From contig OZ038451.1 in NCBI GenBank assembly GCA_964036195.1, forward strand, positions 14,574,529 to 14,638,528: DNA of 64,000 nt. Direction: 5' to 3'. A model generated the notes under the pieces. That model ran no database searches and was not told the DNA's origin. It saw only the letters and a program-made list of their open reading frames with translations. Shown here in pieces: positions 1 through 64,000 of this stretch. The translations under genes were made by a program, and so were the position numbers. Position 1 is the first letter of the stretch, and every line of letters begins with the position of its first letter. The DNA comes from Sphaerolaimus hirsutus (Eukaryota; Nematoda; Chromadorea; Monhysterida; Sphaerolaimidae).

Positions 1-132
1 CATTGGCCAAAATCTCTATCCCAAGACCCCAATCCCGATCCCGATCCGGTGACCCCAATCCCTACCAATCCCGATCCCGAAATCCCAAAAAACCAATCCC
101 GATCCCGAAAAGTCAATCCCGTTTGAACCCTA
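1..132. mobile_element. Right end of a hAT-like word element, cut by the window edge
   Basis: The segment is an iteration of the word CCCGAT/ATCCC and ends in CGTTTGAACCCTA at 132. The same terminus closes the fully bounded elements at 8499-9239 and 52099-52863, so this is read as the right end of a third member of that family. Its left end and target duplication lie outside the window. The open frame over it is a by-product of the repeat. Confidence 0.7.
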
Positions 133-502
133 GGGGTAACCCCCCCTTTCCTACCCCTGGGCTTATTCAAGGGAGGTTTATTATTACATCGGAAATTCTG
201 CTGAAATTCAGTAAAATAGTGAAGAATAAGCTTTTTTATACACAACAATGGTAATAAACATGAGAAAATAGGTTATATTGGGGCTATAAATGTACATCTG
301 TACACAAATGAGCGTATAAGTGTAGCTGCAATGCAAATTAGTAATAAATACATCATGTACATTGCATACATGATGTACATCATTCCAGATGGGGGGTATT
401 TCGAGGGGGGGGGGGGGTTATTATCTCCCCAGCCTTTTCTGAGGGGGCGTTAATTCGAGGGGGGTTAATTCAAGGGGGATAATTCGAGGTAATACGGTAT
501 AA
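133..502. repeat. TACCGTATTTCC-family MITE remnant
   Basis: The segment ends in the inverted-repeat terminus read as ...TTCGAGGTAATACGGTA and has G-rich blocks (GGGGGTATTTCGAGGGG) shared with copies at 2516, 4729, 6938, 11057, 44012 and 59194. The left end is degraded. No gene is visible. Confidence 0.6.
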
Positions 503-879
503 CCATACATCAAACATCTCAGCAACAAATAAGCTCAAAATAAAAAGTCAATACACTGAGGGTGATGTTTCACACCTTAAGAGCATCTTGAAGCACATGG
601 CTTGATGTTATAAAGGACATTATCATGACTATAGCAATTGTGCATGCAGAAATGCAAAAGCTTCAAACAGGAAAACAATGTTGTGAAATATGCACGGTCG
701 CGGGCAAAAATTTTCAGAACACCACATTGATTTTCATCAATAAATTGCCATTTTTGAGACCACTCTGAGTAAAATTTACCGCAAATGAGTGCGGTATGCG
801 GTACGGTATGATAAATTTTGGAAAATGTGGACCGCGGTACGGTACAGTAAATGTTGGAAAATGTGGACCGTGGTACAGT
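503..879. other. Non-genic; palindromic GGTACGGTA repeats
   Basis: No convincing coding sequence. About 770-879 is an array of GCGGTACGGTA-like words that continues after the inserted element at 1682-1720, so it is one older repeat split by the insertion at 880. Confidence 0.5.
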
Positions 880-1681
880 CAACGATGGCAAGAACACACA
901 TATTAAATACGGAAACTCATTGAGTTTCCGTGTTTTTGTTTAACACAGAAACACGGAAACTCAACAATTTTGAAAAACACGGAAACTCAAATGAGTTCTT
1001 TTTTGGAGAACACGGAAACACGGAAACACAGAAAATACGGAAATGTTTTTTGAGTTTTTTTATCCAAGCAATTGAAGGCACAAGATTTGAACTGAACAAT
1101 GTGTGTATGTGCATACATAAAGTATGCATGTATGTATAGTGTGTAAAAATGTACATAGTATCTAAGTTTAATGATGAAATAAGTATCCAAAAAATAATGG
1201 TGTCCACGTCTCCTGATGGTTTCGACAATATTATGAACTGTGATTGAAGTGTTGAGGAGTGTCCACCAGGGTCTGCTAGCTCACACAATTTAGCTGAGCG
1301 CTCCTCACCTCCCAAGCTGTCAAAGTTATTGGTCACCCATTTGGAACTACCTCCAGTGAACTAATGAAAATTTTCCAATATACAACAAAACATATGCAAA
1401 ACAAATATTTGATACGAAAACCACTGTTTCAACAGTAAAATGCTGTAAAATTCAACTTTTTGTAAAACAAGTCAAGTTTTTACCAAAAAAACTTGAGTTT
1501 TTATCAAAAAACTTGAGTTTTTAATAAAAAACTTGAGTTTTTATCAAAAAACTCAAGTTTTTTAAAAAAAACACAGAAACTCAAGTTTTTTTTCATGAAA
1601 AAAACTCAAAACACAGATATTCATTTTTGAAAAACTCAAAATACAGAAAGTGTTTTTATTTTGAGAACTCACCCATCGTTG
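880..1681. mobile_element. hAT-like word element, 802 bp, TSD GGTACAGT
   Basis: Flanked by perfect 8-bp direct repeats GGTACAGT at 872-879 and 1682-1689. The termini are inverted repeats (CAACGATGG at the left, CCATCGTTG at the right). Both subterminal parts are arrays of short words: ACGGAAACTCA on the left and AAAACTTGAGTTTTT on the right. An 8-bp duplication with short inverted ends is the signature of hAT-superfamily transposition; no transposase is encoded. It sits inside the older GGTACGGTA repeat. Confidence 0.85.
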
Positions 1682-2258
1682 GGTACAGTACGGTTCTAAA
1701 AGTGTGGTAAATGGTACCATGCCAATGGCAAACATGCCAATTCGCAGATAATTAGTGATTGTCGTTGAAGTTTGATAATGAATTTCAGTTGTCAGTTTCA
1801 AAACAGGTTTTCCTTTTGAAACAGAACCAGGGTTGGTTTTATAAAAATTCATTTTAGTAAAATTGTATAAAAATTTTATTTTATTTTAATTTTATTCTTG
1901 TTTCATTTTATTTTATTTTATTTTGTTCCCAAAATTCATTAATAAAATAAAATGACACATTTTACAAAAATTTTACAAAAATTTTACAAAAAATCAGAAT
2001 CATGCATGCAAGGCCAGAAAAATGTTATAATTAGACCTATACATGAAAAACTTAGACCTATACATGAAAAACCTGTGACAAATTTTTCCCTTACTTTTCA
2101 AAAGTTGCTTGCAGTATGTATTCTTAGCTAGTTGCAAGTGTAAAGTTACAATTATTGATAAGAATGGTTTGCATTTTCAGTAGAAGGACTAGTGGAGTGT
2201 GCTGGGCACATTTGTAAAATGTAATGCAATTTGTCAATTGTCACGACAAATGTAAAGT

Positions 2259-3119
2259 CAGGGGTCTCCTAGGGGGGGGGCTGGGGGGGGCTGCCCCCCC
2301 CCCAAATCCGCCAGCTATCTATCTATCCCGGAGGCCGCTCAGCTATCTATCTATCCCGAGGCAAAATTTTTGGCTACTACCCCCAAAGACCCCCCCCCCC
2401 CAAATAGCTCAGCTATCTATCTATCTGGAGTGGTTTTTGAGAAATTTCGCCCCAATTTTCGCACCTTTTATAGTTTTTCACCTTCAAAATCGTGCTCTCC
2501 GGCTATATGCATGGTTACCGTATTTCCTCAAAATACCCCCCAGGGGTTTATTGTTTCAGAGTGAGAATTTTGAGAGAAAAACGTGAAAAATGCAACAATA
2601 ACCACCATTTTAAAGTTTTTACAGCCTTATATAAGGATGTAGATGGTATAAACGATGTTCTAACGTAACAAAGTGAGTGTTTTGAACATCTGTTATGCAT
2701 TTCCCGGACCACAAATCCATGATGCCCATTTTGAGGGGGGGTATTTCGAGGGGGGGAGGTATTCCGAGGAAATACGGTATATGCATGTTTTTAGCTATTT
2801 TAAACCTACGTTTGGCCACTTTTCACCGATTATTAGCGATTTTTTTCCCCTTTCGGCCTTCTATGCACTGAAAAAGCCTATAAATTTTGCCCCCGTGAGC
2901 CCCCCCCCCTCCAGAAATTTTTTTCAGCTATCTATCCCTCCAGAGGAGCGATTTGCTATCTATCCAGCCCCCGCGAGGGCCCTATGCACTGAAAAAGCCT
3001 ATAAATTTTGCCCCCGTGAGCCCCCCCCTCCAGAAATTTTTTTCAGCTATCTATCCCTCCAGAGGAGCGATTTGCTATCTATCCAGCCCCCGCGAGGGCC
3101 AAAATCTTGGAGGCCCCTG
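2259..3119. mobile_element. CTATCTATC-word hAT-like element, TSD TGTAAAGT
   Basis: Perfect 8-bp repeats TGTAAAGT lie at 2251-2258 and 3120-3127. The termini are CAGGGGTCTCC and GGAGGCCCCTG. The ends contain the words GCTATCTATCTATCC and C/G homopolymer blocks. Related copies are at 48230-48713 and 53296-53705, each with its own 8-bp duplication. It is interrupted by a MITE (2516-2779) and contains an internal roughly 100-bp tandem duplication (about 2860-3060). The open frame across it is not a gene. Confidence 0.85.
2516..2779. mobile_element. MITE, TACCGTATTTCCTC inverted termini (copy A)
   Basis: The terminus TACCGTATTTCCTC at the left is matched by GAGGAAATACGGTA at the right. The interior has G-rich tracts next to both termini and a shared core. 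No coding capacity. It serves as the left recombination site of the 2.2-kb tandem duplication. Confidence 0.75.
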
Positions 3120-6100
3120 TGTAAAGTAAATTGTAATGCAAAATGGCAAGTGTCATGTCAAATTTCAAGCAAAGTATCAATTGTCATGACAAATGTCATA
3201 CAAAGTGTAAATTGTGTATCCAAATCTTGTGTTTTTGTATCCATTGTATGTTTTGTATCCAAATCTTATGTTTTTGTAACCAAATGTTCACATAAGATTT
3301 GGATTCAACAACAATTTATATATATATTTATATATAAAACATAAGATTTATATATAAAACATAAGATTTGGACACAATTTGCTTGGCAATTGATACTTTA
3401 TTTTTTACATGTCATGATAATTTACACTTTACCTTACACTTGTCATGACAATTGACACTTTGCATGACATTTTACATGACATTTGACACTTTACACTTGG
3501 GACTGCTCCCAGATCCATGAATAAACAGGTAGAAACTCAAGCAACAAGATAAAATTTTACAAAAAATATGAATTTTTATACAATTTTACAAAAATATGAA
3601 TTTTTATACAATTTTACAAAATATTTACAAAAATACGAAGTTTTATACAATTTTACAAAATATTTACAAAAATTCGAATTTTTATACAATTTTTATTTTT
3701 AAATTTTCCATTTTATTTTATTCTTAAATATTCCATTTTATTATTATTTTACTTTTATTTTTTTCTGAGATTTTGCCAACCCTGAACAGAACTGACAACT
3801 GAAATTCATTTTAAAACTTGAACGACATGCACAACTTACAAATTGGCATGTGTGTACACTGAACTAGTGAGTATACATCACTGCTTTTTGTTGGACATGG
3901 AACTTTGTTCTGGAATTATGGATCGTTTTCACTCCTTTTTGTCAGCACAAAAGTCAGTGTAAACATCGCTTACAAAAGCCATGCAAAATCATCTTGCACG
4001 TGGGGACTTTCATTCCAAAAGTTAACATATCCAGATTTTTCGATTTTTCAAAATCGCATTTTAAAGTTTGGCGCTGGCCCGGCAGCGCCATGTTTGGGCG
4101 ACAAAGCTTGCTCTGCACTTTTCAGATATCTCGGACATTTGTCTACAATTTTTGTCCCTAAATTTTGTCGGCTGGTAAATATTTTGGGAGTTATGTCATA
4201 TTTTGTAAACCACCCAAAATAAGGAGTAAATTTGAAAATTTAAACTTGAAATGTAAATAACTTCCTAACGGTGCATCGCAGGGCAAAACCAATTATACCA
4301 CTGAGAAGCCCTTTTCGAGAAGTACACAAACCTAAATTTTCAGATCTATATTTATACCCGTACTCGATTTATAGAGCAAATTTTTTTTTGGAAATTCACG
4401 TATGCACATTTGGAAATGAAATTTTATGGGAAATCCGGCCGGCTCTTCGCGAGCGATCCGGAGCACGCGTGCACTTTTGGAAATGTAACTATTTTTTGGA
4501 TTTGTGCACTTATGAAATGAAACTCCGGTGGTCCGACATGGATATGTGCACTTACGAAATGAAAATTGTGATTTTTCTGAAAAACGGTACCACTATCTCG
4601 GGAACGAAATGGACTATAACACTGATTTTTTCCCAAAATGGGCAGAATTATACGTGTATGTCGAATCCACAGCTAACTCGATTTTTCTGGATTTGGCGCT
4701 TGTGAACTTTTGGAACGAAGTCCCCACATACCGTATTTCCTCAAAATACCCCCCAGGGGTTTATTGTTTCAGAGTGGAAATTTTGAGAGAAAAACGTGAA
4801 AAATGCAACAATAACCACCATTTATAAGTTTTTACAGCCTTATATAAGGATGTAGATGGTATAAACGATGTTCTAACGTAACACAGTGTTTTGAACATCT
4901 GTTATGCATTTCCCGGACCACAAATCCATGATGCCCATTTTGAGGGGGGGTATTTCGAGGGGGGGAGGTATTCCGAGGAAATACGGTATATGCATGTTTT
5001 TAGCTATTTTAAACCTACGTTTGGCCACTTTTCACCGATTATTAGCGATTTTTTTCCCCTTTCGGCCTTCTATGCACTGAAAAAGCCTATAAATTTTGCC
5101 CCCGTGAGCCCCCCCCCCTCCAGAAATTTTTTTCAGCTATCTATCCCTCCAGAGGAGCGATTTGCTATCTATCCAGCCCCCGCGAGGGCCCTATGCACTG
5201 AAAAAGCCTATAAATTTTGCCCCCGTGAGCCCCCCCCTCCAGAAATTTTTTTCAGCTATCTATCCCTCCAGAGGAGCGATTTGCTATCTATCCAGCCCCC
5301 GCGAGGGCCAAAATCTTGGAGGCCCCTGTGTAAAGTAAATTGTAATGCAAAATGGCAAGTGTCATGTCAAATTTCAAGCAAAGTATCAATTGTCATGACA
5401 AATGTCATACAAAGTGTAAATTGTGTATCCAAATCTTGTGTTTTTGTATCCATTGTATGTTTTGTATCCAAATCTTATGTTTTTGTAACCAAATGTTCAC
5501 ATAAGATTTGGATTCAACAACAATTTATATATATATTTATATATAAAACATAAGATTTATATATAAAACATAAGATTTGGACACAATTTGCTTGGCAATT
5601 GATACTTTATTTTTTACATGTCATGATAATTTACACTTTACCTTACACTTGTCATGACAATTGACACTTTGCATGACATTTTACATGACATTTGACACTT
5701 TACACTTGGGACTGCTCCCAGATCCATGAATAAACAGGTAGAAACTCAAGCAACAAGATAAAATTTTACAAAAAATATGAATTTTTATACAATTTTACAA
5801 AAATATGAATTTTTATACAATTTTACAAAATATTTACAAAAATACGAAGTTTTATACAATTTTACAAAATATTTACAAAAATTCGAATTTTTATACAATT
5901 TTTATTTTTAAATTTTCCATTTTATTTTATTCTTAAATATTCCATTTTATTATTATTTTACTTTTATTTTTTTCTGAGATTTTGCCAACCCTGAACAGAA
6001 CTGACAACTGAAATTCATTTTAAAACTTGAACGACATGCACAACTTACAAATTGGCATGTGTGTACACTGAACTAGTGAGTATACATCACTGCTTTTTGT

Positions 6101-6937
6101 TGGACATGGAACTTTGTTCTGGAATTATGGATCGTTTTCACTCCTTTTTGTCAGCACAAAAGTCAGTGTAAACATCGCTTACAAAAGCCATGCAAAATCA
6201 TCTTGCACGTGGGGACTTTCATTCCAAAAGTTAACATATCCAGATTTTTCGATTTTTCAAAATCGCATTTTAAAGTTTGGCGCTGGCCCGGCAGCGCCAT
6301 GTTTGGGCGACAAAGCTTGCTCTGCACTTTTCAGATATCTCGGACATTTGTCTACAATTTTTGTCCCTAAATTTTGTCGGCTGGTAAATATTTTGGGAGT
6401 TATGTCATATTTTGTAAACCACCCAAAATAAGGAGTAAATTTGAAAATTTAAACTTGAAATGTAAATAACTTCCTAACGGTGCATCGCAGGGCAAAACCA
6501 ATTATACCACTGAGAAGCCCTTTTCGAGAAGTACACAAACCTAAATTTTCAGATCTATATTTATACCCGTACTCGATTTATAGAGCAAATTTTTTTTTGG
6601 AAATTCACGTATGCACATTTGGAAATGAAATTTTATGGGAAATCCGGCCGGCTCTTCGCGAGCGATCCGGAGCACGCGTGCACTTTTGGAAATGTAACTA
6701 TTTTTTGGATTTGTGCACTTATGAAATGAAACTCCGGTGGTCCGACATGGATATGTGCACTTACGAAATGAAAATTGTGATTTTTCTGAAAAACGGTACC
6801 ACTATCTCGGGAACGAAATGGACTATAACACTGATTTTTTCCCAAAATGGGCAGAATTATACGTGTATGTCGAATCCACAGCTAACTCGATTTTTCTGGA
6901 TTTGGCGCTTGTGAACTTTTGGAACGAAGTCCCCACA
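2516..6937. repeat. 2.2-kb direct tandem duplication
   Basis: Copy 1 is 2516-4728 (2,213 bp) and copy 2 is 4729-6937 (2,209 bp). By eye they are identical after the first 200 bases: all open frames recur at an offset of 2,209. Each copy starts with a MITE and a third MITE follows at 6938. The unit holds transposon ends, AT-rich words and about 900 bp of unassigned sequence (about 3800-4720) with no convincing gene; reading frames of 99-223 codons there appear twice only because of the duplication. A collapsed or duplicated assembly is an alternative explanation. Confidence 0.9.
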
Positions 6938-7171
6938 TACCGTATTTCCTCGAAATACCCCCAGGGGGTTTATTTTTTCAGAGTGGAAATTTTGAGAGAA
7001 AAACGTGAAAAATGCAACAATAACCACCATTTATAAGTTTTTACAGCCTTAAATAAGGATGTAGATGGTATAAACGATGTTCTAACGTAACACAGTGTTT
7101 TGAACGTCTGTTATGCATTTCCCGGACCACAAATACATAGTGCCCATTTTGAGGGGGGTATTTCAAGGAAA
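6938..7171. mobile_element. MITE, TACCGTATTTCCTC family (copy B)
   Basis: Begins TACCGTATTTCCTCG and ends with a decayed terminus (TTTCAAGGAAATACA). It carries diagnostic bases (GTGGAAATT, ACACAGTGTTTTGAAC followed by G) that distinguish it from copy A. The MITE at 4729-4988 is a hybrid of copy B (left) and copy A (right). Confidence 0.75.
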
Positions 7172-7280
7172 TACATATTTGCGCACAAATTTTTTGTATT
7201 TTACCTATCAGTACACAAATTTTACCCAGCAATTTTCTCAAATGCTCGGATAAAAAATTACTCAAAACAGCTCTCCATAA

Positions 7281-7442
7281 TGGTAGCTCAAACACACCTT
7301 CGTCAACGGAGGAAACCACTGATCCAACGCAGCAAACAGAAGCGGCACAGGGACAGGTAGATTTCACCTGTCTACCGGAATGTCAGGTTTCGAAACGGAG
7401 ATCCGGTCATCTCCACGCTTGCCAACTGCAACATGGGAAAGG
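7281..7442. repeat. Dispersed GC-rich ~150-bp repeat, copy A
   Basis: Aligns by eye over about 150 bp with 11963-12121 and over about 100 bp with 11535-11632 and 16505-16613. Shared landmarks are GCGGCACAGG, CTACCGGAA/CCACCGGAA and GCCAACTGCAACA/GCCAGCTGCAACA. It is not recognised as a known gene or transposon. It could be a decayed coding repeat. Confidence 0.5.
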
Positions 7443-8498
7443 AACATTAATAATATCCGATGCGTTGAAATGTTTACCCAGGATTTTTGAATGGGGAAGG
7501 GAGGGGCGCGAAGTTCGCATCATAAAGCCCCCCTAAAGTTTTGCCCCGTTATAACGGATTAGCACTAATTTTTAAGGATTTTTCGCTTGCGGTAATAAAA
7601 TCTCTTCACGCGTAATACATATCCAACAGACATGAAGCCTCCGAGAAAATCCAACATGGACCAAAATCCAGCAAAGCAACTCCGGCAAAAAACGCCCTCG
7701 CAACACACCACAATCTTCAACATCAAATACCGGCCCCCACTCCCCGGGCCTCGATCCAATTGCCACACATACATTAGTTGACATCTACATCGACACCAAA
7801 TGTCAACTGCTTCCTATCCCAATTCAAAGCTTATGTTTGAACGTCGTTCGTCGGCCCATCAGCAAGCTTTGAATCGAGATCGGAACCGGTTGACATTTGG
7901 TGTCGATGTCAACTAGTGTGTGTGGGCCCAATATGCGTGATAGACGTGCGCCACAGTCCAGCATCTTCGTCCAAAAATGCGGCTGGGAAAAGGTTTCCGC
8001 GACATTTTTGGATGGGTGCCAAAAAGTAAATGTAGTCAAAATATTGGGCAGGATTTTTTACTGGTAAATATGGGATAGAAATCAATGTCGGAACACGGGC
8101 GATTCAATTCGAACATAAGTAAAACGCGCCGTAACGCAAAGAATTTGAGGCACTTAGCGCGTGCTGGGAGCCTTACGTTCGAATTAAATTTGGGTCCAGG
8201 TTACGGGCTTTTTTAATGAAATGGCTGCACCACAGCTGCGAAGTATGGGATTTTTTTGGCGCGGGAAGAGCTGAAATATTTCTTGGGAAAAATCAAACGA
8301 TGAACGACAAATATGCACGCCGATTCGATGTGCAAAACAATTAAAGAACATTTGATTTTGGGAACTTCTCGATGATATTCCATAATATACTCATTGCAAC
8401 TAATGTACAAACTAATATACCCGGGTATTTTAGGTAAACGTACCGCGAAACTTTTCCAAACCGCGGGAAATATACTTCTACAAAATTGTGATGCCAAT
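7443..8498. other. Non-genic stretch, nothing recognised
   Basis: Open frames up to about 94 codons occur on the minus strand, but they show no family motif, no splice-consistent structure and no composition shift. Part of this stretch (about 7750-7920) holds a short imperfect inverted repeat around ACATTTGGTGTCGATGT. Confidence 0.4.
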
Positions 8499-9239
8499 TA
8501 GGGTTCAAACGGGACCGGTTTTTCGGACCGGGACCAGAATTTTTTCTTATCGGGACCGGGACCGGGACTAGGTGGTCGGGACCGGGACCGGGACTGGCAT
8601 TTTTCAATTGTCGGGACCGGGACTGGGGCATCCGGACCGGGACCAGGATTTGCCGAACCAGGTACCAGGACCACAGCCCCCTTTTGAGCCCTATCGGGAC
8701 CGATAACCATTTGAATGCAAATTTTCAGAAGTTTCATACGATTTTCACAGATCATTCAATCAAAATTATCATCAAAAATATAGTAAAAGTCACAAAATTG
8801 AATTGAGTCACAAAAATGACATAATGCACAAAAGTATGACAGTGAGTATTGATACATAAGCTGGCGCAGTGCTTTCTGAAGGTAAATTATATTTTCAGCC
8901 TTTGATGATGTCGAACATGAATGAGAATGTTTGGAACTCACCAAAAAAACATCAAAAATTCGTCGACAGAACGAGAATGCGCCGACTGGCGCGAATATTT
9001 TTGAATTTTACAAGTATTTAAAAGGCAAAATTTGGATCCAGCCCGGTCAATTTTTCTTATCGGGACCGCTGAAAAATTCCGGGACCGGGACCGGGACTGG
9101 GTGGTCGGGACCGGGACTGGCTTTTTTCAATTGTCGGGACCGGGACCGGGACTGGGGTGGCGGGACCGGGACCGGGACCGCCCCAGTCCCGACTTTTTGC
9201 CGAACCATGTACCAGGACCGCGGTCCCGTTTGAACCCTA
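8499..9239. mobile_element. GGGACC-word hAT-like element, 741 bp, TSD ATGCCAAT
   Basis: Perfect 8-bp repeats ATGCCAAT lie at 8491-8498 and 9240-9247. Inverted termini are TAGGGTTCAAACGGGACC and its complement. Both ends are arrays of GGGACCGGGACC; the middle 300 bp is unique and non-coding. Several open frames cross it only because the 6-bp word lacks stops. It belongs to the same family as 1-132 and 52099-52863, which use different words next to the same TAGGGTTCAAACG terminus. Confidence 0.92.
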
Positions 9240-9240
9240 A

Positions 9241-9585
9241 TGCCAATGTGTTTGTAGAATAGGGGACAGTTCCGCAAGTGGAGAAGTCAAGAAGAGTTAA
9301 AACTTGAGAGTTGAGTAGAGTTGAGTAGAGTTGAGTAAAATGACCTACAAAATTGTGATGCCAATGTGTTTGTAGAATAGGGGACAGTTCCGCAAGTGGA
9401 GAAGTCAAGAAGAGTTAAAACTTGAGAGTTGAGTAGAGTTGAGTAAAATGACAAGTTATGAGTTGACAATTATTTGTCGTTTTGCTCAACTCTTAACTTT
9501 ACTCAACTTGTCATTATACTCAACTCTTAACTACTCAACTTGTCATTATACTCAACTCTTAACTTTTCCACTTGCGGAACTGGCC
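9241..9585. repeat. 118-bp tandem duplication plus inverted GAGTTGAGTA array
   Basis: The segment from TGCCAATGTG at 9241 recurs at 9359 (offset 118). Both copies contain GTTCCGCAAGTGGAGAAG and GAGTTGAGTAGA words. The complement (CTCAACTCTTAAC, CCACTTGCGGAAC) follows at 9480-9585, so the region can fold back. This resembles another word element, boundaries not resolved. Confidence 0.6.
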
Positions 9586-11056
9586 CAGAAAATTACCGAG
9601 AAATGGAAGAGCGCATTTGAGAAAATTTGCAACGAATTTCTGGGTGATAATAAGTAGCGAAATATAAGGTGCCAGAATTCCGTTAACTTCACGTTTCCCC
9701 CCATGGACTTCTTCCCCCCGTGGTGTGATGCATTAGCGTTATGTCCGTGCGGACATAAAGCTAATGGAACACAACAAAACGGTAATGCAACACGACAAAA
9801 CGCTAATGCAACACGGACAAAACGCTAATACAACACACTCCGGGGGCAAGTTGTCCACGGGGGGAAAAGTACCTGTAATCCCAGAATTCATCGCATTGCA
9901 AAATTTTAAAATTTACCATACAGTGCCAAAAAAATTTACCATAAAATTTACCGCACAAATTTACCATGCAGTGCCAAAAAATTTACCATAATAACCGCAC
10001 AATGAAGAAATCAGCAAAGTGGTAAAAAAGTTACCTTAGCCACCGTTCACACGATTTTTTTCTGTAACGAATCCGACAACACTTGAAAGTACAATAACGT
10101 CCAAAGTGTTGTCGGAATCGTCACTGAAAATGTGAACAGTGTGCAACCAGTGTGCAACCGTACCGTTTTTACTTGGCAAAAAGAACTTTTCAGTTAAAAA
10201 ATCTACCCTTTTCCTAGGAAAATGCGAAAATGTTTTCGAATTCTTTTTGTTATTTTAACTGAAAATTCGTATTCTGTGATAATTACTCTAACATGCCATT
10301 AATGTGTATGCATAGCGGCGGAACAAAACAGCGCGGTAAGTGCTGGAAGTATTTATCCGCGGTAAGTGCTGGGAAAACTGTAAAACAAGTCATAGTGGAA
10401 AAAACAAAAGTATCGACACTTTTTCCATTGACTTTGCCGTCTTGAGAGTACCCATTGGACATCGGTTATCTAAAAAGCGCACGGGAGGCGTATTCGAGTG
10501 ATATATTCGAGCCCTCACACCTTCAGAAGCATGGATTATCTCCTCGAACATTCCCCCATTCTGGAAAACTCAAATGCGTTCTATGAGGTGGCCGACAGTT
10601 GACGATGATAAAATGACTCATTGTGGAAAACTCGTTTAAAGCTCATTTTTGAGTTTTCGAAATTTCGTATAAAAACTAGCAGGGCCAGTAGTAATCTAAC
10701 ACTAGTTTTTCACCGTGACGAGAAATGTACAATTTAACATTTGAATAATGGACTAAAATAGAAGTTAGTTTTTTCAAACCGAGAATACAGAGAAAAATAT
10801 TTTGCACAATAAAATGAAAAAAATGACAAAACCACGGAACTTTTTTCACCAAAGTGGGGTAAACTACCTCCAGATACCAGAATTTGAGCTAGTGATGGAA
10901 ATAGGCAGTTTTTTATATATTTTTAAATGTCAGCTGCAGTTCTTCCAAAAACGATTTCGGTTTTGGAAAAACCGTTATTTTGAAAAACCGGTAAAAAGTG
11001 CAGCCATCCCCAGTTTGCACCATCAGGCAAGCACGTTATATCTGATCACAGAAAAC
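9586..11056. other. Non-genic; short tandem array and a small hairpin
   Basis: 9762-9838 holds about four copies of a 21-22 bp unit (AATGCAACACGACAAAACGCT). 10043-10142 forms a hairpin with arms around CCGACAACACTT. No gene is supported; the 103-codon frame at 10802-11113 has no recognisable features and runs into the MITE at 11057. Confidence 0.45.
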
Positions 11057-11301
11057 TACCGTATTTCCTCGAAATACACACAGCACAGAGGTTCATTCTT
11101 TCGCAAACTTTGAGGGGGGTTGATTCGAGGGGGTAATTTTTTTGACAGAAATTTCTTGATGATCATAGTAAAGAATAGGCTTTTCCATAACCAAAACTTG
11201 TAATGAATGTGATCAAATCGGACACTAGGACGATTTCGAGAGGGGGATAATTAAACGGGGAGCTAATTCTAGGCGCTATTTCGAGGTAACACGTAACACG
11301 G
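11057..11301. mobile_element. MITE, TACCGTATTTCC family, degraded
   Basis: Left terminus ACCGTATTTCCTCGAAATA; right end CTATTTCGAGGTAACACG. The interior shares the block GAATAGGCTTTTCCATAACC with other family members. Non-coding. Confidence 0.6.
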
Positions 11302-11384
11302 TCACAGACGAGTAAGTATACCACCCCTCGAAATCAAAACTAAAATCAGAAAAAAATACAAACAAAACCAAATCTAATGCAAAC

Positions 11385-12121
11385 GCACGCAGCAACGAGT
11401 TCGATGAACAGCAGTTTCAACGGCACAGGATCTGACAGGAAATTCGACAGCGGAAGGCGCAACACGGCAACGCTGGCGTCATGCCAACACCAAAATGTAG
11501 TGCCAGCAGCAAGTTGACAGCAGCTAGCAGCAGACAGCGGCGGCACAGGCACAGGGGTAACCGGTCCGCCGGAGGGACGGGTGCCAAGACGCAGCACCGA
11601 TCGCTGCCCCGCTTGCGAACTGGAACGGTGGGCAATCCCTCAGTTCCGGGATTTTGTCGAATAATTTAGTTTGGACATTTATCACCTAGTAACGACACAC
11701 TCTTTGGGATTTTGTCGAATAATTTAGTTTGGACATTTATCACCTAGTAACGACACACTCTTTTGAAGCCAAATTTCGAACTTTTCGAATTTCTTACCCG
11801 AAAACCGGTTTCGATTTGGAGCACTTTTCGAGTTTTTGACATTTTTAGCCAAAGTATCACATTTTCGAACTTTTCTGGTAAATTTAGGATAAATATTGGT
11901 TATACATCACATGGACAAACTCATCCCCGTCCTAAACCGGACCACAGAAATAAGAGGTTGCCCATGACAGCAGTCCCGAACACACCTTTGCAAGCAGAGA
12001 GGTTCATCCAACTCAGCATCGAAGCAGCAGCGGCACAGGTACAGGGAAACCTGCCCACCGGAAAGACGGGTGCCAGAACGCAGCACCGATCACCTCCCCG
12101 CGCGCCAGCTGCAACAGGTCA
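11385..12121. repeat. Two more GC-rich dispersed repeat copies and a 58-bp tandem duplication
   Basis: Copy B (about 11535-11632) and copy C (11963-12121) share ACGGGTGCCA[AG][GA]ACGCAGC and the block GCAGCACCGATC. Between them 11648-11764 is a 58-bp unit present twice (starts GGGATTTTGTCG). No intact gene. The similarity across copies extends over 100-150 bp, longer than a simple repeat. Confidence 0.5.
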
Positions 12122-12205
12122 TTAAAAATAAGTCAAAAATAAATATAACGTAAATGCACGAGTTGATAAATATATGAAAATGAATATACCGTATATGCTC
12201 GAGAC

Positions 12206-13065
12206 TAGTGATGTAAAAAGCGCCAGATCTTTGCAAAAGAGAGCTTGCAAAAGCGCTTTTGGCATGCTTAGCGCCAAGCGCCAAAAGCGCCATGGCGCTT
12301 TTCAAGACCACGGCGCAAAGCGCCAATGGCGCCAGAGGACGTTGGCGCCAAGCGCCAATAGCGCCAGCGCCAAAAAAATTTGCTGTCCCATGCAGCAATG
12401 CCAATGCAGTGCTATTTACCCATTCATCTTGCAAGATAAATATAAGGCAACAATGATCAAGTTTTGTTCTTTTTATCATGATATTTTACAGCTGGGAGTC
12501 GGAATAACGATGGAAAACTGTTGCCGCTGAACTTTTGCAGAACTTTCTTTTGCCACAAAATCATTATGAAATGTAGTTTTAAAATTGTGGTTTGAATTTT
12601 ACATGCAAGCAAAGAAGCAGCACTTTACATTTACAACGAAAAATACATTTTGGTTGTAAATCAGATTTTAAAAACATTATTAATTGGGGGTCTTGTTGAA
12701 TGTTCTTGTAATTGCATTGATATTCTTGACAAAATAAGCAATAAATTGTTTTACCTGCAATACAGCTACACGTCTTACAGTAGTACGTTTACATGTATAC
12801 ACGCCTACCTGTGTATACACAGAAGGCCTTTTTGCATAGAATAATGGTGTATTTTTTGAACTACTTGGCGCTTTTTTGGTGCTTTTTAAAACACTAGCGC
12901 CAAGCGCCAATGGCGCCACGGCATCATAGCGCCAAGCGCCAAAAGCGCCATGGCGCTTTTCCATAGCTCAGCGCCAATGGCGCCACAGCAAAAAGGCGCC
13001 AAGCACCAAAAGCGCCATGGCGCTTTTTGCTTTGGCGCTAGCGCCATGGCGCTTTTACATCACTA
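12206..13065. mobile_element. GGCGCC-word hAT-like element, 860 bp, TSD CTCGAGAC
   Basis: Perfect 8-bp repeats CTCGAGAC lie at 12198-12205 and 13066-13073. Termini are TAGTGATGTAAAA and TTTTACATCACTA, followed by arrays of AAGCGCCAATGGCGCC, a self-complementary word. The central 480 bp (about 12400-12880) is unique and non-coding. Related copies: 58479-58762 (bounded) and partial ones at about 21334, 22350, 44567 and 59533. Confidence 0.92.
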
Positions 13066-13302
13066 CTCGAGACCCCACGAATGTTACCTTTTCGTCAGAG
13101 ATCTTGAGGGGGAGGCGATCAAAAGTATCGAATACAAAAACCAAAATGTACAGGAAACTTTTCCGAAAAAATCTGAACTGAAAATCGGGACAAACTTTGC
13201 TTTCAAGCGCATAAATGCTAGGTTAGTCACCAATTTCCAAGAGATTTCCAACCACTAGGTACCCCCCCCCCCAAAAAAAAAAAACCCGCTGGAGGAGCAA
13301 CA

Positions 13303-13462
13303 CTTAGAAAGCACAGAAAAATCAAAAATCGCGGTTGGCATTTTAGGGGGATACACCGTGTCGTCCATTCTGTTGTAATCCCGAATTGTAACAGAATGGA
13401 CGACACGGTGTATCCCCCTAAAATGCCAACCGCGATTTTTTATTTTTTCTGTGCTTTCTGAG
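13303..13462. repeat. Near-perfect hairpin, ~70-bp arms
   Basis: The left arm starts at AAGCACAGAAAAATC and the right arm ends in its complement, with a spacer of about 15 bp around 13377-13391. The arms include GCATTTTAGGGGG, also found at the outer ends of the inverted repeats at 13495-14815 and 14812-16182. It is probably a folded-back fragment of the same family. Confidence 0.8.
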
Positions 13463-13494
13463 TGTGTTGGGGCGTAGGCAAAGACTCACTGGAG

Positions 13495-14815
13495 GCGAAG
13501 GGTAGCATTTTAGGGGGGGGGGGTCCGCCTGAACCGTGCGGTTATATCCCAGGGACCGCTTGGCGAAAATTGCTCAAATTTGATTATGATATGCTTTCAT
13601 CTTGGTGCAGATGATATCTTTGACGTCAAATAGGTGATATGCAAAAATTTTTATATCGATTTGGCCCAATTTCCGAACGCGAAATTTAAAGAAAGTTTTT
13701 CGTCCAGTTTTTCCAGTGCAAATATTGCATGTTCCGAGCGCCACCGCGAAAAATCCAAAAATGTACTAAAATCGGTTGAAAAATCGCCCAGTTTTTTAAG
13801 TGCAAATTAGGGATGGCCAGCGATTTTTTTCAAGCGCTTTTTTTTTTAAAAACGCCGCTTTTTTTAAAAAAAAAGCGCAAGGGTCCCAGCGCTTTTTTTT
13901 AAAAAAAAGCGCTGGCAAAAAATTTTGTACCTATGCACTAGGTATTTTGCAATTTTTTCGCGCGCGAGCGCGCAATACCGCATGCAAATTGCCATTGGTG
14001 GTTGTTTTCATTGGTATTGTGGCATTTTTAGTGCCATTGCTTCTATTACTGCATGGTATCATGTAATCATAAGTTGTGATAAGTCAGTCAAGTATATAAT
14101 ACCCGGCCAATGTGCTTCAACACACTTTTCTACAGTGTGAAACATCAGTGTCATGTATTAGCTTTCTCTTATAGCCATATTTAAGAAGTATCCCATGCTT
14201 AACTTCACTATAAGTCACGAAACATTCACAAACGGCGATATACATTACAAGTCAACATAAAATTGGATTTTTTTTCCAGCAGAAATCAGGATTTTTAATG
14301 CTATCTCATGATTACACAGCCATTCTATGACTATATATCATCACAAGTACTACCACTTGTCTGATATACCTGTATATATTGGCTCAGAACCATATTTGGG
14401 AGCTGTTTAGGTAATGTCTTGACATTTTTTTAAAAAAAAGCGAAAAAAGCGCGTTTTTTTTAAAAAAAAGCGCGTTTTTTTAAAAAAAAAGCGCTTTTTT
14501 TGAAAAAAAAGCGGGGTCGTTAAAAAAAAGCGCTTTTTTTCCATCCCTAGTGCAAATATTGCAAATATTGCATGTTCCGGGAAAAATGCAAAAAATTACT
14601 ATTTTTCAGACCCACCCGACTCCAGACACGGGGGAGGAGTCGTATAAAAATTTAGCTCGAATTTTAACAGAGGCCCAACATGAAACCATATCAGGAGTCG
14701 TATAAAAATTTAGCTCGAATTTTAAACAGAGGCCCAACATGAACCAGTTCACAATCAGATTTGAGCAATTTTCGCCAAGTGGTTCCCGAGATATAACCGC
14801 ACGGTTCGGGCACAC
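13495..14815. mobile_element. Foldback element (GCATTTTAGGGGG ends) split by a hAT insertion
   Basis: The left part 13495-13620 (GGTTATATC...CGCTTGGCGAAAATTGCTC) is complementary to 14730-14815. The intervening DNA contains the inserted hAT-like element 13808-14549. The arms are short and diverged (multiple mismatches). No coding sequence. Confidence 0.6.
13808..14549. mobile_element. AAAAAAGCGC-word hAT-like element, 742 bp, TSD GTGCAAAT
   Basis: Perfect 8-bp repeats GTGCAAAT lie at 13800-13807 and 14550-14557. Termini are TAGGGATGG and CCATCCCTA. Subterminal arrays are AAAAAAAAGCGCTTTTTT. The interior of about 500 bp (from GCATGCAAATTGCCATTGG) is related to the interiors near 17050, 45590, 46258 and, inverted, 61442-62075. 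The frame of 88 codons over the left end is word-derived. Confidence 0.92.
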
Positions 14816-16182
14816 GGGATTTTGGGGTTAGCATTTTAGGGAGGGGGGTCCTACCCCTAGCACGTGTTTATATCTCGGGAACCGCTTGGCGAAAAATGTT
14901 GAAATTTGGATATATTATGGTTTCAGGTCGGGGCTCTCTCAGATTTCGACGAAATTTTTCTACGAGCCCCAGACCGGAGATATGGGGGGTCTATAAAAAC
15001 GTTGTCATATGCGAAAATTTTGGCTGTTTCTGAGAACACGCAAACTTTGCACATCAACAACTCGGCTATTTCTGGGCCGATTTGGATCGTTTCACAGTTA
15101 AAATGATCGGGACAACCTGCAGATCTCATATTTTTAGTTATTACAGTAATGCCTAGATCCCGTGAGCCGATTTGACCCGGTTTTTCAACACGAACAAAAT
15201 TTTTTCTGAACATGCTATCATATACTTTAGACAACGAGCATTCATATAAAACAAAAATGAGTTCAATATCTCTTTCCAATCAAAAGTTACAGCGCTTCAA
15301 ACTTTTTACTCCCATCTGCATAAATAACCACACGATGAACAATGCATGCAAGTTCAAAACTCCATATCTCTCACCATTTCTTAGCCGATTTTCACCAATG
15401 AACACTTAAAATGATCAGAATAACATGGAGATATCGCTTTTATTCACAGGTTATCCGTATATTTTATAAGATTTACAATACAAGAACTTAATGTGAACTG
15501 TTCAATGAAATTATCATTATGAAAATGCATACAAATTAACTGCGAATAAAAATGATATCTCCCTGTTATTCTGGTCATTTTAACTGTTCATTGGTTAAAA
15601 TCGGCTAAGAAATGGTCGAGATACGGAGTTTTGAACTTGCATGCATTGTTTCTCATGTGGTTATTTATGCAGATGTGAGGAAAAACTTTGAAGCGCTATA
15701 ACTTTTGATTGGAAGGAGATATTGAACTCATTTTTGTTTTATATGAATTCTCGTTGTCTAAAGTATATGATAGCATGTTCAGAAAAATTTATTGTTCGTG
15801 TTGAAAAACCGGGTCAAATCGGCACACGGGATTTAGACATTACCATAATAACTAAAAATATGAAATCTGCAGGTTGTCCCCATCATTTTAACTGCTAAAC
15901 GATCCAAATCGGCCGAGAAATAGCCGAGTTATTGATGTGCAAAGTTTGCATGTTCTCAGAGACAGCCAAAATTTTTCGCAAATGACCACGTTTTTTATAG
16001 ACCCCCCCATATCTCCGGTCTGGGGCTCGTAGAAAAAATTTCGTCGAAATCTGAGAGCCCCAACCTGAAACCATAATATATCCAAATTTCAACATTAACC
16101 ACCACGCGGTTCCCGCGATATAAAACACGTGCTAGGGGTAGGACCCCCCTCCCTAAAATGCTAACCCCAAAATCCCCTGTGG
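14812..16182. repeat. 1.37-kb inverted repeat (arms ~650 bp)
   Basis: Left arm about 14812-15455; right arm about 15546-16182, complementary with scattered mismatches. The outer ends are GGGATTTTGGGGTTAGCATTTTAGGG and its complement; the loop is about 90 bp of AT-rich DNA. Open frames occur as mirror pairs (for example at 14906 and 15888), so they are not genes. A transcript would fold into a long duplex. Confidence 0.85.
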
Positions 16183-16439
16183 GTTCGGGGGCGGACCCCT
16201 CTTATCCAAAAATTTTTGTTTCCTCGAATAACCTCCCCCAGTCTGTTTGAGGAAACGGCATAGCCCCGACGGGACTTAGGCATAGCCCCGACCACGGACC
16301 CAACATACTCGAGCGTCGCCATAATTGGCTAACGTATAACAGTACGGGACGCCAAGAAATTCTGGGTGACCCGCCCCCACCCTTCTCCTAACCCGGAAGA
16401 CCCATCTACCTATTTACATAAAGCCAGGGATAACAACAA

Positions 16440-16613
16440 CCACAAATCCAAACCAACCGTTGCGATCGGGGGACCCAGGTTAAAAACCAGCAAGATGCGA
16501 GGGACCCAGTGGCTCAGGTACAGGTCAGCCCCGCCCACCGGAACCGGAATGTCGGGTGCCGAGACGCAGCACCCGTCAGTTCCTCGCTCGCCAGCTGAAA
16601 CAACAGGTAATCG
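16440..16613. repeat. Dispersed GC-rich repeat, copy D
   Basis: Shares CCCACCGGAA, GTCGGGTGCC and GACGCAGCACC with copies at 7281, 11535 and 11963. The end GCCAGCTGAAACAACAGGTAAT looks like a splice donor context but is not supported by any neighbouring exon. Confidence 0.45.
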
Positions 16614-16849
16614 AATGTAGGTAACATTCATAACATGCATCTTTTAGCACAAAATGAGCGGTTACATCGTATGGTTTAGAAGCAGGGGGGCTAAAAACGG
16701 GAGGCCGGAAACGCTCCAGCTGATTCACATCTGAGCCAGGTGATTCTTAAATACAGTCTACTATATAGTATACAGCACTATTCCATGCAAAAGTTGACTT
16801 GAAGCAACGAACATTCAACAAAAGGCGATTTACGTAAAAAAAGGGCATT

Positions 16850-17049
16850 NNNNNNNNNNNNNNNNNNNNNNNNNNNNNNNNNNNNNNNNNNNNNNNNNNN
16901 NNNNNNNNNNNNNNNNNNNNNNNNNNNNNNNNNNNNNNNNNNNNNNNNNNNNNNNNNNNNNNNNNNNNNNNNNNNNNNNNNNNNNNNNNNNNNNNNNNNN
17001 NNNNNNNNNNNNNNNNNNNNNNNNNNNNNNNNNNNNNNNNNNNNNNNNN
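16850..17049. other. Assembly gap, 200 N
   Basis: Exactly 200 undetermined bases, the usual size of an arbitrary scaffold gap, so the true length is unknown. Frames crossing it consist largely of unknown residues and are ignored. Confidence 0.99.
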
Positions 17050-17581
17050 CACAAATTGACATTGGTGTTTGTTTTCATTGGTTTTGTGGCATTTTTAGTA
17101 TCAAAGTATCCATTTATATATGCTACCATGGGTGAATAAGCCGTCATATGTTGCTGTAGTATATAATATTGAGGTAATGTGCTTCCATGTACCTCCACAG
17201 TGTGTAACTTCACTCCCAAAGTAACAACCTCGTTTTATAACCTTGTTTGATCACTATTCCGTGCCAAACTTGACCTAAAGTCACGAACATTCGACTATAA
17301 GGCGATATACGAACGATATGTCGACGAAAAATGGATATTTTTGACACAAATCACCACTTATAATGCTATCCCATGGCTCCACAGACATTATATGGTCATA
17401 TATAACATCACAGAGTATTGCCACTGTCTGATATACCTATATATGTTGACACAAGGTTATATCTGGGAGCTTTTAAAAAAAAACGTTTTTTATTAAAAAA
17501 AAACGTTTTTTTTTAAAAAAAAACGTTTTTTTTTAAAAAAAAACATCGAGTTAAAAAAAAACGTTTTTTTTCCAACCCTAG
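17050..17581. mobile_element. Right part of a TAGGGATGG-family hAT-like element next to the gap
   Basis: The interior resembles 13808-14549 (TTGTTTTCATTGGTTTTGTGG) and the right end is an array of AAAAAAAACGTTTTTTTT followed by CCAACCCTA at about 17581. The left end is lost in, or before, the gap; 16760-16849 shows related interior sequence (ATTCCATGCAAAAGTTGACTTG). Confidence 0.6.
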
Positions 17582-17769
17582 GCCGGACAGAAAAAAGTGT
17601 CAGAAATGGCACTTTTCTGGGGCGAATTTGTGGGCTCTTTGAAATTTTTTCCGCAATTCGCCACCCCATTCTTTAATATGTATTTTCAGGTGTCAAATGT
17701 CATTACTAAACTGTCCAACAGTGCCGAAAGTGGTACTAGTACCATATATTTAGGTATAAATAGATACCT

Positions 17770-18290
17770 ATAAAGTAGACATTGGCGCCAATGCCAATAC
17801 TGCCATGGCCCTGGCGCCTACAAATGGCGCCAGCGCCATGGCTCCATTCCTTTACTATATGGCCAAATTTTAGGGGGGGGCGGTTCGCCGGGCTCCGTAT
17901 ACAATCCGCCCCCCCCCCCGCTCAAAAATCATGCGTATACGTCCCTGGTTGGGTTCAAAATATAGGCATAGAAGGGAGGAAAAGGAGAAAAATCGCTAAA
18001 AGTAGGTGAAAAATAGCTAAAAATGGATGTATAAAGACATATAGTACTAAAAATTCCTGAAAATAAGCAGTTAGACGCATGCCTAGTGATTTTGGAGGTT
18101 AAAATCTAAATAAAGGTATGAAAAATTAGGGATGAAAGATTAGGGTATAGTTTCTAAAAATCGCTCCAGATAGATATATAGTTGGTCGATTTGGGGGGGG
18201 GGGTTAGGGGATAGTAGCCCAAAATTTTGCCTCTGGGATAGATAGATAGCTGAGCGGCCTCCGGGACAGATAGATGGGCGGGTTTTTTTT
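17770..18290. repeat. Fragments of GGCGCC and CTATCTATC word elements
   Basis: 17780-17850 carries GGCGCCAATGCC-type words. 18170-18290 carries GATAGATAGCTGAGCGGCCTCC, diagnostic of the CTATCTATC family. Neither fragment has two recognisable ends. No gene. Confidence 0.55.
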
Positions 18291-18614
18291 TAGCCGTGTC
18301 ATCTGCATGCACACTTCACACCAGCCCAGGTGCACAACCAAACAGCCCAAATGAAACCCACCAATGTCGGTCGCAGAAGCGAACCCTGCAGCAGGCAGAC
18401 ACATCCGGCAGCCGGCGGACCACTGATGTAGCACAGCGCCAGCTGCCAAATAACGGGAGGCATATCGAAAATAGATCCAACTCGCGTTACAGGGCCCGGC
18501 GTCTGAAATTTTAGAGAATGGCATAAAGCAACAATAGAACAGCATTGGCATTTTTGATTGAAAGTCCACTTGGTTTGACACTCTCCATTTTTCAGCTATG
18601 TAAATAGGTATACC

Positions 18615-19029
18615 CAGGGACGTATCCAGGATTTTTGAGCGGGGGGCTGCTTGTTTACGGAGGCCGGCGAGGGGGGGCCTAAAATTTGAGCTACATAGTG
18701 GCGGAATGGCGCCATGGCGCTGGCGCCATTAGTAGGCGCCACACCATGGCGCGATTGACGTTGGCGCCAGAGCCATGAAACGCTGTTTATGTATGTAAAT
18801 ATACATACAAAACAGCAAAAAGCACAACATTGAGTGTATTTATAGCGATTTGCGGCCACTTGGAGCAAATTTGATGATAACACCTTATGTCTGGTGAAGA
18901 ATGCGCGCTTGCGCGTAAAAATTTTTACGCTGACGTTAAAAAAGTCGCATTTTCCGGTCACTTTCTGGTCTCGCCCCGGGAGGGGGGGGGGCTACAGCCC
19001 CCCCCCGCCCCCCCCTGGATACGGCCCTG
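18615..19029. mobile_element. CAGGGACGTATCCAGG hAT-like element, 415 bp, TSD GGTATACC
   Basis: Perfect 8-bp repeats GGTATACC at 18607-18614 and 19030-19037. Termini CAGGGACGTATCCAGG and CCTGGATACGGCCCTG. It contains G/C homopolymer blocks and a GGCGCC patch. The 121-codon frame on the minus strand covers the repeat and is not considered coding. Confidence 0.9.
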
Positions 19030-19034
19030 GGTAT

Positions 19035-19588
19035 ACCGTATATCCTATTTTTCAGCTATGTAAATAAGTATACCGTATATCCTCTAATAAGTCATTTTTT
19101 ATTAGGAGTTATTTTTTTATAGGAGTTATTTTTTTTCAGAAGTTTTTGAGGGGGGGGGGTGATTCGAGAGGGGGGAGTTGTTCGAGAGGGGGGAGTTATT
19201 CAATAGGAGGGAGTTATTCGAGGGGGAGTTATTTTTTTGTCAGAATTTTCAGTAAATTGCATAATTTATTTACTGCACAAGTTGGGTAAATTTGGTAACA
19301 TAATCATTTGTAGGAGTACATGATTCACGATTGAAACAGTGAAATCAATCTTAGTAAACTCTGGCTGTAAGATAATACATATTTACATATTAAATACATA
19401 AAACGTTATAAGTGAAACTAATGAAATTAAAACTATGTGAAATAAAACGTAAAACTTCTGTAAATGTGAAATGTTTTGGGGGGCGTTATTCAGGGGGGGA
19501 GTAATTTTTTCCTCACGCTCACAGGAGGGGGGACTTATTCGAGAGGGGGAGTATTCGAGAGGGTGGGACTTATTCGAAGATATACGGT
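19035..19588. repeat. TACCGTATATCC-type MITE with G-rich blocks
   Basis: Starts TACCGTATATCC (a second start is at 19068) and ends GATATACGGTA at about 19588. It has repeated GGGGGGAGTTATTCGAGAGG blocks. It is a variant of the TACCGTATTTCC family. Non-coding. Confidence 0.6.
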
Positions 19589-21330
19589 ATACAATACATA
19601 TTTGAAGGGGTTTCAAGATATTCGTATAAAAGCGCCAGATACTAGATTCTTTTTAGCCTTCCTGTACAATGAAAACTCAACTACAGTGCGCGCAGTTATT
19701 TTGCTTTGCATGCGGCGGTCAGCGTAAGCTCCGCCCAATTTCGTGTAAATGCCCACTAGCGCTAACCCCAAAAATCACGAACGTTCGGTCAGGTTGTGTG
19801 TGAGCTCAATAACGACAGTTAAATTTGTACGATTTTTTACATTTGACAGAGAACGCACATAATTTTAGCCCTCTGTGTGTACGCTCGACCCACAATTCCC
19901 ATTTTCAAGCGCGTGGTGGGCCTCGAAAGGTTCGTAAAAATCACAAGTTTGTATAGGGAAAACGGGGCGCGCGGCCGGGCCAAAATGCGCGTGCAGTTTT
20001 AAGATGTAGGCTGGCGCGAGTGCGCGGAGTAACAGTGGCACTTGGGTCGGTGCCAATACGCACAGGAATTTCTGCGCACACTGTAAGAGCCAGATAAGAC
20101 CACAATAGTCCAAAATGCGACCACAAGTCTCGTGAAACAGAACACCACTCACCTTTAAATGCAGGAAAAACTGATCGCTGTCTAAAACTGAACCACCGCT
20201 TCAGCCTAAAATCGAGGGCACCTCGCAGATCTCGCGGCGGCACCGATAAATCATAGATATCTGGAAGAGTGCCAGATAAGTGAAACCACGAAAATTACGA
20301 ATAAACACCACAGCACACCGTCGATAACTCACTCGGAAATGGCCCGTGCCAGCGATAAGAAAAAAACGTTAGAAATGCCGCCTTTGAAATGCGATATCTC
20401 AATGAATGCGAACAGGCAAGTCATTGTTAGTTTAGCTTGATTAATAATGTGATCGTGCCAAATGACAAATATGTATGGCTTGAACTGCAGCTCTGCGGAT
20501 AGGAGTTTGTTCTTGGGTGCCAACACAACTGCGGTTTCTGGACAAAAAAATAGAACGACAGCAACCTCCAGGGAACAGATGCGTGATTTTTTTCGTTTTC
20601 TTTTTAATCGGATGCAATAAAAAAGTTTCATTCGCATCTGCCTATTTCAGCCGTCGAGATATACTTTTCGAATTGTTTTGGGTATTGGTACGCGTAAAAG
20701 GCGGAGTCACTTGCGATAACACCAAATTAAATTAAGAAGTAAAAAGTTGGACCATAGCCAACGTGCAAAACTGTGTGGCTGGACACTTGCCAAACAATGT
20801 AACAGGGAATTGAGTGTAACCGGGGTGGGACGAACCCTACAGAAACTAATTGAATATTTCATACGGCAAGCTGCAGATCTAAACGCTGACGAATGCTGAT
20901 TGGATAGCACTACATCAAATTCGCGATTAAAAAAACGACCTCGTTGCCAATGTGGATGACGGTGTAGTTGGATACCTGCCAACTTAATTTATTCGAAATT
21001 GAGTGGGACAAGCGTGGGAGGAGTTACTGAGGAACTGATTTCGCTTTTCCAAAGGTAAATTGCAAATGTCACAGTTAATCAACGCTTAATGAACAGTTTT
21101 GCGAAAGGAGTAATTCGGCCCTCACGAAAGAAGCCCCGCAAACGAAAGATGTCGTAAACAACTTCGGCCCCAAACAACAAATGCAAACAAGTGTAGGTTC
21201 GATATTTATTCATTTCTGTTAGTGAACAGCGTACATTTCTAGGGGAGGGGTGTTTCTAAGAAATTTGGTAAAACTTCTAAAGCATAATTTTGAACACTTT
21301 GAACATATTCAGCATATTTTTGCGTTTTGG
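19589..21330. other. Unassigned non-repetitive stretch
   Basis: The least repetitive non-genic part of the left side. Open frames up to 102 codons (minus, 20329-20637; minus, 19941-20243) show no domain motif or consistent splice sites. I see no RNA gene. It could hold exons of a diverged gene that I do not recognise. Confidence 0.35.
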
Positions 21331-21333
21331 CTA

Positions 21334-22700
21334 GTGATGGAAAAAGCGCCAGGCTTTTGGCGCCAAGCGCCATAGCGCTTTTCTGACCACCAGCGCCAAT
21401 GGCGCCAGAGCAAAATAGCGCTAAGCGCCAAAGTCGCCATGGCGCTTTTCTGAACCTCAGCGCCAAGCGCCAATGGCGCCAGAGGGTAATGGCGCCAAGC
21501 GCCAATAGCGCCAGCGCCAAATTTGTTTTAGCTACAATGCGTTTGTGGAAGAATGAATTTGTACTGTAAATACGTATACTCGGATGACATTACGGCGTAA
21601 ATTTTCCCAGAGGAAACACTCCATCATGAAGTCATCACTTTCGTCGCTGTCATCATCTCTCGCCATCACGTGGTCAGCAGCACGTTTTCCATAAGTTCTC
21701 GGCTGGCCATCTGCCAGCCGAAGACATAACTCCTATCTGTTTTGTAGAGTATCATGTCTGCCGAGTATATCCTATTAATATGACTGTAGCATTATTGTTT
21801 TCAGCACATTTTTAGGGGTCATACTATTGCAGAGGTTGCATTAATATGGAGGGTCGCATATTCGATGTAGGCATATAGATTTGTCCCTTAATATTTATCA
21901 ATATTTCATTAATATTTTATTAATATTCACCGTATTTCCACAAAATACACCCCTCGTTTAACCCCGCTCAAAATTCTCACTGTGAAAAAATAAACCCCCG
22001 TGGGGGTATTTCGAGGAAATACAGAATAAAGTCTATAGACTCTCATATATGGCAGTTATTGTTGCGTTTTACTACGTCTGCATACGTTACACTTAACAAA
22101 TTGTACTGCGAGTTCAACAAATTTCAGGCGAAACAATCCCCCCTTGAAATATCCCCCTAAAAATTTCAACTAGGTATGAAAAATAAACCCACATGGGGAA
22201 TTTTGAAGAAATACGGTATGGCCTGCCCCTTAACACCCTTCTATTTAGCAAACCCCATTAACACCCTTCTATTTAGCAATATTTATTCAATTGTCTTCGC
22301 AATTAGTCAACAGGAGTGTCGATTTCGCTGCATTATAACAATTTTTATAATAATGGTTGGCGCTTTTTTGGCGCCATTTAAAATGCCAGCGCCAGGCGCC
22401 AATAGCGCCACCAGAAAATGGCGCCAAGCGCCAAAAGCGCCATGGCGCTTTTACAGATCCCGGCACCAAGCGCCAATGGCGCCAGAGCGTTTTAGCGCCA
22501 AGCGCCAAAAGCGCCATGGTGCTTGGCGCTAAAATGCTGTGGCGCCATTGGCGCTTGGCGCCGTGTTTCCGAAAAGCGCCATGGCGCTTTTGGCGCTACT
22601 TTCCAGTGGCGGCATTGGCGCTTGGCGCTACCATTTTTTAAAGCGCCAAAAAAGCGCCAGAGAGTGATAATTGCGCCGCGGTGTTCATGTGCCTTTTTGC
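21334..22700. repeat. Partial GGCGCC-word elements and MITE fragments
   Basis: A terminus TAGTGATGGAAAAAGCGCC begins at about 21333 and the GGCGCC array runs to about 21520 without a matching right end. A second array spans about 22355-22665. Between them, 21930-22027 and 22146-22218 are TACCGTATTTCC-type MITE pieces. The ORFs of 73-118 codons here are word translations. Confidence 0.65.
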
Positions 22701-22951
22701 CTAATTTCAGCAATTTTTGGCCATGTATGTACTTATTTTACATAGGTGTTTTACTCAGATATGTAATTTAGCTATTTTACCCTGTTATCTCACAGTTTGC
22801 ACTTAAAATCTTGAAATATCCAATTGATTGAAACTCTGCAACCCCCAACCCCCAGACAATCTTTCAACTTCTACCACTTCAGAGAGGCAATTTGCTATCT
22901 GTTTGAACCAGTCTTAGTTACCCTTGTGTGTTGATGTTGTGGTGTGATGAG

Positions 22952-22956
22952 GGTAT
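22952..22956. repeat. Target-site duplication, left (GGTA or GGTAT)
   Basis: GGTAT here is repeated at 43881-43885 right after the 3' LTR. Whether the last T belongs to the duplication or to the LTR cannot be decided because both LTRs begin with T at that point: 4 bp (LTR from 22956) or 5 bp (LTR from 22957). The pre-insertion site was a diverged repeat region. Confidence 0.8.
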
Positions 22957-23181
22957 ATTGTATTGTTGGCGTCTTGCCATAAGATCTATTGTATTGTTGG
23001 CCTTTTGCCATGAACTAAAATATCTGTTGTACTTTGGCTTGTTGCCGTGGTTACTAGGAAGAGTGACGTAGGTTGGTTGGCCCATTTACAATCGGGCAAA
23101 AGGATTACAGTTTTGTTAGGAAAAAAGATGTTTATGTCTGACATGTTGCGTGAGCTAAGCCTACGTGGGCGGGTGGCTGAG

Positions 23182-23189
23182 TATAAAAG
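23182..23189 (+). promoter_or_regulatory. TATA box of the 5' LTR
   Basis: TATAAAAG preceded by GGGCGGG. Initiation is expected about 25-30 bp downstream, near GAGGTATTCAGGG at 23200-23215. The identical box lies at 43439-43446 in the 3' LTR and could drive flanking DNA. Confidence 0.75.
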
Positions 23190-23397
23190 AGAGCCCCGGT
23201 GAGGTATTCAGGGTTCAGAACCGTGATGCAAAATATATCTAAAAGCTAGCTAAGCCAAGCTACAGCTGAAAACAGTAGCTGAAGGTCTGTGTGACAGTGC
23301 TTCGTGAACCTGAATACCGAGCCGGTGCTGTAGGATTCAGTGCCGTGTGATTCAGTATTTCGTGAGTATTTTGTGAAACATTGAAGTATTTACCATC

Positions 23398-23403
23398 AAT
23401 AAA
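23398..23403 (+). promoter_or_regulatory. Polyadenylation signal AATAAA in the LTR
   Basis: AATAAA inside CATCAATAAACAGG, about 210 bp after the TATA box, matching the position expected for the R region. The copy at 43655-43660 in the 3' LTR would end the genomic RNA. A second AATAAA lies about 90 bp further on. Confidence 0.65.
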
Positions 23404-23623
23404 CAGGTGCCAGGCAACGATCGGCTGCGTTGGCTATTCAGTAACTCAGCTCAAACGACATTGAACCCTAACTTCACAAACGTGCGCACAAATAAACATA
23501 CACTAACATCGTATGACATCTGTGAAGCCACCGGGCTCCTTTGTCCTCCTCCTGAAGTTCGTCGTAGTCGAAGTCGTGGACTCGGTTGACTGTAAAGGTT
23601 TGAGTCACAGTTCACATAGAAAA

Positions 23624-23966
23624 GTGGTGATCGTCTGTGGCGCCACGCAACGACACGAACCTGGTACGTTTGACATTTTATTGATATTTAGTTATAAAAT
23701 TTGAGACAAATTTTTTGTGTTGGGGGGAAGCCAATTTGGCGACAGAAGCCACAGTTGGCACACAGAAGAAAGCTTTGTGCTTTACACAGCAGGCAACCCC
23801 TGGGGTTGCGAGCAGATAGACACCTGGTGTCTATAAAACCACAGCAGTGCTGGTGAGATAGGCGCTAAGCGCCCGTCACACTTTGCAAGTCCCCTGGTCT
23901 CTAAGTACACAGTCAACACGGGAGTACGCATAGTATACAAAAAATTTTGACCCCAGTTTACTCACA
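23624..23966 (+). other. Leader: candidate primer-binding site and splice donor
   Basis: Two candidate primer-binding sites start with TGG: TGGTGATCGTCTG at 23625, adjoining the LTR, and TGGCGCCACGCAACG at 23638. I cannot assign a tRNA with confidence. A good donor motif CTG|GTGAGA is at 23852/23853, upstream of the Gag start, as needed for subgenomic splicing. The Gag ATG at 23967 has ACTCACAATGG context. Confidence 0.5.
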
Positions 23967-26900
23967 ATGGTCTTTCCATTGCCGCCCCTAGTACCTGAGC
24001 TGGACGCCGAAGGAAAGCTCGTACTACCTGAGCTCCCTGAGAAGGTGGTGGATGTTAGAACGATGGAAGAGTTGGACGAGCAGATTGATAATATCACCCG
24101 CCAGCAGCAAATTCTGCAAGGCAAAGACTACTCTTTTGAAGACCGGGCGCTGCGTACGCAGTGCCGCGGCTACCTAGCCAGATTGGACGGGTTGCTAGCG
24201 CAACTTAAGGCAGTTAAAAGAACGTTTGCTACAGAAGAAGTTCGCCGCCGCGCTAATGCGCTGCGCAACGATCCTGGCGAGGTGCCAGGGGGTGCGGGAA
24301 ATGGAAATAATGAAGAAAATGACCCAAATAACCCAACGGGAGACCCACCAACCACTGACCCACCTATCCAGCTGTTGACAGTCGCAGATCCGAACGTGGC
24401 TCCGCCCACCGGTGGCATTCCAGTACAGCATGTTGGCGGTGCCCAGCCACCGATGGGAAGGGGGTTGCCTCGCACGCCGCTGCAGCCGGCAAATCCACCA
24501 ACTGGGACAGCACCACGTACACCGCCACCTGCAACGAGCCGTACATCATCAACTGGAGCTGGAGCGTCGACTATTTCTGCGCCAGGTATGGCTGGGGGAG
24601 GTGTTTTTCCCCGCTCAAGTGTGGTAATGGCTGCACCCCGCCGGCGAGCATTTAGTGGTTCTTCTACCGTGCAAAATTTGAACGCACTGACTGCTCAAAA
24701 GGGTTCAAACCAAGTGTTTGGACTTGTGCCAAGTGTACAGAAAGGAACGTCATCCGGCTCAAATGGTTATGGAAGTCAAGGTGGCGCGCCGGGGGTGCCA
24801 TCACCACAAGTGGGCGGAGTTGGGGGAACCTTTTCAAGTGGTAGAGCCTCAAACGTAGCATCAAACCAACAAGGGGGTCCAATTGATCTCGTAAATGATG
24901 CGAGGGGTGGCGAGTGGTACCAAAAGTACATGGACGACCGCGAGCAGACCGTCGAATACTTGCGCAATGCGACCAATCAGCGCCTGCAAAATTTAGAGCT
25001 CAAAATTGCACATGCTAAGCGTGCTGCCATAAATGACAGCGTGAACCCTTATGAATTGGGAGGGGGCAAAGATTCAGTGCTTACAGGACCCTATATAACC
25101 GCGCTTAGTCAGAAATGTTGCGAATATGGGGGGGAGCGGTCTGAAGGCGCCATAAATCCCTCAGTATGGATTAAACAACTTGAGGTGGCCCTGTATTCTT
25201 TGTGTATTCCCAAAAAAAAATGGCCGCTGTGTTTGTCTTTACGCTTAAAAGGGGAACCCCTTAGGTGGCTCGCTGGAGTGGATGACTCCACCCGATCCAA
25301 CTATCAGGAGCTAAAAAGGCAATTTTTGCTGACATATGAAAATACTGAAGTTCAAATGAGAGCTCGAGATGAACTTTCTAGAACCAAACAAATTAAAACC
25401 CAGTCGGTGAAGGAATTTTACCATAATTTAAGGGATATGCATGCGTCTGCTTTTGCACATTTGGATGAAGCAACTAAAGAACGTGATTTTCGAATACTGT
25501 TTGCAAATAGTATCTCCCCCCAATTGCAAATATTTTATAGGACCTTGTCGCCTGCAGAGCAAAACCAACCTTTTCTTACCTTGTTGGAGCGTTTGTCCAC
25601 TTATGAAAGCCAAGTGACGGATACACGTGCACCACCGTCATTTGAGGTTCGCCCCAGTGCACCGGGCGATCAGAATAGGCGGGGCGGCTACGTGCCGCGC
25701 GGCCGATTTGTGATGAATAGGCGGCGGTTTGAAAGGCGCCCATTTAATGACCGCGAAAATGCCTCTGCAAATCGAGCTGATGACCCCCTTAGCCAACTGG
25801 AGCGCCCCACGGAAGTGTTGCAATCTGCGCGCACAGGTCTTAGAACGGAAGAAAATGATTCCGGTTCCAAAAATACAGAAATTGTAAAAAAATTAGATGA
25901 AATTTCTGGTGAGATAAAGAAGGGCACTGAGCGAGTTGATAAATTAGAGTCACAGTTTCGTGACGAATCTTCAGAAATGAGGCGGGCTATTCTCGAAATA
26001 GGTAGAAAATCGGCGGAAAATTTCGCGCAGGGGCGCGGAATGACTTTTCGCAGGGGAGGGGCATCAAATCCAAATTTTCAAGGAAATTCAATGCCCAGAA
26101 ATTTTCAAAATTCGAACCCAAATGGCCCAAATCAAAACCTAAATGCTAGCCTTACTTCGGCCCCCCCTAGTTCGCCCAATTACACGCAACAAAACCAACA
26201 AAATATGCGTGGTGCAGGGTGGTCCACTCAGTATAGGTCCCAGGGGCCCGGCTCAAATATGAGCCAGGGCGCAGGCTCTCCGCGGGCGTGTTATCAATGC
26301 GGCCAGGTGGGGCACTTGGCGCGCTCGTGTACGGCCACGCGCGGGCAAAATAGACCACCTGAGAGGGTAAATCATGTTTATCATTCATTGTCAACTTTGG
26401 CCGCGGGGGTTGCCATGGAAGACAAAAATGAGGGAAATGGGGCGGTAGAGCATCTGTTTTCGATACTCGCTAAACCAGTGAATAAAATTGGAGAAGGGGG
26501 TGGTGTAGAAAACCCCCCGGGGGAAGATTTGCCCCAGAAGTGCAAACTAATTTACAAAGAAATTGAGCAAAAAACGCTCGATAGACCGGGCGGTCAACTT
26601 ACTGCAGTCAACTCACGTCAGGCTGAGTTGACAAAAGCGCGTGCGTTTTGGGTTCCGCACGCAACGCTAAATGCTGCGCCGCTCGGACTGCCGCGGCCAT
26701 TTCTGTGTCCATTTTTCGGCGCCAAATTGATTGCGCGCCCGGCCCGTTGTGCAGATAAGGACGGGAAGATCTGCGAAGGGCAAAAATTGAAAGCGATAAT
26801 ATTAGATAATAAAATGGCACGCGTGCACCCCCGCGAAAATGTGCCGGGCCCAAATAATGACGCGCGGGCTTGTCAATTAGGTTCAAAATTTTGGGTCAGT

Positions 26901-29900
26901 GTGAATCTCTCTGAAGAAGTAGAAAAGAGGCTGAAAATTGCAGAAATTACTGCAAGCGAGCAAACTGTGAAAATGCTTGAAGTTTGCGACAAAAACGGAA
27001 GCGGACAAATTAGGGCCGAAAGCAAACGAAAAATTAGCGCGAATAAGGGATTAGGTATGCGTCACCGGGAGTGTTACGGTAGCGGCCGAGGCGTGTGCGC
27101 CTACAAATGGCGTTTTCGCCATGGAAATCTACCTGTGGGCCATAAAATGCGTGCACTAGGAATGCGGTGGCGGTTGCCGTGGCCGCGCGGCCGCGCGGTG
27201 TGTAAAATGGGGCGTCCGTCTGCGCTGCCTAAGAAACCACAAATGAATGGATCTGCGTGCTTGCCGGCTAACTTTCGACCGCCGGTCTGTACGCACAAAA
27301 GGGGAGGAAAAATCAGACAGATCTTATCTATTTCATATACATTGAACGGCGGGGCAAAAATACCCGTATTCGCAGTGCTCGCATTTTTATATGCTGCGCT
27401 GGGTGCCTGGACTTATCATTCGAGCGTTAAGCATTTTGAAAAGCACAAAATTCTCGAAATAATGGAGCCTAACCCGCAAGGAAACCCGGACCTATTTGAA
27501 CCCCGGCCCGAATCGCCTCCAAACCCTCTTTTGGATCAAATGATCGACGAAGTCGATCGTTTATCGACCATCGACGATTTTGTGCGGTCGCTGAGTCAAG
27601 ATAACCGCCCACCACGCATGGCGCCAGGTGAATTAACGAGCTCTTGCGCGCGCGCGAGTTCGGTAGGTGATACATTCGCGGCGGCGGCGGAAAATGATGG
27701 AAGTTGGCGCAAAATCTGCCGCAAGAGTAGTTTTATTGCCACAGCAGTTATTGAAGTTTTAAGTGGAAACTTATGGCCCCCCCAAGAAATGTGTGATTTT
27801 GTAAAATGGCGGCACTTTTTTGATGAACATTCCTACATGACGTCTTGTTTTGCAGAAGCAGCCGCTGCGGCGGCAGAAAGGGAAGCGGGGGCGGCCGAAA
27901 TTTTGGCCAACCTATTCAACGACGCGCCCGAACAGGTGCGGGCCGAGCACGAGCGCGGTGGCGCGGCGGGTGCCCCAGTGCCGCTGGCAGGTGACCAGCT
28001 GGAGTGGGCTGAGTTGTACGGTGAGTGCAGTAAATCGGAAATGGGTTTGTACTGGCAGTTTTTACGGTGTGGTAAAAATGGGAAGTGTACAGAGGCGCTG
28101 TCGCCGGACATGGTCGACCAGGCGCGCGCCATCACGCCACCCCAGCTGTTGGCGTCGTCCACGCTGGACGCCGGCGTGCTGCTCGCCACGCCCCCCCCGC
28201 CGGTGCACATGCATGTGCCCGCGCAGCAGCGCGAAATGGCTCCAGGTGGGTGTGAGAATGCAAAATGGAGTTTCTTGAAACCTTTTGAACTAGGTTCAGA
28301 TGTGTGTGATGTAGAAATAGGGGGTTTTTCTGCAGGCGCAGTGTCGAGCGACGCGCCTATGCCTGGCCGCACGGCCGAAGGATACCCTACGGAAGGTGCG
28401 CAGACCTCTGCTTACAACCCTAGCTTTAGGCATAAATTGGTTGCAAGTATTGGATTGCGTGTAGGCATCGACGTGGCCGGCACGCAAGCCGCGCTGGGAC
28501 GCGCTGTCGAGCGCTACGAGCAGCAGGCGCGCGGGGCGGCGCCGGTGTCCCAAGGAAGTGAGTTCCAGATAGTTCCTTATGTAAACCAACTTCATAAGGC
28601 ACATCCGGAACTCTCAGGTGCAGCGAGCGAGGGGCGAGACGACTCGCCGGTCGACCAGGTCGACTCGGTGGTCGACTCGGCTTGGAAAGGCGCCCGGGGC
28701 GATGACGGGCGGGTGCCGGTCAGGCGCAGCAAGCGGCCGCAGCGCCCTTCGCGACGGCGCTACGCCTTTGTGGCCATCGAGCCGAGCAGTGAGCCGGCGC
28801 CGGAAGACGCGCCGCAGCCGACAAAGAGTAAGCAAATTTCACATGATAGGTGGTGCGCACTTGTCACTTCGCATGTGTTTTGCGCTAAGTATGGTCCCAA
28901 TTTTGAAATTTCATGCACAAGAAAGATTGAATCCTCAATGAACAACATTAGTCAATTTAACATTTCTTTTGACAGAGTTCTACGTGACATTTTCCACCTG
29001 TGTATGGGTGATTTCCCGCCAAAGTCAAATGTTGAAAAGTACACATTAGTCATGCAAAATCAAATCCTAGATTATTGCAAAAACGCAATAAAATTCCGCT
29101 CAATTGAACACAATTGTAGGGGACACGTGAATGGGACACGTTTCTTAGCGCAAAACACAATCTTATCTGATATGATCTCCAGACAAGAGAGCACGCATTT
29201 TTGTGATTTTTGCGGACACGTGAATGCTGTTTACGCGCCGCTTGAATGGAGATCTGGGCGCGGCGAGGAGGTAATAATGAAAATTGTAAAAGTAATGAAT
29301 CATGGCCACTTATTGCAATTGGCGCACTTAGAGGGGAAATTAGCGTTGGAAAAGCGCCCTGAATATGAGCATAGGCCTGCATGCCGCGTGAAAATTATCA
29401 ATAGGAATAATGTGACTAACTTAAGGGGGCAATTAAGAATGATGATATCATTACCTAATGACCACATAAAATCGAAGTGGGGAAGATTTCATGAATTTAA
29501 CGGCGCATGTTATTTACAAATAAATGACGCAAGCGCACGCTGGTTTCCTATAAAATTAGTTGAGCAAATTGCGACAATGACAGAAATGAAATTGGAGAGT
29601 AGTGACCTTGAGCAAACACAAGATGCCTTTTGCCGTGATTATGAGAGGGAGATTTTCAATTCAAGCATTAAAATTTCTATGTTTTGTGCAAGATCGGAAT
29701 GCAAATTTAAGCATGATTGTGTTTGCTCGATGTGGGTGAAGAATGCTGATGAATACATCGATGGATCGGAAAGACTACTTATAATTTACAAAAGTCGCGA
29801 AAAAAATTGTAAACCCAAAAAATGTGAACCCACACGTAAAACCACCCACCGTTGCAGGCAAGCGGAAAGCGAGTGCGCCGGCGCCCGCGAACAGCAACGG

Positions 29901-32900
29901 CAGCAAGCGCCGCGGCACCAGCACGGCCGCACGCGCGTCCGGCGTGGAGCCCGAGCCCATCTCGGAGGGCACCGCGATCGCCATCGGCGGGATGGCGGCA
30001 CAGGAATTGACGGTGCAGGCCAAGGCGCGTCACAAATTGGCTGCGCAGATAACAGGTGTGAAAGTTGTGATTGTGGATGTTTTCGAGGACTTGAGGGTGG
30101 TTTTGCAGGACTTGAGGGCGGTTCCATCCTAAATTTGCCCCTTTTCTGCGCCCTAGTAACATCTGGAGCGGGTCAAAGGCAAAACGTAAGCACTACTGTT
30201 GTCACCAACGCCCCCTATACTCCTGAGTGGAGCACTTTTCCATTTACTGTCCCTGTGAACACACGAGGCAAAATTACCCCTTTCAAGATAGTGGATATAC
30301 ATCGTTGTGTAGTCGTGAACAGCAGTTTTACCCCAAAAAATATAATTTTGCCTTGGGTTAAGATACTTACTACCGCGAAACCACACTCAAGGCCTTCTGT
30401 ACAGTTTTGGCACTTTTCCAATATCATAAAATTATTTTGTGAGAAATGTCACTTTAGCCCCGGTACTGAAATCTCATTTTGCATTTTTTATCCTGTTAAT
30501 AAAAAATCAGCGTCGAAATGGTGTGGTATTGATTTACCTATTATATGTGTACTAACCCCCTCGCATTGTCCGTCCATTTATCAAAATGTCCGGCCCACAA
30601 GTGTCGACTGCAACCACGTGCAACAATCAAACCAATTAAGCTACCAAACTAACCGAATTTTATTAAGGCCCCATGTTGAATTAGCAAATGATAGTCTGGT
30701 CCAAATTTGTGCGTGCTTCGGTAAAGTTAGCATTAAAATGGGTTCGCAGCGGAGTTCGCGAACGTTTTTGCCAGGGTGGAAATATCTAAAAATTGAACCA
30801 AAATGTGAATTTGAACCAAAATGTGAATGTGAAAATGAAAAATTTGAATTTCACGAAAGTCTGAGAATGAGTGAACAAAAATGTTTAAACATTTTGGAAA
30901 ACTACCAAAGGGGCAAAAAAATAAATCTACGAGGGGGTTTGGAGAGCGTGGGAATGTTAGAAAAGCGCGGCTTTGAAAGTTTTGGAATTGTAAAGTCTTC
31001 ACGCAAAACTAGGAAACAATGTTTATCGTTAAAGTTGGATACACGTGAAACCTTAAGTAGTTCGCCTGAAACCGAAACTAGGCCTGAAACATCTAGCAAG
31101 GCGACCTCTGACCTAGGAACATTAGTAGCGCGAACAAATGACAAAAGTTGGCAAGATGCTTGCTCTCCGGACACTCACAAGCATCACGGCGGTCGCATGG
31201 ACTCGATCAGTACTGAGCTCGGTGGCAAAAATGTGCTGGGGACACTTGTTCACGTGTTGGGGCATTTTTCTGCATTCCTAGGTTGCGGTTTCAGTGCCGC
31301 AAACAGCATTTATCGATTCCAGTTGGCAAGTCGCCAAATTTGGGGTAACGGCACACTTGTACCAAAAATCCGGGAAAAACAAAATTACGCTCATATGACG
31401 TTAAGTGTGGCTGAAAATGGCTCGCAAAAGGAAATGGGGATACAAATTGAGAAAGGCGGTCATAATTTTAGAGGAAAAAATAGTTTGAATGAAAACGGAA
31501 GTGTGTTTAGGAACGTGGGAAGTGCGTGCGCCGCTGGGCTCAATATTGATGGGATCTGCGGGGGCAAATTTAAGGGAACCCCACAGTTGTATCTAAGGCA
31601 GGAAAATGCCTGTTTCTCGTGTAAAATGGTGAAATACGCCGTTCGGAAGGCTTGTGAGAGTCAAGTGAGTGGGAAGAAATGCGAAAATGAGTATTGTGAA
31701 CTCAGGGGAAGTAAAAGGATGGAAATGCAAATTTTCGGAAGTATATCCTGGTGTGCATGTGAATGTGGACCGACTTTTGAAATGACTCATAAGTCCTTGA
31801 AATGGATGATTATTGCGAAATCGATGGTAATTGCTGGCAAACTTGCAGATGCACCTACCACGTCTGCTCACCAACCGGTTGAGGAGGACGTGGGTGAGCA
31901 GCCAGTTGAAACTAGGCCGGGTCTATCTGACGACGGGTCTGATGCCGAGCAGCGAGAGCGCACGGCTCCCGCCCGATATCCACTCATAGTGCAGCCAAAT
32001 CGCACAGCGCCGCCCCGCATGGAGCCGACTGGCGTCGAGAATAACCTGAATTATGAGGCAGAATATGGCCACCACAAATGTGAGTATCGTAAGAAGGTGG
32101 ATCTGAGCATTTTGAGTAGAATATGTATCACAGTGTTTAGTAAAGGGGGTGCGTGTGAATTTGAGAAAAATACTAGAGTGTTTTTTGCAGCGATTCGAGT
32201 GCCGCTGCGCCCCGGGCAGACAATTTGCCACATTTTTGACTCTCCAGTGCCCATTTTTCGGCACGTGGTGGGGCTGCCGCTGGAGTATTACCAGGCAACC
32301 TATTTTCCATTGGCATGTTTGCTGGGCGGCTGCAGCACTAACAAGATCAGGCTGGCCTCTGGCGACATTGATGTCACTGTGCCGCATGTGACATATGGAA
32401 ATCTACCATTCAAGGATTTTTCTATCAATTTTATGCATGCGAGGCACCGCCTGTGCCACACAGTGGGCGCCGATTGCTACTGGTGGGGCGTGAATCTGAT
32501 GGTGGCCTCGGCAATGGGAAATGACCATCTAATCAGAGACTTACTGTTGAGGCCACCGGTGGTGATGGGCCGCATTCCTATGGTGTGTACTGAGCACCAG
32601 TACTTCTTCCTGGTCAAGCCCAAGGACATCATGGACCGGGTGCCCGGATCGGGAGTGATGTGCTTCACGTATTTGGATTGTGTGGAGCACCTGACGATGA
32701 GCCACTCGTTGAAGATGACACCAGTCACGGTGATGGCTGTGGTGGAGACACTTTTGAGTGAGTTTGAGCATTGCGAGGGGGCTGATTGGATTTTTGCCAG
32801 TCTTAGGAAAGATGAAAAAATTTGCAGTTTTGTCAATTTGTGTAAAATGATGAGCGCTATTTGTTTTGCAGGAGTGATACGCAGCGAGATTGTGCCGAAA

Positions 32901-35141
32901 GAGGTAACCAGGCTGGTGTCCAGGGAAAGGGTGGAAAGGTGTGCCTGCAACATGGCGTTGGCGCTGCGCTGGCGCGCTAGCCGCTCGCTGTTGCTGGCAG
33001 TTCACAACAAACACCCTATCAACATCAGCAAGATGACCTTTGGCGTGACGGTGGAACAACTGCGTGTGCTGGCCACCGAGAACAAGGTCGTCAGGGTTGT
33101 CAGCACGCCCGAGGGGGACCAATTCATGCTCAAATCGAGGCAGCAGACGTACGTGGACCCACTCATGCCAGATGGGCAGAATAAACAGAAGCCCTGCCAA
33201 GAAAATTTGGTAGGTGTGGTTTTGGTTTTGATGATTTTACTGCTGAGTGGATTTAGGAGTAGGGCGATCCGGTTATTGGGTGTGGCTCTGTTAATTAGGC
33301 AAGTCGCGGCGGACCCTATGTTGCTTCAAATTTGTTCCAAACCTACAGGGGCTTGGTATTTAGATTTACCCGAAATACCCACGTGTAATTTGTACAGTTC
33401 AACGTTATTTGGTGAGTCTGAACTGTCACCAGTTCATGATGTGTCAGTGTCAGTGTATGCACAGAGGCGTCGCCCTGTGACAGCGAATGCCACCTTTTGT
33501 CAAGCCAGACGTCACGAGGTGACGACATGCACAAATGCTTTATTTGCACATTATATTTATGAATATCATGATAGTTATGTACCAATGCCGATTGAGAAGT
33601 GTGCAGAAATGTTTCACGCGGTGCGTGACGGTCACGCGCGTAAGTCGGGCTTGAAACAGATTGAACCGATGGTCTGGTCAACCATGAAAAGCATTGATCT
33701 GCAATTCCCTACGTGGAATGATTGTTTTAAGCAGCATGTTGATAATTTCATTTTGACACAGGGAACTGTGGCCACATTTGACAATCAGCAACTTATTACG
33801 GACATGGATGCCGCACCTACTTGTAGCCCAGCTGCTGGGCGCTGCACCAGCAGCAGGGGGGTGTTGTTCTGGGAGCCGACTACGTTAGCACCGGCTTCCT
33901 GCCCCTTTGAGCATGTAGGAAACTTTCCTGGGAAAAGACAGAATGAAACGGTCATTTTGATTCATGAACAAAGTGCTTTTACGATAAAAGGTGGCCCGGT
34001 GCACATACAATGCCTGGAGCCAGCAGTATATTTGACAGATCAGGGTCCGCTACTGTCCATTTTGCAAATAGACAATTCATCAACTGAAAGTATGTGTCAA
34101 ATCATGTTTAAGAAGTGTGCATCGACAGTGAAAATGACATTTGCTGAGTTTTGGAGTGGAAATCTGACTCCAAACGCAGCTACACAGCACCAGTTTATGT
34201 ACCAGGTGTTGACACAGCAAGCCCATCAGAATTTTGAGACCCTAAGACATCAGATTTGTGTGTTGGCGCGCAGCAATGCACTAATGGTGCGGGCGCTGGC
34301 TCATATCTCGCCTGTGGCCGCAGCAAGATTATTGCTTGCTGATGAAAGCATAAATGCTGAATACGCCGGTGACGTGCTTTCAGTCACAGCGTGTCATAAA
34401 GTTCAACCTGATAGACTTTATATGTCCCATAAGGTGAATGGAATCTGTTATGATATGATGCCGGTAAGAGTACATGGGAAGCTTCTATTCAAAATACCAG
34501 GATCTCAGGACCTGGTGGAGCATGCAAATCAGTTGCCTTGCTCTCAATTGCAATCACCTGTATTTAAGTCCCAAAATGGAACCTACTTAGCTCTGACCAA
34601 TGGGAATATGGTGAAGGTAAACATGCACCATACCCCAGCCTTTGTACATCCAAAGTTTCTGTCAGATGGAATCAAATTCAATCGAACCTTGATTCGGCCC
34701 GGAATGGTCATGGAAAATGCCATGATGTATGCAAACATACGTAGTTTGCACATGCGACGGGTTGAGGCACGGGAAAAATTGGATAGGCTAATTCATTACA
34801 CTAGCCTGTTTTCTATTGATAGCGCCCATACTGCAAGTATGCTGCATGGGCGGGGACTGGAGCACATGGTGACTCACGCGGGTGAGCTGCTGTTGAATGC
34901 ATCGGGTCGCGTAATTGACCATGAGTTTGATGTGGTTCACATGATCACTACTAGTGCTGTTCCGAAAGCCATCAGGGGACCATTCCAATTAGTGTTGAAC
35001 ATTCTGTGGGTGATTTTCATTACATTATTGATAATGGGGCTTATTTATCTGTGTGTGCGTTATGAAGGTTTTCGTAGTGCGGTAATTACTGCATGTAAAT
35101 GGCCCGTAAGGATAGTAAGAATAGGGATGGTTTGGGTGTGA
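23967..35141 (+). CDS. Giant polyprotein frame: Gag - X - envelope-like glycoprotein (3,724 codons)
   Basis: One uninterrupted frame from ATG 23967 to TGA 35139-35141. Residues 1-90 are coiled-coil-like and 90-310 are low-complexity Pro/Gly/Ser. Residues about 318-550 form a capsid-like region of retrotransposon Gag type (VWIKQLEVALYSL, EPLRWLAGV). A CCHC knuckle, C-x2-C-x4-H-x4-C, lies at residues 775-788 (26289-26330). After about residue 820 no Gag feature remains; 26.4-33.2 kb is the X region, where accessory exons alternate with intron-like DNA that is all open in this frame. Residues about 3082-3724 are Env-like. Gag alone would normally be freed by proteolysis or made from RNA spliced downstream of it; I see no stop after Gag. 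The Pol frame follows in phase after the UGA. The start is the first ATG after the leader. Confidence 0.85.
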   Translation: MVFPLPPLVPELDAEGKLVLPELPEKVVDVRTMEELDEQIDNITRQQQILQGKDYSFEDRALRTQCRGYLARLDGLLAQLKAVKRTFATEEVRRRANALRNDPGEVPGGAGNGNNEENDPNNPTGDPPTTDPPIQLLTVADPNVAPPTGGIPVQHVGGAQPPMGRGLPRTPLQPANPPTGTAPRTPPPATSRTSSTGAGASTISAPGMAGGGVFPRSSVVMAAPRRRAFSGSSTVQNLNALTAQKGSNQVFGLVPSVQKGTSSGSNGYGSQGGAPGVPSPQVGGVGGTFSSGRASNVASNQQGGPIDLVNDARGGEWYQKYMDDREQTVEYLRNATNQRLQNLELKIAHAKRAAINDSVNPYELGGGKDSVLTGPYITALSQKCCEYGGERSEGAINPSVWIKQLEVALYSLCIPKKKWPLCLSLRLKGEPLRWLAGVDDSTRSNYQELKRQFLLTYENTEVQMRARDELSRTKQIKTQSVKEFYHNLRDMHASAFAHLDEATKERDFRILFANSISPQLQIFYRTLSPAEQNQPFLTLLERLSTYESQVTDTRAPPSFEVRPSAPGDQNRRGGYVPRGRFVMNRRRFERRPFNDRENASANRADDPLSQLERPTEVLQSARTGLRTEENDSGSKNTEIVKKLDEISGEIKKGTERVDKLESQFRDESSEMRRAILEIGRKSAENFAQGRGMTFRRGGASNPNFQGNSMPRNFQNSNPNGPNQNLNASLTSAPPSSPNYTQQNQQNMRGAGWSTQYRSQGPGSNMSQGAGSPRACYQCGQVGHLARSCTATRGQNRPPERVNHVYHSLSTLAAGVAMEDKNEGNGAVEHLFSILAKPVNKIGEGGGVENPPGEDLPQKCKLIYKEIEQKTLDRPGGQLTAVNSRQAELTKARAFWVPHATLNAAPLGLPRPFLCPFFGAKLIARPARCADKDGKICEGQKLKAIILDNKMARVHPRENVPGPNNDARACQLGSKFWVSVNLSEEVEKRLKIAEITASEQTVKMLEVCDKNGSGQIRAESKRKISANKGLGMRHRECYGSGRGVCAYKWRFRHGNLPVGHKMRALGMRWRLPWPRGRAVCKMGRPSALPKKPQMNGSACLPANFRPPVCTHKRGGKIRQILSISYTLNGGAKIPVFAVLAFLYAALGAWTYHSSVKHFEKHKILEIMEPNPQGNPDLFEPRPESPPNPLLDQMIDEVDRLSTIDDFVRSLSQDNRPPRMAPGELTSSCARASSVGDTFAAAAENDGSWRKICRKSSFIATAVIEVLSGNLWPPQEMCDFVKWRHFFDEHSYMTSCFAEAAAAAAEREAGAAEILANLFNDAPEQVRAEHERGGAAGAPVPLAGDQLEWAELYGECSKSEMGLYWQFLRCGKNGKCTEALSPDMVDQARAITPPQLLASSTLDAGVLLATPPPPVHMHVPAQQREMAPGGCENAKWSFLKPFELGSDVCDVEIGGFSAGAVSSDAPMPGRTAEGYPTEGAQTSAYNPSFRHKLVASIGLRVGIDVAGTQAALGRAVERYEQQARGAAPVSQGSEFQIVPYVNQLHKAHPELSGAASEGRDDSPVDQVDSVVDSAWKGARGDDGRVPVRRSKRPQRPSRRRYAFVAIEPSSEPAPEDAPQPTKSKQISHDRWCALVTSHVFCAKYGPNFEISCTRKIESSMNNISQFNISFDRVLRDIFHLCMGDFPPKSNVEKYTLVMQNQILDYCKNAIKFRSIEHNCRGHVNGTRFLAQNTILSDMISRQESTHFCDFCGHVNAVYAPLEWRSGRGEEVIMKIVKVMNHGHLLQLAHLEGKLALEKRPEYEHRPACRVKIINRNNVTNLRGQLRMMISLPNDHIKSKWGRFHEFNGACYLQINDASARWFPIKLVEQIATMTEMKLESSDLEQTQDAFCRDYEREIFNSSIKISMFCARSECKFKHDCVCSMWVKNADEYIDGSERLLIIYKSREKNCKPKKCEPTRKTTHRCRQAESECAGAREQQRQQAPRHQHGRTRVRRGARAHLGGHRDRHRRDGGTGIDGAGQGASQIGCADNRCESCDCGCFRGLEGGFAGLEGGSILNLPLFCALVTSGAGQRQNVSTTVVTNAPYTPEWSTFPFTVPVNTRGKITPFKIVDIHRCVVVNSSFTPKNIILPWVKILTTAKPHSRPSVQFWHFSNIIKLFCEKCHFSPGTEISFCIFYPVNKKSASKWCGIDLPIICVLTPSHCPSIYQNVRPTSVDCNHVQQSNQLSYQTNRILLRPHVELANDSLVQICACFGKVSIKMGSQRSSRTFLPGWKYLKIEPKCEFEPKCECENEKFEFHESLRMSEQKCLNILENYQRGKKINLRGGLESVGMLEKRGFESFGIVKSSRKTRKQCLSLKLDTRETLSSSPETETRPETSSKATSDLGTLVARTNDKSWQDACSPDTHKHHGGRMDSISTELGGKNVLGTLVHVLGHFSAFLGCGFSAANSIYRFQLASRQIWGNGTLVPKIREKQNYAHMTLSVAENGSQKEMGIQIEKGGHNFRGKNSLNENGSVFRNVGSACAAGLNIDGICGGKFKGTPQLYLRQENACFSCKMVKYAVRKACESQVSGKKCENEYCELRGSKRMEMQIFGSISWCACECGPTFEMTHKSLKWMIIAKSMVIAGKLADAPTTSAHQPVEEDVGEQPVETRPGLSDDGSDAEQRERTAPARYPLIVQPNRTAPPRMEPTGVENNLNYEAEYGHHKCEYRKKVDLSILSRICITVFSKGGACEFEKNTRVFFAAIRVPLRPGQTICHIFDSPVPIFRHVVGLPLEYYQATYFPLACLLGGCSTNKIRLASGDIDVTVPHVTYGNLPFKDFSINFMHARHRLCHTVGADCYWWGVNLMVASAMGNDHLIRDLLLRPPVVMGRIPMVCTEHQYFFLVKPKDIMDRVPGSGVMCFTYLDCVEHLTMSHSLKMTPVTVMAVVETLLSEFEHCEGADWIFASLRKDEKICSFVNLCKMMSAICFAGVIRSEIVPKEVTRLVSRERVERCACNMALALRWRASRSLLLAVHNKHPINISKMTFGVTVEQLRVLATENKVVRVVSTPEGDQFMLKSRQQTYVDPLMPDGQNKQKPCQENLVGVVLVLMILLLSGFRSRAIRLLGVALLIRQVAADPMLLQICSKPTGAWYLDLPEIPTCNLYSSTLFGESELSPVHDVSVSVYAQRRRPVTANATFCQARRHEVTTCTNALFAHYIYEYHDSYVPMPIEKCAEMFHAVRDGHARKSGLKQIEPMVWSTMKSIDLQFPTWNDCFKQHVDNFILTQGTVATFDNQQLITDMDAAPTCSPAAGRCTSSRGVLFWEPTTLAPASCPFEHVGNFPGKRQNETVILIHEQSAFTIKGGPVHIQCLEPAVYLTDQGPLLSILQIDNSSTESMCQIMFKKCASTVKMTFAEFWSGNLTPNAATQHQFMYQVLTQQAHQNFETLRHQICVLARSNALMVRALAHISPVAAARLLLADESINAEYAGDVLSVTACHKVQPDRLYMSHKVNGICYDMMPVRVHGKLLFKIPGSQDLVEHANQLPCSQLQSPVFKSQNGTYLALTNGNMVKVNMHHTPAFVHPKFLSDGIKFNRTLIRPGMVMENAMMYANIRSLHMRRVEAREKLDRLIHYTSLFSIDSAHTASMLHGRGLEHMVTHAGELLLNASGRVIDHEFDVVHMITTSAVPKAIRGPFQLVLNILWVIFITLLIMGLIYLCVRYEGFRSAVITACKWPVRIVRIGMVWV
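26289..26330 (+). other. CCHC zinc knuckle of Gag nucleocapsid
   Basis: Encodes CYQCGQVGHLARSC, a perfect C-x2-C-x4-H-x4-C knuckle (residues 775-788 of the giant frame). In retroelements this domain binds genomic RNA. It is preceded by a Gln/Asn/Gly/Ser-rich linker and followed by the unassigned X region. Confidence 0.95.
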
Positions 35142-38100
35142 CGCCAGTATGCAATGCATGTGACAAATTCTGGTGTAGGTAGTGATCAACAGAAGCCAGA
35201 TGCTTTTGGTGACAGACCGGAAGTGGACAGGCCAAATACGCTTGACCTGCCTATTCGATATGTGAGTGGAAGTGGCTATTCTGGAAATAGGGTCCGTATA
35301 CCTAGGGTGCGTCTGGGGCCACAGTTGCTGCGCACCTTAAAGCAGACTAGAGAGGAAAATGACTTTGACGAACAAATTCAATCTGAGGTGGTGGCGTCTA
35401 TGCGCGTGCGAGCACCGCGACAAGTTCCCTTTCTAGTGTTGCTGGCGCTTGCATTAATTGTTACGCCTGTTGATTGTGTATTTACCTGGAGGGGTGTAAC
35501 ACATGAAGCACGCTTTTGGGGCAGTGTGGTTGATTGGTGTGAGTGTGTTATGGTTGTGTGCGCGTTGTTCAGCGTGTGCATGTGGAATGTGTTGAACAAG
35601 CCTTTGACACCGAGGCCTGTGTGGATGAGCAGCAGCGAACAAATGAGTGAATGTTTAAGCACATTAAGCATGTTGCCGCCAAAATGTGAGCCATTGTCTC
35701 AGATTGAGAAATGGCCGCTCGATAAGTTTGGGGTCGGGGTGTTTGAAACAGAACCTGACTTTTCTCTGCGTGCTAGGGTGCTGAGCTGTGTGCCATCCCT
35801 GTCTGGATTCCTACAGTTTTCGGTCAAAGCAAGAATTGTTTTGGAAAGAAATATGGCTGTATGGATAGGCTTTGAGGGGAACATGTGGGAAAGGAAGTTA
35901 GGGCAAATTCAAGATCTATTGAAAGGTAGGAAAAGGAGGTGTGTGCAAGGCAGTGGCGCAAAAGCGCCCAGGTTTAAGAATAAGGCGGTTCATGAGCGGA
36001 AGGGCCGTACAAATGAGTTGCACGGTCGCATGCACATGATTTTTGCAACGACCACTGTGCATCAGTTAAATTCTCTGCCCATGACTGGTCATTTGGCTGC
36101 TGCAGGCACAGGAGTGGTTTTGAGTGCCCATGGAATGATAAGGGACATAGAAGTGCACTGTATAATAGATACAGGGGCGTCTATGTCATGTCTGAATAAA
36201 AGGCTGCTTGACAAGTTGAAGATTCCCTACAAAAGCACACAAATTACCATTACGGTGGCAGATGGCGCTGATATGGTGCCGATCGGCACGTGCGATGTGC
36301 AACTTGCTATAGATGGCACATTGTTCAATGTGCATGCTCTGGTGTTGGAAGGAATTACCAGTGATGTGTATATCGGTTTCAAAACTTTGAAACAGTGGGG
36401 AGACTTTCAAGTCACCTTCTATCGAGGAAATGACAATAAAAACTTGGACATGGGAGAGATAAAATTTATTACGGGGAAGAAAATACGTTTTAATGTGCCT
36501 AAGGGCCGGGGAGTGAATCATGTTATGGTCATGCACACAAAAGAGCGTGTGAAATTAAAGCCTCTTAGTGTCACATCTGTGTCTATTTATGCGCCTGATG
36601 TGACTCAGGAATTTCTGACAATGGTTCTGAGGGACAGAAAACTGGAACGGAATTATGTGTGTGCTCCGATAGATAAGATGATGAGAGTTCACCGTATAAA
36701 AATCTATCCCACACTGGTTGACTTGAAGCGTCATTTTGATGAGGAACGTAAGAGCTTTGTTTTGTCTGGCTCGGTTCCAGTGTTCAATCCAAATAGGAGT
36801 GACATCACGGTGCCCAGTGATAGGCCCGTGGTGAAGATCACTCAGCTGGGGGGAATCATGCACAGGGCACTGGGAATGGTGCCGGAAAAGCAAATTTTGA
36901 TTTCGGCGCCATCAAAGCCCAGTAGTTTAGGGGATCAAGAGACGCCAGTGTATATTACTGGTCATACTACCAAAAGGGGTACACAAGTCCCCGTGTTGCT
37001 CACGCCGCAATATGGAAGTGAATTTAAGAAATTAGTGATGACTGGCGATGAATGCCAGCAGCGCTTGGGTGAGTGGTTAGATTGTTTGCAATCAATACAC
37101 CCAGAAGCCAAGCTGTCTTCGATGATATTGAATGAAGTAAGTATGGCTCAAGTTTTCCCAGAATCTATAGCGGCGATGTCAGACAACGCCGGAAAAGCGA
37201 GATTGACAGAATTGAAAAGGGCAGCAGAGGTGGCTAGAAGAGATTCACCTAATGCAGTGGCTACGGTGACTGTGCGAGAGAATTATGAAGATGATAACAG
37301 GTTGAACTTACCGAATTTGGCTAAGCCCATGGTGCCGCAACTTAGTTTGGAAGAAAGACATGAGATAATTAAGCGAGATGCAAATTTCAAGGACACAGTT
37401 TTGAATGAACAACAAAAACAGGAGTTCATGGAAATGTTATTACGTTATCATGACGTTTTCGTGTTAGAGTTGGCAAACAGGAGTTCCTGTAGTGCCCTGG
37501 TTGCCGACATTCGGCTGAAAGATGAAAACCACCCTGGTTTTCAATCACGTCCGTATCCCATCAGTTTTTTTGAAGAAAAAATTCTCGATCACTGGCTAGT
37601 AAGGCAAATATCCCTGGGATTAGCAGAGTTTGGAGTAAGCCGTTTTTCGAGTCCTGTGTTTCTAGTACGAAAGCCTACTGCAGAGCCGGAAAAGATACCG
37701 TCGATAAAAAATTGGCGTACAGTGTTTGACTTGAGAAAAATCAATTCGCTCTGTCGTTTAGAGCAAGGAAATGTAACACCCCTCAAACAGCTATTAGAAA
37801 AACTTTTATTGGGCGTGGTATGGTCCACCTTTGATGGGTTGTCCGCCTATGACATGATAAAATTGTCTGAAAATAGTAAAGATTTGTTCGCAATTTCTAC
37901 TGCGCGTGGTGTTTTAAAATTTAATTCTTTACCCCAGGGGTCCTCATCGAGTACATCTATATTTTCTCTCGCCATGACCGTAATCTTTTGGAACAGTCGA
38001 AAAACTCTAACGTACGTAGATGACGTGTGCACTGTGTCCGACAAGGTGGAGGACCATGTGCATGACGTAGAGGACGCTTTGAAGCGTTTTGCCCACTACA

Positions 38101-41100
38101 GATTTCGCATTTCACTCAAAAAAACAGTTTTTGCCGCTAGACGTGTAAAAATGTTAGGACAATATATAAGCAGGGAAGGTAGGGAAATGGACAAGGAAAA
38201 AGTGGAGGCAATTTGTAAATTGCCCCCACCAAAGGACAAGACTGGGGTGCGCAGTTTCCTAGGGATGGCAAACTGGCACCGGAGTTGGATTAAGGATTTT
38301 GCACTTCACACGAGACATCTAAATAAGTTGTTAACTGGAAAAGATAATCAACCTTTTGTGTGGAATGAGAATGCACAGGAGGAATGGCAATGGTTGAAGG
38401 ACCAGCTGGTGAAGGCGCCAATTTTGGCAGCACCAGACTATAATAAAGGTTTTGAATTGAGAACTGATGGGTCTAAAAGGGGGATTTCTGGTATTTTGTC
38501 GCAAAAATCTGACAAAAATAGACACAATGTAATTGGGTACTATTCTAGGGTGTTGTCCAAGCAGGAACAACGCATGGCCAGTTATGATTTTGAAATGCTT
38601 GCCATTGTGTCTTCCTTAATTCACTGGCGCAGCATTATTTACTGTTATAAAGTTGAAGTGCATACTGACTGTGCGGCTGCATGTTATCTGTTGAGAGACA
38701 AGCACGCACAGAACCCTAGGGTAGCTAGGTGGTCATTGGCAATTAGTTCTTTTCCGGGGGTTACAATAAAATATACCCCTGGTAAAACCAACCCAGCAGA
38801 TGTGTTGTCTAGGGAATTTTCAGCTGAAGATGTGTCATGTCAACCAGAAATGGTGCCAGACCCGTCTGAGGCGATTCTGAATGATGACCGCATGGAAATC
38901 TGCGGGGAAGATTGTGGTGATTCATGTGAATTGCAGCAAACAGTTAAGGATCATGTGCAGAAGCATCTCTTGCAAGTGATGCAAACGAGAAGTAGGGCCA
39001 AAGTTGTAAATGCAAGTGTGACTGCAGTTCCTGCAACACACAATCAGAGTGATGCGCAAAATAGTGCGACTCCAGCCGCTGCAATAAGAGTAGTGACCCC
39101 AAATGTTGTGGTGACAAATGATCAGGGAATTAGTCATTCTCTGGTCATCCCAAATGATCCAGAGATGGATCAGACGCCAGATCAAATCGCTAGAAGCCAA
39201 ATTCCGAGTGCGTCTGATTATGACAAGGAAAACTTTTCTGATTTTTTGGAAGAAGATGGGATTGTACAGAAGTTCCGGGACGGACAGATTTCAGACGAGT
39301 TCTGTGCCGCCATGAAGGAATTTTTGGTGCATGGAAATTTGCCAGTAAACTCTACCTTGGCAAGGAGGGTGGTTCTGGCGGCACAGCAATATGTTTTGGA
39401 AGATGATCTTTTGTATTACTTTGACAAAAGGAAACCTGGTTTGGAGCCAGCATTATTGCTGTATGTGCCTAGAGACATGCGTCGTGCAGTGATGGCTTTG
39501 CATCATGCATCTGGTTGGGGAGCACACCAGGGTGCATTGAGAACTTACCAGCGATTGTTGCATTGTTTTTATTGGCACAATGCCTATAACGATGTAGTTG
39601 AATATATTAGGAAATGTGCAAAGTGTTTTGCACACAAGGGACAAACTGGTCAGGTGGTTTCGCCACACGGCCAATTACCACAAGCTGACAAACCTTTTGA
39701 TGTTTTATATTTTGACATTTCTAATGTTATGCATTACAGTGCAACATGTCAGTACAAGGCCGTGGTGACAGCCATTTGCCCCTTTTCTAGTTATCCATTT
39801 GCTGCGCCTCTGTCGGACATGCGCACGATCACTATTGCACAGGCATTAATGACTCATGTTTTTTCATTTACTGGGTTTCCCAGAGTCTGCATCAGTGATC
39901 ACGGTGCCAATTTGATGGCACTGCGGGAATGCTTCAAGTTTTTGCGTGTGGGTCACAGAAATGTGCTACTTGCAAACCCACAGTCAAATAAAGTTGAAAA
40001 TTGGCATCGTTTCAAGACTTCATTGGGGATAATGATTACACAGTATGCTAGAAGTCATGAAAATTGGGATGAGACCTTGCCCATGCTCATGCTGGCTCTT
40101 CGAACCAGTCACTCAGCGAGCATCGGCATGAGCGCTTTTGAAGTAGTTTTTGGACACCGGCCAAATCTATTTTTCTTACCTGACGCTTTGAGTCGGCCCA
40201 GTTTAGCTTTGAGAACCAGTGAGTCAGCTATTGGCTTTGTTAGAGAATCTATTTATCAGGCATGGAAAACCGCAATTAAAAATAAACTAGAATATGAACA
40301 GACTACGGCTAAGCAGGTTGAGTTAGAGAAAAATAAGTTGCAAGTGGGTGACGCTGTTTATGTGAGACAAGTATTTGTGCCAAAGGTTGGCCAGACCAGT
40401 AAGTTTTTGCCAAAACTTTTGGGACCATTGGTGGTTCGCAAAGTCTTGAATAGTGCTGCCTATGTGGGTGCAATAGGCGAGCCGGATCGCCCTGCGCAGC
40501 TTATTCCTTTTAGGCGCATTTGTAAGGTTGTTGGAGATGCTGAAGCTAAGAAAATGAAGAAAAGTGAAGTTTTGAATTGTATGAGAAGTAAAGAAATAAT
40601 TTCTAAATTTCCAGCCCTTCACCGCGCTGGCAGTGACTCAGGCAGTGCCGATCCAGGTCACTCAAGATGGAGCCCTGGTGGGTATGGTGGAATGCCATCG
40701 CTGGCCTGCTTTGTCAGACAGAATGATAGAGATGCATCATTGTGTTCACAAGTACGAGGTGCCCTACTTGAAGAGGGTGTGGCTGCGTGTGAGAGGTGGA
40801 GTGATGCACTTCGCAGTGGGAGTGCGCCCGTTCCTGACAGAGTGGCACGATCGCAGCACCCACTGGCCGGTGGCCAGCAGCGAGGTTTTCGAACCGTCCA
40901 ATTTGCTGTTCAGAATGCCCACGGTGAACTTGGACCCGAGGCATACGCAATTTGGGCAAGTGATGAATGTGGGTGCACCGGCTCCCGGCACCAGTGCTGG
41001 CCGGCAGGAGCTGTTAATGCATCCATGGCCATCTGAGGGTCTGGCCTGTGATGAAATAGATAGGGAGGTGCCGCCAATCAGGGCGCAGCCTCTGGGCACA

Positions 41101-42590
41101 GGCACACCAGTGGTCGGTGTTTGTTATTTTCTGTTCTAAATGTCAATATTTTCAATTTCAAATTGACACAGTAGCCTAAATGCTGAAACGTTGCAGGTGA
41201 TGAAGCCGTCGCGTCCCATGGATGCTGAGCGCAGGTATGCTAGGGCCTTTTCATGTCACCGTTGTGGCCGCCGAGGCCACAAACAACATGAATGTCGATA
41301 TGATAGGTATTGTCCTAAGTGTCGAGTGAACACACATAAGGCGGGAAATTGCATTTTTGGCGCTCCTGATGACAGGGAATCACAGTATGCGCGCAGTAGG
41401 AATTCCATTCAGCAACTCGCGCAGGAAATTAAGACTGATGTCATGACTGCTGTGATATCTCAATTAGCACCATCTAATCAGTCATCTTCTCAGAATTTTG
41501 GAGGCAATGTGCAAGCGCGAGGCCGAAAACGTCGAGGCAATGTATAAGTTCATGATCGACCAGGGGAATTGGAAGGTACAGGACGTGCGCGCCTTAACAT
41601 CGAGGTGCCAAATCATCCCTGCCACGGAACCACATACCACCGACTTCATGTGTGTTTTGTGTTTGTGTTCTAGTGCTGTGATGGTGTTGTAGAGTTAGAC
41701 ACAGTGTCTTTTGGTTACTGCTGGAGCCGAGAAGTTCTGACCTTTCTTTTCCTTTCGGTCAGACCCTTCTCAGTTCAGCGAAAATTATGGTCCTCCTTGT
41801 TTTATTTTATTTTTCCTTTCACTTATTTACTCCTACTTTAATCAAAAAACAAAAAAAAAACAAAAATAAAACACTTTACCAAAATTTCCTTCTAAATTAC
41901 TAAATTTTTCATTTCAAATAAAATAATTTAACAATTATTTTATTAATCATTTTCAAACAAATTTTCAAAACATACATTAACATGCTAAGTATTTTGGAAA
42001 GTGTGGTAAATTTATTTAAATATTTACATTTCACGTTTCATTATCATATGCTGTTTTTTTTGCATTTTGTTCTGAGTTTTATTGAGTATTTAAACATTTT
42101 TAAAAATTTTAGAAATTTTGAAGACATCCTACGCTTATGTATCGTCTACCGCACATCATCATTTTACCACATAAGTGTAGGGCACTAATCCACATTAAAC
42201 CAATTGCTCCAACCAAAGGATGTCAATTCTACTACACCATCACAATGACTGACAATTAATTATTCTTGCCTAAATGAACAATATATTCTCTAACGTCACA
42301 GTGAGGATACAGCTGTCTGCACAACCCTGAAGCCAGAAGTCCCACAACCTGCTGTGTTCAGCACTTCATTGTCAAGAATTCCGGTCAGAGGGCGGTCTAA
42401 AGTGTATATGCAGAATGACCAAGCTCCCAATTCACTGGCAATGGGCAACAGCGTACTGGTCGCCGCTAGGCAGACATATTTGCCTATACCTATGACGGAA
42501 TCTGTGCCACCACCATCTGCTATTTCTTCAAGGCACAGAGTGCTCCAGCAAAGGGCAAAGGCTAAGAGCAGTGTTTGGCAGGAAAAGTGA
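27462..42590 (+). CDS. Spliced accessory gene of the LTR element (predicted 11-13 coding exons)
   Basis: Predicted exons: E1 27462-27627, E2 27856-28020, E3 28093-28245, E4 28336-28395, E5 28465-28557, E6 28618-28827, E7 29858-30055, E8 31849-32079, E9 32191-32757, E10 32872-33209, E11 40615 to about 41109-41118, E12 41197-41234 (or to the stop at 41547), E13 42302-42590. Every intron from 1 to 9 has GT-AG ends and splits codons in phase 1, so E2-E9 are all multiples of three; intron 10 is phase 0 on both sides. Typical signals are ACG|GTGAGT after E2, TTGTTTTGCAG before E2, AAT|GTGAGT after E8 and TTTTTTGCAG before E9. The product would be acidic at the start, Ala/Pro-rich, with an Arg/Lys cluster RRSKRPQRPSRRR in E6 and KRK plus SKRR in E7 (nuclear or RNA-binding type), then a Cys/His-containing folded part in E9-E11. 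No homologue is recognised. Some donors (E3 acceptor, E4, E11) are weak, so boundaries are provisional. Confidence 0.68.
28828..29857 (+). other. Intron 6 of the accessory gene, open in the Gag frame (1,030 nt)
   Basis: AT-richer than the exons around it and bounded by AAAGA|GTAAGC and CCGTTGCAG|GC, yet without a stop for 343 codons in the polyprotein frame. The encoded stretch has Cys pairs (HFCDFCGH, FKHDCVCSMW) and several N-x-S/T sites. 1,030 is not a multiple of three, so E7 is read in its proper frame only after splicing. Either this is also a protein-coding part of the polyprotein or selection keeps it open. Confidence 0.6.
30056..31848 (+). other. Intron 7 of the accessory gene, open in the Gag frame (1,793 nt)
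   Basis: Bounded by ATAACAG|GTGTGA and AAACTTGCAG|AT. It is open for about 597 codons in the polyprotein frame. It encodes Cys-rich patches (LFCEKCHFS, PKCEFEPKCECE, CFSCKM, WCACECG). A possible small exon (30109-30185, TTTTGCAG to AAAAC|GTAAGC) fits splice consensus but changes phase, so it is not included. Function unknown. Confidence 0.55.
33210..35141 (+). CDS. Envelope-like glycoprotein region (C-terminal part of the giant frame)
   Basis: About 643 residues (3082-3724 of the giant frame). They open with a hydrophobic signal-like block (about 3081-3114), followed by a Cys-rich ectodomain with many N-x-S/T sites (NAT, NET, NLT, NGT, NRT). A strong membrane segment at about residues 3676-3698 precedes a short basic tail. 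This is the layout of a type I viral fusion glycoprotein. Cysteine spacing and the tail-proximal region loosely recall glycoproteins of chuvirus/rhabdovirus type that other LTR elements have captured, but I cannot prove the source. The position between Gag and Pol is unusual; env normally follows pol. It begins directly after the E10 donor at 33209/33210 and ends at a UGA. No furin site or fusion peptide is identified. Confidence 0.7.
   Translation, partial: VGVVLVLMILLLSGFRSRAIRLLGVALLIRQVAADPMLLQICSKPTGAWYLDLPEIPTCNLYSSTLFGESELSPVHDVSVSVYAQRRRPVTANATFCQARRHEVTTCTNALFAHYIYEYHDSYVPMPIEKCAEMFHAVRDGHARKSGLKQIEPMVWSTMKSIDLQFPTWNDCFKQHVDNFILTQGTVATFDNQQLITDMDAAPTCSPAAGRCTSSRGVLFWEPTTLAPASCPFEHVGNFPGKRQNETVILIHEQSAFTIKGGPVHIQCLEPAVYLTDQGPLLSILQIDNSSTESMCQIMFKKCASTVKMTFAEFWSGNLTPNAATQHQFMYQVLTQQAHQNFETLRHQICVLARSNALMVRALAHISPVAAARLLLADESINAEYAGDVLSVTACHKVQPDRLYMSHKVNGICYDMMPVRVHGKLLFKIPGSQDLVEHANQLPCSQLQSPVFKSQNGTYLALTNGNMVKVNMHHTPAFVHPKFLSDGIKFNRTLIRPGMVMENAMMYANIRSLHMRRVEAREKLDRLIHYTSLFSIDSAHTASMLHGRGLEHMVTHAGELLLNASGRVIDHEFDVVHMITTSAVPKAIRGPFQLVLNILWVIFITLLIMGLIYLCVRYEGFRSAVITACKWPVRIVRIGMVWV
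35139..35141 (+). other. UGA codon between Env-like region and Pol in a common frame
   Basis: TGA followed by C, then four sense codons, then the first Pol ATG at 35154, all in the frame that began at 23967. UGA-C is known as a leaky stop tetranucleotide, so readthrough is possible; reinitiation at the ATG 12 bases downstream, or a spliced Pol mRNA, are alternatives. Confidence 0.7.
35154..41036 (+). CDS. pol: Pol polyprotein: protease, reverse transcriptase, RNase H, integrase
   Basis: 1,960 codons. Residues about 91-112 and 129-147 are hydrophobic, possibly membrane-spanning. The aspartic protease has IIDTGAS (D339). The reverse transcriptase includes WRTVFDLRKINS, LPQGSSS and the YVDD catalytic motif at 38013-38024 (residues 954-957). 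RNase H has RTDGSKRG (D1107 region). The integrase has an HHCC zinc domain (HHASGWGAHQG to CAKC, about residues 1448-1490) and a catalytic triad D1521, D1582, E1615. A GPY/F-like module (KFLPKLLGPLVVRK) lies near residue 1750. Domain order PR-RT-RH-IN is Ty3/gypsy. D to E spacing is 32, slightly below the usual 35. All visible catalytic residues are present. The last 140 codons (after 40615) overlap accessory exon 11 in another frame and look like readthrough rather than a domain. The start is the first ATG after the UGA. Confidence 0.93.
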   Translation: MHVTNSGVGSDQQKPDAFGDRPEVDRPNTLDLPIRYVSGSGYSGNRVRIPRVRLGPQLLRTLKQTREENDFDEQIQSEVVASMRVRAPRQVPFLVLLALALIVTPVDCVFTWRGVTHEARFWGSVVDWCECVMVVCALFSVCMWNVLNKPLTPRPVWMSSSEQMSECLSTLSMLPPKCEPLSQIEKWPLDKFGVGVFETEPDFSLRARVLSCVPSLSGFLQFSVKARIVLERNMAVWIGFEGNMWERKLGQIQDLLKGRKRRCVQGSGAKAPRFKNKAVHERKGRTNELHGRMHMIFATTTVHQLNSLPMTGHLAAAGTGVVLSAHGMIRDIEVHCIIDTGASMSCLNKRLLDKLKIPYKSTQITITVADGADMVPIGTCDVQLAIDGTLFNVHALVLEGITSDVYIGFKTLKQWGDFQVTFYRGNDNKNLDMGEIKFITGKKIRFNVPKGRGVNHVMVMHTKERVKLKPLSVTSVSIYAPDVTQEFLTMVLRDRKLERNYVCAPIDKMMRVHRIKIYPTLVDLKRHFDEERKSFVLSGSVPVFNPNRSDITVPSDRPVVKITQLGGIMHRALGMVPEKQILISAPSKPSSLGDQETPVYITGHTTKRGTQVPVLLTPQYGSEFKKLVMTGDECQQRLGEWLDCLQSIHPEAKLSSMILNEVSMAQVFPESIAAMSDNAGKARLTELKRAAEVARRDSPNAVATVTVRENYEDDNRLNLPNLAKPMVPQLSLEERHEIIKRDANFKDTVLNEQQKQEFMEMLLRYHDVFVLELANRSSCSALVADIRLKDENHPGFQSRPYPISFFEEKILDHWLVRQISLGLAEFGVSRFSSPVFLVRKPTAEPEKIPSIKNWRTVFDLRKINSLCRLEQGNVTPLKQLLEKLLLGVVWSTFDGLSAYDMIKLSENSKDLFAISTARGVLKFNSLPQGSSSSTSIFSLAMTVIFWNSRKTLTYVDDVCTVSDKVEDHVHDVEDALKRFAHYRFRISLKKTVFAARRVKMLGQYISREGREMDKEKVEAICKLPPPKDKTGVRSFLGMANWHRSWIKDFALHTRHLNKLLTGKDNQPFVWNENAQEEWQWLKDQLVKAPILAAPDYNKGFELRTDGSKRGISGILSQKSDKNRHNVIGYYSRVLSKQEQRMASYDFEMLAIVSSLIHWRSIIYCYKVEVHTDCAAACYLLRDKHAQNPRVARWSLAISSFPGVTIKYTPGKTNPADVLSREFSAEDVSCQPEMVPDPSEAILNDDRMEICGEDCGDSCELQQTVKDHVQKHLLQVMQTRSRAKVVNASVTAVPATHNQSDAQNSATPAAAIRVVTPNVVVTNDQGISHSLVIPNDPEMDQTPDQIARSQIPSASDYDKENFSDFLEEDGIVQKFRDGQISDEFCAAMKEFLVHGNLPVNSTLARRVVLAAQQYVLEDDLLYYFDKRKPGLEPALLLYVPRDMRRAVMALHHASGWGAHQGALRTYQRLLHCFYWHNAYNDVVEYIRKCAKCFAHKGQTGQVVSPHGQLPQADKPFDVLYFDISNVMHYSATCQYKAVVTAICPFSSYPFAAPLSDMRTITIAQALMTHVFSFTGFPRVCISDHGANLMALRECFKFLRVGHRNVLLANPQSNKVENWHRFKTSLGIMITQYARSHENWDETLPMLMLALRTSHSASIGMSAFEVVFGHRPNLFFLPDALSRPSLALRTSESAIGFVRESIYQAWKTAIKNKLEYEQTTAKQVELEKNKLQVGDAVYVRQVFVPKVGQTSKFLPKLLGPLVVRKVLNSAAYVGAIGEPDRPAQLIPFRRICKVVGDAEAKKMKKSEVLNCMRSKEIISKFPALHRAGSDSGSADPGHSRWSPGGYGGMPSLACFVRQNDRDASLCSQVRGALLEEGVAACERWSDALRSGSAPVPDRVARSQHPLAGGQQRGFRTVQFAVQNAHGELGPEAYAIWASDECGCTGSRHQCWPAGAVNASMAI
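40615..41118 (+). CDS. Accessory exon 11, overlapping the 3' end of pol in another frame
   Basis: The acceptor TTTCTAAATTTCCAG|CCC opens a phase-0 frame that remains open to a stop at 41137-41139 and has protein-like composition (for example EVPYLKRVWLRVRG, FRMPTVNLDPRHT). It joins in phase with the E10 donor (TTG|GTAGGT, 33209), 7,405 bases upstream. Donor candidates at 41109, 41112, 41116 and 41118 are all weak; 41109 or 41112 or 41118 would join E12 in frame. GC content is higher than in pol upstream, like the other exons. Confidence 0.6.
41197..41547 (+). CDS. Small protein with two CCHC zinc knuckles (3' accessory exon)
   Basis: After acceptor AACGTTGCAG|GTG a frame with ATG at 41200 runs to TAA 41545-41547 (about 116 residues). 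It has two perfect knuckles, CHRCGRRGHKQHEC (41254-41295) and CPKCRVNTHKAGNC (41311-41352), and a basic tail RGRKRRGN. It is therefore a second nucleocapsid-like protein besides Gag, located after pol. It can be the last part of the spliced accessory protein or an independent product. Internal phase-2 donors CAG|GTATGC (41234) and TAG|GTATTG (41306) would remove both or one knuckle by joining to 42302. Confidence 0.75.
   Translation: MMKPSRPMDAERRYARAFSCHRCGRRGHKQHECRYDRYCPKCRVNTHKAGNCIFGAPDDRESQYARSRNSIQQLAQEIKTDVMTAVISQLAPSNQSSSQNFGGNVQARGRKRRGNV
41548..42301 (+). other. AT-rich intron-like stretch between 3' accessory exons
   Basis: Contains pyrimidine-rich and A-rich runs, several AAAATAAAACAC-like patches and no long frame apart from a 64-codon one beginning at about 41498 that overlaps the knuckle exon and may reflect a further alternative splice (acceptor TCATCTTCTCAG at 41493, donor AAG|GTACAG at 41575). 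Confidence 0.45.
42302..42590 (+). CDS. Alternative terminal exon of the accessory gene (E13)
   Basis: The acceptor TCTCTAACGTCACAG precedes a frame that starts with one base completing a codon (phase 2) and remains open to TGA 42588-42590 (about 95 residues). Phase agrees with the donors at 41234 and 41306. Composition is Ser/Pro/Val-rich with basic patches (SSRHRVLQQRAKAKS). DNA between 41548 and 42301 is AT-rich and intron-like. No homology recognised. Confidence 0.55.
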
Positions 42591-42723
42591 CAATTGCAGC
42601 CAGGAAGGAAGGATTTGGCAGATGTTGGAGTAGATTGAGTGGGGCAGTGCATAAATTCATAAATTGTACATTTCGCGTCATTTTTGCATTCATCGTTTTG
42701 CGCCTGTGGAAAGGCTTTTGTTG

Positions 42724-42738
42724 TATTAGGGGGTGATC
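42724..42738 (+). promoter_or_regulatory. Internal copy of the polypurine tract
   Basis: TATTAGGGGGTGATC, identical over 15 bases to the tract at 43198-43212 that abuts the 3' LTR. It could act as an extra plus-strand primer site or be the relic of a shifted LTR boundary. Confidence 0.55.
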
Positions 42739-43197
42739 CCACCCCACACCATATAAAAATTTTACTTTATGCTAGTCTTAAGTTATAAAAATTTTACCTT
42801 TTACCATTTTTTTCCCCATCTTTTTAAATTGTACAGTCTTGCCTTGATTAGGAGTGCAAATTTTGTCTGAAATTTGCCATTACGCTTTACCTTAAGTTGA
42901 CTTTGGTGTACAGTTTTGACTTATAACTGTTGTGGTCTCAAAACCAAGAAAAATCTCCAAAAAAATATTGCATCTCAATACTTTTGCTCACGTGTTGAAA
43001 CTATTGTGTTCATGATACTCATATTGTGACATGTACATTTGCTCATGACTATAATCATTCCAAGTTGGTGGTATGTTTCTTTCAGTGGCTTATTTAGGCT
43101 ATGTGTTAACCAAATTTTAGGTAGGTGTGAAACTTTGTAGAGTAGGCCCTGGCACCAATATTCTGCTAAGCTTTGTTCTGTGTGGAACCAGAAGTTC
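42739..43197 (+). other. Non-coding 3' region before the LTR
   Basis: About 460 bases between the two purine tracts, AT-rich, with no frame above 60 codons. Probably 3' untranslated and U3-proximal sequence. Confidence 0.5.
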
Positions 43198-43212
43198 TAT
43201 TAGGGGGTGATC
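43198..43212 (+). promoter_or_regulatory. Polypurine tract at the 3' LTR
   Basis: TATTAGGGGGTGATC directly before the LTR start at 43213. In LTR elements the RNase-H-resistant purine tract here primes plus-strand DNA synthesis. The purine core is short (AGGGGGTGA). Confidence 0.7.
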
Positions 43213-43880
43213 TATTGTATTGTTGGCGTCTTGCCATAAGATCTATTGTATTGTTGGCCTTTTGCCATGAACTAAAATATCTGTTGTACTTTGGCTTGTT
43301 GCCGTGGTTACTAGGAAGAGTGACGTAGGTTGGTTGGCCCATTTACAATCGGGCAAAAGGATTACAGTTTTGTTAGGAAAAAAGATGTTTATGTCTGACA
43401 TGTTGCGTGAGCTAAGCCTACGTGGGCGGGTGGCTGAGTATAAAAGAGAGCCCCGGTGAGGTATTCAGGGTTCAGAACCGTGATGCGAAATATATCTAAA
43501 AGCTAGCTAAGCCAAGCTACAGCTGAAAACAGTAGCTGAAGGTCTGTGTGACAGTGCTTCGTGAACCTGAATACCGAGCCGGTGCTGTAGGATTCAGTGC
43601 CGTGTGATTCAGTATTTCGTGAGTATTTTGTGAAACATTGAAGTATTTACCATCAATAAACAGGTGCCAGGCAACGATCGGCTGCGTTGGCTATTCAGTA
43701 ACTCAGCTCAAACGACATTGAACCCTAACTTCACAAACGTGCGCACAAATAAACATACACTAACATCGTATGACATCTGTGAAGCCACCGGGCTCCTTTG
43801 TCCTCCTCCTGAAGTTCGTCGTAGTCGAAGTCGTGGACTCGGTTGACTGTAAAGGTTTGAGTCACAGTTCACATAGAAAA
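43213..43880 (+). repeat. 3' LTR
   Basis: 668 bp, the same ends as the 5' LTR and one visible mismatch. TATA box at 43439-43446 and AATAAA at 43655-43660. Followed by GGTAT, the target duplication. Confidence 0.93.
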
Positions 43881-43885
43881 GGTAT
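43881..43885. repeat. Target-site duplication, right (GGTA or GGTAT)
   Basis: GGTAT repeats 22952-22956. Together with the LTR pair it fixes the outer limits of the element. Confidence 0.8.
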
Positions 43886-44011
43886 AACTATCTGAATCAA
43901 CACTGGATGGAGACATGGATCAATAATAAGTCTTGTTTTCTACCAAAAGATCATTTTATGTTGATTTGTTACATATAAAACCTTTGATCGAACATTTTTC
44001 ACTTTCAACAA

Positions 44012-44280
44012 TACCGTATTTCCTCGAAATACCCCCGGGGGGTGATTGTTTCAGAGTGAGAATTTTGAGAGAAAAACGTGAAAAATGTGACAATAACCAC
44101 CATGTATAAGTTTTTACAGCCTTATTTAAGGATGTAGATGGTATAAACGATGTTCTAACGTAACACAGTAAGTGTTTTGAACATCTGTTATGCATTTCCC
44201 GGACCACAAATTCATAGTGCCGATTTTGAGGGGGGGGGGGGGGGTATTTCGAGGGGGGGTATTTCGAGGAAATACGGTAT
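44012..44280. mobile_element. MITE, TACCGTATTTCCTCG family, well preserved
   Basis: Termini TACCGTATTTCCTCGAAATA and TTTCGAGGAAATACGGTA are almost perfect complements. The core shares GATGTAGATGGTATAAACG with copies at 2516, 4729 and 6938. About 269 bp, non-coding; probably close to the family consensus. Confidence 0.8.
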
Positions 44281-44566
44281 CACAGGTTGGTTATCATTAT
44301 ATTCTAAGATACAGAAATTGAAATTCTGATGCAAAAAGTGCAACAATATCAATTAAAAGATTCCCCATGCTACTTGACATGGTAGACCCGGTGACCAGAG
44401 AAGTAAAAGCCAATAAAAAACAGGTATTCTCACTGTCACTGTTGAGCAAGAAAACTTCTTGATTTCCATTATTTGACCATTTTCGTGTTTTTGGAGGCAA
44501 TACAAGTTATTGAAAGTGAAGTAAATAGTACTTCGTCTCACCTGTGTCATTATAGGCAATATCATT

Positions 44567-44763
44567 TTGGCGCTGGCGCCATTGGCGCTTGGCGCCATGG
44601 CCCCCTGGCGCCTGGCGCTAAGGTCCAGAAAAGCGCCATGGCTCTTCTGGCGCTTGGCGCCATTTTGCTGTGGCGCCATTGGCGCTTGGCGCTAGTTCCG
44701 GAAAAGCGCGATGGCGCTTTTGGCGCTTGGCGCCAAAAGTCTGGCGCTTTTCACATCACTACT
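44567..44763. mobile_element. GGCGCC-word element, left end missing
   Basis: An array of GGCGCTTGGCGCC words ends in CACATCACTA at 44763, the right terminus of the family at 12206-13065. No matching left terminus is found, so it is truncated. The 108- and 134-codon frames here are word translations. Confidence 0.65.
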
Positions 44764-44766
44764 CTT

Positions 44767-45442
44767 CACACACTAGTTTTCACCGTGACTGCTATGAAAA
44801 CTGAAATGGCGACATGGCGACATTCAGCCTACTCTTATTGTATGCTGTGTTTTAGTTTTGAAATTTTCAAATTTTAACTTTCATTAATTTAAATTCTAAC
44901 TTAAATAAAATCAAATCATTCAACCGTGTTCACTCATTTGCATTTGAAAAATTTTCAGTTTTCCCACGAAGTCAGGGTGAAAACTAGTGTGTGTAGGCAC
45001 ATTGGAGACTGTCACATTATATTTTTCGTCGAATCATAAACTTCATTGTTCACATAACTCAAATGTGAGCATGGCATTGTAAAGCGATAAACATCATACA
45101 GCAAACTCTTGTGAACTTGCCGCCGTGTCCGAAAGTGTGGAATCCGCGGTTTCCGCCGATTGCGACATCGTTACGTTTTTTTTCTTTCTCATTTTGTCGC
45201 ATTGGCCCTACACACACTAGTTTTCACCGTGACTTGTGTGAAAACTGAAATGGCGACATGGCGACATTCAACCTACTCGTTTTGTATGCTTTATGTGTTT
45301 TAGTTTTCAAATTTTGCAACTTTTACATACATTTATTAAAATTCAAATTTGATGAAAATTAAATCATTCAACCGTGTTCATTAATTTGCATTTATAAAAA
45401 TTTCAGTTTTCACACGAAGTCACGGTGAAAACTAGTGTGTGT
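44767..45442. mobile_element. Two MITEs with CACACACTAGTTTTCACCGTGAC termini
   Basis: Copy 1 44767-44994 and copy 2 45211-45442. Each is about 230 bp with long inverted ends and a shared interior (GAAATGGCGACATGGCGACATTC). A single decayed end lies at about 10699. No transposase. The DNA between them (44995-45210) is unassigned. Confidence 0.75.
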
Positions 45443-46472
45443 AGGCACATTATTGGAGAATGTCGCATTATTAGAGAGTGTCGCCTTTTTTTCACACAAC
45501 ATGCCCAAGGATGTCACACTATTGGAGATGTCGTTTTATTAGAGACCTGTCGCATTATTAGAGAATTTACGGTAATTCAAATTTTTTTTGCACACAAGCA
45601 TGCAATTTCACATCCACATTGGTGTTGTTTCCATTCGTTTTGAGGCATGTTTAGTGTAAAAGCTTCCATTTGTTCATGCTTTCATGTAATAATAAGCCGT
45701 GATATGTTAGTGTAGTAAATAATAACCAGCCAATGTGCTCCCACATAATTCTATTGTGTGAAACATCACTGTCAATGTATTATCCTTCTTCTATAAGCTT
45801 AAAATATTTCCTTGAAACACCCACCTCGAAATACCTTCAGGTGTTTTCGAGTTTTTGGCGTTTTTTGTATCACAAACATTTGACAAAATGCAATATACGT
45901 AATGAGTTGAAATACCTATATATATATTTTTCAGTAATCACAACTTATCCCATGACTCCACAGTCAAAATATTACCACAGTAGACATAACAATACATTAT
46001 GTGGCACTTTACATACACATATTTTTGTCATTTTGGACGATTTAAAGAATCTGATCTTTATTTAAAAAATGATTTTTTTATTATAAATTAAGGCTTTTAC
46101 AAAAAATTGATTTTTTTCCAACCTCAAATGGAACGTTAAATTAATCAGCGAGAGCACTTGATATTTTATGCAATATTTACCCACATTGCAAGCAAGCAAC
46201 AACGACAATTTTTTAGCACATATTCACAAAGAATTTTGAAAAATTTTCAACATACAAAATGACATTGGTGGTTGTTTTCATTGGTTTTGTGGCGCTTGGG
46301 AGAAAAGTAGGGATGGAAAAACCTTAAAAAGCCCCATGCATAAAACTTTCCATCCAAAATGTTCCGACAGTCCAATTGAAAATGGTTCAAAAACACTACC
46401 AAATCCGGAATGAATCACATGAGTGTTTATCAAAACAGTCAGTATTTATATCACCAAGAGAATATATGACGA
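45443..46472. repeat. Remnants of TAGGGATGG-family hAT-like elements
   Basis: Interior blocks related to 13808-14549 occur at 45590-45720 and 46258-46300, and TAGGGATGGAAAAA occurs at about 46307. Ends are not paired. Non-genic up to the stop codon of the TRAIP-like gene at 46473. Confidence 0.5.
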
Positions 46473-49400
46473 CTAATCCAACTTAATGACATCATTTTCA
46501 CCGCTTGGCTTCTGTCCAACTCTGGCAAAGAAAGTACTCAATCGCTGCACATTCTTCACACCACTTTGGCCATTTTTCACCATTTTGACCCGCTTATTCG
46601 CACCCGACTGTGCCATCGACGCGGTCCGTTTCAAATTGGCGCCACTTTTTGCGTGATCTTGCGAGTTCGACCGGAATGCGAAGGCGGTGCGCTTGTAGCC
46701 GCCCGTGCCGCTGCTCGCCGTGCTGCCCGGCATGGGTCTCGAGCTGGGCAACGATGTTGTGCTCACCGGACCGCCGCACCTGTGAGCAGCGCGCGACCAC
46801 TGATAAGATCAATCGAACACAATACACTCACGGCTTAGTGAGGGATGGACGGCGTTTTTTAAGGGTTTTTACAGCATCGAAACATCAGCCAAAATGTTTA
46901 GTATTTATGCATTTGAAGTCGCAAACGTTTGATAAAGAGCGATATACGTCGACGTAAATAAGAATGGATATTTCTGTCAGAAATCAGCACTCATAATGCT
47001 ACCCCATGACTCCACATTATATTCTATGGATATAGGTATATAACATCGCAAAGTACTGCCACTTGTCTGACATATATGTCTATGTTGAGTCATAAACATT
47101 TATATTTGGCACCTTGAAAAAATAATGCGGGGCGAAGCCTGCAATTTTTGTTCTACACTCGTTTAAAATTTAAAAAACAGTGTCGTTTAAAAAACAGTGT
47201 CGTTGTGAAACCACATTATTTCCACCCCAAGCCTAAAAGGAAATGTAGATAAAGAAACCCACACAAAACCGCCGGGCAATCGGACAACCACATCTCTCCC
47301 AGCTGCATCATTATTCTGTCCAGCTGTGCTATCATCAGTATCACAAAAGGCAGCAATGGGCCTGGCGGTGGGCGGAGTTACTGAGCCAAAATGTTTATTG
47401 GTCGGCTGCGAAAACATATCCGGGGAGGTTGTTTCTGATTGAGCAGAAACTGGCACTGCGTATGCATTGCTTGGCCCCGGGGTCGGCTCTGAAAATAGTG
47501 GGAGAGTTGAAAAAGTCAATATGATAAATAATTGGGACGTATTCAGGTATATGTACATTTCGCAACGTAATCAAACAACGCACGCGACCTGCCTAGTCAG
47601 GTGAGGGGGGAAATTTTAGGAAAAACGAATTCCTAAATTTACCGTACCATTTAATTGAGGGTAAATTTTACTTTCACTTAAAATATCTTTCATGCACTTG
47701 CGACTTTTCCAAATCAACGTCCCACATTGACGAATTTTTTATTGAATTTTCCCACAAGGTGGGAAACTTATTGACTTTTTGCTGCGTAAAACAATTATGA
47801 ACTTTTTGCTGCACATGCTGCAGACAATCTGACCTCACATGGGCGAGTCGTCAAAGTCGACGCCTCAAATATTTCTCACCATATAAATAGGGACCAACAT
47901 AATTATTACCGGCTAACCTTGACGCCGGGAAAAGTTTTCACCGCTGCCGCAGACCAGCTGCCTCATAGTTCCCGGTGTCAATGATACAGAGTCGTTCAAA
48001 TTGTCACCCCGACCAATCAGCAACGAACTGCTGTCGCAGGTTTCATCCCTGATAAAAACGCATAGGTAAATACGTAGCGGGAAGATTTTAGGGTTGCAAT
48101 GACATTTCGTAATACGAGTATTTTTGATATTTAATATCGATTTCGAAAGTCATGTCGTTGCAAGCCTAAAAACACAGCGGTGAATTAGAAATTTGTAAAA
48201 ATATAAAAGAATGACCAGTTTGTATAAATCAGGGGTCTCCAGGATTTTGGCCCTCGCGGGGGCTGGATAAATAGCAAATCGCTCCTCCAGAGGGATAGAT
48301 AGCTGAAATTTTTTCTGGGGGGGGGCTGGCGGGGGCACAATATATAGGCTTTTTCAAGGTTAAGAAGGCAGAAATGGGAAAAAATCGCTAATAATCAGTC
48401 AAAAGTAGGTATAAAATGGCTAAAAATCGGTATATAACCATGTATATAGCCGGAAAGCACGATTTTGAAGGTGAAAAACTATAAAAGGTGCGAAAATTAG
48501 TGATTTTGAGCAAAAATTGGGGCAAAATTTCTCAAAAACTACTCCAGATAGATAGATAGATGAGCGATTTGGGGGGGGGGGGGTCTTTGGGGGTAGCAGC
48601 CAAAAATTTTGCTACGGGATAGATAGATAGCTGAGCGGCCTCCAGGATAGATAGATAGCTGGCCGATTTGGGGGGGGGGGGCAGCCCCCCCCAGCCCCCC
48701 TAGGAGACCCCTGGTATAAATATCAATGAAATTCGGACAAAAATGATTTTTTTTCCAACCCCACAGGGGTACAAATCTACAAAACCTCTGATTACCAGGC
48801 TCACCTCAAGACCCTCCCCAGTGCAGGGTCAAACGGACTTCCCACATTAGCGCCCTTGACACTTCTAGTTAAAATCAGCTCTTCCCTCAACTTCCTGGAG
48901 GCTTTCTGAAGCCTGTCAAATTGCAGCTTCCAGCGTTTTGACTCCTGTTGGCTCGCTGCCAATCGGTCAGCCAGGGTGCATTTTTGTGAGCGCATTTCGT
49001 CATACTGCCTATGTAGTGGGGTGGTAGGCGTACGGTAAGCTGAAAATTTTCATTCCGCATGCGAAACTATAAATGCGGCAATGAGAAATCTACTGAACAC
49101 AACGCATTTGAAACAAACTCCGACCCGGATGCAAGTGAAGGATTACAAATTCCTTTGTGATTTTCGGGACACCTTATTTCAAAAATAACGATTATTAAAA
49201 TTACAATGCCGTTTCTGCACCAGCGGAAACAAAAACGTTCGAATGTGTAACCAAAATGCAAGAGGTTTGATTAGAAATTTGTTGTTCAAAATCGGGTGGG
49301 CGCGCCAGCGTCATCCCTCGCTGCCGAGGGAGGGCGCAAGCGACCCACCCATAATATGGTCAGAGACAGCAAAAGGCGGAAAATCGAAAATAGAAACACG

Positions 49401-52400
49401 AATAACGTCGGAACGCCATAAGCTATACAGAAACCACGTACACCATTGGAAAGCTCGTGTCGAGAAGTACCCCCGCTCCAATTTTCAGACCAATTGGTTG
49501 AGTTTCAAAAAAGTTATTCACGATTTTCTTTCAGAGGTAGTGTTTCTTGTTGTTGTTGTTGTTGTGACGAAAAACTTCACAGTGCAATAACTTCTGTGAA
49601 ACACAACCGATTTTTATGGATGATGGCTCATATGAAAAAGCATATGATGCCATTAATTATTTTAAAAAAATTTCACAGGCTCCGCCCACTTTAGGACTGT
49701 AGTGGTTTGAAATCTTCAAACATGAATAAGTTAAAAAATTAATTACAAACAAGGGAATAAAAAAAATTGTTCATGTGCGTGGGGACAAGGGCTTTCAAAT
49801 GAGCCCAATTTCACCAATTTTGGTCAAGATTTAGAAAAGTTATCCAACTTAGCGTGTTTTGTGTAAAACGTGCATGAATGCTGAAAGTGCTGCTTGATGA
49901 GTTACTGTCACCATGGGGGTTTTCAACCATAATGCTTTCTAATTGTGCCATTTAATGCAGTGGCTGCTGGAGTGGCGCCATCTATTCCAAAACAGCGCCA
50001 TTTTTATGGAGTGGCGCCATCTACTCCAAAACGGTGCCATTTTTATGGAGTGGCGCCATCTACCCCAAAACGTTGCCATTTTTATGGAGTGGCGCCATCT
50101 ACTCCAAAACGTTGCCATTTTTATGGAGTGGCGCCATCTACCCCAAAATGGTGCCATTTTTATGGAGTGGCACCATCTACTCCAAAACGGTGCCATTTTT
50201 ATGGAGTGGCGCCATCTACCCCAAAACGGTGCCATTTTTATGGAGTGGCGCCATCTACTGCAAAACAGCGCCATTTTTTGGAGTGGCGCAATCTACCCCA
50301 AAATGGTGCCATTTTTATGGAGTGGTGCTATCTACTCCAAAACGGCGCCATCTACTCCAAAAGATCAGTGCAGTGTCTGCTTTGTTTGGCAATAGCAATT
50401 TTTTGTGGGATACCCTATTTGACTGAGGCCTTCTGTGCATGTTTACCCGGTGTGCATGTAGACCCTAATTTTCACTCAAAATCGCTAGTTTTCATACCCT
50501 TTTTGTAGATTTTCACCTTCAAAATCAGTAGTTCAGGTGTTTAATTGTCTATTTTTAGCTATTTTTGTAGTATATGTGCTTATATACCCATTTTTAGTAA
50601 TTGTTCACTTTCTTTGAGCAATTTTTCTGCCTTTTTTTCTACATCTTGAAAAAGCCTATATATTGAACATCAGCGAACCCCCAAACTACCCAAAAGTTCT
50701 TTCCCAGCTATCTATCCCTCCAGAGGAGCGATTAGCCATCTATCCGACCCCCTGGGAGGTCAAAATCTAGAATACCCTTGACATGCACAGCGGGTAAACA
50801 TGCACAGAGGCACAGGCCCCCCTATTTCAAGATAATTACTAAACGATATAAATATCACACAAATCCTAGACGAATGCATAGGAAGGGGGCAAAGTAAAAA
50901 AGAACCGACCGTTTCAGAGCGACCACGACGGCCTGCGACTGCGCGTCCAGGTTCATATTTTCGCACACGCCTTCCACGCCGTCGGACGGCCCATTCAGCA
51001 GCTGCTCCATTCTGCAAGTTGCGACAAAGTGTACTTCGCTCCAAAATGACTAGCGCCAAATTCGGGAACTTTAAAGAAAAAACAGGTTACAGACTCGGGA
51101 TTGTAATACTTTAGAATAAAAATATAAAATCAGGATTTTTAACGAAATGATAACTTGTGGCATGGCCGTCTCTTATTATTAACCCAATAAACAAAAACTT
51201 TAAAGAAAAAACAGGTTACAGACTCGGGATTGTAATACTTTGGAATAAAAATATAAAATCAGGATTTTTAACGAACTGATAACTTGTGGCATGGCCGTCT
51301 CTTATTATTAGCCCAATAAACAAAAACTGCAAAACAATTCAAATGCAAAGATCAATAACAAAAATTTACGTGCTTAAAAAATGTAAAGTAACACAAGAAA
51401 AAATAGTCACAAAAGACCCACGCTTGAACTGCCTTCAATCTGACCCTACAGGCTTTCAACTTTTTCTCCACGTCCCCCTTGGCTTCCAACTCATTTTCGA
51501 CAATGGCCAATCTCTGTCGCAAAGCCACCACATCATTATCTGCCTTTCTTTGTTTTCGTTTCGCTTCCTTCACCTGTACGGTTCAAAATGGGCGGAGTTT
51601 TTTCACGGTGTCACGAAAGTAAAAATTAATTGCCATTTAATTGAATGAGATCTCACCGCGTTGTTCGATGCGCTGAGCTCATCGTTTTTACGGTCGAGTT
51701 GCGATTGAAGGTCGTAACTTTTTCTCTGCTCATCGGCCAGGTGTACGTCCAAATCAGCTACCTGAGGTAAATATTTATGCTTGTTGGGATGGTAAATAGT
51801 GATGTATTTAGACCATTCAAATGAGAATGCATGAAAGAACCTATGTGAAATCAGGGTTACCTAATGGTTGTAACCCCCAAAAAGACCAGCTATCGACCAA
51901 AAAACGGCCATCCATCTACTTATATAATTTTTTGGGTGATTTTGCCCCGATCTTCAGCAAAAATCGATCATTTTCCCCCCTGTTCTGCGTTCTACATCTT
52001 GAAAAATCCTATATATTGAAAACCCCCATTCTCAGCTATCTACACCCCCCCCCCACCAGAGTAGCGATTTGCTATTTATGTATTGAACCCCCCGCGGGTA
52101 GGGTTCAAACGATATCACTTTTCGATATCGATATTCGATATTTTTTCAAAATTTTCGATATCGATATTCGATACGATATGGACCCACGATATCGATATTC
52201 GATACTAAAAAATGGTCGATATTCGATATCGATATTTCGATATTTTCGATATTTAGCTTTTGGTATAGCAAGGCATATTTCAAGCAGCATATTGTATTTT
52301 CATATGGTTCCAAACATGGTTGATTATCTCTTTACTGAAAAGTACAATTGATTTTAACAAGGTTTACAATGGTCAGAATGAGAAAATCGAAGAAAAAACA

Positions 52401-54138
52401 TGACGAATCAAATTTTATCAGACAAACAAAAATTGGTAGATATTACAAATCATACTGATAACCCAATTGTTTAAGGGCATGTTGCAAAAAAGCAGCATAT
52501 CAGCATTTTCTGGCTTCAAATTTGAGGTAGGTCGTTCAGTAGGTATGTGGTCAAACCAAATACAAGAAATGTGGAGTAAGCACTCCAACAAAGATGACAT
52601 TAAATACTTTACTTTTACTCATCAACTTAGATACTATAAGCAAATCAAATTAATCACAAATATCTCAAAACAAAAATAATAACTTAATTAAGGACATTAT
52701 ACAGGTACGATATATCGAAAACATGGTCGATATTCGATATTTTTACAAAATTTTCGATATCGATATTCGATATTTTTTCAAAATTTTCGATATCGATATT
52801 CGTTATTCGATATGAAAAATGGTCGATATCCGATATTCGATACGATATATCGTTTGAACCCTACCCGCGGGGGTAAAGATCCTTGAGACACCTGTTTCAA
52901 ATGTAATGTATGTTCCCGCAGGGCCAGGCCAGAAATCCAAAACGATCCAGGATTTGGGTAACACACCTTATCTTTCAACTTTTCGATTAAATCCTCAGAA
53001 CTTTGCTCATCCTGATTATTTTTCAAGTCTTCGCATCCGATCAATTGACTAGCGTCAGAACCGCACCCATTAGTGAAGAACAAAGTTTTGACTATAGATT
53101 TGGCTGTGGAAGGCTGGCGGCAGGTAGGGCACTCGCGTTTGTGCTGCGATAATTTTTGTTGTTGAATATAAAAATTATCATCGAAAAAACCCCCGGGGGA
53201 TTTATTATTTAGAGGGGGTAATTCAAGAGGGGGTTTATTATCTCGCCACTTATGTTCGTGAAGGAACTAGTAGTAGTGAATAATAGGCTCTTACACAGGG
53301 GTATCTTGAATTTCGACCCTCTGAGTGGTTGGATAAATAGCAAATCGCTCCTCCGGAGGGATAGATAGCTGAAATTCTATCTGGGGGGGGGTTGTGGTGG
53401 TTCGATATATATGCTTTTTCTGGGCATAGAAGGAAGAAAAAGGAGGAAAATCGCTAAAAGTAAAATCTATAAAACGGTATGAAAAATAGCGATTTTGAGC
53501 TAAAATTGGGGTATAGTTTCTCAAAAATCGCTACAGATAGGTAGATAGCTGGGCGATTTGGGGGGGGGCGGTTTAGGGGGTAGTAGCCCAAAATTTTGCC
53601 TCCAGGATAGATAGATAGCTGAGCGGCCTCCGGGATAGATAGATAGCTGGGCGGTTGTTGTTGTTTTTTTTGGGGGGGGGGTGACCCCCCCATTCGAGAC
53701 CCCTGCTCTTACGTACCCAAAACTGGTAATAGATGTGACTAAAAAGGATATATTACAACGCATCAACAAGCTGCGATGCAAATTGATAATGTACATTACA
53801 TATGCGATCCAGACGGGGGTATTTCGGGTGGGGGGGGGGTTCTCAGCTCAATCAGACCAGGGGGTATTTCGACGGGGTCAATTCAATGGTTCATTAATTC
53901 GAGGATTATCGCAGAATCAGTTAAAAAATGCAAGAGAATAACTACAAGGAACCGATAGGAATTCTGCATCCGGCTAGCACCAAAACGGTCATCCACCATA
54001 AGAAAACCAACAAAAACAGACCCTGAGACTCTCCTGGATGCACGCAAGGTGGTACACATGTCCGCAATTGAGTGCAGAGATGTCCCCCGGTTCCCCAAAC
54101 CGCACCAGACAAATCGCACACGCCGCATCCACTCGCAT
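46473..54138 (-). CDS. TRAIP: TRAIP-like RING-type E3 ubiquitin ligase, nine coding exons
   Basis: Predicted exons in transcript order: 54138-54022, 53143-52967, 51761-51657, 51573-51422, 51011-50910, 49008-48805, 48048-47918, 47488-47263, 46779-46473. All are GT-AG and phases agree from start to stop, giving about 506 residues. The N-terminus is a C3HC4-type RING split by intron 1 (CAIC, CGHVYHLAC in exon 1; CPTCRQ in exon 2). Exons 2-6 encode a long coiled coil (for example DLDVHLADEQRKSYDLQSQL and RRLAIVENELEAK-like heptads). The last exon is basic and ends with a PCNA-interaction-like stretch, QRLSTFFARVG. RING plus coiled coil plus a C-terminal PIP-type motif is the TRAIP/NOPO layout; human TRAIP is 469 residues. 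TRAIP ubiquitylates the replicative helicase at converging forks and at DNA crosslinks. Some donors (exon 1, AGG|GTCTGT; exon 4, AGC|GTGGGT; exon 8) are non-optimal. The locus is head-to-head with the next gene. Introns contain bounded hAT-like elements. Confidence 0.85.
46780..47262. other. Last intron of the TRAIP-like gene
   Basis: Holds a diverged remnant of the 13808-type hAT interior (GATAAAGAGCGATATACG, about 46850-47110). No further exon seen. Confidence 0.5.
48230..48713. mobile_element. CTATCTATC-word hAT-like element, 484 bp, TSD GTATAAAT
   Basis: Perfect 8-bp repeats GTATAAAT at 48222-48229 and 48714-48721. Termini CAGGGGTCTCC and GGAGACCCCTG. It lies in TRAIP intron 6 and is the cleanest copy of the family represented at 2259-3119. 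Confidence 0.92.
49009..49969. other. Part of TRAIP intron 5, nothing recognised
   Basis: No exon-like frame on either strand with matching splice phase. A short TTG array lies at about 49550-49563. The 115-codon plus-strand frame at 49243-49590 has no features. Confidence 0.4.
49970..50365. repeat. 39-bp minisatellite, about 10 copies
   Basis: The unit (about 39 bp, containing TGGAGTGGCGCCATCTAC and a CCATTTTTA spacer) is repeated with few differences. Because 39 is a multiple of three and the unit has no stop, several frames on both strands stay open for 110-187 codons; these are not genes. It lies in TRAIP intron 5. Confidence 0.9.
50366..50909. repeat. CTATCTATC-family fragment in TRAIP intron 5
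   Basis: About 50640-50780 carries CAGCTATCTATCCCTCCAGAGG and a decayed terminus (AATACCCTTGAC). The remainder, 50366-50640, resembles the family interior (TTTTCACCTTCAAAATC). Ends not paired. Confidence 0.5.
51067..51325. repeat. 129-bp direct tandem duplication
   Basis: The segment starting AACTTTAAAGAAAAAACAGG at 51067 recurs at 51196 with two or three differences. It lies in TRAIP intron 4 and includes only intronic DNA. Confidence 0.85.
51850..52892. mobile_element. Decayed CTATCTATC-family element carrying a nested word element
   Basis: Begins about CAGGGTTACC (51850) and ends GAGACACCTG (52892), with the family words (CAGCTATCTACACC, GCGATTTGCTATTTATG). It is interrupted at 52099-52863. 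It lies in TRAIP intron 2. Confidence 0.6.
52099..52863. mobile_element. TCGATATCGATAT-word hAT-like element, 765 bp, TSD CCCGCGGG
   Basis: Perfect 8-bp repeats CCCGCGGG at 52091-52098 and 52864-52871. Termini TAGGGTTCAAACGATAT and its complement. Both ends are arrays of GATATCGATATTCGATA, a self-complementary word; the middle 420 bp is unique. Shares the TAGGGTTCAAACG terminus with the GGGACC-word element at 8499-9239. Confidence 0.93.
53296..53705. mobile_element. CTATCTATC-word hAT-like element, 410 bp, TSD CTCTTAC(A/G)
   Basis: 8-bp repeats at 53288-53295 and 53706-53713 match at seven positions. Termini CAGGGGTATC and GAGACCCCTG. Located in TRAIP intron 1, inside an older TACCGTATTTCC-type MITE whose G-rich blocks flank it (about 53180-53290 and 53810-53900). 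Confidence 0.85.
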
Positions 54139-54999
54139 TTCTACTTTTTTCGCGGTCGCCTAGTTCGACAATGGTTGAGATTGACATTCATCTGCACACT
54201 GCATCCTGAAAAGTTTTATTTAATTTAATGATATATAACTATTTATTTCTATAAAATGGTGAGAAAGCTTATTAAAATGAATTTATGTTCACTCAGCTCA
54301 GCGGGTAGTGTAAGCAATGAAAATTTCCGCTTCACACCCAACTCTACTGAGTAAAATTATCTGGCACCGTTTACGGTCATTTTCCGATGTAACCAGAAAA
54401 CAACAGATGAAAACAATGCGATAGCGTGCGTGATAAGACGAACAAAACAACAGACCTGGAAACACGAAGCGAAAGTTCGACCAGCCCCATCTTTTCACCG
54501 GAGAGACCCCTTATTTGAAATTGGCAGCTGTCCAAAACAGCAGTTTGGATACATCCGTTTGTATATATACCAGGTGCTATTAGCAACCATACATGTGTCG
54601 CTGCTGCTTCCGACTGCTTAATCGCATTCCGCGGTGATTATCGGTGACGCGAATGGAGTCTTGCGTTTTTACATTCGTTCGCACAATATCAAATTGTATC
54701 CAACCAAATCCAATACAAACTTGGATTTGTGCCAATGTAACATACATGTGCCGATCCTATGTGACATAAGTTGTCGGAAACTTTTCTAACGCTTTAAGTT
54801 TCGAATGTTCCGTACATAAAACGAGAAGCTTGTAATCGACTTACGAACACTTCGTCCACGCAGATCATTTTTTAACCCCAAAATCATATTATCTTCGATA
54901 TTCATCGATATACAGCGTGTTGGCATTGCCCCAAAAAGGCGTCAAATTGAAACACCAGCCCTTTAAAATAAAAAGTGCAAAATTTCGATTGCCAGCAAC
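54139..54999. promoter_or_regulatory. Short divergent intergenic region between TRAIP-like gene and the 55000 gene
   Basis: 861 bp between two start codons pointing away from each other, so it must contain both promoters. No TATA box near either start is obvious. No repeat element is visible here although neighbouring introns are full of them, in keeping with selection on a shared promoter. Confidence 0.5.
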
Positions 55000-57900
55000 A
55001 TGGACGCATCAAAACGCGATCGTTCTGTTCTGTTTAGCAAGGCACTGTCCCGCGCGACTGCAAAATCGTGCAAGGATATCGCAGTCGACGTGGCCTCCAG
55101 TTTAGGTCAGTCTGGAATTTTTTCACTGTTTGGCTAGGGATGGAACCAGATTCTTAAAAAATCTCTACAAAAAATCTTTGCATCAAATCCGATTTTTCAA
55201 CATCACCAGGAAGATTTTTGTACTGATGCACCTGTTGGTGTGAAGGAAAAATTGCGCGTGAGCGCCCAGTTTTACATTTAGAATAGCCTGGCTGGTTGGG
55301 GATTTCCATGAGCATTCAGTTTCGTAGCGTATTTGGTTGAGTCCCCATTGGGTACATAAAATAAGCGAAGTGAAGTGAACAGGGTGCACGCCAGGTCCGC
55401 CGCCCAAATTCTGACTCGGTGCCGGACGCCATATCTCCAGTTGTAGTGGGGGGATTTATTCGAAATTTTGAGGGCATATACTCGAAACCCACCCACTACT
55501 ATATACGGGCTGGGGAAGGTCGGCGACCCACCTGAGTGTGGGTCGCCATATAAATGAATAGTTTTTTTGAAAAAATCGCTGTCCACGCGAGGTCCGTCAC
55601 CCGTTGTTTTTCTGATATAACGGGCTGCCAAACTAAAACTGTTGGGGAGAATTGATCGAAATTTTGAGGGGGTGTACACGACACCCCCACTACTTTTCAC
55701 GGAAGGTTGAGCCCCCTGGCGACCCCCCTGAGAGTGGACCGCTGGAAAATAATACGATATTTTTGAGAATTCGCTGTCCAGGTTTGGCACTGGACAGCAA
55801 AAATAAAAATCACATTAGAATGTCCCTTGGAGGACAATGTATACCACTGTAAAAAGTGTGTATTCAAAAAGCAAATTTTAAAACAAAGATTTGATCTGGT
55901 TCAAAAGTGTATTTGACACCCATACACAAGTTCCAGATTAAATTTCGATTTAAGTCAAATCTTTAATACACACTTTTAAAGCTGGTTTACGATGCCTTCT
56001 AGGGAATGATTTAAGGTAAAAATTCGCGTTAACAACATTACCCCAAAAATCAACCATAGAGGAGATTTGATGGGGGTCAACACAAAAGCTGTCCCACAAG
56101 GCGAATTTTGTTCCTGGAATGATGTCATCGATGACATCATTACAGTGACCCCATCAAATCTCCTCCATGGTTGATTTTTGGGGCAATGTTGTTTACGCGA
56201 ATTTTTACCTTAAATCATCTCCTAGAAGGCATCGTAAACCATCTTTAAAAGTGTGTATTAAGGATTTGACTCAAATCGAAATTTAATCTGGAACTTGTGT
56301 ATGGGTGTCAAATACTTTTGAACCAGATCAAATCTTTGTTTTAAAATTTGCTTTTTGAATACACACTTTTTACAGTGGTATACATTGTCCTCCAAGGGAC
56401 ATTCTAATGTAATTTTCATTGTTGCTGTCCAGTGCTAAACCTGGACAGTGAATTCTCAAAAATATCATTTTATTTTCCAGTGGTCCACTCTCAGGGGGGT
56501 CGCCAGGGGGCTCAACCTTCCGTGAAAAGTAGTGGGGGGTGTCGTGTACACCCCCTCAAAATTTCGATCAATTCCCCTCAACAGTTTTAGTTTGGCAGCC
56601 CGTTATATCAAAAAAACAACGGGTGGCGGACCTCGCGTGGACAGCGATTTTTTCAAAAAAACTATTCATTTATACGAAGACCCACACTCAGGTGGGTCGC
56701 CGACCTTCCCCAGCCCGTATATAGTAGTGGGTGGGTTTCGAGTATATACCCTCAAAATGTCGAATAAATCCCCCCACTACAACTGGAGATATGGCGTCCG
56801 GCACCGACTCAGAATTTGGGTGGCGGACCTGGCGTGCACCCTGTTTATGTTTATTGAACTTTCTGGCTCTTATAATAGATGTTTAGTTATCGATATTCTT
56901 GACATAGCATCACATTTTCCGCACACAGACATCTCTGTCGATAAAAACGTCTTTCAAGAGTCCTTTGCGGCGAAACTGAAGTCCAGTGCCAGTGAGATGC
57001 AGGCGTCCATCTTGGAAGAGTACAAGGTGCATTTTTCGACACCCTGTAGGGTTAGGGCATTACGTTTTATCATAAATGTAAAATATACCGCACTTTCGCA
57101 TCCGGTATCGACGTAGACGAGTCACGGCTAAAGTTCCCAATTTCTGGATCGACTCCCAATTCCAAAGACAAAATCAGCCTCATTTACAGGTGTTTGAGAA
57201 GCTGGCCGAATTAGATATGATGCAAGCGGCAGCGTCTGCCTCAGGGGCCACTACGGAATGGCGGCCCACGGGGAATGCGACAAAGGATTTGCGACCCCAT
57301 GCGGAACAGGCGTGCAAAATGTGCGTGTGTGTAATTTGTTGATAATTTGTAATGTGTTTGTAATTTTTCAATGTGCTGTTTTTATGCAGCAATTTTGGGC
57401 GCGTGAAAGAGCTGTGCGACAAGGAATCTAATGAGGTGGCTGCTTTGGAAAAGCAGCTGGCGGAACTTGTGTCTCAAGTTGGTCCGGAATTTTTTTTGAA
57501 TTGTGAATAGGCATGGCCAAGGACGTAGCCGGGGCGCGTCCTGGTGAGAGAGGAAGATGTGCCAAAGGCCCTCCACACGCTAGTCGACGCCAAAATTAGC
57601 GTCAACTCAGAGTCAACTGGTCAAAAATTCAATTGACTCTGAGCCATTTACAATATGTATCCAAAAAATCCCCTTCTTTCATTCTACATCAATCGACTTC
57701 TCAATATTTCTAAATCAACACAGGTAAAAAAATTAAAAATAGTTATACTTAAAACAGTTGACTCTGAGTTGACTCAATCGACTTCTAAAAAGTAGCGCCA
57801 AATATTACTTAACTTACTACACCGGTTAAGTTTTAGTTCGAACAAAATAAGCAGAAAAATAATCATCACGGTATTGATTATTGACAAGGTGTATAATCCA

Positions 57901-58077
57901 ATTTTTTTACGTTGAATTGTCATTGAAGTCAAGCAACTTTTTTCCCCGCAGCAAGAGTCACTCTGCGATGCAATCACCAGTGAATGCCCAAGTCAAGCGT
58001 CAAAATATTCTGTATTGGCACAGCAGTTGCTCAAGTACCCCGCTGCGGACAACAATGATAGTCAGATGGATGTGTGA
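55000..58077 (+). CDS. Unrecognised five-exon gene, ~196 residues, coiled-coil-like
   Basis: Predicted exons 55000-55105, 56887-57026, 57190-57320, 57390-57477, 57952-58077; phases 1, 0, 2, 0 agree at all joins and the frame ends in TGA at 58075-58077. Splice signals include TTTAG|GTCAGT after exon 1, CATTTACAG before exon 3 and TTTTTATGCAG before exon 4; the exon 4 donor (CAA|GTTGGT) is weak. The product is helical and charged (VKELCDKESNEVAALEKQL in exon 4) with a Gln/Ser-rich end. Start context AACATGGAC. I do not recognise the family; a small coiled-coil subunit of a nuclear or cytoskeletal complex is only a guess. It is head-to-head with the TRAIP-like gene. Intron 1 (1,781 bp) is nearly filled by a long inverted repeat. 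Confidence 0.75.
55378..56845. repeat. 1.47-kb inverted repeat (arms ~700 bp) in intron 1
   Basis: Left arm 55378-56081 starts AACAGGGTGCACGCC; right arm 56146-56845 ends in its complement. Arms are highly similar with scattered differences. The loop centre is itself a palindrome (GATGTCATCGATGACATC). Mirror-image open frames (minus 55278-55790, plus 56532-57116) result from the symmetry; the latter runs by chance into true exon 2. The pre-mRNA would form a duplex of about 700 bp. Confidence 0.93.
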
Positions 58078-58478
58078 TAAGTAAAACGAGTAGGTTTGGT
58101 TGATTTCATGTAATGCGTCTGATTGGCAATGAAACCTATGATACAGAATTTTGATGCGACATTTGTGCTGCTTTCGTATGACGTAATAAAATAGAAGACC
58201 GAAATCTAGTGTTTCAGCAGCTCTGTGTCGACTAGATCCACTTTGTTGAATTGCGTGTCTGGGGATCTACAGTGCGACCCCCAAATCGCCCAGCTATCTA
58301 TCTGTTACATGGGTCACTAAGCTATTTACTGTATCCATTCCAAAAGCAAATTTTAGCTACTGTACTCTGAACAACCCCCCCCCCCCATTTATCCAGCTTT
58401 CTAAATTTTGGCGAAAACTATCTTTCATCGAAGCATATCTTTTTCAAAGACATGATCATTATGATGGTTACTCTTGCC
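58078..58478. other. 3' flank of the 55000 gene; CTATCTATC fragment
   Basis: AATAAA at about 58185 (TAATAAAATAG) could serve polyadenylation. From 58260 to 58400 there is a decayed CTATCTATC-family fragment (CCCAGCTATCTATCTG). No gene. Confidence 0.4.
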
Positions 58479-58762
58479 TAGTGATGTAAAAAGCGCCAGG
58501 ACTTTGGCGCCAAGCGCCACGGCGCTTTCCCGACCCCCAGCGCCAAGCGTCATGGCGCTTTCCCGACCCCCAGCGCCAATGGCGCCAGAGCAAAATGGCG
58601 CCAAGCACCATGGCGCTTCTTGCGTTGGCGCTAGCGCCAAGCATTTTGTTCCTGGCGAGGTTTCAGGTAAAATCAGCGCCAAGCGCCGTGACGCTTTGCA
58701 TGGGCATGGCACCAAACGCCAATAGCGCCAAGCGCCAGCGCCATGTCGCTTTTACATCACTA
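58479..58762. mobile_element. GGCGCC-word hAT-like element, 284 bp, TSD CTCTTGC(C/T)
   Basis: 8-bp repeats at 58471-58478 and 58763-58770 match at seven positions. Termini TAGTGATGTAAAAAGCGCC and GCTTTTACATCACTA. It consists of little more than the two word arrays, a minimal form of the element at 12206-13065. Confidence 0.9.
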
Positions 58763-60429
58763 CTCTTGCTTCATGACAAATGTCAAAGTCATGTCTTCAT
58801 CCCTTCTAATGTAATTAATTTTACATTGAAGGTCAATTGTGCAATTTCAGAGCTATTTTTCACTATGCTGTACATTTTTGTAACGTTCATTTTATTCCAT
58901 TTATTGTTCGCTCACACACTGTCATCACTCAATCTTTTTTTATAAATAGCAAAGACATGGCAAATTACAATGTTTTTCAATCCTAAAAATTAAGTAGACA
59001 AATCTGTATTAATTCAAGTGGTGAAAACAGAGGGTCTAAATATAAATGGTCATAACCAGACTCAAAATGATTTAAATATTCGAAATACTACCAAAAAAAC
59101 GTTCAACCATAGATAAGTCGAGTTCAGCAGAAATAGTTCAACTGTAGATAAACCAAATAAATCGGGCGTTACCCGAGACAGCGTGATGGTAGGTACCATA
59201 TTTCCTCGAAACCCCTCAAAATGGCCACTGAATTTCAACCCGCTCGAAGTACCCCCTCCCCCGTCTGGAGCGATGTATGTTGATATTTCCAAATATATCA
59301 TATTTAGACACATTTGTTACCGGTTTTGTGTACTTAAAAGCGTTCTTTACCATGAATTTCACGGAAATTTCTGACGAAATGATAATTCCCCCTCGTTTAA
59401 CTGCCCTCAGAATATGCACTATTCAAAATAACCCCCTGGGGGTATTTGGAGAAAAATACGGTGGTTTTTAACGTATTTAAAGTGGTAAGCGTCGCTTAGC
59501 GCCAAAACTTGACCACATCGAGACTGCGGAAAAGTGATGGAAAAGCGCCGTGGCGCTAGCGCCAAAGGAAAATACGGCATGGCGCTGGAGTTTGGAAAAG
59601 CGCTTTTGGCGCTTGGCGCCATTTTGCTCTGGCGCCATTGGCGCTTGGCGGTGGGGTTCGGAAAAGCGCCATGGCGCTTGGCGCCAAAGTCCTGGCGCTT
59701 TTTCCATCACTAACCGCGGCTAATACTAAAAAATACGTGTCATGGGAACACAAAACGAGTGTTAACTTAACTAAGCATGACAGGACGCAAGCTTACAGAT
59801 TTTGTAATTTTACACCTTTGCAGACCTTAGATCGGTTTAAAAACTTTGAAATCTCGGATTTCTGTTTCGGATCAATATACCTATGTATGTACATTTTTTA
59901 AAGCGTTAATCAGTCATGATTATTGTGTATATTTTGGCACATTCTCTTGTCGAGAATACGATGCAAAGTTTGTTCTGCAAAATCTGGCCGATATTTAGAT
60001 GGAATTCCATGAGCTTGTGTCAGTGGTGTCGAACATTATAATAGATATAAGTATATTTATGTGCAACAGACACTACAAACATTAGTCTCTGATAAAAATC
60101 ATTTTAATACTTAAACTAATTTAAAATCAAATGTGTGAAAAATGTAAGAAAATGGCATTTAATTGACAAAATACGTGTTAATTTTTTTCAGTAAATATCC
60201 AATGAAACTGTAAATGTCAAGTGTTAGACAATTTCACCGCTCTACGCACCACGGTAGCTATAGTACGGGTATTTTTAAGTAACGTAATATAATTTTGTAC
60301 AAATTTGTACAAACTCCAAGCAACTACTGTTTTTTCAAAGAAGTTTTTTGTTAAAATAGCTGCCGCTATTTAGAACGGTAAATGCTAAACGCTGATATAT
60401 CCTTAGCTTTTTTTGTTTAGTGTGCCGGT
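58763..60429. repeat. Intergenic stretch with a MITE (59194-59463) and a GGCGCC element (~59533-59712)
   Basis: The MITE runs from TACCATATTTCCTCG to GGAGAAAAATACGGT. The GGCGCC array ends in TTTTTCCATCACTA; its left end is decayed (AAGTGATGGAAAAGC), and flanking 8-mers match only partly. The rest (58771-59190, 59720-60429) shows no gene. Confidence 0.55.
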
Positions 60430-60572
60430 TAGGGTGTCAAATTTCCGTTTCCGCAGGAAAAAATTTTACCTTTCCGTTTTCCGGCAGCTGAAATTTTTTA
60501 CCTTTCCGTTTTCCGGCAGCTGAAAATTTTTTACCTTTCCGTTTTCCGTAAAAAATTTTTTTTGACACCCTA
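60430..60572. mobile_element. TTTCCGTTTTCCG-word hAT-like element, 143 bp, TSD GTGCCGGT
   Basis: Perfect 8-bp repeats GTGCCGGT at 60422-60429 and 60573-60580. Termini TAGGGTGTCAAA and TTTGACACCCTA. Between them are only repeats of TTTACCTTTCCGTTTTCCG. It is the smallest bounded element in the window and shows the minimal structure: termini plus word. Confidence 0.93.
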
Positions 60573-60585
60573 GTGCCGGTGTTCT

Positions 60586-60840
60586 ATGAAAGCACCCATT
60601 TTTCGAAGACCATGGGAAAATTCTAAAATACTTGTCGGACAAAACGCTATACAAAGAATGTTACCGTATTTCGATGATTACGGTCACGTGAAAAGTGTAC
60701 CCATAGAAAGATTCACCCATAGTGTGAGTGATTTAGTGCGATGTGAAAAATACAATCACGTTTTTTTGATTCAGATTGTATATGACAGACCCAATTGTAG
60801 TGTACTGTCACGGGTCTACAATGAAAATTGTCCGTGTTAG
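60586..60840 (+). CDS. Hypothetical 84-residue ORF
   Basis: ATG 60586 to TAG 60838-60840. The composition is protein-like, with aromatic and charged residues (RRPWENSKILVGQN, LPYFDDYGHVKS), but no family is recognised, the start context is weak and no neighbouring exon or polyadenylation signal ties it to a gene. It may be a pseudogene fragment or chance. Confidence 0.25.
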   Translation: MKAPIFRRPWENSKILVGQNAIQRMLPYFDDYGHVKSVPIERFTHSVSDLVRCEKYNHVFLIQIVYDRPNCSVLSRVYNENCPC

Positions 60841-61099
60841 AAGCCGTGCCGCTCACCGTTGCTGCGAAAAACCGCTGGGTGCCACAGATGACGTACCATT
60901 GGCAACGCGGTGCGGCGCCCGGGTGCAATTCTAACGCCCCTATCAATTTGGTGCTTTTCGTTGCTACTAATCATTCTAGACTTTGGTTTAATTAACCGGG
61001 TAGCAGAAACTAGTGTTTTTCACTAAATTCACATGAATATGTGTATAAAAACCTGGGTTATTCGGGTAAATGTAAATATTTTTTTGCAACCGTGCCCTT

Positions 61100-62749
61100 T
61101 CAAAAAGAAGGTGAATCAGATCCGCCTCCTGGCTGCATGAATGCTGGAATCTCCTTTTGCTGTTCAGCTAACATCTGCAAAGTAATGGTAACTATTATAC
61201 ACACACATAATGTCCAATTTTCGCGACAGTCAAAGAATACCTAAAATTCATGTATAGCGAGCAGCGTGATTATTTTGGATTGAATTGAATAAATTTTTGG
61301 TTGACAGTTGGGTTATGATACTGTTTTTCCCGATTGACAACGCCTCTCGGGAAAAATAACTGGGACTATTCAGAAAAATGGAGCTGCGCGCGTCAGAGCT
61401 GATTGGCGCCATTCAGTCCCTAAAAAGTCTATAATTCAGGCTAGGGATGGCCAAAAACGTTTTTTTAACGACCCCGAAAAACGTTTTTTTAAACGTATTT
61501 AAACTCCCAGATATGGTTATGGGTCAACATATACAGGTATATCAAACAATTGCCAGTACTTTGTGATGTTATATATAGCCACAGAATGGCTGTGGAGCCA
61601 TGGGATAGCACTACAAGTGGTGATTTCTGTCAAAAATCTCCATTTTTTGTCGACCTGTTACGTATATCGCCTTTTGTCGAATTTTTGTGACTTCAAGTCA
61701 AGTTTTGCATGGAATAGCACTTATATACGGTTATAATATAAGGCTAATCCATTGACAGTGATGGATCACACTGTAGACGTATGTGGGAGCACATTGGCTG
61801 GATATTATATGCTACACTAACATATCACGGCTTATTATGACACAATAGCATGAACAAATGGAAGCTTTCACACTAAAAATGTCTCAAAACCAATGAAAAC
61901 AATCACCAATGGTAAAGTGTATGTGATATTGCGCGCTTGCGCGCAAAAAAATTGCAAAATACCCAGTACAAAAATTTTTGGCTGATGTTTTTAAAAAAAC
62001 AACGGTTTCGATGCCTGTTTTTGAAAAAAACAACGTTTTTTGTAAAAACGGTTAAAAAAACACCGATCATCCCTAATTCAGGCAATAAAACTAATGCTAA
62101 TGAAAACCAGCTGCAAAAGGATACAGTACTTTTAAGTACACATACATGCAAGTCAATCCATCAAAGAGGGGGATGTTATTTAAGGGGGTGTTATTTTACC
62201 TCAACCAGCTAACAGGGGGACTTATTCGAGGATATACGATACAACGTACGCAACAATTCCGAACCTGTATCAAATCGTGTTTGAGGCGCTTGTCATTCTC
62301 ATTGTCTGGGTCGAAGAAGCTGGTCGCCTTGCCCTGGTTGCCGAGTCTGCCGGTGCGGCCGACGCGGTGCACGTAGGCCGAGGCGAGCATGGGCAAGTCG
62401 TAGTTGATCACGTGGTTCACGTTCTGCGCTCGTGGTTGGCATGGGCAGAATTGAGCTCGTTGAGCGCCCGTTTTGCACTAAATCAAGCTTGCAAATTTTT
62501 TCGAAATTCCAAAAACCATTTTTGGAAAAAATTCGAAATTCGAAGTCTTTTAGAAAAAAAGACATTTTTCCCAGTGGGTTTGCCAATGTTGCTTACAATA
62601 TGGTTTCATCGGCAGTCCCTGACCAGTCCCCTTACCAGCGCACCTGTACATCGATACCTCGTTCGCACACTGCGGTCGAGATGAGCACAAGCGAGTCGCC
62701 CGTGCGAAACGACTCAATCGCTTCTTCCCGTTCCTCTTGCTCGCGGTCG
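61100..62749 (-). CDS. DEAD-box RNA helicase, C-terminal exons (DDX3/vasa type), partial
   Basis: Three exons in transcript order: 62749-62644, 62423-62265, 61174-61100, with stop TGA at 61102-61100. Introns are GT-AG; both joins are phase 0. The first exon encodes motif V ([14 protein letters not shown]) and the second motif VI ([16 protein letters not shown]) preceded by HVINYDLPM and followed by ATSFFDP, hallmarks of the helicase C domain in the DDX3/PL10/vasa group. The last exon has the [10 protein letters not shown] tail typical of that group (compare QEVP-W in DDX3 and vasa) and a Gly/Ser end. The exons with motifs Q to IV must lie beyond 64000. Such helicases unwind RNA; vasa members work in the germ line, DDX3 members in translation; which one this is cannot be decided from the tail. 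The exon GC content is clearly above that of the introns. Confidence 0.9.
61442..62075. mobile_element. AACGTTTTTT-word hAT-like element, 634 bp, TSD ATTCAGGC
   Basis: Perfect 8-bp repeats ATTCAGGC at 61434-61441 and 62076-62083. Termini TAGGGATGG and TCATCCCTA. The interior is the inverse of that in 13808-14549 (CCAATGAAAACAATCACCAATGG at about 61890). It sits in the last intron of the helicase gene. Confidence 0.92.
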
Positions 62750-62999
62750 CTGCAAAATAGGGTGTATATTTACTATGTAAACCGCGAATATGTGCAGAAT
62801 CCTACCATAATTTAATGAATTAAATTTTGTGATAAATTGTGCAATTAATTATTCCAAAGCAAAAACGAAATATTATGATGAAAATCTGTATAATTTTTGG
62901 TTCATTATTCAGATGGGTTATGGTAGGTTTCCATACGAAGTGTGATTGCCCGCCGAGTATACCTAATATCAACTACATCGGATAAATAGTGGTCATGGG
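62750..62999. other. Helicase intron sequence
   Basis: Upstream side (minus strand) of the first helicase exon. AT-rich; a branch/pyrimidine region precedes the acceptor at 62750-62751. No further exon seen up to the element at 63000. Confidence 0.5.
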
Positions 63000-63936
63000 T
63001 AGTGATGTAAAGGCACCGGGGCACCGGTGCCCCGGTGCTGGGCACCGAAGGGCACCAGCACCGGTGCTGGTGCGGTGCCATTGCAATCTTCAGGGGTGCC
63101 ATGCCGGTGCCGGTGCCATTTTTTTCAGAATAGCACCGGTGCCGGTGCGGTGCGGTACCATTTTTTTGCCGGTGCCAAAGGTGCTAGCACCAGGGCAAAG
63201 TAAAAGGCACCGGGAAAGGCACCGGCCAAGGCTTCATGTGCTGTGCAATTTTGTCCATAGTATGTGCTTATTCATATTTCAAAAAACAGCGATATATTTA
63301 CCCAACTGTTTTTGCCTATTTTGTAAACCTCCCTATCAAATAAATATACCTACTGTGAAATCCATTATACCCGATACATGATCTGATGAGTGAATCTAAA
63401 ATTTTGTTGAATTTTAAATCATTCTTATATTTTATATTTATCTTACTTTTTTGTTCAAAATTTGTTGTCAGTATATGACAGAGATAGTTCCATTCTCTGT
63501 ACAGCAACGACTCCGATCAGTAGACAATAGTGGATATGGACATTGTAATGAATTAAATATTTTATCTTTCATTCGTAATCATTGTAATTGCTTCATAAAA
63601 GTGATTGTCACATCATTCTGATCATTTTAAGTGCTCAACCATCAAAATCGGTTGAAAATTCATGGAAATATGCACTTCCAAAGGTGAGACCACTGAGAAA
63701 CTGCCCGATATTTACTTCAGAAATTCCAGCCCGGTGCGGTGCCTTTCGGTGCTAGCACCGTCAACCCGCCGGTGCCCTTCGGTGCCGGTGCCATTTTTTC
63801 CAAAAGGCACCGGTGCCGGTGCGGTGCGGTGCCATTTTCTTGCCGGTGCCCCAGGGTGCCAGGTGCCCTTTTCATGCGTTGGCAAAGGTGCCGGTGCGGT
63901 GCGGTGCCATTTTTCCCGGTGCCTTTAACATCACTA
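63000..63936. mobile_element. GGCACCGGTGCC-word hAT-like element, 937 bp, TSD GTCATGGG
   Basis: Perfect 8-bp repeats GTCATGGG at 62992-62999 and 63937-63944. Termini TAGTGATGTAAA and TTAACATCACTA, the same terminus as the GGCGCC-word family, but the word is GGCACCGGTGCC. The middle (about 63240-63700) is AT-rich and unique. It lies upstream of the visible helicase exons, presumably in an intron. Frames of 74-130 codons in it are word translations. Confidence 0.93.
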
Positions 63937-64000
63937 GTCATGGGTTGGCGCCATGGCGCTGGACCATTTTAGTGTGCCGTGCCATTGGTGCGCTACCGCT

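What the first reader, a model, noticed from the sequence alone, without database searches (positions are those of the whole stretch)
27462..33209. A multi-exon gene hidden inside an LTR retroelement, with introns that stay open in the Gag frame
Ten GC-rich exon-like blocks (E1-E10) are bounded by GT-AG signals. All nine introns between them split codons in phase 1, and E2-E9 all have lengths divisible by three. Introns 1-5, 8 and 9 (228, 72, 90, 69, 60, 111, 114 nt) are multiples of three. The intron-like DNA, about 3.6 kb in total, contains no stop in the polyprotein frame, which is not expected by chance. So unspliced RNA can be translated straight through, while splicing yields a different, compact protein. 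I know of no retroelement described with a many-exon gene of this kind.
Basis: partly seen in the sequence, partly recalled or inferred. Interest (0 to 1): 0.93.

Follow-up and report, generated by a model that had tools for sequence, protein, structure and literature searches.

The report
Retroelement introns kept free of stops
A giant virus-like mobile element carries a gene split into about eleven pieces, and in its intact copies the DNA between the pieces changes freely except that it gains no stop signal and does not shift the reading frame, so the same RNA can apparently be read either spliced or straight through.

Summary
In detail: nine GT-AG, phase-1 introns at the stated junctions, no stop in the Gag frame against 83 and 131 in the other frames. 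Copies in the same genome show that the introns are real: GT..AG throughout 18 aligned copies, and for intron I2 (absent in family B) and Ix (absent in family A) the predicted junction residue matches the intronless family. Exons evolve as protein (pooled pN/pS 0.05-0.24), E7 only in its spliced, non-Gag frame. Introns show no amino-acid constraint (0.70; control frames 0.72, 0.83) yet stay open; 156 of 161 keep length class and have no stop. The stop before pol is a nonsense codon of this copy and L009; six of seven family-A copies followed have one gag-env-pol frame of about 5,700 codons, and 27 of 60 copies have 5,000 or more. The gene runs past 33209 through a chuvirus-type Env to an out-of-frame exon at 40615-41139. 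Closest known: Cer1/CERV and Burro. No RNA data: translation of the unspliced frame is inferred.

The parts
22956..23623 (+). 5' LTR (668 nt); target duplication GGTA at 22952-22955 and 43881-43884 (one base ambiguous: LTR could be 669 nt with GTA)
   Evidence: one mismatch with the 3' LTR in the first 650 positions
23967..26483 (+). Gag (PF03732 at about 25236-25484, zf-CCHC at about 26283-26333)
   Evidence: pN/pS 0-0.33 in 150-nt windows to 26483
26484..27375 (+). Spacer in the Gag frame: open; pN/pS 0.59-0.86 in 26484-26933; the part 27060-27420 is very conserved at the DNA level in family A
   Evidence: candidate splice acceptor ending at 27375 (score 9.2)
27462..27627 (+). Exon E1 (ATG at 27462; may extend upstream)
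27628..27855 (+). Intron I1, 228 nt, open in Gag frame
27856..28020 (+). Exon E2
28021..28092 (+). Intron I2, 72 nt; absent in family B
28093..28245 (+). Exon E3
28246..28335 (+). Intron I3, 90 nt
28336..28395 (+). Exon E4
28396..28464 (+). Intron I4, 69 nt, end-to-end hairpin with paired changes between families
28465..28557 (+). Exon E5
28558..28617 (+). Intron I5, 60 nt, end-to-end hairpin closing both splice sites (z -6.5)
28618..28827 (+). Exon E6, with a basic motif (RRSKRPQRPSRRR), similar by eye in family B
   Evidence: NLS or RNA-binding role inferred
28828..29857 (+). Intron I6, 1030 nt (1 mod 3 in every intact copy); conserved island 29055-29369
29858..30055 (+). Exon E7, read in a frame other than Gag (KRK...KRR motif)
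   Evidence: pN/pS 0.24 in spliced frame, 2.72 in Gag frame; weak match, also out of frame, in family B
30056..31848 (+). Intron I7, 1793 nt (2 mod 3 in every intact copy)
31849..32079 (+). Exon E8
32080..32190 (+). Intron I8, 111 nt
32191..32757 (+). Exon E9, domain without known relatives; at the equivalent of 32538 it is split by intron Ix in five of six family-B copies read, and by inserts at that place in groups C-G (coordinates only)
32758..32871 (+). Intron I9, 114 nt
32872..35423 (+). Exon E10: end of the E9 domain, signal-peptide-like stretch (about 33200-33330) and transmembrane segment (both by eye), chuvirus/gB-like fusion glycoprotein (PF24664 at about 34146-34601); donor at 35423 is the best but unproven choice
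35139..35141 (+). In-frame nonsense codon of this copy, shared with L009, not present in the ten other aligned family-A copies
35424..40614 (+). Intron 10 (5191 nt) holding Pol in the Gag frame: PR about 36132-36380, RT about 37704-38165, RNase H about 38361-38660, integrase about 39465-39950
40615..41139 (+). Exon E11 (stop at 41137-41139), in frame +1 relative to Pol, overlapping the open end of the Pol frame (to 41036)
   Evidence: pN 0-0.015 and pS 0.11-0.22 in frame 1; about 75% identical in two family-B copies
43213..43880 (+). 3' LTR

Best explanation
This is a young, about 20.9-kb Ty3/gypsy-type retroelement with a captured chuvirus-like (gB-type) envelope. Its RNA is decoded in two ways. 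(1) Spliced RNA: about 10 introns are removed, the last one taking out all of pol, to give an 11-exon mRNA for a long leader (E1 to early E10, basic motifs in E6 and E7) fused to Env. (2) Unspliced genomic RNA: ribosomes starting at gag read through the env exons and all introns in one frame into pol, giving a Gag-spacer-Env-Pol polyprotein of about 5,700 codons. Pol lies downstream in the Gag frame, so any stop or frameshift in an intron would abolish it; hence introns are selected only to stay open and keep their length class modulo 3, while their amino-acid content drifts. Shown from sequence: introns and their boundaries, protein selection on exons, openness selection without amino-acid selection in introns, a single frame in many copies. 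Inferred: that unspliced RNA is translated end to end and cleaved. More tentative: that the leader, by analogy with Cer1 CERV and MMTV Rem, helps unspliced RNA escape splicing or leave the nucleus, and that hairpin introns I4 and I5 slow splicing.
For: GT..AG in 161 of 161 introns of 18 copies (12 of family A including the window, 6 of B); the 18 introns of the window and of L024 were chosen by their GT and AG, so 143 of 143 are free of that choice; fixed length class and no frame-0 stop in 156 of 161. I2 is absent in B and Ix in A, and the predicted junction residue equals the residue of the intronless family (E, seen in five B copies; D, junction read in L024). Pooled pN/pS over 11 non-independent pairs: 0.16 (E1-E6), 0.05 (E8-E9), 0.06 (E10); E7 0.24 in spliced frame against 2.72 in Gag frame; introns 0.70. 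Control frames of the same introns 0.72 and 0.83; stop differences 0 against 585 and 826. Uninterrupted gag-to-pol frame in 6 of the 7 family-A copies followed by pieces beyond the window; frames of 5,000 codons or more in 27 of 60 copies in seven groups, E9 protein identity 38-100%. Both E9 halves lie in one frame in 42 of 42 copies with a split E9, with nine insert lengths. E11 and E7 are two exons in other frames, over which the Gag-Pol frame is merely open. Cer1 precedent: unspliced RNA without a stop between gag and pol, plus spliced cerv mRNA (PMC10309623, PMC3315495; passages).
Against: No RNA or protein data; no junction was seen in a transcript. Copies used were chosen for intact introns; of 12 aligned family-A copies only 6 are open through E1-E10, and both family-B copies followed by pieces change frame in gag, one of them also after env. 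E7 was found by genome search only in family A (15 matches); its match in B is weak (E 2e-5 to 0.002). The leader donor that would start the spliced mRNA was not found (best leader score 5.3), and the E10 donor is weak in family A. The splice scores were trained on the same sites, and 22 of its 30 top donors are not exon ends. A polyprotein with over a thousand unselected residues is costly. In-frame signals for a direct gag-to-pol splice exist (26366 and 35703). The region 35400-36149 (pN/pS 0.18-0.38) and the island 29055-29369 (0.39) show some amino-acid constraint, so not all spacer is empty.
Confidence: 0.75

Rival explanations
1. Pol is made from an alternatively spliced gag-to-pol RNA; the introns are open only because unspliced genomic RNA would otherwise be destroyed by nonsense-mediated decay.
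For: Donor-like site at 26366 and acceptor-like site at 35703 are both phase 0 and present in 7 of 7 family-A rows; the GT of the donor is also kept in the family-B pieces. The Cer1 authors discuss the absence of stops as protection from NMD (PMC10309623, passage).
Against: The two sites are ordinary in score: 22 of the 30 top donors are not exon ends. No matching acceptor was established in family B (not a systematic test). NMD alone does not demand that pol be in the Gag frame, yet it is in all 6 open copies.
Confidence: 0.2
2. No splicing: one polyprotein with conserved protein blocks separated by fast-evolving linkers.
For: Everything but E7 and E11 can be read in one frame.
Against: E7 and E11 are under protein selection in other frames; borders are GT..AG in 161 of 161; two introns are absent in other families with matching junction residues; linkers show about the same pN/pS as their own control frames.
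Confidence: 0.03
3. The introns are former coding spacers of a polyprotein that later became spliced; openness is inherited rather than maintained.
For: Most introns are multiples of 3 and in one frame.
Against: Between the window and one family-B copy, synonymous divergence is about 1 or more and intron peptides align at only 22-38%, yet family B is as open. Stops would have built up: 24 expected even at the within-family distance.
Confidence: 0.03
4. Introns encode conserved functional peptides of the polyprotein.
For: pN/pS 0.39 in the island 29055-29369; 0.18-0.38 in the pol-proximal linker.
Against: pN/pS over all introns is about that of the control frames; intron peptides of the window and a family-B copy align at 22-38% identity.
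Confidence: 0.06

Closest known systems
Cer1 of C. elegans with its spliced cerv gene (PMC10309623, PMC3315495; passages read)
   Same: Ty3/gypsy element; one open frame over gag and pol with no stop between; a spliced multi-exon mRNA made from the same RNA; exons 1-3 and 5 in the polyprotein frame and exon 4 in its own frame; splice sites that must be skipped to make genomic RNA.
   Different: Cer1 is 8.8 kb with 5 exons and an ORF that does not resemble Env proteins; that ORF lies after pol. Here about 11 exons carry a gB-like Env and lie mainly between gag and pol, the introns are mostly non-conserved filler held open, and introns were lost or gained between families. Sequence homology to CERV was not shown (searches found nothing).
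Burro giant gypsy elements of planarians (PMC6431247; section 7 and passages read)
   Same: Giant gypsy-like element; env in frame between gag and pol in one ORF of about 5,000 codons; env like mononegavirus fusion glycoproteins.
   Different: No introns, splicing or stop-free neutral spacer are described in what I read; Burro carries BIR, ankyrin, BCL2, MATH and dUTPase-like domains, none of which Pfam found here.
Retrotransposons with captured Jingchuvirales (chuvirus) glycoproteins (PMC7642597, PMC10084718; search listing and abstract starts only)
   Same: Envelope of the chuvirus group in a retroelement (PF24664 here).
   Different: Not described, as far as the listing shows, as a multi-exon gene between gag and pol.
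MMTV Rem / Env signal peptide (PMC2661877, PMC8725593; abstract starts only)
   Same: An Env-derived leader acting as a Rev-like RNA export factor is the working analogy for E1-E10.
   Different: No homology shown; function here is a guess from basic motifs.

Membership tests
Ty3/gypsy (Metaviridae) LTR retroelement | LTRs, short target duplication, Gag with CCHC, order PR-RT-RNaseH-INT (list of features recalled) | tested here: met
Endogenous retrovirus-like element with chuvirus/gB-type Env | gB-like fusion glycoprotein with transmembrane segment | tested here: met
   PF24664 E 3.6e-13; PF00606 E 1.6e-8 but below its cut-off; weak PDB gB matches, best E 0.008; transmembrane segment by eye only
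Cer1-like elements | Single gag-pol frame plus a spliced multi-exon gene with an exon in another frame | tested here: met
   by sequence only, no RNA
Cer1-like elements | CERV homologue | tested here: inconclusive
   protein search with E9-E10 start found nothing at E<=1; Cer1 sequence itself not at hand
Burro-like elements | env in frame between gag and pol in one giant ORF | tested here: met
   for other copies; the window copy carries a nonsense codon
Burro-like elements | BIR/ANK/BCL2/MATH domains and dUTPase-like domain between PR and RT | tested here: not met
   no such Pfam family at E<=1 in pieces over the coding region; profile-profile search as used for Burro was not run
Rev/Rem/CERV-type RNA export regulators | Binding to and nuclear export of unspliced RNA | not testable with these tools
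   only basic motifs in E6 and E7

The most novel reading that the evidence does not exclude
These are spliceosomal introns whose only conserved property, in most of their length, is that they can be translated: selection keeps them stop-free and frame-neutral because the unspliced genomic RNA is read as one Gag-Env-Pol polyprotein of up to about 6,800 codons, while splicing the same RNA yields an 11-exon leader-Env protein. Giant 'humongous polyproteins' of other elements such as Burro would then be, in part, read-through of introns rather than real protein domains.
Probability: 0.6. Interest if true: 0.9.

Novelty: new variant of a known kind. Interest (0 to 1): 0.84.

Why it matters
It gives a clean natural case of selection on introns for translatability alone, separated from amino-acid content by control frames within the same introns. 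It shows how a retroelement can carry a many-intron gene on an RNA that must also survive unspliced, and it offers a testable re-reading of giant polyprotein retroelements. It also makes the question of how intron-bearing genomic RNA escapes splicing and decay testable in a new system, with two candidate hairpin introns and a conserved intronic island.

Tried and rejected
Chance openness: rejected. Intron peptides conserved as protein: rejected for most intron DNA. Conserved blocks without splicing: rejected. First idea that the stop at 35139-35141 separates gag-env from pol by read-through: rejected, since ten other aligned copies have no stop there. Relatives in public collections: one scan of viral contigs gave none; protein searches with Env (E<=0.001) and with E9-E10 (E<=1) gave none; Pol gave 39 distant relatives at 20-33% identity. 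Structure of the E9-E10 stretch from a single sequence: pLDDT 35, discarded. Rfam: no match. Island 29055-29369 as a stable RNA fold: not supported (z -1.0). I5 covariation: no pair, one pair in the prediction. Donor 35306 for E10: high score but GT not kept in family B. Troyka elements (PMC12440569): outline and abstract seen only, not pursued. Host species: not identified.

Full report
What was checked. The window holds one LTR retroelement, LTRs at 22956-23623 and 43213-43880 with one mismatch in the first 650 positions and a GGTA (or GTA) target duplication. Pfam finds Gag, zinc knuckle, a Monjiviricetes fusion glycoprotein, protease, RT, RNase H and integrase, in the order gag - env - pol.

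Copies. The genome holding the window (348 Mb, unnamed) has many relatives: 61 DNA matches to E9 and 103 protein matches that I grouped into 60 copies (the tool says such counts are lower bounds). By E9 identity and match position these fall into seven groups: A 15 copies (including the window), B 22, C 9, D 5, E 2, F 2, G 4, and one unplaced. I fetched pieces of 14 close copies (L009-L022) and six family-B copies (L023-L028) and further gag and pol pieces of 9 of these 20. Twelve family-A copies (the window and 11) and six family-B copies could be aligned over the gene; three close copies (L015, L019, L022) were only partly alignable and were dropped.

Introns are real. In family A, exons are 86-100% identical to the window and most introns fall lower in the divergent copies, for example I9 70-74% in the six copies L013, L014, L016, L018, L020 and L021, whose E9 is 93-98%; I4 and I5 are exceptions at 90-100%. 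All 161 introns scored in 18 copies are GT..AG; those of the window and of L024 were picked by that rule, the other 143 were placed by alignment. Family B has no I2: the codon predicted to span the I2 junction in the window is Glu, and the five family-B copies printed read Tyr-Glu-Pro-Met contiguously. Five of six family-B copies have an 87-nt intron Ix in E9: the codon predicted across it in L024 is Asp, and the window reads Arg-Asp-Leu contiguously. So intron-bearing and intronless families act as natural cDNA for each other. L023 also lacks Ix.

Spliced protein is selected. Pooled pN/pS over 11 pairs (not independent; L018 left out for E3 and I7) is 0.16 for E1-E6, 0.05 for E8-E9 and 0.06 for E10. 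E7 gives 0.24 in the spliced frame and 2.72 in the Gag frame. In family B E7 is again out of frame, but the match is weak (E 2e-5 to 0.002; E3, E5 and E6 are weak too), and a genome search with E7 found family A only (15 matches). Downstream, 40615-41139 shows pN 0-0.015 and pS 0.11-0.22 in frame 1 and the reverse in most of the Pol frame there, so it is an eleventh exon lying over the open end of the Pol frame; it is about 75% identical in two family-B copies, again in the +1 frame. The E10 donor is best placed at 35423: within family A amino-acid conservation drops after about 35430 and the GT is kept in B, but in A the site is weak, and A and B stay similar for some residues beyond.

Introns are selected only for openness. 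Over 15 pairs of six of the 12 family-A copies, chosen for intact introns, pN/pS in introns is 0.70 in the Gag frame and 0.72 and 0.83 in the two other frames of the same DNA, so there is no sign of amino-acid constraint overall; stops that differ between copies number 0 of 17,589, 585 of 17,310 and 826 of 17,310. Counting all copies: 156 of 161 introns keep length class and have no stop; the five exceptions are in L011, L017, L018 (one intron each) and L025 (two, one of them balanced by an indel in E1). Breaks in exons are about as frequent in the same 12 family-A copies: the nonsense codon of the window and L009, an indel in E10 of L012, one in E3 of L018 and a 753-nt insert in E9 of L017. 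Intron lengths differ widely (I7 1502-1655 in B, 1787-1814 in A copies with an intact I7) but, the exceptions apart, by multiples of three; I6 is 1 mod 3 and I7 is 2 mod 3 in the intact copies of both families, which keeps E7 out of frame. Between the window and one family-B copy synonymous divergence is about 1 or more and intron peptides align at only 22-38%, yet both are open.

One frame from gag to pol. In six of seven family-A copies followed by pieces, a single frame runs from gag to the end of pol, for example 5,702 codons in the copy at C3:24817575-24834680; L018 is broken. Both family-B copies followed (L024, L026) change frame in gag, L026 also after env; L024 is then open for 5,104 codons. 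The window copy, like L009, has a nonsense codon at 35139-35141; intact copies exist. Over the 60 copies, 27 have a frame of 5,000 to 6,806 codons through E9 (from the frame lengths): A 6 of 15, B 8 of 22, C 4 of 9, D 3 of 5, E 2 of 2, F 1 of 2, G 3 of 4, unplaced 0 of 1. The two halves of E9 lie in one frame in 42 of 42 copies with a split E9, with inserts of 75 to 207 nt.

RNA features. I5 folds end to end (z -6.5, 0 of 200 shuffles) and I4 likewise (z -1.7, 14 of 200); of the other introns folded only I2 was notable (z -2.4), and I6, I7 and the end of I1 were not folded. I4 keeps its stem in both families: five pairs changed on both sides, a number that 281 of 500 shuffles reach, while the count of such cells (25 against 10.9) and the covariation score exceed all 500 and all slid versions; four of 20 pairs are open in one family, and it is one A-to-B contrast, not five events. 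I5 gives no covariation because it hardly varies. I6 has an island at 29055-29369 at 93-97% identity with neighbouring windows at 71-85%; I7 has a few windows as high. The island is partly alignable to B at 70-75% and is not a strong fold. These are candidates for signals that act only in unspliced RNA.

Reading. The most economical account is dual decoding: spliced RNA for a leader-Env protein, unspliced RNA for a Gag-Env-Pol polyprotein, with introns constrained only by the second use. That ribosomes really traverse the introns is an inference from the constraint; protection of genomic RNA from decay could add to it or, in rival 1, replace it. The leader of E1 to early E10 has basic motifs in E6 and E7 that recur by eye in family B; a Rev/Rem/CERV-like role is a guess.

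Known relatives. Cer1 (passages of PMC10309623 and PMC3315495 read, section 6 of the former) has the same logic: no stop between gag and pol, a spliced five-exon cerv mRNA, one exon in a unique frame. Burro (section 7 of PMC6431247 read) has env in frame between gag and pol in a 4,873-5,140-aa ORF; introns or splicing of Burro are not mentioned in that section or in the passages found. Searches listed no paper that, by title or abstract start, describes stop-free neutral introns in a retroelement; several lists were cut (for example 20 of 245, 15 of 42, 12 of 50 and 12 of 2,803 shown), only open-access papers are held, and Grohme et al. 2018 was not read.

Limits. No transcript data; host unnamed; pairs of copies are not independent and copies recombine (L012 looks like a mosaic); conclusions on groups C-G rest on coordinates and frame lengths, not on letters; splice scores were trained on the same sites.

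Noticed in passing
window 29055-29369: Island inside intron I6 at 93-97% identity among family-A copies, neighbouring windows 71-85%; partly alignable to family B. Candidate packaging or export signal of unspliced RNA.
   Followed up: partly
window 27060-27420: Very conserved at all codon positions in family A just upstream of E1 (pS about 0.02-0.08), beyond what protein coding explains.
   Followed up: partly
window 35400-35600: ATG at 35400 followed by a signal-peptide-like stretch and a second hydrophobic segment between Env and protease (by eye); similar stretches in family B. Possible extra membrane spans of the polyprotein or a further small protein.
   Followed up: partly
window 22956-23623 and 43213-43880: LTR ends read TA...AA rather than the usual TG...CA; the last base is ambiguous with the target duplication.
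   Followed up: no
L017, inside E9: A 753-nt insert in E9 of one family-A copy; nature not examined.
   Followed up: no
L043 about 2467-2488; L045 about 2480-2555: The two family-B gag pieces fetched both change frame at about the same place before the zinc knuckle, in L043 near a run of G; mutation, assembly error or frameshifting not distinguished.
   Followed up: partly
window about 2664-4705 and 4882-6914: Two copies of a block of about 2.2 kb with near-identical long ORFs, probably a recent tandem duplication.
   Followed up: no
window 21393-22635 and 44551-44733, also near 12312, 58507, 59606: Many copies of a GGCGCC-rich palindromic repeat on both sides of the element and elsewhere in the window.
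   Followed up: no
window 49968-50351: Array of about ten 39-nt units, open in three frames.
   Followed up: no
P0025 (Trichogramma protein): A wasp protein with RT, RNase H and PF24664 domains, perhaps another gypsy-type element with a chuvirus-like envelope.
   Followed up: no
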